A DNA stretch of 36,822 nt from NCBI GenBank assembly GCA_017521465.1, contig JAFXCN010000021.1, positions 1-36,822 of the forward strand, written 5' to 3'. Position numbers and translations under genes: made by a program. This document shows, one piece after another, positions 1 to 36,822 of the stretch (the stretch's first letter is position 1; every line of letters starts with the position of its first letter). Source of the DNA: Clostridia bacterium (lineage in GTDB: Bacteria; Bacillota; Clostridia; TANB77; UBA1234). The notes under the pieces were generated by a model. That model had not been told where the DNA came from and searched no databases. It saw only the letters and a list, made by a program, of their open reading frames with translations.

Positions 1-61
1 TTATTATTATTATTATTGTTATTATCAATGTAATTAATGAAATACCTTTATTGTTTTTCAT
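1..61 (-). CDS. Pseudopilin-like protein, N-terminus only (runs off window)
   Basis: An ATG at 61 on the minus strand opens a frame that is still open at base 1 and reads MKNNKGISLITLIITIIIII. This is the short basic leader, Gly before the cleavage site and long hydrophobic helix of type IV pilin-like (prepilin) proteins. The usual Glu at mature position 5 is absent, as is common in clostridial versions. An AGGAGG ribosome site at 73-78 overlaps the TAG stop of the giant gene upstream (77-79), so the two are probably co-transcribed and translationally coupled. If the reading is right, the product would be processed by a prepilin peptidase and inserted in the membrane. Only 20 codons are visible, so the rest of the protein is unknown. 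Confidence 0.6.
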   Translation of the reverse strand, partial: MKNNKGISLITLIITIIIII

Positions 62-76
62 TTCCTGCTGCACCTC

Positions 77-3000
77 CTATTTATTTATAATTGTAATTCT
101 AAAGCTTGCACTTTGAGCTACATCTGTAACGTTTGTTGCACTAGAATTTCCTGTCATTAACACATATGGTTGAGTATCATTTCCCACGCTAAATCCTGAT
201 AGATTAAATCCTTTGTATTGATTTAACGAACCATTAATTTTATCTACGTATTTTGCATCAGCATTATAAATAACTGATCCAGAAGCACCTTTTATAAATG
301 CTGCAACATACTCATTTGATACTCCTTGCATTCCATATATCGAAAGTTTTGATCCGCCAGTTCCTGTCATTTCTTGAGGTAATGTCGAATGATATGATTT
401 TGTTACACTTGCATTCGCCAATATTGTTGCTGCTCCTATGTCTCTTGCTCTACTCATAAACATATCTGCCTGCACATTACTTACGCCATATCTATATTGT
501 AATGAGTTACTATTTCCAATCTCTACTTCATTTTCTAATTTTTGTGCTTTTTCAAATGCTTCATTTATAGATATTGGATTTAATGCTGTTGTATCACTTG
601 TTAATCTTATCTTTTTATTTAAAGATGGACTAACAGTTACATTTACTTCTTTTTCATATCCAGATTGATCAGCAAATACGAATATTGCATTGTTAAGCTC
701 ACCATAAACATTTAATGTATATTTTGTAACATATGTTCCATTTCCTTGCTTATTCATCTGAGGCGCATATGCTTCTGGCGATACAAATTTAACGCCTCTA
801 TTTGCTATAAATCTTACTACTGGATATTCTCTATATAATGTAGGTTCTTCAACAATATATTCTATTGTAAGTGGAACGTCAGTAAATGTATCTACTGTTT
901 GAGTTATAGAATTTGAATGTCCTTTTACATCTTCAAATGCAGCTGTATAGATTCCATTTCCAGTAACAATTATTCTAAATGTATATGCATATTCTGCAAT
1001 TTCACCAGTGCCATTTTTAATTTCGATATAGTTACTCTTTTCTATTGTTGCATTATCTATGCTTATAGGATCATTATTTTCAAGAACCAATTCAGTTCCA
1101 TTAAACGTTATTTTTCTTAATGCTGATGTTGATTTTACAACTAACTCAAGTTCTATTGCATCTTTACCATCTATTTTAGAAATTACATTTCCTTTAGGGA
1201 ATGTATATTTTCCTATCGGAACAATGTCTATTGGTAACTCTTGAATACTTGATTCATCAATTGTTAATGATACAACACTAGAATATGTAGTAAATATTCT
1301 ATTTGAAACCGCACATCTATATCTATATCCGTTCATTTCAAGTCTTGAAGAAGGTGTCTCATAAACTGGTCTATCACCATTTTCAACTATAGTCCATGTA
1401 TTTCCTCCATCAGTACTTACTTGCCATTCATAAGTATATTTACTTGGAACTCCACCTACTGCACTTACTTCAAAAGTTGCTGTTTCTGGAAGTTTTACAG
1501 TAACATTTTTAGGACCATTTACTATAGGCGCTGTATATATTCTCAAATATCCAATATCATATGTTTTATCATTAATTTCAGCTGAAGTTAAATGTATATC
1601 ATAACCTTCATAATATATTGGTTCTTTAGTGTTACTATTTATATAGATTTTGTGATTGTTTTCGCTATTATTTTCTATAGCTTCCATATTTTCTGTTGTT
1701 ATAACATTATTCGAACTATCTATCACATCTTGATATATTACATTTTTTCCTCCACTTTGTAAAACACCATCATAGAATATTAATTGAGAATTATTTTTGA
1801 AACTTACATACGCTATTTTTTCTCCTCTTATTTCTGGTGAAATTATTCCAACTTCTTCATCAGTTTCATTTCCTAACTTAACAGAAGCATTACTATTGTT
1901 AAATATACCAACTTGACCACCTTCAATTAATCCACCAGTAATATTTACATCTCCTGTATTACTGTCAAGCAATGTTATACCGCTTCTTGTTCCACTTAAA
2001 GTAGCATTTCCTGAAATATTAACATCACCATTTGATATCATAGCAAGTGCGTCTGCTTGGTTAACTGTAGAAGAACTTGATGCTGTAATTGTTCCACCTG
2101 AAATATTAGCTGTAGCATTCTCTTTTACTAAAATACCTTTTACTTCTGCAGCAGACGATGATGCTGTAATACTTCCTTTTGTCATTTCTAGCGTAGAACT
2201 TCCTAAAAGTGTAATCGCACCATTATCTTTTGTCATATTACCTTCTGCAATAACTTTTACATTATCACTATTAATAATAATTTTACTTTCCGCAGTACCA
2301 GTTGCACGTATTGGTTTGATTCCTCTATATTCACCATCATTTAAAGTTGTAACTCCGCTGTTATCTATTATATATCCATATGTATTAGACATTTTAACAT
2401 TTCCATTAATGTCTAAAGCTCCATTATTTGTTATAACTGCTTTTGAATCATCTACTGTTTTATTTATCGCACCTGTTCCATTTATTGTTAATTTAGAACC
2501 TGTTGCAATATTTATAGTAGCATTATTTTCCATTGTAATCGTATAATCATTTACATTTAATATTATAGATTTATTTCCTGTTAATTGCGCATCGCTTTCA
2601 GCTACAACATTCTTCTTAACATTTAATGATTCACCATTTTGCAAACTATCAAAAGCAAGTTGTAATGAATCGAAGTAAATTTCTTCTTCTCCTCTTGTTA
2701 CGCTATATCTACCATCTATTGCAACTAGAAGGGCTGTATTTGAAGTTACAATTCCTCTATTTTTATAATAATCTGCATTATACACTAAGCAATAGTATTC
2801 GGCTCCATTATCATTTGCAACTAGTGGTGGAGTTATATATGTAGCATTTGTAGCTCCAGCAATTTCACTACCATTTTTGTACCACTGATATGTAGCTTTT
2901 GGATTTCCTTCTTCTATTTCCACATCAAATTGTGCTGTGCCACCCCAAATTGATTTTGCATTTAAAGGATGTTTTACTATCACAGGAGGATAATAAATAC

Positions 3001-6000
3001 TTGTATTTGCCTCTGTGTAATTTGTTCCAGCTACAAACTTACTTGCAATTTCTTTAGATTCAGTATAAATAATTGAACCAGATTTTAAATTTCCAAATGC
3101 ATTTTTTCCAAGTATTAATGATGTAGATTGTAAATAAACATTTTGTAGTGCTGTTGCATTATTAAATGCATCTTCACTAATTTGTGTAACTGAATTTGGT
3201 ATAGTTATTTCAGTTAAGCTCGAACCTTCAAAAGATTTATATCCAATTGTTTTTAATCCATTTGGTAATGTTATATTAGTAAATTTCGCTCCTGTACAAG
3301 ACCATGAATCAATTGTTGTTACTGTACTTGGTACTGTATAATTAGTTGTTGTAGCACCCATTGGATATGATATTAATTTTGTTGCATTAATATCTAATAA
3401 AACTCCATCTACTGCTTTATATGATGTATTTCCAGCCTCAACAACAAATCCAGTAACAGGAACTTTAAGGAATGGATTTGTACCAATTGCTGTTGTAGCT
3501 TTTGGTATTTTTACTGTGCCTGTTAAGTTAGAACAATTATAGAAGGCATATGTACCAATAGTTTTAATTGTTGAAGGTAACGAAATTGTTTTTATAAGTG
3601 TAAGATTATAGAAAGCTCTATCTCCTATACTCTTAACGCCTTCTTCTATTACAAGTTTTGAAATTTTTGTTCTGTAATTTACCCACGGAACTTCCGGATA
3701 ATCAGCAAAGTTTTTCATTTCACCTGTTCCTGAAATAGTCATAACGTAATTATTAGCATTTGCAGGATCAGTAGTTAAATATGCGATAACACTTCCATCA
3801 TTGTGTTTTGATATATCCCATCCTGTTGTAAGTGTTGCACTATTTGATGTAATTGAATATCCATGATTATTTTTTACTACAACTCTATACATATATCCAT
3901 TCATAACTTCAGTTGTAGTAACATTATAAGCCGCACCTGTAGCACCATTAATATTAGTCCATGAATTTCCTTTATCTTTACTTAATTGCCATTGATAAGA
4001 ATATGTATCTCCATTATATGAATTCTTTAACGCTACGTTATATGTTGCCATTTTTCCAACAGAAGTTGATACATTATTTATATTTGTAATATCAAATACT
4101 CTCACTGTAATTGTTTTTGATGTTGAATTATATTGTGTTGTTTTTGCAGAAGTTACTGTTATTGTTGCATCACCAGCATCTTTTGCCGTTATTGTAATTG
4201 TTTTTGTTGAATTATTTACAACTGCAGTTGCAATATTTGAGTTTGATGAAGAAACTGTAATTTCTCCATTACCATTGTATGTATATGTTGGACTTACTGT
4301 ACTTCCTTTTGATACCCTATATTCTGCTGTAGAAACAGTCAATGTAGGATTTGTAGCTATAATTGTTAAAGTTCCATTTGCATACACGATATTATAATTC
4401 GATGTTACATCTGTAGAACCATTTTTTATGCTAGCCGCACTTGGTGTAATTGTTGTTGTTCCAACAGCTGAACCATTTGCTTTTAATGTTACTGCAGAAA
4501 GTGTATGTCCACTCACTTGGTTAGTTAACGTAGCATAACTTACTCCTTGCTTAATCGAGCCAGTATATTCTATTGTTTGATTATTTGCTGTAACTGTTAC
4601 ATCTTTTTTATTAATTGTAACATTAACATTTCCCGCAGCTGAATTGTAATTTGAATTACCTGTTATATAATAATACACATTGTATGTATCTACATCAGTT
4701 CTGGTTGGTATTGCGGTATTTCCAGATGTGCTATAGTTACTAGCTGTTAATTTAGTGCCTACAGAATAAAATACAGTTCCTTGGCCAGCTTTAGTAACTT
4801 CTACTAACCCCTGTGCTGCTCCGTTATACGTTAAAGTTTTAGCCTTAAATGCAAATGGGTTTGTTGCTTTACCTATAGAAATAGATTTGCTATTTATATT
4901 GCCCGAAGCATCTTTTACCCAAAAATAGTATGTATCCACATTAACAACTGTATATGTTTTTGTTATTTGTGCAGTTGTTGCAGCCATAGTTGACCAACTA
5001 CTTGGTGTTGCATTTGTATTAGTGAAAGCCCATGCTACTATTCCACTTTGATTATCTGTTGCTTTACCAGTTAAAGTTATATTTCCACCAGTATATATAG
5101 TTGAACTTGCTGTTAAACTATCAATTGTAGGTGCTGTAACATCACAAACGTGACTCTTTATATGATTGCTATTTCTACTACATATAACATTTGTAGTTCC
5201 ACAATCTGAACAAGTTTTTGAATAATCGTGGTTTGATGAATTTATATCTATTTCTTGAGTTTGATATGCAGTACATACACAAGTTCTCTTTTGACTTCCT
5301 TTCGTCATACAAGTTGCCACAGTTGTAATTGTCCATGAACCCCAACTATGTGTTCCTTGATAAGTACATTGTGTACATTTATGGTTAGTATCCCAATTAT
5401 GATTTGCCTCAGTTTGTGTTAATGAACATCTAGAACACTTTTGTGTATGATGTTGAGTTGCACTTATTGACGTATAACTTGTTTTCCAATCATGTCCTAA
5501 TGCATTTACTAATATTGTTGAACATCTTGTACATTTTTGTGGTGCTGTACATGTTGCTGCTGTTCCTCCACTATGTCCTAAGGCATTTGCTAACGTCGTC
5601 GAACATCTTGTACATTTCTGTGCTGTTGTACATGTTGCTGCTGTTCCCGGATTATGTCCTAATGCGTTTGCTAACGTTGTCGAACATCTTGTACATTTTT
5701 GCGCTGCTGTACATGTTGCCGCTGTTCCTGGTGCGTGTCCTAATGCCGCTTTTATTGTTGCTCCACAACCTGATCTTGTACATACTTGTGCTGCTGTACA
5801 TGTTGCTGCTGTTCCTGGCGCATGTCCCAATGCCGCTTTTATTGTCGCTCCACAACCCGATCTTGTACATTTTTGCGCTGTTGTACATGTTGCCGCTGCA
5901 CCTGCGCTATGTCCTAATGCTGCCTTTATTGTCGCTCCGCATCCTGATCTTTTACATGTTTGTGCTGTTGTACATGTTGCTGCCGAACCTGGATCATGTC

Positions 6001-7489
6001 CTAATGCATTTGCTAGTGTTACTCCACAACCTGTTCTTGTACATTTTTGTGCTGTCGTACATGTTGCTGCTGTTCCCGCACTATGTCCTAATGCATTTGT
6101 TAATGTTGTTGAACATCTTGTACATTTTTGTGCTGTTGTACATGTTGCTGCTGTTCCCGGATTATGTCCTAATGCATTTGTTAATGTTGTTGAACATCTT
6201 GTACATTTTTGCGCTGCTGTACATGTTGCTGCCGTTCCTGGATTATGTCCTAATGCATTTGCTAGCACTGTCGAACATCTTGTACACTTCTGTGCTGCTG
6301 TACATGTTGCTGCCGTTCCCGGATTATGTCCTAACGCATTTGCTAATGTTGCACCACAACCCGATCTTGTACATTTTTGTGCTGTTGTACATGTTGCTGC
6401 CGTCCCTGGGCTATGTCCTAACGCCGCTTTTATTGTTGCTCCACAACCTGATCTTGTACATTTTTGTGCTGTTGTACATGTTGCTGCCGTCCCTGGGCTA
6501 TGTCCTAACGCCGCTTTTATTGTTGCTCCACAACCTGATCTTTTACATGTTTGTGCTGTTGTACATGTTGCTGCCGAACCTGGATCATGTCCAAGTGCAT
6601 TTGCTAATGTTGTTGAACATCTTGTACATTTTTGCGCTGTTGTACATGTTGCTGCCGTTCCTGGATTATGTCCAAGTGCATTTGCTAATGTTGTTGAACA
6701 TCTTGTACATTTTTGCGCTGCTGTACACGTTGCTGCTGTCCCTGGATTATGTCCAAGTGCATTTGCTAATGTTGTTGAACATCTTGTACATTTTTGCGCT
6801 GCTGTACATGTTGCTGCCGTTCCTGGATTATGTCCAAGTGCATTTGCTAATGTTGTCGAACATCTTGTACATTTTTGTGCTGCTGTACACGTTGCTGCCG
6901 TCCCTGGATTATGTCCTAATGCATTTGCTAACGTTGCCGAACATCTTGTACATTTTTGCGCTGCTGTACACGTTGCCGCTGCACCTGCACTATGTCCTAA
7001 TGCAGCTATTGCTTCAGTATATGAATGTCCACACGTTCCACATTTATATGTTTTTACGCCTGCCGATGTACATGTTGCCGCTGTTGTTATAGTTCCTGTA
7101 TAACTATGTGATCCAGAATAATAACTACTACAACTACTACAACTGCTTCTATGATATGTTGAATTATAATATTTATATCCACCGTAGCTATGACTTACTG
7201 CATTTTTATAGCCACATTTACTACATGTCTTACTATGTGTCTTTCCCAACCCGTCATTTGTCCAACTGCTTGGAAAGTTGTGCGATACTGATGTTTGATA
7301 AAGATATCCATTACATGAATTACAATATACCTTAACTGTATGCGAACTACTTCCATTACTACTGTATGATTCTCTTATACTACTAGACATACAGCCACTT
7401 GCATGTGCAGCATAAACTTCATTATTTCCAAAAGCTGTTAATATAACTGCCATTAACATTATTATAAAAATCGATACTTTTCTTTTCAT
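77..7489 (-). CDS. Giant secreted multidomain surface protein (Cys/His repeats, Ig-like, LRR, beta-helix)
   Basis: The product is about 2470 residues from the ATG at 7489, which has GGAGG 7 bases upstream and a signal peptide (MKRKVSIFIIMLMAVILTAF, then VYA-AHA). The frame is also open to an ATG at 7636, giving 49 extra residues; see the leader entry. Approximate order of domains: Cys/Tyr/Ser-rich head (30-160); 18 Cys/His repeats (163-662); Ig-like domain (about 780-870); MBG-like sequence (870-1050); Big_2-like Ig (1055-1133); Ig-like (1135-1220); BspA-type leucine-rich repeats, for example KSIGDRAF and KTIGTYAF (1275-1490); Ig-like (1500-1590); parallel beta-helix-like sequence rich in ISGGTI-type turns (1617-1915); Ig-like (1983-2080); a C-terminal part I do not recognise. 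There is no LPXTG motif and no SLH domain, so how it is retained is unclear. The role is inferred to be adhesion or a surface scaffold. It is followed by a pseudopilin-like gene. Confidence 0.85.
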   Translation of the reverse strand: MKRKVSIFIIMLMAVILTAFGNNEVYAAHASGCMSSSIRESYSSNGSSSHTVKVYCNSCNGYLYQTSVSHNFPSSWTNDGLGKTHSKTCSKCGYKNAVSHSYGGYKYYNSTYHRSSCSSCSSYYSGSHSYTGTITTAATCTSAGVKTYKCGTCGHSYTEAIAALGHSAGAAATCTAAQKCTRCSATLANALGHNPGTAATCTAAQKCTRCSTTLANALGHNPGTAATCTAAQKCTRCSTTLANALGHNPGTAATCTAAQKCTRCSTTLANALGHNPGTAATCTTAQKCTRCSTTLANALGHDPGSAATCTTAQTCKRSGCGATIKAALGHSPGTAATCTTAQKCTRSGCGATIKAALGHSPGTAATCTTAQKCTRSGCGATLANALGHNPGTAATCTAAQKCTRCSTVLANALGHNPGTAATCTAAQKCTRCSTTLTNALGHNPGTAATCTTAQKCTRCSTTLTNALGHSAGTAATCTTAQKCTRTGCGVTLANALGHDPGSAATCTTAQTCKRSGCGATIKAALGHSAGAAATCTTAQKCTRSGCGATIKAALGHAPGTAATCTAAQVCTRSGCGATIKAALGHAPGTAATCTAAQKCTRCSTTLANALGHNPGTAATCTTAQKCTRCSTTLANALGHSGGTAATCTAPQKCTRCSTILVNALGHDWKTSYTSISATQHHTQKCSRCSLTQTEANHNWDTNHKCTQCTYQGTHSWGSWTITTVATCMTKGSQKRTCVCTAYQTQEIDINSSNHDYSKTCSDCGTTNVICSRNSNHIKSHVCDVTAPTIDSLTASSTIYTGGNITLTGKATDNQSGIVAWAFTNTNATPSSWSTMAATTAQITKTYTVVNVDTYYFWVKDASGNINSKSISIGKATNPFAFKAKTLTYNGAAQGLVEVTKAGQGTVFYSVGTKLTASNYSTSGNTAIPTRTDVDTYNVYYYITGNSNYNSAAGNVNVTINKKDVTVTANNQTIEYTGSIKQGVSYATLTNQVSGHTLSAVTLKANGSAVGTTTITPSAASIKNGSTDVTSNYNIVYANGTLTIIATNPTLTVSTAEYRVSKGSTVSPTYTYNGNGEITVSSSNSNIATAVVNNSTKTITITAKDAGDATITVTSAKTTQYNSTSKTITVRVFDITNINNVSTSVGKMATYNVALKNSYNGDTYSYQWQLSKDKGNSWTNINGATGAAYNVTTTEVMNGYMYRVVVKNNHGYSITSNSATLTTGWDISKHNDGSVIAYLTTDPANANNYVMTISGTGEMKNFADYPEVPWVNYRTKISKLVIEEGVKSIGDRAFYNLTLIKTISLPSTIKTIGTYAFYNCSNLTGTVKIPKATTAIGTNPFLKVPVTGFVVEAGNTSYKAVDGVLLDINATKLISYPMGATTTNYTVPSTVTTIDSWSCTGAKFTNITLPNGLKTIGYKSFEGSSLTEITIPNSVTQISEDAFNNATALQNVYLQSTSLILGKNAFGNLKSGSIIYTESKEIASKFVAGTNYTEANTSIYYPPVIVKHPLNAKSIWGGTAQFDVEIEEGNPKATYQWYKNGSEIAGATNATYITPPLVANDNGAEYYCLVYNADYYKNRGIVTSNTALLVAIDGRYSVTRGEEEIYFDSLQLAFDSLQNGESLNVKKNVVAESDAQLTGNKSIILNVNDYTITMENNATINIATGSKLTINGTGAINKTVDDSKAVITNNGALDINGNVKMSNTYGYIIDNSGVTTLNDGEYRGIKPIRATGTAESKIIINSDNVKVIAEGNMTKDNGAITLLGSSTLEMTKGSITASSSAAEVKGILVKENATANISGGTITASSSSTVNQADALAMISNGDVNISGNATLSGTRSGITLLDSNTGDVNITGGLIEGGQVGIFNNSNASVKLGNETDEEVGIISPEIRGEKIAYVSFKNNSQLIFYDGVLQSGGKNVIYQDVIDSSNNVITTENMEAIENNSENNHKIYINSNTKEPIYYEGYDIHLTSAEINDKTYDIGYLRIYTAPIVNGPKNVTVKLPETATFEVSAVGGVPSKYTYEWQVSTDGGNTWTIVENGDRPVYETPSSRLEMNGYRYRCAVSNRIFTTYSSVVSLTIDESSIQELPIDIVPIGKYTFPKGNVISKIDGKDAIELELVVKSTSALRKITFNGTELVLENNDPISIDNATIEKSNYIEIKNGTGEIAEYAYTFRIIVTGNGIYTAAFEDVKGHSNSITQTVDTFTDVPLTIEYIVEEPTLYREYPVVRFIANRGVKFVSPEAYAPQMNKQGNGTYVTKYTLNVYGELNNAIFVFADQSGYEKEVNVTVSPSLNKKIRLTSDTTALNPISINEAFEKAQKLENEVEIGNSNSLQYRYGVSNVQADMFMSRARDIGAATILANASVTKSYHSTLPQEMTGTGGSKLSIYGMQGVSNEYVAAFIKGASGSVIYNADAKYVDKINGSLNQYKGFNLSGFSVGNDTQPYVLMTGNSSATNVTDVAQSASFRITIINK
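5504..7003 (-). repeat. 18 tandem Cys/His repeats (27 or 29 codons) inside the giant gene
   Basis: Eighteen units lie head to tail over exactly 1500 bases. Eleven have 27 codons (consensus start ALGHNPGTAATCTAAQKC, then TRCSTTLAN). Seven (units 6, 7, 8, 12, 13, 14, 15) have 29 codons, with TRSGCG in place of TRCS. Each unit carries one His in ALGH and three Cys, the second and third as CxxC or CxxxxC. Units are nearly identical at the DNA level, with mostly silent differences, which points to expansion by recombination and possibly gene conversion. Similar GH...ATC...CxxC repeats are widespread in giant proteins of gut Firmicutes. Metal or disulfide cross-linking is inference. Confidence 0.9.
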
Positions 7490-7653
7490 CTGTATCCTCC
7501 AACTTTCTTTATCATTTGTTATTTCTTCTATATTTATAAATCGGGGGTGACTATGACACATTTCATAATCAACTTGCCTTTTATAAATCTTCGGCTTCTC
7601 TTTTATTATTTGCTTATACTCACTAATCTTTTTCATTCTTCGCTCTTCTCCGC

Positions 7654-7680
7654 CTATTCACTTCCTGCAAATGCATACAT
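7654..7680 (-). CDS. Possible 8-codon leader peptide upstream of the giant gene
   Basis: AAAGGAG with good spacing precedes an ATG at 7680 that reads MYAFAGSE then TAG. It is followed closely by the ATG at 7636, which has only a GGAG-like site 11 bases upstream and opens a 49-codon stretch (MKKISEYKQI...) in frame with the giant protein's signal peptide. Three starts therefore stand in series (7680, 7636, 7489) behind one promoter. The 49-codon stretch is hydrophilic and does not look like a signal sequence. It could be a translated leader or simply an open 5' UTR. Confidence 0.25.
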   Translation of the reverse strand: MYAFAGSE

Positions 7681-7719
7681 AGTCACACTCCTTTCTCAGA
7701 TACATTTTTTATCAAACAA

Positions 7720-7748
7720 ATTATATTCTCAACTTTTATCTTTGTCTA
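7720..7748 (-). promoter_or_regulatory. Promoter of the giant surface-protein gene
   Basis: The minus strand has TAGACA (7743-7748), 17 bases, then TATAAT (7720-7725). Transcription would begin near 7713, leaving a leader of about 220 bases before the signal-peptide start at 7489. Confidence 0.55.
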
Positions 7749-8004
7749 CTCATACACGCGCACGTACATATTAATTTAGTAGTCTTTAGCATTTTTTATT
7801 CCAAAAACTTCTTTACGGAAGCTACTTTTAATTTTTTTGCATGTCATGCTTTATTGTTGAAATATTAAATTTTCATTACAGAATTATTACAAAAATATTA
7901 CAATACAATTTTATTTGCATTTATATCTCTTTTTTCTTCTTTTTCCGTAGCGTTTAATATCTTTTCTTACTAATATTTTATTCTCAATTTACAACATTTT
8001 CTAT
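7749..8004. other. AT-rich intergenic stretch with no gene seen
   Basis: This is the far-upstream region of the giant gene. It is very AT-rich, with only short hairpins, for example around 7806-7822 and GCATG-T-CATGC at 7839-7849. I see no coding frame and no riboswitch consensus that I can recognise. The c-di-GMP-I core was specifically looked for and not found. Confidence 0.5.
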
Positions 8005-8040
8005 AATAAAAAAATGGTAAAAACTCCTGTTTTTACCATC
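8005..8040 (-). terminator. Rho-independent terminator of the SbcCD-like operon
   Basis: An 11-bp perfect stem (8014-8024 with 8029-8039) has a 4-base loop. On the minus strand it is followed by a run of T (8006-8013). It sits 7 bases after the stop of the ATPase gene. Confidence 0.85.
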
Positions 8041-8046
8041 CCATAT

Positions 8047-9795
8047 TTACATATTTATTAAATTATACTCAATCTCTAATTCATTTAAAATTTTCTTCTC
8101 TCTTTCGCTACATGTAAAAATTATTACTTGTTTATTTTTAGAAATGTTTTTCAAAGAATTCAAAATATTTTTTAATCTCGCATCATCATAATAGGCAAAT
8201 GTCTCATCAAGTATTATAGGAACATCTGACAATTTATTTAATATCGCAAGTCTAAAACCTAAATATATTTGATCTATAGTTCCCGTACTTAACTTATCTA
8301 TAGTCACTATTTCACCAAATTTATTTTCAATAACTATTCCATTTTCATCATTATATTTTACATTAGTATATTCTCCATTTGTCGTTTCCGTAACACATTT
8401 TCGAATTTCGCATGTTATATCTGGAACAATTTTCGCTTTCAATTCTTCATAAGAATCATTAAATACTTCTAACGCTAAATTTAAACTTTCTTCTTTTTCA
8501 TAAAGCTTATTTCTCTTTTCAGTAAGTGTTTCAATATCTTCTTCTAATTCATTTAATTTATTGACACCCTTTTCTAACGCTTCTTCTTCTAGCTTTAATT
8601 TATGTTCTTCAAGTATATAGTCATTTTTAGTTTTTTCATATCCAGCAATTAAACTTTTTAACTCTGTAATCTTTCTGTCTATTATTCCTTTTTTGATTCC
8701 ATTCTTTTCTAGTCTTTCTAACTCTTTGTTTTCCTTTTTCTTTAATTCTTCAACTACCAAATCAAACTGATGTGTATTATCAATATTTTCTTCTGTGCTT
8801 TTTCTTTTCATATTTGTTAATATTAACAAAACTAGTATTGGCATCAAACATATAAGTAATAGATATTTCTGAAATACAAAAGTTGCTACAATTACTATTA
8901 AAGCAAATATACCCATTATAATGTTTATGCGTTTTTTCTCTAATGTCTGTTTTTTGGCTTCTTCTGCTTTTTGTTTTTCAATTACTTTTTGTTCTGCCTC
9001 AAACAAATTTCTTTTTTCATTTAGCAGATTTTGATATTTATTTTTTATATCATAAACTTCAGTTGCAACTACAATTTCTTTAGAAATTTCTATAATTTTA
9101 TTTTCTATCTTTTTCTTTTCATTTTCTATAATTTCTTGTCTCTCTCTTTTTCCCAGTAATTGTTTCTTTTGAATTTCTTTTAATGTAAGTTCTCTTTGTA
9201 TAACATTTTTTGGCTTATTCTGAGTTCTATCTGTACCCACCTCATCATATAATGTTTTCTCAACTTTCTTTATTACATTTTCATACGATGTATTTTCATC
9301 GCCAGATTGAATCATATTAGTCAATTTTTGAATAATATTTTTTTGCGAATCAATATTAACATCTATATTTTTCTGTGTAACAAATGCAGTGTTTTCAAAG
9401 GTTTCTTCATCTATATTAAATTGCTCATTACCTATTAAAACACCTCTACTTTTGTCTTTGTTGTAATTCTTTGTTATTTCGTTACCCAATTCATCATAAA
9501 TCTTAGTATTGTTTCTATTAAAATCTCTGAAAACACTATATTGCACACCATCAACTTCATACTCTGCTTTTCCACTAAATTCAATCTCTTTCCAAGGTTT
9601 ATATTTCTCTAACTCTGAAAATGAATTCCCAGCCTTATTTTTATTAACACCATAAAATATAGCTTTAATAAATCCCATTAGCGTAGATTTTCCTGATTCG
9701 TTCGATCCAACAACTAAATTAATTTTATCACCAAATTCTATGTTCTTATTTTCTAGTTTCCCAAATCCGTTTACCTGAATGCTTTTAAGTTTCAT
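8047..9795 (-). CDS. SbcC/YhaN-like ABC-type ATPase with central membrane hairpin
   Basis: This 582-residue protein belongs to the SMC/SbcC/YhaN class. Walker A is GSNESGKST at residues 30-38 in an N-terminal half-domain. The C-terminal half has the signature KLSTGTIDQIYLGFRLA and Walker B PIILDE. Between them lie long Lys/Glu coiled coils interrupted near residues 290-335 by two strongly hydrophobic helices (MGIFALIVIVATFVF, YLLLICLMPILVLLIL). That suggests a membrane-attached hinge, as in some YhaN-type proteins. It is much shorter than Escherichia coli SbcC. The start is the ATG at 9795, five bases after AGGAGG; a TTG just before it is too close to that site. It follows the nuclease gene by 11 bases. 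Together they probably act as a DNA-end processing complex. The role comes from the family. Confidence 0.88.
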   Translation of the reverse strand: MKLKSIQVNGFGKLENKNIEFGDKINLVVGSNESGKSTLMGFIKAIFYGVNKNKAGNSFSELEKYKPWKEIEFSGKAEYEVDGVQYSVFRDFNRNNTKIYDELGNEITKNYNKDKSRGVLIGNEQFNIDEETFENTAFVTQKNIDVNIDSQKNIIQKLTNMIQSGDENTSYENVIKKVEKTLYDEVGTDRTQNKPKNVIQRELTLKEIQKKQLLGKRERQEIIENEKKKIENKIIEISKEIVVATEVYDIKNKYQNLLNEKRNLFEAEQKVIEKQKAEEAKKQTLEKKRINIIMGIFALIVIVATFVFQKYLLLICLMPILVLLILTNMKRKSTEENIDNTHQFDLVVEELKKKENKELERLEKNGIKKGIIDRKITELKSLIAGYEKTKNDYILEEHKLKLEEEALEKGVNKLNELEEDIETLTEKRNKLYEKEESLNLALEVFNDSYEELKAKIVPDITCEIRKCVTETTNGEYTNVKYNDENGIVIENKFGEIVTIDKLSTGTIDQIYLGFRLAILNKLSDVPIILDETFAYYDDARLKNILNSLKNISKNKQVIIFTCSEREKKILNELEIEYNLINM

Positions 9796-9806
9796 CAAAT
9801 CCTCCT

Positions 9807-10841
9807 CTACATATTTTTGTATATGTATTCAATAGCATTTAAAATAATTCTTTCTTTTTCTGGATTTTCTTCCAATATATTTAACATATTTTTTGTAAAG
9901 ATACCTTTAAGTGTATTTTGTTTCGCAATCTCATCAAGATTATACTCTAAATGTGTGTTATCTATAATTTCTGTTATATAGTTAGGTAACTCTTTAATAG
10001 CTTCTTCTATTGAAGAAATACTCATATGTCGTACACCCGTAAGAATTAATCTATATATATCTTCGTCTAATTTTAAACAATCCACAATTTCTTGCACAGT
10101 TTGAAAATTAGTAATGTCAATTTCTTTAATAGCAAATTGTTGAAAATCCATTTTTTTAAATTGAACTTCTACTTTTTTATTTTCAATTTCACCTATAACT
10201 AATCCATGTTCATCAAGCTCATCAAAACCGCCTGCTGTTAAACTTCCGGGATAAATAATGTTAGAGTCATCAACTTTAGGCATATGAATATGTCCAAGCG
10301 CTACGTAATCAAACTTTTGTAAGGCCTTTGTTTTTATATCATGATATTTGTGCGTTGCACCATTTAAATTGGCGTGAGCAATTAAAATATTAGTTTTACT
10401 ATTGTCGACTTCTAATTTTTCAATTTCATTAGAATCCATTTCATAATCTTCAAACCCAATTCCATAAATATTTATTCCATCAACTTCATACATGCCTATT
10501 TCACTACCAAAAATATGCACATTATCTGGCCATGAATATGTATTATACGGTGAATTCTTAATAAGCGGATCATGATTGCCTGGAGTTATAAAAATCTTTA
10601 TTTCAGGAATTTCATTAAAGCATGAAATAATATATTTAATAGTATCCTCTTCTACATATTTATTTTCAAACAAATCACCTGCGACAAAAATAGCATTAAC
10701 AGTTTCTTCTTTTGCAAGTTCAATAGCATTTTTAAAAACTTGTTTTTGATTAAGTCTTCTCTTTTTTACTAACTCTCTATTATCTTTAATAGATGAGAAT
10801 ACCATATCAAAATGAACATCAGCCAAATGAATAAACTTCAT
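9807..10841 (-). CDS. SbcD/YhaO-like metallophosphoesterase (Mre11-type nuclease subunit)
   Basis: This 344-residue protein carries the calcineurin-like phosphoesterase ligands in order: LADVHFD (D-x-H, residues 7-13), AGDLFEN, PGNHDP, IAHANLNG and LGHIHMP. These are the Mre11/SbcD two-metal active-site motifs. It is the expected partner of the ATPase encoded 11 bases downstream: the TAG stop at 9807-9809 abuts the next gene's AGGAGG. The start ATG at 10841 has AGGAGG upstream. The inferred activity is Mn-dependent exo- or endonuclease on DNA ends and hairpins, gated by the ATPase. Whether the pair matches SbcCD or YhaNO more closely cannot be decided by eye. Confidence 0.9.
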   Translation of the reverse strand: MKFIHLADVHFDMVFSSIKDNRELVKKRRLNQKQVFKNAIELAKEETVNAIFVAGDLFENKYVEEDTIKYIISCFNEIPEIKIFITPGNHDPLIKNSPYNTYSWPDNVHIFGSEIGMYEVDGINIYGIGFEDYEMDSNEIEKLEVDNSKTNILIAHANLNGATHKYHDIKTKALQKFDYVALGHIHMPKVDDSNIIYPGSLTAGGFDELDEHGLVIGEIENKKVEVQFKKMDFQQFAIKEIDITNFQTVQEIVDCLKLDEDIYRLILTGVRHMSISSIEEAIKELPNYITEIIDNTHLEYNLDEIAKQNTLKGIFTKNMLNILEENPEKERIILNAIEYIYKNM

Positions 10842-10869
10842 TACATCCTCCTAAATTTAATATATATAA

Positions 10870-10898
10870 ATTATAATTCTAACCTACAGCACTTTCAA
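10870..10898 (-). promoter_or_regulatory. Promoter of the SbcCD-like operon
   Basis: The minus strand has TTGAAA (10893-10898), 17 bases, then TATAAT (10870-10875). It lies 29 bases upstream of the nuclease start and just downstream of the structured element at 10927-11007. Confidence 0.75.
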
Positions 10899-10926
10899 GC
10901 GAACATAGAAAATATGTTATATTTTA

Positions 10927-11021
10927 ACCCGGTCTCTCTGCTTTCGAAGAAAGCATTTTTCCAGGGTGAAAAAACGATTTTGCCCGCGCAGCGGCGCCCT
11001 GGGAAAACGAACTGCGTTACA
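10927..11021. other. GC-rich structured intergenic element (hairpin motif copy 1)
   Basis: A patch with clearly more G and C than its surroundings lies between the virD4 terminator and the nuclease promoter. Seen: outer stem ACCCGG (10927-10932) with CCAGGGT (10961-10967, one bulged A); inner stem 10939-10945 with 10949-10955 and a GAA triloop; GTCTC on the left side of the internal loop. In competition, 10956-10966 pairs with 10997-11007 over 11 bp (one G-T wobble), enclosing CCGC-gca-GCGG. The two structures share CCAGGG, so they exclude each other. It could be a small RNA or a DNA hairpin element. Confidence 0.45.
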
Positions 11022-11036
11022 GTCATTTATGCGAAA

Positions 11037-11070
11037 ACAAAAAAAATCCGACACGTGGTCGGATTTTTTT
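11037..11070. terminator. Bidirectional terminator after the virD4-like gene
   Basis: A TCCGAC stem (11047-11052 with 11058-11063) is flanked by A-runs and T-runs on both sides, so it can work in either direction. It overlaps the stop codon of the VirD4-like gene (11069-11071). Confidence 0.85.
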
Positions 11071-13126
11071 AATCATTGTATGTATTTTTTTTCTTTTTTG
11101 GTGCGCCAAACAGTTCATCGAAACGTTTTTCTAGCTCTGCTTGCAAGTCATATTCTTCTGACTGTGTACTTACTACTGGTTCTTGTACTGGTGGTGCCCC
11201 TGTTCCTTTAAACAAATCTCCTGTACTCATCGTCTCTTCTATTGGAGCACTCGCAACTGATGTTGCCATTACAGGTTCTGTTCTTTGAACTTCAACATCT
11301 TGAACTGGTTTTGTTGCAACTGGTGGTGCACCAAATATATCGTCAAATGATGGCATTCCAAATCCACCTTCGTCTCCTCCAGATATTATTTCATATGGAT
11401 TTGTTATTCTATATTCGCCTCTCTTTGTTTCTGATGAATCTAAGTGGCTTATTTCGCTTGCTCTAGCTTCATTACGTAATGGATGCATTTTATAATACCA
11501 ATATTTTTGTGCTTTTATTGGTCGCATACCTTGTATCAATATAATACATTCTTGAGTGCTCATTCTTCTTAATTCGTCCGGCGTCATAAGTGCTCTTGCC
11601 ATTATTTGGTCTGAGTAACCTCTTCCACTTGTATGTCCATCTTTATCTTCATTCTTAGATACACTGTCTCTTTTTATTGTTTTTTCACCTAATTGTTTAG
11701 AGAATGTCTCAAGTGTTTTTTGTGCATTACTTCCCAAGAACAAGTGCGTGCTACAGTTTGCCATGATGTTTTCTGTAACTTTTTCATCGTATATTTCCAT
11801 AAGCTGGTCTATACTTTGAAGTATTATGCTTATATGTAATTTTTTAGATCTACATGTACTTAATACCCTTTCAAAGTTTGGTATTCTTCCTATGTTCGCA
11901 AACTCATCTAGAATTAAGAACATTGGTACTGGAAGCGCTCCGCCATTTTGATCACCATACTCATATAATCTTTGGAATAATTGCGAGAAGAATATATTCA
12001 TTAAGAAGTCATATGTGCTATGGCTTTCTGGAGTGATGAAGTATACTACCGATCTCACTCTTGCCAATTCTTCAAATTCTATTGTATTTGTACTTGTTAA
12101 CGCTGCAATTTCTTCTGAGTCAAATGCTTCTAATTTTGCAGCAAGTGAAACTAAGATGTTTGAGAATGTTTTTTCAGATCCTAATCTAATTGTTTCAAAC
12201 GCTCTTCTCGCTGGATTATCGAAAGGTAAATCCATGAATAACTTCATCAAATCTTCACCTTCGTTTTCTCCTCCAAGTCTTACCAATGCTAAACAGCTTG
12301 CAAGTGAATGTTCCTCTTTTGGTCTTGTTAATAATATGTAATACATTACCGCTTTTAATAATGCTTCAGATGTTTGATCCCAGAATGGGTCTCCTCCCTT
12401 TCCGCCACCTTTATCATCTTTTTTAGAAATGATTTTAGCAACAATATCAACGTCTGTTGTACCTCTTATATGTGATAGTGGATTATATCCATCACTATAT
12501 TTAGGATCCGCTAAGTTTATTACGTGTATTTCATATCCTTTTTTCTTAAATATTCCCGCCGTTCTATCATATAATTCACCTTTTGGGTCAGTGAAAATAT
12601 ATGACCCCAACATTTGGAATGCATTCGGTATAGCAAATGATGCTGATTTACCAGAACCAGATCCACCGATTACTAAGATGTTACCATTCTTAGCTTGTGG
12701 CGGTGTTGGGATTATTGGCAAGAAGTGGTTTGCAGATAATACAAATCCTTCTTTTTTGCTAAGAACTTCATATTCTTCACCTTTTGACCAATCACCAGAA
12801 CCATGTTCTATATCTTTATATTCACCATCATTTTTCATAGTAAACATTAAATATATTCCACCACATAGAAGTAAAAATGACATTACTTTTAAATTATTCC
12901 AATATTCCGCACTACCATCTCCAAATGAATATCCCAAGTTTTCTCCAACTTTACCGATATTATCAAACATTTGTGGTAGAACATTTAAAAGTCCAGCACC
13001 TTGCTCAGCAACCATTAAATCATGTGCTGTTCGCGTATATGCCGGAACTAATAATAGGGCTAGTGCAACAAACACTATCCCCATCAAAATAAATATCGCT
13101 TTATTTTTCTTAAACCATGCACTCAT
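11069..13126 (-). CDS. VirD4/TraG-type coupling ATPase (type IV secretion)
   Basis: This 685-residue protein has two N-terminal membrane helices (about 11-29 and 81-96), Walker A GGSGSGKS at 154-161 and Walker B FLILDEFANIG near 405. That is the layout of T4SS coupling proteins, hexameric ATPases that bring DNA or protein substrates to a secretion channel. The C-terminal 100 residues form an acidic, Pro-rich tail ending in a Lys run, unlike a core ATPase domain and possibly a recruitment region. The start ATG at 13126 lies 9 bases after GGAGG. It is third in an operon with two small genes. No relaxase, VirB4, VirB6 or VirB1-like gene is visible in the window, so its partner machinery must be elsewhere or absent. 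Confidence 0.88.
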   Translation of the reverse strand: MSAWFKKNKAIFILMGIVFVALALLLVPAYTRTAHDLMVAEQGAGLLNVLPQMFDNIGKVGENLGYSFGDGSAEYWNNLKVMSFLLLCGGIYLMFTMKNDGEYKDIEHGSGDWSKGEEYEVLSKKEGFVLSANHFLPIIPTPPQAKNGNILVIGGSGSGKSASFAIPNAFQMLGSYIFTDPKGELYDRTAGIFKKKGYEIHVINLADPKYSDGYNPLSHIRGTTDVDIVAKIISKKDDKGGGKGGDPFWDQTSEALLKAVMYYILLTRPKEEHSLASCLALVRLGGENEGEDLMKLFMDLPFDNPARRAFETIRLGSEKTFSNILVSLAAKLEAFDSEEIAALTSTNTIEFEELARVRSVVYFITPESHSTYDFLMNIFFSQLFQRLYEYGDQNGGALPVPMFLILDEFANIGRIPNFERVLSTCRSKKLHISIILQSIDQLMEIYDEKVTENIMANCSTHLFLGSNAQKTLETFSKQLGEKTIKRDSVSKNEDKDGHTSGRGYSDQIMARALMTPDELRRMSTQECIILIQGMRPIKAQKYWYYKMHPLRNEARASEISHLDSSETKRGEYRITNPYEIISGGDEGGFGMPSFDDIFGAPPVATKPVQDVEVQRTEPVMATSVASAPIEETMSTGDLFKGTGAPPVQEPVVSTQSEEYDLQAELEKRFDELFGAPKKKKNTYND

Positions 13127-13182
13127 TCATGGATTCCTCCTCTGTAAAAGCAATCATACTCATAAAAAGTCTTTAAATTTTC

Positions 13183-13353
13183 TTATTCTCTAACTTCTTT
13201 TCCATTATCCATTGCGTATTCTACTGCTTCGCCTGCATTATATTCATTATCCTTTGTTGGAACATGATCTTTTCCGTGTTCACGTGATTTCCCTTTTGTT
13301 GGAGCAAATCTTGATCCCGCATCACTTGTTCCCAATCCCATGTTAATTTTCAT
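13183..13353 (-). CDS. Small hydrophilic protein of unknown function (56 aa)
   Basis: This gene lies between the 169-residue protein gene and the VirD4-like gene on the same strand. The product is strongly hydrophilic (MKINMGLGTSDAGSRFAPTK at the N-terminus, then Lys, His and Asp rich), with no membrane helix and no recognised motif. The ATG at 13353 follows an AAAGGGG-like site; an in-frame TTG six codons earlier is unlikely as a start. A compact, charged protein encoded directly before a coupling ATPase could be a substrate or adaptor, but that is only a guess from position. Confidence 0.6.
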   Translation of the reverse strand: MKINMGLGTSDAGSRFAPTKGKSREHGKDHVPTKDNEYNAGEAVEYAMDNGKEVRE

Positions 13354-13378
13354 TTTTAAAACCCCTTTCAAAACTTAA

Positions 13379-13888
13379 CTAATCTCTAACCTCTAATGCT
13401 ATATATGATTTGTTAGGTAACATTTTTATTTTTGCCTTTACTTCATTTGCATCACTGTCATAATAAAGCACTGGTTTAACTTCATCACCTAAATCTGGAT
13501 CAATTATTGAAATTGGGCGTCTAAAATTAGGAGTATATTTTATGTCAGTATATTCAGCACCTTCCGCACTATATAATTTCTTATAAGTTACGAAATCAGC
13601 CTTTTTTCCAACTGAAAGTTGACCTGTTTCAAAAGTCGCTGAATTAAGCAATGCTTTTCCATTGCCCACTGTTAAAAGTACTAAATCCTTCTTATCTCCT
13701 TCTGAAGTTGAATCATTGAAATAAAAAGTCTTTTTCACACCACCAGCATCAGATTTAACAGAACAATCAAGTTTTTGTAATGTATATACATTTTCTTCAT
13801 CTTCTTGAGTTTTGTTAATCAAAAATGCCAAAGTTTTCATATCCTCTGGGTCTAACACTGTAAAAAAATTGTTTCCAAATTCTTCCAT
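13379..13888 (-). CDS. Protein of unknown function, first gene of the virD4-like operon (169 aa)
   Basis: The start is the ATG at 13888, seven bases after GGAG. A longer frame upstream (MALNKKRSKK) would contain that ribosome site, so it is rejected. The product is soluble and acidic, with alternating beta-type segments (VYTLQKLDCS, KKTFYFND, DLVLLTVGNG, PVLYYDSDANEVKAKIKM). There is no signal peptide, membrane helix or catalytic motif that I can identify. It is driven by a consensus promoter overlapping the dnaJ end and followed after 25 bases by the 56-residue gene. The family is unknown to me. Its operon position suggests it serves the same process as the VirD4-like ATPase. Confidence 0.7.
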   Translation of the reverse strand: MEEFGNNFFTVLDPEDMKTLAFLINKTQEDEENVYTLQKLDCSVKSDAGGVKKTFYFNDSTSEGDKKDLVLLTVGNGKALLNSATFETGQLSVGKKADFVTYKKLYSAEGAEYTDIKYTPNFRRPISIIDPDLGDEVKPVLYYDSDANEVKAKIKMLPNKSYIALEVRD

Positions 13889-13944
13889 CTTCTTACTCCT
13901 TTTCTTGTTTAACGCCACAAACTTCTTCAGTACATTATATAATA

Positions 13945-13973
13945 ATTATACAACCAAATTATGTAAATGTCAA
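13945..13973 (-). promoter_or_regulatory. Consensus promoter of the virD4-like operon
   Basis: The minus strand has TTGACA (13968-13973), 17 bases, then TATAAT (13945-13950): a perfect match to the sigma-A consensus. The -35 box overlaps the last codons of the dnaJ-like gene. No terminator stands between the two, so read-through is possible as well. Confidence 0.85.
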
Positions 13974-14878
13974 TTGCTTCTTGGCGAAAAACACGATATA
14001 TTTTTTAAATTTGTATATAATTGAGTTTCCTCTTTAGTTAGTGTCTTAGGTACTACTATTTTAACCTCAGCAAGCAAGTCTCCTCTTAATCCGTACCCAT
14101 CGTAATATCCGTGACTTGCTATTCTAAGTTTTTCTCCTGATTGAATTCCTGCCGGAACTGCAATCAATACTTTTGAATCAATACTTTCAATTTCTATATT
14201 ACAACCTAACGCCGCTTCCCATGGTGTAAGCGGTAAATCCATAAGCAAATTAGCACCATCAAGTTTGTATTTTTCATGTTTTAATATATTTACTTTTATG
14301 TATAAATCTCCTTGAGCTCCACCGTTTTTGCCTGGTTTTCCTTGATCTGCAATTCTAATTTTTCCGCCATTTCTTATTCCTTGTGGAATTTTAACTGTTA
14401 TCGTTTTCATTTTTCCATTAGTAGTCTTAAACGCAATTTTCTTTTCTTCTCCATTAAAAACTTCTTCTAATGATGCTTCAATTTCAGACTCTATATCTTC
14501 ACCAGGAATCGGTATATTTTTATTTTGTTTTTTATCTAGGTTAGTAACAACATTTTTTTCATTTTTGCCAACAAACATTTCAAAAAATTCATTAAATCCG
14601 TTCTCACCATTAAATGCATCTTTTATATTAGAAAAATTCAAACCATCTTTTAGCTTATATGCAAAGTGTACTCTGTCATACTTCTTTTTTGATTCTTCAC
14701 TTCCTAATATTTGATACGCTTCATTGATATCTTTAAACTTTTCCGCGGCTACCGTATCTCCTGGATTTATATCAGGATGATAAAGCTTCGCAAGTTTTCT
14801 ATATGAATTTTTGATATCTTCATCAGTTGCCTTGTCATTACTTAAGCCTAGTATCTTATAATAATTTTTATACTTCAC
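13970..14878 (-). CDS. DnaJ-family (CbpA-type) co-chaperone without zinc finger
   Basis: In this 302-residue protein the N-terminal J domain runs from YYKILGLSNDKATDEDIK to about residue 70 with the HPD motif (LAKLYHPDINPGD). Two C-terminal DnaJ substrate-binding subdomains follow (KIPQGIRNGGKIRIADQGKPG; VPAGIQSGEKLRIASHGYY). The Cys-rich zinc region of classic DnaJ is missing, so it is type II, as in CbpA. The inferred role is to stimulate DnaK ATPase and present substrate. The start is a GTG at 14878 with AAGGA ten bases upstream; the nearby ATG reads into a stop after six codons. It ends in a Ser-Pro-Arg-Ser-Asn tail, and its last bases form the -35 box of the next operon. No CIRCE element is visible upstream. 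Confidence 0.9.
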   Translation of the reverse strand: MKYKNYYKILGLSNDKATDEDIKNSYRKLAKLYHPDINPGDTVAAEKFKDINEAYQILGSEESKKKYDRVHFAYKLKDGLNFSNIKDAFNGENGFNEFFEMFVGKNEKNVVTNLDKKQNKNIPIPGEDIESEIEASLEEVFNGEEKKIAFKTTNGKMKTITVKIPQGIRNGGKIRIADQGKPGKNGGAQGDLYIKVNILKHEKYKLDGANLLMDLPLTPWEAALGCNIEIESIDSKVLIAVPAGIQSGEKLRIASHGYYDGYGLRGDLLAEVKIVVPKTLTKEETQLYTNLKNISCFSPRSN

Positions 14879-14911
14879 TTTCTTTCATTCCTTACAAAAA
14901 CTTCTATCATA

Positions 14912-14939
14912 ATTATATCACATAATTTTCCGTTGTAAA
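14912..14939 (-). promoter_or_regulatory. Promoter of the dnaJ-like gene
   Basis: The minus strand has TTTACA (14934-14939), 16 bases, then TATAAT (14912-14917), 34 bases before the GTG start. Confidence 0.6.
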
Positions 14940-14965
14940 GTCCCTAGCTAACGAATTTGCGTGGT

Positions 14966-15442
14966 TCATTGAATGTTTATGGCCTGTAAAATTTCACTTT
15001 CTGGAAGTGCTCCTGACAATCTATTTTTTTCTTGCCCATTTTCTATTATAACCATAAGCGGAATTGCGGTTGCGCCATACTCTATTGCTAGTGTTTCATT
15101 TTCATCTACATTAACTTTTACAACTTTTATATCAGTATTTTCCCTTGCAATCTTTTCAAGTGTTGGCGCAAGCATTCTACATGGATAACACCAATCTGCA
15201 TAAAAATCTACAAGTACAACTTTGTCACTATTTAAAACTTCCGCTTCAAATGTATTTTCATTTGCATATACTACTTTGCTTTCTTCTGTATTTGAATTTT
15301 CATTGGCATTAAAATTTTGATTTTCTATTTCATTATCATTTTCTAAATTATTAATTTCCGAATTTTTCATTGCTTCACTTGCCAATACTAATATTATTGC
15401 AAATGCTATAACTCCAACTATTAAAATTATTTTTTCTTTCAT
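14966..15442 (-). CDS. Membrane-anchored thioredoxin-like protein
   Basis: In this 158-residue protein one N-terminal membrane helix (residues 4-22) is followed by an Asn/Glu-rich linker. A thioredoxin fold then begins near residue 55, with FYADWCYPCRMLAP as the active site and a cis-Pro loop AIPLM. WCYPC differs from the cytoplasmic thioredoxin WCGPC. The active site faces outside, so it probably passes electrons from CcdA (encoded 9 bases upstream) to extracytoplasmic protein thiols. That is relevant here because both giant surface proteins are rich in cysteine. Third gene of the operon. The start ATG at 15442 lies after AGGAGG. Confidence 0.9.
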   Translation of the reverse strand: MKEKIILIVGVIAFAIILVLASEAMKNSEINNLENDNEIENQNFNANENSNTEESKVVYANENTFEAEVLNSDKVVLVDFYADWCYPCRMLAPTLEKIARENTDIKVVKVNVDENETLAIEYGATAIPLMVIIENGQEKNRLSGALPESEILQAINIQ

Positions 15443-15451
15443 ATTTTCCTC

Positions 15452-16090
15452 CTAAAAAAACACTATATAAATTCCCATCAAAATTAATATTACACCCGAT
15501 ATCTTTTTTATTATTCCATAATTTTTCTTGATAAATGTGAAAACGTTTTTTAATTTATCTAAAAGTACTGCTGATATTATAAATGGAATTCCAATTCCAA
15601 TCGAATATAACAGCATAAGTACAATTCCTTTTAAGATATCTTGTTCTTTTGCTATTAGCAACAAAGCTGAGCTTAAAAACGCTCCAACACATGGTGTCCA
15701 GCTTATTGAAAATATCATTCCAAACAACATTGACTTTATGAAATTTAAATTTTTTGTATTTGCTTTCATGTTACTCTGTTTGTTTAATAATTTTATCTTT
15801 ATAAAATCTGCATAATTAAGTCCAAGTACAATTATTATGATTCCGAATAATATTTTTATATATTTAATATTCGAGCTTATTAATGTTCCAATTGTACTCG
15901 CAAATATTCCAAGTAGCATAAACAAAATTGTAAAACCTGTTACAAATCCAATTGAATTTATCAATGCTTTATTATTTTTTTCATCATCATTTTTTCCGAC
16001 AAAATATGATACATATATTGGGAGCATCGGAAGTAAACATGGTGATATAAAACTTGCTATACCTTCAATAAAAGTAAAAAGATATTCCAT
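15452..16090 (-). CDS. ccdA: CcdA-type thiol-disulfide transporter
   Basis: This 212-residue protein has six predicted membrane helices and two Pro-Cys motifs (SPCLLPMLP near the N-terminus; WTPCVGAFLSS in the middle). These are the redox cysteines of CcdA/DsbD-type proteins, which carry reducing power from cytoplasmic thioredoxin across the membrane. Its partner is almost certainly the membrane-anchored thioredoxin encoded next. The start is the ATG at 16090, ten bases after AAGGAG and one base after the upstream gene's TAG (TAGTATG). An in-frame start 12 codons earlier would overlap that gene. Cytochrome c maturation genes are not seen here, so a role in surface-protein disulfide handling is more likely. 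Confidence 0.92.
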   Translation of the reverse strand: MEYLFTFIEGIASFISPCLLPMLPIYVSYFVGKNDDEKNNKALINSIGFVTGFTILFMLLGIFASTIGTLISSNIKYIKILFGIIIIVLGLNYADFIKIKLLNKQSNMKANTKNLNFIKSMLFGMIFSISWTPCVGAFLSSALLLIAKEQDILKGIVLMLLYSIGIGIPFIISAVLLDKLKNVFTFIKKNYGIIKKISGVILILMGIYIVFF

Positions 16091-16091
16091 A

Positions 16092-16661
16092 CTATTTTCT
16101 CTCCTTATACCACTTTGCAAATTCACTTAATGAACTTACTGACTTTAACCTTTTTCTAGTATTTCGCTCTTCGTCTGTCATTTGAGACAAAGTTTTTTCA
16201 TATCCATATGGTATGTATACATACCATATATCTGACCACTTTTTATCTCTATCTGTCCCTAACATCGCTTCTGCCAAAAAACCTTCATGGCATCCATCAA
16301 ATTGATATAAATTTTCGCCATCATAATACGATAAACACTCAGTAAATCTACATGCTCTATTTTCTTTTCCTTCCATAAGTTTCAATATGCCTTCAACACC
16401 AATAGTATCCAATGCAAAATTTACAAAAGCTCTCGGAAAACCATTTAACTCATCAATCCAAAATCCACTATCCATTGATATACATGGTTTATTTACTAAC
16501 TTATACGCTTCTTCAACTTTATATTTCGAAATATATTTAATATCATCACTTCTAGGTTCTTCTAAGTCATATTCAAAAACAGTAAAATTTACACCTTTTA
16601 ATGCTTCTTGTGCAGCAGCAATTTTACCTTTATTATGCGTTACAAAAACTATTTCATCCAT
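16092..16661 (-). CDS. Ham1/RdgB-like non-canonical purine NTP pyrophosphatase
   Basis: This 189-residue protein begins MDEIVFVTHNKGKIAAAQ, matching the TxNxxK nucleotide-binding start of Ham1/RdgB (ITPase) enzymes. The central SMDSGFWIDELNGFPRAFVNF corresponds to the family's DDSG...L.G.PG segment. The Gly of PGV is replaced by Arg, and the region after it (CRFTECLSYYDG) diverges, so substrate range may differ from dITP/XTP. The start ATG at 16661 lies eight bases after GGAGG; a start five codons earlier uses that ribosome site itself. First gene of the operon with ccdA and the thioredoxin. The functional link with them is not obvious. Confidence 0.8.
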   Translation of the reverse strand: MDEIVFVTHNKGKIAAAQEALKGVNFTVFEYDLEEPRSDDIKYISKYKVEEAYKLVNKPCISMDSGFWIDELNGFPRAFVNFALDTIGVEGILKLMEGKENRACRFTECLSYYDGENLYQFDGCHEGFLAEAMLGTDRDKKWSDIWYVYIPYGYEKTLSQMTDEERNTRKRLKSVSSLSEFAKWYKERK

Positions 16662-16680
16662 ATAAATTACCTCCATGAAA

Positions 16681-16689
16681 AGTATAACA
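16681..16689 (-). promoter_or_regulatory. Extended -10 promoter of the ham1-ccdA-trx operon
   Basis: The minus strand reads TGTTATACT, an extended -10 (TGnTATACT), 19 bases before the ATG. No good -35 box is present at 17 bases. Confidence 0.5.
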
Positions 16690-16723
16690 CAATAGGAAAA
16701 AATAAAAAATATCTATATCTAAT

Positions 16724-16770
16724 TTTCGTGCGTCTCGGAGCTTCCGAAGGAAGCTATGATTCACACGAAA
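16724..16770. other. Structured intergenic element (hairpin motif copy 2)
   Basis: Outer stem TTTCGTG (16724-16730) pairs with CACGAAA (16764-16770). Inner stem 16739-16745 pairs with 16749-16755, with a GAA triloop. GTCTC at 16732-16736 lies in the left side of the internal loop. The arrangement of GTCTC, two bases, a 7-bp stem and GAA matches the copy at 10932-10955, and two stem pairs are changed compensatorily. It sits between divergent promoters. Confidence 0.45.
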
Positions 16771-16787
16771 GTCTGATACGATTTTAC

Positions 16788-16816
16788 TTGACATAACAAC
16801 TAATCCATTATATACT
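16788..16816 (+). promoter_or_regulatory. Promoter of the 26-residue-repeat gene pair
   Basis: TTGACA (16788-16793), 17 bases, then TATACT (16811-16816), about 68 bases before the first start codon. Confidence 0.8.
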
Positions 16817-16884
16817 ACACGCGTATTTATACGGTTTTCTTTGATCTTAAATAATTTTACTATCAAAAACAAGGAGGAAAGTCT

Positions 16885-17751
16885 ATGCGGTTTTGTCCTG
16901 AGGTTCGTCAACTTTTGAAAAATGCAAAAAATTTGGGTTTTTACTCTGAAATGAAAGAATATGCCAAACAAGGTTTTGATGAATATGAACTTGAAGAAAT
17001 TCTGATTGGCCTTCAAAAAGGTCTTAACGTTTCTATGTATGCAAATACTAATTATAGTCAATATCAAATGCGCGAAATTCGGCTTGGTCTTGAAAAAAAG
17101 TTGCGTGCGAGTGTGTATGCTACTCCTAATTTTAAGTCTGATGAAATGAAAATTATTCGACTTGGCCTAGAAGAAGGGCTTGACGTCAGTTTGTATGCTA
17201 CTCCTATTTTTGATTATTATCAAATGGAAGAAATCTATTTGGGACTTAAGAATGGAATTGACGCATCTGTGTATGCTAAAGAAAAATACGATAATGAAGA
17301 CATGTGTGAACTTCGCACAGCTCTTGAAAGAGGTCTTGATATTGCGCCTTATATTAAGCCAAGCTTTAATTCGTATGAGTTCATCGAAATTCGTAAAGGT
17401 CTCGAACTCAAACTTGATGTGAGCATTTATGCTAAGGAAGAATATGATTCTGATCAGATGAGAGAAATCCGAAAGGGTTTGGAACACGGAATCGATATCA
17501 CTATCTATGCAAAGCCGGAATATGATTCTTATCAAATGAGGTTCATTCGCCTCGGCCTTATGCATGGACTCGATGTTTCTCTGTATTCTAATCCTAAAAT
17601 TGATTCTGATGACATGTATAATATCTATCAACGGCTCTTTGATCAAAAATATCAGCTTTCTGTCATCATTCCTATCGTAAAGAAGGCTGTTAGCCTGCTT
17701 GAAGAATTTGATGAGTGGGATGAGCTTGATGACGAAGAAGAAGACTATTAA
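16885..17751 (+). CDS. Tandem 26-residue repeat protein, paralogue 1 (288 aa)
   Basis: After a short N-terminus, about nine units of 26 residues follow, of the type IYAKPEYDSYQMREIRLGLE then HGLDVS. They end in an acidic tail (DEWDELDDEEEDY). Conserved positions are Tyr-Ala at the start, an aromatic plus Asp-Ser in the turn, Met, Ile-Arg and Gly-Leu. The pattern suggests one helix and a turn per unit stacked as a solenoid, a shape typical of protein-binding scaffolds. There is no signal peptide or membrane helix. I know such repeats from other clostridial proteins of unknown function. AAGGAGG precedes the ATG. Its codons use more G and C (CGG, GGC, CTC) than neighbouring genes, which may point to acquisition. 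Confidence 0.8.
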   Translation: MRFCPEVRQLLKNAKNLGFYSEMKEYAKQGFDEYELEEILIGLQKGLNVSMYANTNYSQYQMREIRLGLEKKLRASVYATPNFKSDEMKIIRLGLEEGLDVSLYATPIFDYYQMEEIYLGLKNGIDASVYAKEKYDNEDMCELRTALERGLDIAPYIKPSFNSYEFIEIRKGLELKLDVSIYAKEEYDSDQMREIRKGLEHGIDITIYAKPEYDSYQMRFIRLGLMHGLDVSLYSNPKIDSDDMYNIYQRLFDQKYQLSVIIPIVKKAVSLLEEFDEWDELDDEEEDY

Positions 17752-17771
17752 TTATGCAAGGAGGAAAGCGT

Positions 17772-18506
17772 ATGAATCCTTATCGCTATATACGCAGTAA
17801 AAGCATAAAAGACTTGATTTCTGCTGCAAAAAGATGTGACAGACTCGATTTATCGCCTTACGCAAATCAAGGTTTCAACTTTAATCAATTAGGCGAAATC
17901 GCATATGCAATTGTGTATCTCAAACTAAATCCTGCAGAATTTTTGTGCTTTATTGATACTTCGTTTACTCACCATCAATTAGAAGTTCTTTTTACTGGAT
18001 TAAAAGACAACGTTAATGTCACATTCTATGCCAAAGCAGAATTTACTCATAAGCAAATGCGTGAAATTTATGAAGGTCTGAAAAATGGTCTTGATGTAAC
18101 TGTCTATGCAAAAACCGAATTTGATTGGTACACCATGCAGCAAATTCGGCTCGCAATGGAAACAAATCATCATGAAGAACTTTTCAAATTCATCAATACC
18201 AACAATTACACCGCTGATCAACTTCGCGAAATCAGGCTTGGTCTTGAAGTTGACTTAGACGTCAGCGAATACTCCAATGTAGGATACTCCTCTGAATTGA
18301 TGAGAGTCCTCAGGGAAGGTCTCGAAAAAGGCCTTCGGCCTGACGTATATTTGGAATATTATCATAAAGGCTTTACCACCGATCAGCTTGCCGTCATTCG
18401 TGATGGCTATTTAGCTAAAGTCAATGTAAGGCTTTACGCAAACCTCACAACTCCACCCGAACATATGCGTACAATTCTGAATCGACTCATTAATATGAAG
18501 AAATAA
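17772..18506 (+). CDS. Tandem 26-residue repeat protein, paralogue 2 (244 aa)
   Basis: This second, more diverged member has about eight units (for example FYAKAEFTHKQMREIYEGLK and EYSNVGYSSELMRVLREGLE), some of irregular length, with a basic C-terminus instead of the acidic tail of paralogue 1. The ATG at 17772 follows GGAGG by seven bases. The two ribosome sites (AAGGAGGAAAG plus 4-5 bases) are nearly identical, as expected of a tandem duplication. The pair shares one promoter and ends in a strong terminator. An acidic-tailed and a basic-tailed solenoid could form a complex, but this is inference. Function unknown. Confidence 0.8.
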   Translation: MNPYRYIRSKSIKDLISAAKRCDRLDLSPYANQGFNFNQLGEIAYAIVYLKLNPAEFLCFIDTSFTHHQLEVLFTGLKDNVNVTFYAKAEFTHKQMREIYEGLKNGLDVTVYAKTEFDWYTMQQIRLAMETNHHEELFKFINTNNYTADQLREIRLGLEVDLDVSEYSNVGYSSELMRVLREGLEKGLRPDVYLEYYHKGFTTDQLAVIRDGYLAKVNVRLYANLTTPPEHMRTILNRLINMKK

Positions 18507-18545
18507 AAAAAGCACCTCCGGCTATAACCGGAGGTGCTTTTTTTG
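18505..18545 (+). terminator. Terminator of the repeat-protein pair
   Basis: A perfect 11-bp stem, AGCACCTCCGG (18511-18521) with CCGGAGGTGCT (18528-18538), has a six-base loop and then seven T. Its right arm is also the start of the 43-bp dispersed repeat. Confidence 0.9.
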
Positions 18546-18636
18546 CGACATACATATCTCTTTTGCAGCACCTGTTTTGCAGACATACATGTCGCAAAAG
18601 CAGGTGCTACAAATCAGACATATGTATCTATTTTTT
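18531..18636. repeat. Dispersed repeat, copy A (43-bp exact repeat plus palindromes)
   Basis: 18531-18573 is identical to 20529-20571. The rest contains AGACATACATGTCG (18581-18594), AGCACCTG inverted against CAGGTGCT, and the 11-bp inverted repeat TTTTGCGACAT / ATGTCGCAAAA. It lies between the convergent repeat-protein and M56/M23 genes. Confidence 0.75.
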
Positions 18637-18642
18637 CGCACC

Positions 18643-20046
18643 TCAAAATTCAACATATTCTGTTGGATTTATATATTCTCCTTTTTCGTTCATTATTCCA
18701 AAGTGAAGGTGTGGACCTGTTGCCATTCCTGTGCTTCCTACTTCTCCTATTTTTTGACCAGCAGAAATTTCATCGCCTGCACTGACATTCATTTTTGATA
18801 AATGATTATACTCTGTCAAAATTTCATCATGTTCTATTATTATTTGATTTCCATTTTGACTATTATATTCGGCTTTTACTACCTTTCCTGCAGACATGCT
18901 TACAACTTCTGTACCTATTGGAGCAGCAATGTCTATTCCGTTATGACTCTTTTCTTCTTTTGTTATCGGATGTACTCTTGTTCCATATGTTGCAGATATC
19001 ATTCCACCTTCGATTGGTCTTACATATGTTTTTATGATATTATCAATCACTGGTAAATCTATGTTTTCTGTTATTCTATTAGTTGCAAGACTTATGCTTG
19101 CCATTCCAATAACAATTACTAATAAAGCTATTATGCATACGCTTATAGCATTTATTTTTCCATCATTCTTTAGCATTATTATTCTCCTTTCTAACTCTTT
19201 TTTGCCGTTGTATATTGTTACAACATTTGCATAGTTTTCAGTTCCTATTTGCGAAATTTTTAATAAAACTTTGCAATATTTTTTTCTATCTTTTAAGATA
19301 TCAACAGTAATTTCGTCTGTCGCATATTCTAAATCGCTTTTTATTTTTCTAAAAATAATTAGTATTATCGGATTAAACCAATATACACATTTTAGGGCAT
19401 TTATGATTTTATAAATAAAAATATCTAATTTTTTATAATGAATTAATTCATGCGTGAAAACATATTTTAATTCACTTGTAGACAAACTTTCTACTTCTTT
19501 TGTTATAAGTAGTTTAGGAGAAACTACTCCAAAAATTACAGGGGTTTTGATTTCATTTTGTAAAATTAATTTTATATCGTTATTTATGTGTAAATTTCTT
19601 TTGCATTCGTTAAAAATTTCAAGTACATTTTCATCAAGAACATTTGAACATTTAATTTTTTGTTTTACTTTTGACATTACAATAATATTTTTAAGCAACA
19701 AACTAACACTACCAACAATCCAGATTATTGGCATTAACGAAATAATATTTATATGATTCTTTTCGTCTAATAATACAATTTCATTTTTCTCACTATAATT
19801 TTGCTCATATATTTCATCTTGCAACGTCATTTCTTCTATTTGTGGAATATAATTTTGTATACTCATTTTACTTTCAATATTTATGGGAATAAGTAGTAAC
19901 AAAATCACAAAAATCCACAAAAGATTTAGCAATTTTACTGATATGTTTTTAAAAATTTTCTTTATGCCTAGTATAAGTAAACCGATTAATGTTGCATTAA
20001 AAGACATCTCCAACAATTTTAAAAAAATACTTGTCAATATATTCAT
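18643..20046 (-). CDS. BlaR1-like M56 membrane peptidase fused to M23 peptidase domain
   Basis: In this 467-residue protein the N-terminal half has about four membrane helices and the M56 zinc motif HELIH (residues 199-203) with a downstream Glu in SDLEYATDE, as in BlaR1/MecR1. After a helix near 301-322, the outside part is an M23 (LytM-type) domain with zinc ligands in SHNGIDIA (H368, D372) and GPHLHFG (H446, H448). Classic BlaR1 has a penicillin-binding sensor here; this one has a peptidoglycan-endopeptidase-like domain, which could bind or cut cell wall. The start ATG at 20046 lies two bases after the repressor's stop. The inferred circuit is that wall damage or fragments activate M56 cleavage of the BlaI-type repressor. 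M23/M56 fusions are known in Clostridia. Confidence 0.9.
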   Translation of the reverse strand: MNILTSIFLKLLEMSFNATLIGLLILGIKKIFKNISVKLLNLLWIFVILLLLIPINIESKMSIQNYIPQIEEMTLQDEIYEQNYSEKNEIVLLDEKNHINIISLMPIIWIVGSVSLLLKNIIVMSKVKQKIKCSNVLDENVLEIFNECKRNLHINNDIKLILQNEIKTPVIFGVVSPKLLITKEVESLSTSELKYVFTHELIHYKKLDIFIYKIINALKCVYWFNPIILIIFRKIKSDLEYATDEITVDILKDRKKYCKVLLKISQIGTENYANVVTIYNGKKELERRIIMLKNDGKINAISVCIIALLVIVIGMASISLATNRITENIDLPVIDNIIKTYVRPIEGGMISATYGTRVHPITKEEKSHNGIDIAAPIGTEVVSMSAGKVVKAEYNSQNGNQIIIEHDEILTEYNHLSKMNVSAGDEISAGQKIGEVGSTGMATGPHLHFGIMNEKGEYINPTEYVEF

Positions 20047-20047
20047 A

Positions 20048-20413
20048 TTAATCCTCATCCTCTATCATTTGCATTAATTCTTCTAAATCTTTTTTAGTAA
20101 GTTTTTTAGATTTAACAAATGAAAGCAACATGTCATTCACAGAACCATTGTACAATTTATTTAAGAAATTTTGATTCTCACTTTTCTTATACACTTGCTC
20201 CGAAATGATAGGTTTGTAAATATGCAAATTACCTTTATCCTTTATTACTTTTAATGCCTCTTTATCAACTAGTCTTGAAATTAATGTTTTAATCGTGTTT
20301 TTACTCCAGTCAGTCTGTTTAGAAACCTCTTCAATAATATCTAATGATGTTGCCGATTTCTTATCCCAAACAACTTTCATTATCTCTAACTCTGCTTCTG
20401 ATATTTTACTCAT
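20048..20413 (-). CDS. BlaI/MecI/CopY-family repressor
   Basis: In this 121-residue protein a winged-helix DNA-binding domain (SEAELEIMKVVWDKKSATSLD, NTIKTLISRLVDKEALK) is followed by a C-terminal dimerisation helix region (KKLTKKDLEELMQMIEDED). The start is the ATG at 20413 after GGGGGGAG; five codons upstream are excluded by that site. It lies directly before the M56/M23 gene, the usual repressor and antirepressor-peptidase pair. Two TACAATTGTA palindromes at its own promoter strongly suggest autorepression. CopY, a copper repressor, belongs to the same family, and copZ-copA is the neighbouring operon. However, I see no matching operator before copZ. Confidence 0.92.
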   Translation of the reverse strand: MSKISEAELEIMKVVWDKKSATSLDIIEEVSKQTDWSKNTIKTLISRLVDKEALKVIKDKGNLHIYKPIISEQVYKKSENQNFLNKLYNGSVNDMLLSFVKSKKLTKKDLEELMQMIEDED

Positions 20414-20434
20414 AAAATCTCCCCCCAAAAGAAA

Positions 20435-20448
20435 ACTACAATTGTAGT
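20435..20448. promoter_or_regulatory. BlaI-type operator O2
   Basis: ACTACAATTGTAGT is a perfect 14-bp palindrome just downstream of the -10 box. It has the ACTACA-NN-TGTAGT form of BlaI/MecI operators. Confidence 0.85.
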
Positions 20449-20458
20449 CTGTAAATAG

Positions 20459-20487
20459 AGTTTACAATTGTAGTTTGTATTTGTCAA
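20459..20487 (-). promoter_or_regulatory. Promoter of the BlaI-type operon with operator O1
   Basis: The minus strand has TTGACA (20482-20487), 17 bases, then TAAACT (20459-20464). TACAATTGTA at 20463-20472 overlaps the spacer and -10 box, so bound repressor would block RNA polymerase. The centres of O1 and O2 are about 26 bases apart. Confidence 0.85.
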
Positions 20488-20528
20488 GATAAATTATAAA
20501 ATTTGTCAAATTCGCATCTCATAAAAAC

Positions 20529-20571
20529 GAGGTGCTTTTTTTGCGACATACATATCTCTTTTGCAGCACCT
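20529..20571. repeat. Dispersed repeat, copy B; probable terminator of copA
   Basis: This 43-bp copy is identical to 18531-18573. GAGGTGC at one end pairs with GCACCTC at the other, overlapping the copA stop codon (20571-20573). On the minus strand it ends near a GTTTTT run, so it may act as a terminator. Confidence 0.75.
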
Positions 20572-22769
20572 CATTTTCGTAGTCTCAATGCGTTTAATAT
20601 TACTGTTATGCTGCTTAGCACCATTGCTAAGCTTGCTATCATTGGGTTTATCGATATTCCTATTGGTTTTAATATTCCCATTGCAATTGGTATCATTAAT
20701 ACATTATAGAAAAATGCCCAGAACAGATTTTGCTTTATATTTCGTATTGTTTTTTTACTGATATTAACTAACTTTGTAATACTTTCCAAATCATTTCTCA
20801 TTAAAATTACATCAGACGAATCCATTGCTATATCTGTTCCACTATTCACACTAACTCCAACATCTGAAATCGCTAATGCCGGACTATCATTGATTCCATC
20901 CCCACACATCATTACATATTTGTTTTCTTGTTTTAATTTCTTTATTACTTCAAGTTTTTCTGATGGTAATACATTTGAAATCACTTCAGTTATACCGATT
21001 TCATTTGCTATTTTTTCTGCAGTTTCTTTGTTGTCACCAGTTAACATGATTGTTTGGATTTTGTTTTTATTTAACTCTTCTATAACCTGATATACATTTT
21101 CTCTTACAACATCATTTACACCAATCATAGCAATTACAGTTTTATTTTTAACAACATATATTATGCTATTTCCTTTTGATGCAAGTTCTTTTTCGTCATT
21201 TAAAAATTTATTTTCAACACTATATTTATCAAGCATTTTTGCATTTCCTAATATAATTTCATCATCTTTTATTTTACCTACAATTCCAAAACCTGGCATA
21301 TCTTCAAAGCTTTCGATTTTTAATTTGTTAATTTTATTTTCTTCTAAATAACTTTCAAACGCTTTACTTATTGGATGACTTGATTTCGCCTCTACGCTTC
21401 CTACTATTTGCATTAACTCTTTAGTACCAACGTTAGAATAATTTTTTATTTCTGCAATTCTTAATTTTCCATAAGTTAATGTTCCTGTTTTATCAAAAAC
21501 AACTGTATCAATTTTTGATGATGTTTCTAGCACTTCGCTTTTCTTAACTAATATTCCATTGCTTGCACAAACTCCTTCGCTTACAACAATCGCAAGTGGT
21601 GTCGCAAGTCCTAGACTACAAGGACATGCAATTACTAATATTGTTACAAACGTAATTAATGCTTCTGAAAAACTACTTCCGAAAATTAGATAAATTAAAA
21701 ATGTAATTATAGCAAGTAAAATTACGATTGGAACAAAATATCCAGAAACTTTATCAGCTAATTTTGCAATTGGAGCTTTTGTATTTGTTGCTTCCAAAAC
21801 TAATCTTACAATTTCAGATATAGTAGATTCTCTACCAATTCTTTCTGCCTTATATTCTATATATCCATTGTAATTTAAACTTCCTGCAATAACTTTATTA
21901 CCTATGGTTTTCATTTGTGGCTTGCTTTCACCAGTTATAAAGGATTCATCTAAATGAGCTTTTCCATTTACAATTTCACCATCAACAGCAATTTTTTCAC
22001 CAGGCTTGCTTACAACAATATCGCCTTTTGAAATTTCATCAATTGTTACAACTTTTTCTATTCCATCTTTTTTTATTGTAGCATTATTAGGAGTTATTTT
22101 CACAAGCTTTTGAATCGCTTCTTTTGTTTTGTCTTTACTAATTCCATCTATATGTCTTCCGAGTTTTATAAAATATATTACGATTGCGGTTGATTCAAAA
22201 TATAAGTTTTCTATATATGATAAATCTCCATTAATTATTTTGTACATTCCAAATAAACTATACAAAAAACTACTTAGCACTCCTATACCAACTAATGTAT
22301 CCATATTAGGAGTTGCATGAATTAAATTTTTGTATCCATTCTTCAAAATATCAAATCCATAGATAATAAATATTATTGCGAACACTAATAATATCACAGC
22401 ATAATTAATTGGATTTTCATGCGGACTAATTATACCTAATATTGGCAAACCAATCATATGTCCCATAGAAATATACATTAATAAAATTGCAAGAATTGAA
22501 AAAACAATAAATTTTATTTTCTCTTTTTTACTCTTATTTTCAGTCTTTATTTCTTTAAATTCTCCTAGACTTTTAAATCCAGCTTTAGCAACAAATTCTT
22601 CTAATTTTGATTGATTTAAAATCTTTTCATCATATTCTATAACAGCATTTGCCATAACCAGATTTACACTAGCATTTACAACTCCGTTTTGCTTATTCAA
22701 ATATTTTTCTAATCCATTTGAGCATGCACTACAAGTCATGCCTTCGATTGATAAAATAATTTTTTTCAT
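20571..22769 (-). CDS. copA: P1B-type copper-transporting ATPase
   Basis: This 732-residue protein has one N-terminal heavy-metal-associated domain with GMTCSAC (CxxC at 13-16), then eight predicted membrane helices. The ion-binding CPC is at 382-384. The actuator motif is TGES (279-282), the phosphorylation site DKTGT is at 426-430, SSHP lies in the nucleotide-binding domain, and TGD and GDGIND follow. The NPMIASLAMVLSS segment in the last helix agrees with Cu(I) specificity. It exports Cu(I) from the cytoplasm, with copper delivered by CopZ encoded three bases upstream. Length and order are normal for a one-HMA CopA. Confidence 0.95.
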   Translation of the reverse strand: MKKIILSIEGMTCSACSNGLEKYLNKQNGVVNASVNLVMANAVIEYDEKILNQSKLEEFVAKAGFKSLGEFKEIKTENKSKKEKIKFIVFSILAILLMYISMGHMIGLPILGIISPHENPINYAVILLVFAIIFIIYGFDILKNGYKNLIHATPNMDTLVGIGVLSSFLYSLFGMYKIINGDLSYIENLYFESTAIVIYFIKLGRHIDGISKDKTKEAIQKLVKITPNNATIKKDGIEKVVTIDEISKGDIVVSKPGEKIAVDGEIVNGKAHLDESFITGESKPQMKTIGNKVIAGSLNYNGYIEYKAERIGRESTISEIVRLVLEATNTKAPIAKLADKVSGYFVPIVILLAIITFLIYLIFGSSFSEALITFVTILVIACPCSLGLATPLAIVVSEGVCASNGILVKKSEVLETSSKIDTVVFDKTGTLTYGKLRIAEIKNYSNVGTKELMQIVGSVEAKSSHPISKAFESYLEENKINKLKIESFEDMPGFGIVGKIKDDEIILGNAKMLDKYSVENKFLNDEKELASKGNSIIYVVKNKTVIAMIGVNDVVRENVYQVIEELNKNKIQTIMLTGDNKETAEKIANEIGITEVISNVLPSEKLEVIKKLKQENKYVMMCGDGINDSPALAISDVGVSVNSGTDIAMDSSDVILMRNDLESITKLVNISKKTIRNIKQNLFWAFFYNVLMIPIAMGILKPIGISINPMIASLAMVLSSITVILNALRLRK

Positions 22770-22772
22770 ATA

Positions 22773-22982
22773 TTATTCCTCTACAATATCAAATCCTAAA
22801 TCTTCAATTGCTTCTTTAACACTTTCAATTGTTACATTTTCATCGCTAACCACTTTTACTGTTCCATTTTCATGATTTGCTGTAACATTTTCAACACCTG
22901 CCAACAATTTAACGGCATTTTGAACACGATTTTCACATCCCGCACACATCATGCCATTTACTTTTATAATCATTTCTTTCAT
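22773..22982 (-). CDS. copZ: CopZ-like heavy-metal chaperone
   Basis: This 69-residue protein is a single HMA domain with MMCAGC (MxCxxC) in the first loop and the betaalphabeta-betaalphabeta pattern ending in VKEAIEDLGFDIVEE. The start ATG at 22982 lies eight bases after GGAGG; an ATG five codons earlier covers that site. It passes Cu(I) to the N-terminal domain of CopA. An extended -10 (TGATAAAAT, at 23018-23026 on the minus strand) lies 35 bases upstream, next to the 35-bp repeat array. No CsoR gene or CopY-type operator is seen in front of it, so its regulator is unknown. Confidence 0.92.
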   Translation of the reverse strand: MKEMIIKVNGMMCAGCENRVQNAVKLLAGVENVTANHENGTVKVVSDENVTIESVKEAIEDLGFDIVEE

Positions 22983-23034
22983 AATAAATACCTCCATTTA
23001 TTAAATATCTCTTCTACATTTTATCACAAAAATA

Positions 23035-23180
23035 TCTCTTTTGCAGCACCTGTTTTACAGACATACATGTCTCTTTTGCAGCACCTGTTTTACAGACATA
23101 CATGTCTCTTTTGCAGCACCTGTTTTACAGACATACATGTCTCCTTTGCAGGTGATGGAAAATAGATATACATGTCGTTT
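23035..23180. repeat. 35-bp tandem repeats, copy C of the dispersed repeat family
   Basis: Three exact head-to-tail 35-bp units (23035-23069, 23070-23104, 23105-23139) are followed by a decayed partial unit. Each contains TTTTGCAGCACCTG and the palindrome AGACATACATGTCT (23059-23072, 23094-23107, 23129-23142). A variant, AGATATACATGTCG, follows near 23164. No spacers separate the units, so this is not CRISPR. It lies upstream of copZ and of the divergent gene at 23277. Confidence 0.85.
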
Positions 23181-23193
23181 TTTTCACACCTCA

Positions 23194-23222
23194 TTGCAAT
23201 CTAATATAATCTATGATATATT
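23194..23222 (+). promoter_or_regulatory. Promoter of the 146-residue membrane protein gene
   Basis: TTGCAA (23194-23199), 17 bases, then TATATT (23217-23222), about 55 bases before the ATG. Confidence 0.55.
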
Positions 23223-23276
23223 CACATTAATAAAACACTTTTGTTCCCATATCTTTAAGTAAAGGAGGGGAGTTCA

Positions 23277-23717
23277 ATGTTTTTTGTCTTTACTTCGTGC
23301 ATCATATTTATCTTAGGTTTTTGCAGTTTCTTTATACTTCACAACATAAGTCGGATTGGGAGCATAATAGTTCCTCTTCTTTGCCTGTTTCTGGCAATAG
23401 TATTTTTATTCATTTCTGCAATATTTCCGCCCAAACCGATACCTGACAATATTATATATTTGACTGAATGCACTATTTCACCTAAAGAAAATGGTGAAAT
23501 TGTCACTTCTTCTGGAAGCACAACGATTTTTAACTTTTATACTTTCTTTGAAAACTTTGATTTTGGGCCATGCGCTAGTGAAAAAATACGAATCATAGAA
23601 TCTGCAGATTATGATGAAATTACATTGCAATTGTATACTTATAAGGATAATTTCTGGTATTCAAGTTTTTTTGCAAGATCTTATTTGTTTGTACTCATTA
23701 TACCCGCAAAACAATAA
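23277..23717 (+). CDS. Small membrane protein of unknown function (146 aa)
   Basis: Two hydrophobic helices (residues 2-22 and 27-49) are followed by a soluble beta-rich domain of about 95 residues. That domain includes an Asp-Phe-Gly-Pro-Cys segment and ends in a further hydrophobic stretch (SYLFVLIIPAKQ). AAAGGAGGGG stands before the ATG, and the gene has its own promoter and terminator. It diverges from copZ across the repeat array, but nothing in it suggests metal binding. I do not recognise the family. Confidence 0.7.
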   Translation: MFFVFTSCIIFILGFCSFFILHNISRIGSIIVPLLCLFLAIVFLFISAIFPPKPIPDNIIYLTECTISPKENGEIVTSSGSTTIFNFYTFFENFDFGPCASEKIRIIESADYDEITLQLYTYKDNFWYSSFFARSYLFVLIIPAKQ

Positions 23718-23722
23718 ATTCA

Positions 23723-23750
23723 AGCCCCGGTTCTTCCGGGGTTTTTTAGT
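23723..23750 (+). terminator. Terminator of the 146-residue membrane protein gene
   Basis: CCCCGG (23725-23730), loop TTCTT, CCGGGG (23736-23741), then six T. Confidence 0.9.
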
Positions 23751-23808
23751 TGCTTTTTTCGTATAAATGTGGCAAAATTAATGTATAAAGTTTTGTTAGG
23801 AGGATATT

Positions 23809-24435
23809 ATGCAGGAATATATAAAACAAAAATTAATTGAAGATGGTGTTAGAGATGATTCTGTTTTCTTTGAATATATTGGTCGAATGAGAAATATGAC
23901 AGAATTAGCAGCATATATTTATGAAAAATCTAAAGGCAGCCCACGTTTTGAATCTAAAGCAAATGAACTTTTAGAGTTGGTAACGGATATCCATGAGATT
24001 AGATTTGATCATTTTACAGCTTTAGTCGAAAAAGATGCTGTTGTAGATATTTTTGATAGACTTGCAGATGGAAGCAAATATACAGATACTGCTGCAAGAC
24101 TTGATAAAGAAATTGAAGATGGATTAACTGAATTAGGTCTTTCTTTAGATAACAATCAAGATATTGATGCTCTACGAATCTTGGATCAATTAAAATATAA
24201 ATTGCAAAGATTAAAAGGAATGGATCAACATTTATATGAGATGGCAAAAACTAGAATCAACAGAACTTTTAATGAAACTCCTTCCGTCACTCCCCCAACG
24301 CATCAAGGTTTTAGCGCAATTAATAATCCTTATTCTCAACCTGCTCAAAATATCTATGGAGCACGTCCAAGTCAAGGCGTTCCTGATCATAGAACGTTTA
24401 CAACCTATTCGTACCGGTGCGCCACAACCAGTTAA
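23809..24435 (+). CDS. N-terminal part of an apparently frameshifted membrane protein
   Basis: AGGAGG precedes the ATG. Residues 1 to about 160 are helical and charged (for example TDTAARLDKEIEDGLTELGL). A Pro/Gln/Asn-rich linker follows (NPYSQPAQNIYGARPSQG). The frame then gives an unconvincing tail and stops at 24435. Just there, frame +2 continues the same kind of linker (RTGAPQPVKPQYNYDINMQP) into a membrane helix and a C-terminal domain. The natural product is therefore probably one protein of about 580 residues, with one extra base near 24390-24420. The family is not recognised. Confidence 0.7.
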   Translation: MQEYIKQKLIEDGVRDDSVFFEYIGRMRNMTELAAYIYEKSKGSPRFESKANELLELVTDIHEIRFDHFTALVEKDAVVDIFDRLADGSKYTDTAARLDKEIEDGLTELGLSLDNNQDIDALRILDQLKYKLQRLKGMDQHLYEMAKTRINRTFNETPSVTPPTHQGFSAINNPYSQPAQNIYGARPSQGVPDHRTFTTYSYRCATTS

Positions 24436-25561
24436 ACCTCAATATAATTATGATATAAATATGCAACCACCTCAGCCTATGCCACCACCACGAAAAACAC
24501 CAGTTATGCGTCAAGGTGGTTCAAACCCAATTCCTGCTCGTCGTAGAAAAGAAGAAAAAGAGAATAATAAGAAACAAAATAGAGAAAAAAAGCATACTAT
24601 TCGTAATGTTATGCTTCTCATTTCTGTCTTAGGAATTGCTTATTTTAGTGCTCCCGGTATAACTGGTGATGTTCCTGTTCCAACCATTCCTCCTAAGGAA
24701 CCAGGAATTGAAATAAAAGTACCAATGCCATCTAACGAAGAAATTCCGCTATCTCTTCCAACTGAAGTTACAACTCCTGTTGAAACTCCAGAAACCAAAC
24801 CAGTAGTTGATATTCCAGCATTTACAACACAAGAAACTAAACCAAAATACGACAAACACTCTTTAATGTATTGTTTAGAATTTATGGATGATGAAATGGT
24901 TTCTGTTGTTGCTGGCTCACTTAGAAACTCTATAGATGATTTTTCTTCTCTTAATATGGGAATGTATGGTAATGGTTGTAATATGACTTTTTCATCGGAC
25001 AGAGAATATGTTGCACATGTATTTGGCATTTTAGATTCTCGTGCCGCATCAATACGACGAGGTGGCAATTATGATAAATTTGCAATTGCCCCTCAAATGG
25101 AACAACTATCTGGAGATGTTTCAAAATATTTAATTGCAAAAGCCATCGGAGAAAGTGGAAAATATGATAAAGATCAATATGAAATTACTGATATAGATTA
25201 TTACTATACTACTCTTTATGGCCAAACAAATGCTTTTGATGCTAGAACAGTTGATGAAGAAAATGGTATAAAAGTAGAAGACCAGCTGATTGGTAGATCT
25301 GTTCATTTTAAAGGTCACCTAAAAAATTCAATTAATTCTCATTGCGCTTTAGACGCTGCAATAAATGGCGGACACATAGATAAAGGAACAGGTAAACGCA
25401 CTCAGTGCGCTTTTGGAACACAAGAAGGCAACGTTATAGACGCAATGTCAATACAAGCATACGATTCACTAATACATCTCTTTTCGGACGAATATGAATT
25501 AGTAGTTACTAAAAAAGGGAAAGGTGTCGTCCTAGTTTATAATAAAGAATATGATAGATAA
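24236..25561 (+). CDS. C-terminal part of the frameshifted membrane protein
   Basis: The frame is open from 24236, but only the part from about 24395 looks real. The first 50 residues are a shadow of the upstream gene and have no ribosome site. The real part starts in a Pro/Gln linker (PQPMPPPRKTP) and continues through a Lys/Arg/Glu stretch into one membrane helix (RNVMLLISVLGIAYFSAPG). A Pro/Thr/Glu-rich spacer (PLSLPTEVTTPVETPETKP) and an extracytoplasmic domain of about 230 residues follow, with CLEFMDDEMVSVVAGSLRNS and a Cys-containing loop. The topology (cytoplasmic helical domain, linker, single helix, outside domain) resembles a transmembrane sensor or scaffold. No catalytic motif is seen. 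Confidence 0.65.
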   Translation: MRWQKLESTELLMKLLPSLPQRIKVLAQLIILILNLLKISMEHVQVKAFLIIERLQPIRTGAPQPVKPQYNYDINMQPPQPMPPPRKTPVMRQGGSNPIPARRRKEEKENNKKQNREKKHTIRNVMLLISVLGIAYFSAPGITGDVPVPTIPPKEPGIEIKVPMPSNEEIPLSLPTEVTTPVETPETKPVVDIPAFTTQETKPKYDKHSLMYCLEFMDDEMVSVVAGSLRNSIDDFSSLNMGMYGNGCNMTFSSDREYVAHVFGILDSRAASIRRGGNYDKFAIAPQMEQLSGDVSKYLIAKAIGESGKYDKDQYEITDIDYYYTTLYGQTNAFDARTVDEENGIKVEDQLIGRSVHFKGHLKNSINSHCALDAAINGGHIDKGTGKRTQCAFGTQEGNVIDAMSIQAYDSLIHLFSDEYELVVTKKGKGVVLVYNKEYDR

Positions 25562-25563
25562 GC

Positions 25564-25604
25564 AAAAAGAAGCATCAAATCAATTTTGATGCTTCTTTTC
25601 TTTT
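25564..25604. terminator. Bidirectional terminator between convergent genes
   Basis: An 11-bp stem (25569-25579 with 25585-25595) lies between A-rich and T-rich flanks. It serves the plus-strand membrane protein gene and the minus-strand mscS-like gene. Confidence 0.85.
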
Positions 25605-26412
25605 AACCTTTCATTACATTTACATCTAATTTATTATATGGTATTTCTATCTTGTTTTCATCAAATGCACGTTTGATTTTTTCAAGCATTGGTAGATATA
25701 CATCCCAATAGTCTCCATTTTTAGCCCATACACGAACTGTATAGTCAACACAACTGTCTTTATATGCTGTAATTCCAATAAATATTGGATCATCCATTAT
25801 TATTTTTGGTGTGCTTTCTACAACATCTTGTAATACTTTCTTTACTTCATCAATGTTTGCTGCATATGATGCTCCTATTGTAATATCAACACGTCTTTTC
25901 TTTTCTGTTGAATAGTTTATTATTTTTTCAGATACTATTGTTGAATTTGGCACATAAATATCTTTGTTGTCTGGTGTTCTAAGTCTGCAATGTGATATTC
26001 CTATTTCTACAACTGTTCCACTTACTCCACCAGCTTCGATATAGTCATCAACACCAAATTGTTTTGTAAATAATAATGTTATTCCACTCATTACATTTGA
26101 TAATGAACCTTGTATTGATAGTGAAAATGCAACACCGACAATACTAAATGCTGCAACTAGCGAAGTAACATCTATTCCTAATTGCCCACAAATAATTAAA
26201 AGTACTAAGAAATATAAAATTGCTTTAATTGCTGTACATGCAAAAACATGTGCGCTTTTTGGCATTTTTGATTTCTTAATTAATTTTTCTACAAATTTCA
26301 TTATAACTTTTATCATTATAAAAGCTACAATTACTAAGCAAATGATTGGTAAGTATTTTGCAACTAATCCTCCCCATTTATCTCCTAACAATTCTCTCCA
26401 AAAAAGATCCAT
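25603..26412 (-). CDS. mscS: Small-conductance mechanosensitive channel (MscS family)
   Basis: This 269-residue protein has three N-terminal membrane helices, the third being the Gly/Ala-rich pore helix (AAFSIVGVAFSLSIQGSLSNVMSG). The MscS beta domain follows (DYIEAGGVSGTVVEIGISHCRLRTPDNKDIYVPNSTI) with the alpha/beta C-terminal domain (VDITIGASYAANIDEVKKVL). Length and order match a minimal MscS that releases solutes on hypo-osmotic shock. AGGAGG stands before the ATG. Single-gene unit. Confidence 0.94.
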   Translation of the reverse strand: MDLFWRELLGDKWGGLVAKYLPIICLVIVAFIMIKVIMKFVEKLIKKSKMPKSAHVFACTAIKAILYFLVLLIICGQLGIDVTSLVAAFSIVGVAFSLSIQGSLSNVMSGITLLFTKQFGVDDYIEAGGVSGTVVEIGISHCRLRTPDNKDIYVPNSTIVSEKIINYSTEKKRRVDITIGASYAANIDEVKKVLQDVVESTPKIIMDDPIFIGITAYKDSCVDYTVRVWAKNGDYWDVYLPMLEKIKRAFDENKIEIPYNKLDVNVMKG

Positions 26413-26537
26413 TTCTTCCTCCTATTATATAGATTTTATGACTGACGTGACATTCTAAAACATAAATCGACATCATCTACTTATGGATTATATATTCATT
26501 GCTTAAAATGTGCAAGAATTATTTATTATTATAAATT

Positions 26538-26571
26538 TTTAAAAGCCTAAGATACATTTCTTAGGCTTTTA
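26538..26571. terminator. Hairpin terminator after the carbohydrate-binding protein gene
   Basis: AAAAGCCTAAG (26541-26551), 8-base loop, CTTAGGCTTTT (26560-26570). It lies 6 bases after the stop of the minus-strand gene. The T-run is mostly inside the stem. Confidence 0.65.
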
Positions 26572-26576
26572 AAAGT

Positions 26577-28241
26577 TTATTTCTCAATATTTTTTTCTCT
26601 TATAAATAGTATTAGTAATGCAATTACTGCTATTGCCAATATTACTATAATAATTGTTTGCGTATTGTTATTTGATATATTTACTTCAGCTTTATCTATA
26701 TCTTTATCAACTTCATTTGATACTTCTACAGCAGCAACCCCTCTATATACATGTTCTGTATCGCTCAATTTGAATTCATAAGAACGACTTTCGTTTGGTG
26801 TCTCTTGCCTATTTTGAGGATTTCTTCCATTTGGCATTGTTCCAACGTTTTCTCCACCTTGTGGCATTTGAGCTTCTGGCGGTACATTTCCTTCATTTCT
26901 CATTCCGTTAAAATTCTTTTCGATTAGTTGAGTTAATATACTTTTTATCTGATCTTCTGTAACACCTTCTGGCAATGTTATTCCTGTAAAATCTAGATTT
27001 TCTAAATTGAACATATCTGGCCTTTGCATTCCGCTCCCACCAAACTCTTTATCTCCAAAACCTTGCATATTACTTGGTCTGCCCATGTTTTGCATCACAC
27101 CTGTATGACTTAACTTTGTACCACCTTCATACGAAGTAATATTGGTATATACTCCGTCTTTTTCATCACCAATCACAGTCCCACCAACATATGCATAATA
27201 TTTTCCATCTTTAAATTCTTCTGTACTACATTCTAAAATTATAAAAGAATTAATTGGTTTAAACGCAATTATTGGCATGTTTTCTGAATTTGCTATTACA
27301 ATTACATCGTCACTTTTTTGTCTTTCAGAAAAATACATTTGCATAAATTGTTGTTTAGAGCTTTCTTCAATTCCTTCGTACATATTTCCTGTAGCAATAA
27401 CAGTTCCCCCATTTATTGTAATACCTAAATCTGCATCTAATCCAGTATCTTGAGATGATGGATGAGCTTGCGCACTAACAAATCCTCCATTTATTGTTAT
27501 ATATCCATTAGAATCGATTCCGTCTCCTTCTCCGCCATCACCTTGCACAATAGCATACACAGAACCATCGTTTATAGTGATATGGCTTACCCCGTCTTCA
27601 CTAGCATTTAACGCATCATCTTCTGAAAATACTTCTATTGTTCCACCATTTATAGTTAGGTGCATTTTGCTTTCAATCCCTTCATTATCGGAATTCACAC
27701 GCAAACTGCCATTACCTTCAATTATTAAAGATTTTTTTGATGATATTGCAGCATCATTTTTAAATTTAGTACCCTCTTCATCATAATATTCTGCAACATG
27801 CGAGCCAGTAATTATATTTTCGTTTTCTAATATTAATTTAACTTTTGCGTCATTTGGTATTTCATCATCTGCTGCTTTGTTTATTAATATTGCTGGTGCC
27901 GTTTTACATGTAATATTAGCATTGTCCAAAATTATTTCTACATTTTCATTATCACTAGTATCTATTCTTAATTGTGCATCATCAATTGTTCCTTTTATTC
28001 TATATGTACCAGCTTTTGTTATTGTAATTATTCTGTTTTCTATATTTTTATTTTCTTCTGATACATCTGGATGTGTTTCGACTATCTTTTGCAAATAGAT
28101 ATCCCTTTGAACATCATCCGTAATTGATTCACCATTTATAAGTATCGCATCCTTCGAAAGTTCAATACTTACTTCTGCTGCAAATACACAATTAAATGTA
28201 AGCAGCAACATCATTGTGCTTAAAATAATAATTTTTTTCAT
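26577..28241 (-). CDS. Cthe_2159-like carbohydrate-binding surface protein
   Basis: This 554-residue protein has a signal peptide (MKKIIILSTMMLLLTFNCVF-AAEV). A right-handed beta-helix follows, made of turns such as LTINGGTIEV, ITINDGSVYA, ITINGGFVSA and ITINGGTVIA with Asp-rich turns (SEDDALNASED, DGGEGDGID). This is the hallmark of the carbohydrate-binding Cthe_2159 family, which binds calcium and acidic polysaccharide. After residue 370 comes a Met/Gln/Gly/Pro-rich low-complexity region (MQNMGRPSNMQGFG, MPQGGENVG), then one C-terminal membrane helix with a Lys/Glu tail. The start ATG at 28241 follows GGGAGG by seven bases. It is inferred to be displayed on the membrane facing outward. Single-gene unit. 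Confidence 0.85.
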   Translation of the reverse strand: MKKIIILSTMMLLLTFNCVFAAEVSIELSKDAILINGESITDDVQRDIYLQKIVETHPDVSEENKNIENRIITITKAGTYRIKGTIDDAQLRIDTSDNENVEIILDNANITCKTAPAILINKAADDEIPNDAKVKLILENENIITGSHVAEYYDEEGTKFKNDAAISSKKSLIIEGNGSLRVNSDNEGIESKMHLTINGGTIEVFSEDDALNASEDGVSHITINDGSVYAIVQGDGGEGDGIDSNGYITINGGFVSAQAHPSSQDTGLDADLGITINGGTVIATGNMYEGIEESSKQQFMQMYFSERQKSDDVIVIANSENMPIIAFKPINSFIILECSTEEFKDGKYYAYVGGTVIGDEKDGVYTNITSYEGGTKLSHTGVMQNMGRPSNMQGFGDKEFGGSGMQRPDMFNLENLDFTGITLPEGVTEDQIKSILTQLIEKNFNGMRNEGNVPPEAQMPQGGENVGTMPNGRNPQNRQETPNESRSYEFKLSDTEHVYRGVAAVEVSNEVDKDIDKAEVNISNNNTQTIIIVILAIAVIALLILFIREKNIEK

Positions 28242-28292
28242 ACATATACCTCCCAATGTTTTCTAGTCTAACATTATTTTGTGAAAACAATG

Positions 28293-28314
28293 TGAAATTA
28301 TTATAATAATTTCA
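28293..28314. promoter_or_regulatory. 22-bp perfect palindrome upstream of the carbohydrate-binding gene
   Basis: TGAAATTATTA is followed immediately by its reverse complement. It lies about 50 bases upstream of the minus-strand start at 28241, in a region that should hold the promoter, so it may be an operator. In such AT-rich DNA, chance is possible. Confidence 0.3.
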
Positions 28315-28377
28315 TTATTTTTAATCACATTTTAACATTTTCAAAATAAATTATATTATGACATTTAGGAGGTTAAT

Positions 28378-28409
28378 ATGCCAAAGGGACGGACTCTTTG
28401 GCATTTTTT
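28378..28409 (+). terminator. Terminator or attenuator in the leader of the 131-residue gene
   Basis: ATGCCAAAG (28378-28386), 9-base loop, CTTTGGCAT (28396-28404), then six T. It directly follows a TAGGAGG ribosome-like site, and its left arm is itself the ATG of a short frame. Confidence 0.7.
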
Positions 28410-28485
28410 AATACTTTCTAATTTTTTATTGAATCATAATAAAATAACAAATATAATATTTATAACAAAACTTTTCAGGAGGTAA
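28378..28485 (+). CDS. Possible 35-codon leader ORF overlapping a terminator hairpin
   Basis: AGGAGG, five bases, then ATG begins MPKGRTLWHFLILSNFLLNH and continues for 35 codons in all. It ends LFRR-TAA, where AGGAGGTAA is both the end of this frame and the ribosome site of the next gene. The first ten codons form the terminator stem. That the frame is translated is unproven. Codons beyond the hairpin are AT-rich and promoter-like, so it may be open by chance. Confidence 0.25.
   Translation: MPKGRTLWHFLILSNFLLNHNKITNIIFITKLFRR
28429..28457 (+). promoter_or_regulatory. Promoter of the 131-residue membrane protein gene
   Basis: TTGAAT (28429-28434), 17 bases, then TATAAT (28452-28457), 32 bases before the ATG and downstream of the leader hairpin. 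Confidence 0.7.
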
Positions 28486-28489
28486 GCAC

Positions 28490-28885
28490 ATGGGTGCTAT
28501 TAGTGTATTTATTATTATATTTGTTTTATTTATTATAATTCGCAATTCCAACAAAACTACTAAAACAACAACGGTAGACAAAATACCTGAAACTTTTATT
28601 GAATTTCCAGAATACTCTGGTATTCTTTTAAAAAAACCAAAAATAACTACAACTCCAAAATATGTACGTATTACAATGTTCTATAAAGGTGATATAGACG
28701 AAAACTATTTAGACACTTTAAATAGGGCCGGTTTTGAAAAAGCAAGTCCTGTAAGATATGACAAGAACAACACATATGTAATTGTGGAAAAAATAAATCA
28801 CTTAACAAAAATTGCGTTTCACATTAAAACTGCAGGAAATAATAGTACTAATCCAGTCGATAATAATAATCCAATTAGTTTTTAA
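28490..28885 (+). CDS. Small membrane-anchored protein of unknown function (131 aa)
   Basis: One N-terminal membrane helix (residues 2-17) is followed by a Thr/Lys-rich linker and a compact domain of about 70 residues. That domain reads PKYVRITMFYKGDIDENYLD, then LNRAGFEKASPVRYDKNNTYVIVEK, an alternating beta/alpha pattern. The tail is Asn-rich (NNSTNPVDNNNPISF). AGGAGG precedes the ATG. It converges with the reverse transcriptase gene and shares its terminator. No family recognised. Confidence 0.7.
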   Translation: MGAISVFIIIFVLFIIIRNSNKTTKTTTVDKIPETFIEFPEYSGILLKKPKITTTPKYVRITMFYKGDIDENYLDTLNRAGFEKASPVRYDKNNTYVIVEKINHLTKIAFHIKTAGNNSTNPVDNNNPISF

Positions 28886-28888
28886 TAA

Positions 28889-28932
28889 ATCAAAGAAGCG
28901 CAAACTTATATTTTAGTTTGCGCTTCTTTATT
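28889..28932. terminator. Bidirectional terminator overlapping the RT stop codon
   Basis: AAGAAGCGCAAACT pairs with AGTTTGCGCTTCTT around an A/T loop, with T-runs on both strands. The last RT codons and its TAA (28906-28908) lie inside the hairpin. Confidence 0.85.
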
Positions 28933-30108
28933 TTTGTAATATTCATTAACCAAAGATTTATAATTGCATTTTTTCAAAAGTTCATAAGGAGCCTTTTGAA
29001 AATTTTTTTTATTATGCTTACCCGTTGCAATATAACGTTGCCATTCTTGCATATAACAATCTACTACTTTCAAACTTTTATCTGTATTAATAGTTGGAAA
29101 AAACCAATATTTCCAACTTAGATCATCATCTTCTTTACCATAAAATTTTCTATTAAAAATCTTATTCATTGTTAGCAAACCTGCTTCTATAGGCTTATCG
29201 TTTTTAAGCATCCACCTTCTTACCGATTTCGCTTTTCTTCTTATTTTTCCCTTTATCTTCTTTACAGAATTTTCACTCAAATCTATAATCCCATTCTCGT
29301 AAGAAAATCCTAAAAATTCTACTTTTTCTCCTGGATTATAAAAATACTCTTTTTCCTTATTAATCGCTAATCCCATATTATCCAAATAGCTTTTTATATA
29401 TTCCTGATGTTTCTTTATATTTTCCTCACTATCAAAAACTATAATGTCATCAGCATACCTACAATAAGTAATTTTATTATAATGAAAATAATAGTCTAAA
29501 TCTTTTAAATAATAATTAGCTAAAAATGATGATATTGGAACTCCCGCCATTATTCCTTTTTCTTCTTCAATAATATTTCCATTTTCTTCAACCTTATTAT
29601 TAATTACTAACTGCTTTATTAAATTATATAATTTGTAATCATTCAAATCGTTTTCTAATGGATACAATAATTTCTCAATAGGAATGCTATTAAAGTAATT
29701 TTTTATATCAACCTTATATGCATGTTTGCTTTTTATATTACTTCGTATTAAATCGAAAATAGCCTTTTTAGCACCACTCTTTTGCCTAAAAGAATATAAA
29801 TTGGGTGCAAATAAATAATCATATTTATACATTAAAAAAACTAACATCTTTAGTATATATGTTTCTTCTTTACTATATAAATAGACTACTCTTTTTTTGT
29901 TTTTCCCTACTTTATTTATTGATACTTTTCTAGGAATAGAAAAGCTATAGTCTTCGTTTATTATTTTAGTTACAATTTCGGTATACTCTTTATTTAAAAT
30001 ATATTTTTCATATTGCTTTATTATTTTAGATGTTAAAACAGATTCTTTCTTATGTTCTAAAAAGTTATGCCACAATTGGTCATTAGCTAATGAATAAATT
30101 ACACTCAA
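28906..30108 (-). CDS. Stand-alone reverse transcriptase with upstream structured RNA (retron- or DRT-like)
   Basis: This 400-residue protein has RT blocks in order: KKRVVYLYSKEETYILKML (RT1); NLYSFRQKSGAKKAI (RT2); YKVDIKNYFNSI with the first catalytic Asp (RT3); KGIMAGVPISSFLANYYLKD (RT4); CRYADDIIVF with the YADD catalytic pair (RT5); GLAINKEK then VEFLGF (RT6/7). A basic thumb follows (KKIKGKIRRKAKSVRRW), with a C-terminal domain ending SLVNEYYKNKE. No HNH endonuclease, maturase or integrase domain is present. The start is a TTG at 30108, seven bases after GGAGG; the longer frame from another TTG at 30135 overlaps the RNA arm and lacks a ribosome site. Group II intron boundaries, a DGR template repeat and the retron VTG/NAxxH motifs were not found. 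It most resembles clostridial RTs of unknown group; a phage-defence role is inference. Confidence 0.85.
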   Translation of the reverse strand: MSVIYSLANDQLWHNFLEHKKESVLTSKIIKQYEKYILNKEYTEIVTKIINEDYSFSIPRKVSINKVGKNKKRVVYLYSKEETYILKMLVFLMYKYDYLFAPNLYSFRQKSGAKKAIFDLIRSNIKSKHAYKVDIKNYFNSIPIEKLLYPLENDLNDYKLYNLIKQLVINNKVEENGNIIEEEKGIMAGVPISSFLANYYLKDLDYYFHYNKITYCRYADDIIVFDSEENIKKHQEYIKSYLDNMGLAINKEKEYFYNPGEKVEFLGFSYENGIIDLSENSVKKIKGKIRRKAKSVRRWMLKNDKPIEAGLLTMNKIFNRKFYGKEDDDLSWKYWFFPTINTDKSLKVVDCYMQEWQRYIATGKHNKKNFQKAPYELLKKCNYKSLVNEYYKNKEAQTKI

Positions 30109-30130
30109 AATTTTTCCTCCAAACATAAAA

Positions 30131-30282
30131 TGCAAGGAAGAATTCTATTGACAGAAATATATAGCATGCAATGCGATATATTTCTAGGACAAGATTAAAT
30201 ATATCGCGGCCACTTGCACAACCTTTTTACAGCAATATACTTCATCCCACTGCAAGTGTTAAAAAATAACATCTTCCTTGCA
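30131..30282 (-). ncRNA. Structured RNA upstream of the reverse transcriptase (msr/msd-like)
   Basis: An 11-bp long-range inverted repeat bounds the element. On the minus strand TGCAAGGAAGA (30282-30272) opens it and TCTTCCTTGCA (30141-30131) closes it. Between them are hairpin 1, CACTTGCA (30258-30251) with TGCAAGTG (30218-30211) around a 32-base loop, and hairpin 2, GCGATATATTT with AAATATATCGC (30207-30197 with 30183-30173, 13-base loop). The promoter upstream predicts a 5' end at about 30281, exactly at the first arm. The RT ribosome site starts ten bases after the second arm. This matches the a1/a2-bounded RNA of retrons or the RNA of DRT systems in layout, though the sequence was not recognised. 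Confidence 0.7.
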
Positions 30283-30287
30283 GTCTA

Positions 30288-30316
30288 ATTATATATTAAT
30301 ATTTTTGTATAGGCAA
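30288..30316 (-). promoter_or_regulatory. Promoter of the RNA-RT unit
   Basis: The minus strand has TTGCCT (30311-30316), 17 bases, then TATAAT (30288-30293). Initiation about 7 bases on falls on the first arm of the RNA's inverted repeat. Confidence 0.75.
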
Positions 30317-30318
30317 CA

Positions 30319-30348
30319 AATAGGCGCATGAAAATTCATGCGCCTATT
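30319..30348. terminator. Strong hairpin after the Cys-rich gene
   Basis: A 12-bp perfect stem, AATAGGCGCATG with CATGCGCCTATT, has a six-base loop and lies 3 bases after the stop. Only a short T-run follows, so it may insulate the RT promoter rather than terminate fully. Confidence 0.65.
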
Positions 30349-30351
30349 ATC

Positions 30352-30588
30352 TTAATCTCTATCATAATCATGACAATTCTCTTCAAGCGTTACATATCGA
30401 TTATGCCTCGTACAAAAATATGTGCAACTTTCCTTTAAATTTCGTGTATATGTATAGACTTCAGTCGTCATTACATCTTTATTACTCCTGTACCGACAGC
30501 TCTTACACGTTCTTCCATCTTTCACTTTATAAAAATTCTTGTTAATAACGCCTTTTAACCAACCTACGATACAAGAAATTATTCTCAT
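30352..30588 (-). CDS. Small Cys-rich, probably metal-binding protein (78 aa)
   Basis: After a hydrophobic N-terminal segment (MRIISCIVGWLKGVI), the sequence carries TCKSC, then CTYFC plus TRH, and finally NCHDYDRD: a CxxC, CxxxC and CH arrangement that could hold zinc. AAAGGAG stands eight bases before the ATG at 30588; upstream in-frame starts lack a ribosome site. It has its own promoter and hairpin and lies directly upstream of the RNA-RT unit on the same strand. A role as partner of the RT is conceivable only by position. I do not recognise the family. Confidence 0.65.
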   Translation of the reverse strand: MRIISCIVGWLKGVINKNFYKVKDGRTCKSCRYRSNKDVMTTEVYTYTRNLKESCTYFCTRHNRYVTLEENCHDYDRD

Positions 30589-30622
30589 ACTCTCATCTCC
30601 TTTATTTAAATTTGTTGTCATA

Positions 30623-30651
30623 ATATTACTACTCTCACGGGAATAATACAA
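30623..30651 (-). promoter_or_regulatory. Promoter of the Cys-rich gene
   Basis: The minus strand has TTGTAT (30646-30651), 17 bases, then TAATAT (30623-30628). Confidence 0.55.
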
Positions 30652-30723
30652 GTGTTTTTAATATATTTTTTTATTTTAACCTTACCTAATTTTATAGTAC
30701 GACTAGTCCCATCCTTTTTAGCG

Positions 30724-30765
30724 CAAAAAATCTGGCAGAACTTTTCGTTCTGCCAGATTTTTTAT
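30724..30765. terminator. Bidirectional terminator after the SLH giant gene
   Basis: AAAAAATCTGGCAGAAC, 5-base loop, then the perfect complement GTTCTGCCAGATTTTTT (30747-30763). It lies at the stop codon of the minus-strand gene. Confidence 0.9.
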
Positions 30766-33700
30766 TATTTTTCTAAGTATGGATATTCATGAGATTTCCA
30801 TTCTTCTTTTCCGTCTTTTGCTAATACACATGTATGAGTTGTGATCGCTTCAACTAAATCTTCATATCCCCAGTGACTAGCTTTTAAATCACTAAATGGA
30901 CTATCATTAACTTTTACATCTTCTACATTTCTACCTAACAATCTATTGATAGTTGCTGCAGCTTCTGCTCTTGTTAATTTAGCATTTGGTTTAAATGCTC
31001 CATTTTCGTAACCAATCATCCATCCTTTTGTTGCAACTTTTTCAATTGAATCTTTTGCCCAATGTTCTTTTGTTACATCTGTAAATTCTACTGATGTTTT
31101 AGAAGTTAATTTAGAATATCTTACAATAATCGCAGCTAGTTCTGCTCTTGATATTTCTTTTAATGGTTTAAATGAACCATCGTCATAACCTTTTAAAATT
31201 CCTTTTTCTGTTAAGTACATTATTGCATCGTATGACCATCTGTTTTTATCAACATCTGAATATTCTATATTAGCTTTTGTATTTAATGTGTTGTTTGATC
31301 CAACATATAATCTATAGAAAATCATTGCGATTTCTTCTCTTGTAACTTTTCCATCTGGTCTTACTGTACCATCTTCATATCCACGAATATACCATTCATG
31401 AGTTACAGTTTCTTCTTTATCTGATGAACCACTTCCACCACCTGTTCCGCCGCCTGATGATTTTTTCTTAACTTCTACATTAAATGTTATAACTACTGTT
31501 TCTTTTTCATTTGTTACTTCCATTTTAAATGTATCTGTTCCTAAATATTCTTCATTTGGTGTATAAGTAAATGTTCTTGTTGTTTCATCAAATGTTACTG
31601 TTCCATTAGCTGGATTTTCTGTAATTGCGTATTTTAATGCATCTCCATTCTTATCAACTTCTGGTAATTCATTTGATGTGTATGGTTTGTTTTTATATGT
31701 CGAAATTGACTTATCTTTTTCACTTACAATATCACTTTCTTCTAATTCCTTTCTTATTGTTACTGTAACTGTAGCTTCTTCAGAAACATTTCCAACTTCA
31801 TCTTTTGCTACTACTTCAAAACTATCTTCTCCGTAATATCCATCTTCTGGAGTATATGTATACTCACCTGTTGCTGGATCTAATGTTACAGTTCCATGTT
31901 CTGGCTCTGTAGCAACTTCATATTCTGTTACTTCAAAGTTATCTGTTGCTTCTACTTTACCATCTACTGGCGTGTTTTGTTCTGTAGCTTTTTCATCATC
32001 TTCTGCAACTGGAGCATCTAAGTCTACTTTTACATGTACACTTGATTCTACTTTTGGTTCGTCTTTATCTTCTGGTGTAGTTGTTGCTATAATATCATAT
32101 TCTCCACTTTCATCGATGATAATGTCTCCAGTATCTGGATCTGTAAAGTCATCTGTTCTATCTTCTCCGTCTTGATCAATAATTGTTATAGTTGTCTTTT
32201 CACCTGGTTCATCTTCGTCTGTTTCTACTTTTACTTCTTCTTTTGTTGAACCATCTGCTGGTATTGGGTTACCAGGAACTGGAGGTCTACCTTCAATTAT
32301 TATACTTTCAATTATTGAAATTATTGGAGCATCTGGAGCTTCTGCGTCAATTGTTACTTCATATTCAACAGGATCAGATTCGTTTCCTAAATCGTCTTTT
32401 GATGTAACTTCTACTACATATGTTCCTTCTTCTTCTAATATGTAATTTCCATTTTCATCTTTATTTAATGTATCTGTTATGTCTTTTCCATCTTTTGTTA
32501 TTGTAACTTCTGGTGTAACTTCTGCATCTTCTCTATTGTCTACACCTGGTACAATCTCAATTATTACATTGTCATTTGTTGTTCCACCATTTGGTATTGC
32601 GTTTCCTGTTTCTTCATCTGTTCCTTTAATTGCTGGAGTTGGAGCTGTTTTATCGATTGTTACCGTTTGTGTTACTTCTTCTGATTGATTTCCATCTTCG
32701 TCTTCTGTTTTTACAGTAATTTCATATTCTCCTTCTTCATCTAAGATATAATTTCCGTCTTCGTCTTTATCTAATGTATCTGTTATATCTTCACCATCTT
32801 TTTTAACCTCAACAACAACTTCTTGCTCTTCTTCTGGTGCTTCTGTTGAAATTATTACATCTTCTTTTGTAACTCCACCATCTGGTACGGTTTCTTGTTC
32901 TGGTGTTTTTTCATTTGCTTCTAATGATGGTTTTTCTAATACAACTTTTTTATCAATTGTCACTTCATATATAGCTTCGTCTGATTCGTTTCCAGCTTCG
33001 TCTTTTGTTGTTGCTGTAATTACGTATACGCCTTCTTCTGTTAATAAATATTTTCCATCTGCATCTGGTGTGATTTCTACTGGAACGCCATCTTTAGTTA
33101 TTGTTACTGTTGGTTCACCTTCAGCTTCAATTGTAATTTCAACATTTTGTCTTGTTGTTTCTCCACTTGGAAGGTCTTTCGTCTCACCAGCTGTTTCTTT
33201 ACCTGTAATTGTTGGTGCTGCAGGAGCTGTTTTATCAATTGTTACTTCATATGTAACAGGATCTGATTCATTTCCTGCTTTATCTTCTGTTACTACTGTT
33301 ATTACATATTCTCCATCTTCAGTTAATGGATAGTTTCCATTTTCATCTGGTGTAATCTCTACTGGTGTTCCATCTTTTGTTATTGTTACTGTTGTTTCAA
33401 CACCTTCGTCTCTTTCATCAACACCTGGTGTAACTTCAACTAATACATCCTTATTAGTTGTGCTGCCTGTTGGAAGTTCTTCTGTGCTTGGAACACCTTC
33501 AATAACTTCTTTTCCTGTTACTGTTGGATTTGATGGTGCAGTATGATCAACTTTGAACACTTCGCTTCTTACTAATGTAGTGTTACCAACTAAATCTGTT
33601 GCAACTACCCATAAGTAATAATCTCCATCTTCTGTTGGCGCTGCTATTGTATCTCCACTTTCAAATTCATTTGTAATTTGATCTGCAGTTGGTTCTAAAG

Positions 33701-36700
33701 TAGCATCTGTTGTCCACATATATTTTGTACCATCTAGTACTGAATAATCAGTTACAGTTACTACTGTTTCTACTACAGATAGGTCTTCTGCATTTCCGTT
33801 TGGATCAAATTCTACTGTTGGTGCTTTTGTATCAATGATCATATATACATATGCCATATGAACTACACCATTTTCATCTTCAGCCATTGCCCATACATAA
33901 GCTTGTTTTTCAATTCCTTCTTCAAATAATACATCGCTATCATTTGTTGCAGAGTTTTCAAAGTCGCTTACTAATGGTTTTTCAGCATCGTAACATATTA
34001 AATATTTAATGCTATCTTCTTTGAATGGTTTTTGGGTTCCATCTACAGTTATATGTACACCTTTACCTGTAATTCCTACATTTTCAATTATTGTTACTTC
34101 GATTGGTAATTCTGTATTATCAACCCAGAATTCACCACTTCTTGCTGTAATTTTATTTCCAACATTATCTTCACCAATTACCCATAGATAATATATACCT
34201 TGGCCATCTTCTGGTGTTTCAATTAAGCTTCCATTTACAAAACTATTTGTAAATAGACTTTCTTCTGGATCTTCGATTGTTGCATCTGTTGTCCAGAAAT
34301 ATTTTAAACTATCTTCTTTTACTTTACTTCCTAAATCACTAAATGTAACTTTTGTGCTGTGTTCTGGTGCATATGCTTTATTTTCATATGGATCAAAACT
34401 TACTACTACATTTTTATCATCTAGGTTAAATACGTTACTTCCAATTATTACTGGATTTCCTGTATTATCTTCTGCATAAATCCATAAGTAATATAGACCT
34501 TCTACATCTTCTGGTGTAGAAATTTCTTCACCATTTGTAAAGCTTTCTGTTATTTCTTCTTTACTTGGTGCTGTTGGACTTGTTGTCCATACATATTTTA
34601 AGCTATCTAAATTTACACCACTTTCGTCATTACCTTCTGTTACTGTAACTTTTGTTTCATGGCTATTTGCAAAATCAATGCTTCCATCTGGATCAAAAGT
34701 TACTTGTGGCACTCTATTATCTAACTTAAATACTTTACTTACTTCCTTTACAACATTTCCAGCTTTATCTTCAACCATTACCCACAAATAGTAATCTCCT
34801 GTTAATCCTTCTGGTGTTGTTACTGTATCACCAGATTTGAAGTTATCAGCAAATTTATTATCAACTGGTTCTTCTGTGTCGCTTGTTGTCCATACATATT
34901 TTGCAGATGTTATCATTGAATAATCTGAAATTGTTACAACTGTGCTATGTGTATTAGCAAAAGTTGTATTTCCATCTGGGTCGAATGTAATAACTGGTAA
35001 CTTTGTATCTATAACAATAGTTTCTGTTTTCTCAATTACATTTCCTGCATTATCTTCAGCTCTTATATATAAGAAATATTGTCCTTCGATATTTTCAGGG
35101 AATCTATTTTCTGCATTGTTTGTATAGCTTTCTGGATACGTTCTGTTTCCTTCTGCTACTGGCTTTAAGCTAATTTCATATTTTAATTCAGATTCGTTAA
35201 CACCTGAACGTTCTTCGCCATCAAACATATCTGTAACAATTACTTCAATCGCACTATATATTGATGAACCTTCTGCTAGAAGTGTATATTCTAATGTTGG
35301 AGCTTCGTTATCTACTTTTTGCACTCCACTTCCTGCAATTATTGTATTTCCTACATTATCTTTTGCAATAACCCATAAATAATATTCTCCTGTTACACCT
35401 TCTGGTGTTGCAATTTCATCTCCTGATGCAAATGCTGTTCCGTTTGCAAAATCTGCTTCTGCCGGAGCTGTGTTACTTGTTGTCCATACATACTTTAATG
35501 AACTTGCATCTACTCCTGAATTAATTACACCTTCTAAATCTTCAACAGTTACTGTTACTTTATGTTCTTTTTCATAAGTTGTATTTTCATTTTTATCAAA
35601 TTCAACTGTTGGTTTTACTTGATCAACTAAGAAGTTTTCACTTCTTACTATAGCTACGTTTCCTGCATTATCTTTTGCAAGAATCCATAGATAATGATTA
35701 TCTGATACATCAGCTGGTGTTTCTATTTGATCTCCAGATGCAAAGCTTGTTGCATTTGCAAAATCAGCTTCTGTTAATGTAGCTGTACTTGTTTTCCATA
35801 TATATTTTAATGATGTAGCATTTACTCCACTTACAAATGTTCCTAAATCTTCAACAGTTACAACTGTTATAAAACTTTGCCCATATTCACCATTACTTCC
35901 ATTTGGATTGAAAGTTACTGTTGGTAATATTTTTTCAATTCTTACTACTTTAGTTTCAGCTTCACTCTTATTACCAGCTTTATCATAAGTATAAGCTGTA
36001 ATTGTTGTTTCGCCTTCGTTTTTAATTGTTATTTTTCCACCTGATGTAATTTCTGTTTCAGCTTTTGTTGTTGCACCAGATAAAATATATGTTACTTTAT
36101 CTAAACCTGCAACATCAGCATTACCTGCTGTTATTGTTACTTCAACGTCATCATTTGTCCATTCAATATTTGCATCTATTGTTGGTTTTTCTGGATTTGA
36201 TTTATCTATTATGATTGATGATGTTGTTGTTGCTTCTGCTGATTTACCTTTTGAATCAGTTACTGTAACTGTTGCTTTATAACTTCCATCTGTAGTTATA
36301 TCATCAGCATTCCAAGTTATTGTTGCAGTTGTAGATTCTGTACCAGCTCCTGCTCCTGTAGCTGCTACTGTTCCTTGAACACCAGCAAGAGTTGCACCAA
36401 ATGTTAAAGAATCCCATGTTTCTGGAGCATTAGTTCCTTTTGTTGCTGTTAATGTTAATGTAATTTCATCTCCTGATTTAAAGAATTCACCATTAAAGCT
36501 TCCTAATGTTACTGTTGGTGCAGTATTTAAATCATGTGATGGATCATAATCACATGTTCCATCATATGGATCATCATCTTTATGACCATCAGGTATAGTA
36601 TTTAATGTTTTTGTTTCTTTATGTGATGAATTGTAATTACAAATTCTTGTTTGTATTTCTGGTTGTGTACATGTTGGCTGAGTTGTTGTTACCCAAGCTC

Positions 36701-36822
36701 CCCAATCATGTGCATCTGCATCTACTGATAATGTTTTTGTTTCTTTATGTGATGAATTGTAATTACATGTTTTTGTTTGAATTTCTGCTTGCATACATGT
36801 TGCTTCTGTTGTTGTTACCCAA
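30765..36822 (-). CDS. Giant S-layer-anchored surface protein, 5' end beyond window
   Basis: At least 2019 codons; the frame is open to base 36821, and the Met at 36794 is internal to a repeat (WVTTTEATCMQAEIQT), so the start lies outside. From N to C: about 40-residue Cys/His repeats (HDWGAWVTTTQPTCTQPEIQ, then CNYNSSHKETKTL); two Ig-like domains; eight modules of about 100 residues beginning like PTVTFDPDGN and ending YYLWVIAEDNAGN; five bacterial Ig modules (TKDGTPVEITPDENGNYPLT); and two cadherin/tandem-95-like modules (VTLDPATGEYTYTPEDGYYG). A Gly/Ser linker then leads to three SLH domains (ITGYENG-type: YIRGYEDGTVRPDGKVTREE; ILKGYDDGSFKPLKEISRAE; MIGYENGAFKPNAKLTRAEA). The SLH triad normally binds secondary wall polymer. 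The protein is very acidic. A role in adhesion or as an S-layer-associated fibre is inferred. Confidence 0.9.
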   Translation of the reverse strand, partial: WVTTTEATCMQAEIQTKTCNYNSSHKETKTLSVDADAHDWGAWVTTTQPTCTQPEIQTRICNYNSSHKETKTLNTIPDGHKDDDPYDGTCDYDPSHDLNTAPTVTLGSFNGEFFKSGDEITLTLTATKGTNAPETWDSLTFGATLAGVQGTVAATGAGAGTESTTATITWNADDITTDGSYKATVTVTDSKGKSAEATTTSSIIIDKSNPEKPTIDANIEWTNDDVEVTITAGNADVAGLDKVTYILSGATTKAETEITSGGKITIKNEGETTITAYTYDKAGNKSEAETKVVRIEKILPTVTFNPNGSNGEYGQSFITVVTVEDLGTFVSGVNATSLKYIWKTSTATLTEADFANATSFASGDQIETPADVSDNHYLWILAKDNAGNVAIVRSENFLVDQVKPTVEFDKNENTTYEKEHKVTVTVEDLEGVINSGVDASSLKYVWTTSNTAPAEADFANGTAFASGDEIATPEGVTGEYYLWVIAKDNVGNTIIAGSGVQKVDNEAPTLEYTLLAEGSSIYSAIEVIVTDMFDGEERSGVNESELKYEISLKPVAEGNRTYPESYTNNAENRFPENIEGQYFLYIRAEDNAGNVIEKTETIVIDTKLPVITFDPDGNTTFANTHSTVVTISDYSMITSAKYVWTTSDTEEPVDNKFADNFKSGDTVTTPEGLTGDYYLWVMVEDKAGNVVKEVSKVFKLDNRVPQVTFDPDGSIDFANSHETKVTVTEGNDESGVNLDSLKYVWTTSPTAPSKEEITESFTNGEEISTPEDVEGLYYLWIYAEDNTGNPVIIGSNVFNLDDKNVVVSFDPYENKAYAPEHSTKVTFSDLGSKVKEDSLKYFWTTDATIEDPEESLFTNSFVNGSLIETPEDGQGIYYLWVIGEDNVGNKITARSGEFWVDNTELPIEVTIIENVGITGKGVHITVDGTQKPFKEDSIKYLICYDAEKPLVSDFENSATNDSDVLFEEGIEKQAYVWAMAEDENGVVHMAYVYMIIDTKAPTVEFDPNGNAEDLSVVETVVTVTDYSVLDGTKYMWTTDATLEPTADQITNEFESGDTIAAPTEDGDYYLWVVATDLVGNTTLVRSEVFKVDHTAPSNPTVTGKEVIEGVPSTEELPTGSTTNKDVLVEVTPGVDERDEGVETTVTITKDGTPVEITPDENGNYPLTEDGEYVITVVTEDKAGNESDPVTYEVTIDKTAPAAPTITGKETAGETKDLPSGETTRQNVEITIEAEGEPTVTITKDGVPVEITPDADGKYLLTEEGVYVITATTKDEAGNESDEAIYEVTIDKKVVLEKPSLEANEKTPEQETVPDGGVTKEDVIISTEAPEEEQEVVVEVKKDGEDITDTLDKDEDGNYILDEEGEYEITVKTEDEDGNQSEEVTQTVTIDKTAPTPAIKGTDEETGNAIPNGGTTNDNVIIEIVPGVDNREDAEVTPEVTITKDGKDITDTLNKDENGNYILEEEGTYVVEVTSKDDLGNESDPVEYEVTIDAEAPDAPIISIIESIIIEGRPPVPGNPIPADGSTKEEVKVETDEDEPGEKTTITIIDQDGEDRTDDFTDPDTGDIIIDESGEYDIIATTTPEDKDEPKVESSVHVKVDLDAPVAEDDEKATEQNTPVDGKVEATDNFEVTEYEVATEPEHGTVTLDPATGEYTYTPEDGYYGEDSFEVVAKDEVGNVSEEATVTVTIRKELEESDIVSEKDKSISTYKNKPYTSNELPEVDKNGDALKYAITENPANGTVTFDETTRTFTYTPNEEYLGTDTFKMEVTNEKETVVITFNVEVKKKSSGGGTGGGSGSSDKEETVTHEWYIRGYEDGTVRPDGKVTREEIAMIFYRLYVGSNNTLNTKANIEYSDVDKNRWSYDAIMYLTEKGILKGYDDGSFKPLKEISRAELAAIIVRYSKLTSKTSVEFTDVTKEHWAKDSIEKVATKGWMIGYENGAFKPNAKLTRAEAAATINRLLGRNVEDVKVNDSPFSDLKASHWGYEDLVEAITTHTCVLAKDGKEEWKSHEYPYLEK

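What the first reader, a model, noticed from the sequence alone, without database searches (positions are those of the whole stretch)
28906..30316. Reverse transcriptase with a promoter-defined structured RNA bounded by long-range inverted repeats
Seen: a sigma-A promoter (30288-30316) places the 5' end at one arm of an 11-bp inverted repeat. The other arm is 130 bases on, just before the RT ribosome site. Inside are two strong hairpins (8 bp and 11 bp). Known: retrons have a1/a2 arms bounding msr-msd directly before the RT, and several DRT defence systems keep a template RNA upstream of a lone RT. The RT has YADD but not the retron VTG or NAxxH motifs I would expect. It is therefore a candidate for an undescribed retron-like or DRT-like group.
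Basis: partly seen in the sequence, partly recalled or inferred. Interest (0 to 1): 0.88.

Follow-up and report, generated by a model that had tools for sequence, protein, structure and literature searches.

The report
Bacterial reverse transcriptase with partner RNA
A gut-type Clostridia bacterium carries a reverse transcriptase of the poorly studied UG26 group together with a conserved, knotted 150-nucleotide RNA. The two almost always occur together and probably form a machine that copies a short stretch of the RNA into repetitive DNA, most likely against phages, although the RNA and the enzyme family were each already catalogued.

Summary
The RT (28906-30108, minus strand) is a strong member of UG26, an uncharacterised group of "unknown group" defence-type RTs (E 1.4e-143). 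It is not a retron or a group II intron RT. Just upstream lies a structured RNA (30282-30131), catalogued in Rfam as RT-5 (RF03026; the window scores below its cut-off).

41 of 42 pairs show double changes (0 of 500 shuffles). A model built without the window finds it at E 8e-14.

RNA and RT co-occur almost perfectly: in a class-wide sample the RNA is in the 15 genomes with strong UG26 hits and no others. In 23 of 67 genomes the RNA lies 1.2-9.5 kb from the RT, so it is a separate gene, not a leader.

Best explanation: an RNA-templated, protein-primed repeat-synthesising RNP like DRT9/DRT10/DRT3a, with a clade-specific small partner protein. Template position and defence role are inferred. My test for a DRT10-like A-B-A' template was inconclusive.

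The parts
28906..30108 (-). UG26 reverse transcriptase, 400 aa, TTG start, RBS GGAGG 30120-30116; catalytic YADD; C-terminal GYRSLVNEYY-type motif
   Evidence: RT_UG26 E 1.4e-143; start codon; conserved residues; AlphaFold model with RT fold and thumb
30131..30282 (-). Structured noncoding RNA (Rfam RT-5, extended here to include the closing stem)
   Evidence: CM built without the window: E 8.2e-14; RF03026 E 1.3e-5 but below gathering score; sole hit in own genome
30288..30316 (-). Sigma-A type promoter, TTGCCT-17-TATAAT, start expected near 30281
   Evidence: TATAAT in same place in 29 of 37 homologues without the COG2852-type gene upstream
30272..30282 (-). P1 5' strand (closing stem, 11 bp)
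   Evidence: covariation
30131..30141 (-). P1 3' strand
   Evidence: covariation
30257..30271 (-). H1 small hairpin (UGUUA/UAACA)
   Evidence: covarying pairs; seen in centroid fold
30251..30256 (-). P2 5' strand (pseudoknot partner of 30213-30218)
   Evidence: 98% paired, double changes at 5-6 of 6 pairs
30213..30218 (-). P2 3' strand, in the loop of the P4-P5 hairpin
30232..30248 (-). P5a + P5b 5' strands (GGGAU, AGUAUAUUGC)
   Evidence: 90-94% paired, all pairs with double changes
30191..30207 (-). P5b + P5a 3' strands (GCGAUAUAUU, AUCUU)
   Evidence: centroid fold
30208..30223 (-). P4 helix GGU/GCC enclosing the P2 3' strand
30153..30185 (-). P3 hairpin (14 of 15 bp), proposed 5' boundary of the template
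   Evidence: repeat I1; a hairpin at this place in all but a few homologues; in the wide alignment its 7 consensus pairs are 85% paired, all with double changes
30142..30152 (-). Single-stranded segment GUCAAUAGAAU between P3 and P1: proposed template (inference)
   Evidence: position matches the template loop of DRT9/DRT10/DRT3 RNAs; A-B-A' test inconclusive
28490..28882 (+). Convergent 131-aa small protein, clade-specific partner; N-terminal hydrophobic helix
   Evidence: family A4 in only 5 of 287 genomes of the order, all with the RT nearby

Best explanation
The locus encodes a ribonucleoprotein of Class 2 DRT type. The RNA is transcribed from its own promoter, closes on itself through P1, and is held by the RT through its pseudoknot (P2/P4/P5). 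The RT copies the short loop between hairpin P3 and P1, stops at P3, re-anneals and repeats, giving long repetitive single-stranded cDNA. Priming is probably by a protein residue, perhaps in the conserved C-terminal SLVNEYY segment. A small partner protein (convergent 131-aa protein here; a COG2852-type protein in other clades) is the likely regulator or effector. The likely role is anti-phage defence. Shown here by sequence: RT family, RNA structure, RT-RNA pairing across genomes, a separate RNA gene, specificity of the partner protein. Inferred: RNA-RT binding, template position, repeat product, priming residue, defence.
For: RT_UG26 476 bits, against 119 for UG17/DRT10 and 68 for Drt9. Covariation of 42 pairs including the pseudoknot, score 0.63 against 0.26 shuffled. 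Window found by an independent model. RNA and RT co-occur in 72 genomes of one family, RNA-only in 1, Fisher p 1.6e-20; class-wide the RNA is in the 15 genomes with strong UG26 hits only. The RNA stays 5' of the RT on the same strand, but in 23 of 67 genomes 1.2-9.5 kb away. Order of P3 hairpin, then unpaired loop, matches the template rule of DRT10 and DRT3a. Conserved C-terminal Ser/Tyr residues; DRT10 primes from a C-terminal Ser or Tyr. Fold matches DRT9, Z 22.0, though group II intron RTs score higher, Z 28. Partner protein specificity; RTasCOG2852 in other clades.
Against: No expression, RNA binding or cDNA data. The A/A' repeat exceeds composition shuffles but not swaps between sequences (p 0.19 for all, median 0.13 after random thinning). 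In the window both copies of the best repeat (UUCU) lie inside or overlap helices. UG26 is in 69% of one family's genomes, sometimes inside a housekeeping operon (nadD-RNA-RT-rsfS), which is unusual for defence. Scans of window genes show no clear neighbouring defence system.
Confidence: 0.6

Rival explanations
1. Same RNP and templated DNA synthesis, but a resident cellular function (for example DNA-end or stress related) rather than phage defence.
For: Present in 79 of 115 genomes of one family, one match each; genus-level clades in the RT tree; fixed in housekeeping surroundings in several genomes; no close relative found in viral contigs, and none covering 80% of the query in plasmid or phage records.
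Against: Patchy elsewhere (9 of 287 genomes in the window's own order); every studied Class 2 UG system read here is antiviral; partner proteins change between clades, as in defence systems.
Confidence: 0.25
2. The RNA is a cis-acting leader that regulates the RT mRNA.
For: It lies directly before the RT ribosome site in the window and in 44 of 67 family genomes.
Against: In 23 of 67 genomes 1.2-9.5 kb with other genes, in inspected cases on the opposite strand, separate it from the RT. It keeps its own TATAAT and ends at a closed P1 stem.
Confidence: 0.05
3. A retron-like element: the arms act as a1/a2 and part of the RNA becomes msDNA joined to a branching G.
For: Inverted repeat bounding an RNA directly before a lone RT.
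Against: RT scores 60 bits against a retron cut-off of 235; no VTG or NAxxH motif in the translation; the RNA is a tightly pseudoknotted scaffold with one short free loop, not a long msd hairpin.
Confidence: 0.03
4. A degenerate group II intron RT with intron RNA remnants.
For: Best structural matches are group II intron RTs (Z 28).
Against: 128 bits against a cut-off of 300; no intron family above threshold in the window; RNA unlike any intron domain and matches RT-5. RT fold similarity is expected for any bacterial RT.
Confidence: 0.01

Closest known systems
UG26 reverse transcriptases (PADLOC RT_UG26)
   Same: The RT is a full-length member.
   Different: No function, RNA or product for UG26 was found in the papers I could search; the primary UG/Abi classification paper was not readable.
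Rfam RT-5 RNA (RF03026)
   Same: Same RNA: 15 of 18 homologous loci scanned match above threshold; the window matches full length at E 1.3e-5.
   Different: The Rfam model covers P5, P4 and P3 only. P1, H1 and the P2 pseudoknot are added here. The window itself scores below the Rfam cut-off, with a longer P3.
DRT10 (UG17) with its ncRNA and SLATT protein
   Same: Class 2 UG RT, about 137-nt RNA, stem-loop followed by a template loop, conserved C-terminal Ser/Tyr.
   Different: No SLATT protein found next to it; a different small partner. A-B-A' not established here. RT only distantly related (119 against 476 bits).
DRT9 (UG28) and DRT3a (UG3)
   Same: RNA-templated repeat synthesis from a loop next to a stem-loop; similar fold for DRT9.
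   Different: Fixed templates (poly-U, ACACAC); none of these seen here.
DRT2 ncRNA and telomerase RNA
   Same: Pseudoknotted RNA plus a stem bounding a template (PMC12039810).
   Different: Element order differs: pseudoknot, stem, template here; stem, template, pseudoknot there. No homology of RNA shown.

Membership tests
UG26 RT | Full-length match to the RT_UG26 profile far above other RT groups | tested here: met
   476.5 bits, residues 11-404 over profile 2-397 of 398; next 122.9
Rfam RT-5 RNA | Covariance model match at or above gathering score | tested here: not met
   Window 36.0 bits against 45.7, full length, E 1.3e-5; close relatives pass. Homology is shown by model R1, so this is a divergent relative by Rfam's own rule
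Class 2 DRT system | Conserved, covarying ncRNA encoded with the RT | tested here: met
Class 2 DRT system | ncRNA-templated repetitive cDNA | not testable with these tools
   Needs cDNA sequencing
Class 2 DRT system | Anti-phage activity | not testable with these tools
   Needs phage assays
DRT10 | UG17 RT | tested here: not met
   UG17 profile 118.7 bits against 476.5 for UG26
DRT10 | SLATT-domain partner gene | tested here: not met
   No Pfam hit for the two flanking small genes
DRT10 | A-B-A' template pattern after a stem-loop | tested here: inconclusive
   3-nt or longer repeat in 84%, not above sequence swaps
Retron | Retron RT profile and VTG/NAxxH motifs | tested here: not met
   60 bits against cut-off 235 for the one retron profile matched; motifs absent in translation
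Retron | Branched msDNA | not testable with these tools
   Needs nucleic acid analysis
Group II intron RT | Maturase/RT equivalog score and intron RNA boundaries | tested here: not met
   128 against 300 bits; no intron RNA in Rfam scan

The most novel reading that the evidence does not exclude
UG26 plus RT-5 RNA is a telomerase-like repeat-adding RNP (pseudoknot, boundary hairpin, short template) that has become a near-core chromosomal machine in one Clostridia family, with a role beyond phage defence.
Probability: 0.12. Interest if true: 0.85.

Novelty: new variant of a known kind. Interest (0 to 1): 0.58.

Why it matters
It joins two orphan catalogue entries, an RT group for which I found no reported RNA or function (UG26) and an RNA family for which I found no reported function (RT-5), into one system. 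It gives a testable full structure, template position and partner proteins. If the mechanism holds, UG26 would be a further Class 2 DRT type with its own RNA architecture. Its near-fixed presence in one family makes it a good case for asking whether such RNPs can leave defence.

Tried and rejected
Retron and group II intron readings: profile scores below cut-offs, no intron RNA at the Rfam gathering threshold. A DRT10-like A-B-A' template: first promising by eye; a first automatic segmentation was unusable; the cleaner test gave p 0.19 on all sequences and 0.02 on a thinned set, but that thinning was order-biased and random thinning gave median p 0.13, so only 'compatible'. Search for UG17/DRT10 in Clostridia to compare RNAs: none in 245 genomes, and the control rang nowhere. 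No relative in viral contigs; no match covering 80% of the query in plasmids or phages. Homology between the two partner protein families beyond an MGLF-like N-terminus: not found. A first Rfam pass at gathering threshold gave nothing and nearly led me to call the RNA new; the relaxed search corrected this. Two primary papers (the 2017 structured-RNA survey and the 2022 UG/Abi classification, both recalled from memory) were not held.

Full report
What is there. On the minus strand, a 400-aa reverse transcriptase (28906-30108, TTG start behind GGAGG) follows a promoter (30316-30288) and a 152-nt RNA (30282-30131). The RT is a full-length UG26 member (E 1.4e-143; next best RT profiles at about 120 bits). 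It falls below the curated cut-offs for group II maturase, Drt3a, Drt2 and the one retron RT profile matched. The 11-bp inverted repeat is exact at the stated place.

Homologues. Relatives came from genome contigs and whole-genome searches. Nearly all those with a close RNA show the same upstream architecture. No relative was found in viral contigs, and no match covering 80% of the query in plasmid or phage records.

RNA structure. I aligned 32 upstream RNAs without the window (A1) and wrote the structure by hand: P1 closing stem, H1 hairpin, P2 forming a pseudoknot with the hairpin P5a/P5b/P4, P3 hairpin, a short loop, P1 3' strand. On A1, 84% of cells pair and 40 of 44 pairs have double changes. 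The structure was derived from these sequences, which favours it. On 71 matches aligned by the covariance model (an alignment that leans to the non-pseudoknotted part), 92% pair and 41 of 42 pairs have double changes, none of 500 shuffles as high, and sliding the partners destroys the signal. P2 was not in the model and is still 98% paired. The model R1, built without the window, finds the window at E 8e-14 and nothing else in its genome. The RNAfold centroid of the window RNA alone shows P1, H1, P4/P5 and P3; the minimum-energy structure differs, as expected when a pseudoknot cannot be drawn.

Already catalogued. A relaxed Rfam search identifies the RNA as RT-5 (RF03026), E 1.3e-5 but below the gathering score for the window; 15 of 18 homologous loci scanned pass. 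The Rfam model contains P5, P4 and P3, not P1, H1 or the pseudoknot (structure line). So the RNA is known as a candidate; its full fold and its partner RT group are what this work adds. Whether the original survey drew the pseudoknot could not be checked.

RNA and RT belong together. In one family (f44) the RT is in 79 of 115 genomes and the RNA in 73 of 113. They share 72 genomes; one has RNA only; of seven RT-only genomes, five belong to two divergent genera, and four of these plus G479 show RNA matches, some weak, in the locus search. Class-wide, the RNA occurs in 15 of 382 genomes, exactly those with strong UG26 hits. In 23 of 67 genomes with both on one contig the RNA is 1.2-9.5 kb from the RT, always upstream on the same strand, with other genes between; in the loci inspected these include opposite-strand genes. 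Where no COG2852-type gene lies directly upstream, 29 of 37 RNAs have a perfect TATAAT just before P1; with such a gene, 1 of 34, suggesting co-transcription there. The RNA is thus a gene of its own.

Partners. In 25 loci the gene just before the RNA encodes a 150-200 aa protein; one member matches PADLOC's RTasCOG2852 at E 4e-53 while another did not match. The window's genome lacks it at the tested level, though the control search rang nowhere. Instead, a convergent 131-aa protein (28490-28882) belongs to a family found in only 5 of 287 genomes of the order, all UG26 carriers with it near the RT. The five were the query, so their presence is by construction; the absence elsewhere is the result. 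The two partner families show no clear homology.

Mechanism. DRT10, DRT9 and DRT3a copy a short loop next to a stem-loop into repeats, DRT9 and DRT10 with protein priming. UG26 has the same order: P3, then an unpaired segment, then P1. The RT ends in a conserved SLVNEYY-like segment, comparable with DRT10's C-terminal priming Ser/Tyr. The AlphaFold model is confident in the core but weak at the C-terminus, so proximity to the active site was not tested. A direct test for A-B-A' repeats was inconclusive. For the window the best repeat is UUCU...UUCU, giving a possible 14-nt cDNA unit TTCTATTGACAGAA, at low confidence because both copies overlap helices.

Role. Defence is the default by family, but the genes around the window RT show no clear defence system and the system is nearly fixed in one family, in several genomes next to the housekeeping genes nadD and rsfS, with genus-level clades in the RT tree. 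A resident function therefore stays open.

Verdict. A real, well-supported RT-RNA system; a divergent member of catalogued families with unreported mechanism. New here are the complete covarying fold, the UG26/RT-5 pairing across genomes, the placement of the RNA as a separate gene and the clade-specific partner.

Noticed in passing
window 28490-28882 (+): 131-aa protein with an N-terminal hydrophobic helix; its family occurs only in UG26-bearing genomes of the order.
   Followed up: partly
L007 4001-5199; L059: RT gene interrupted (frameshift in L007, in-frame stop in L059) while the RNA upstream is intact in both.
   Followed up: no
L103, L105, L050, L066: UG26 RT and its RNA sit near nadD and rsfS, housekeeping genes, in several genomes of one family.
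   Followed up: partly
L100 8390-10774 and 17 similar loci: A 794-aa HD-domain protein gene directly abuts the RT start (distance -4) in many f44 genomes whose RNA lies kilobases away.
   Followed up: partly
window 11069-13126 (-): TraG/VirD4-type coupling protein, suggesting a conjugative element nearby.
   Followed up: no
window 77-7636 (-) and 30765-36794 (-): Two very large proteins: one with a repeated Cys-rich unit (LGHNPGTAATCTAAQKCTRC-like), one with Ig-like and S-layer domains.
   Followed up: no
window 30352-30651 (-): Small ORF just upstream of the RNA; the 78-aa form tested has no Pfam or PADLOC match. A strong inverted repeat at 30319-30348 follows it but was not called as a terminator.
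   Followed up: no
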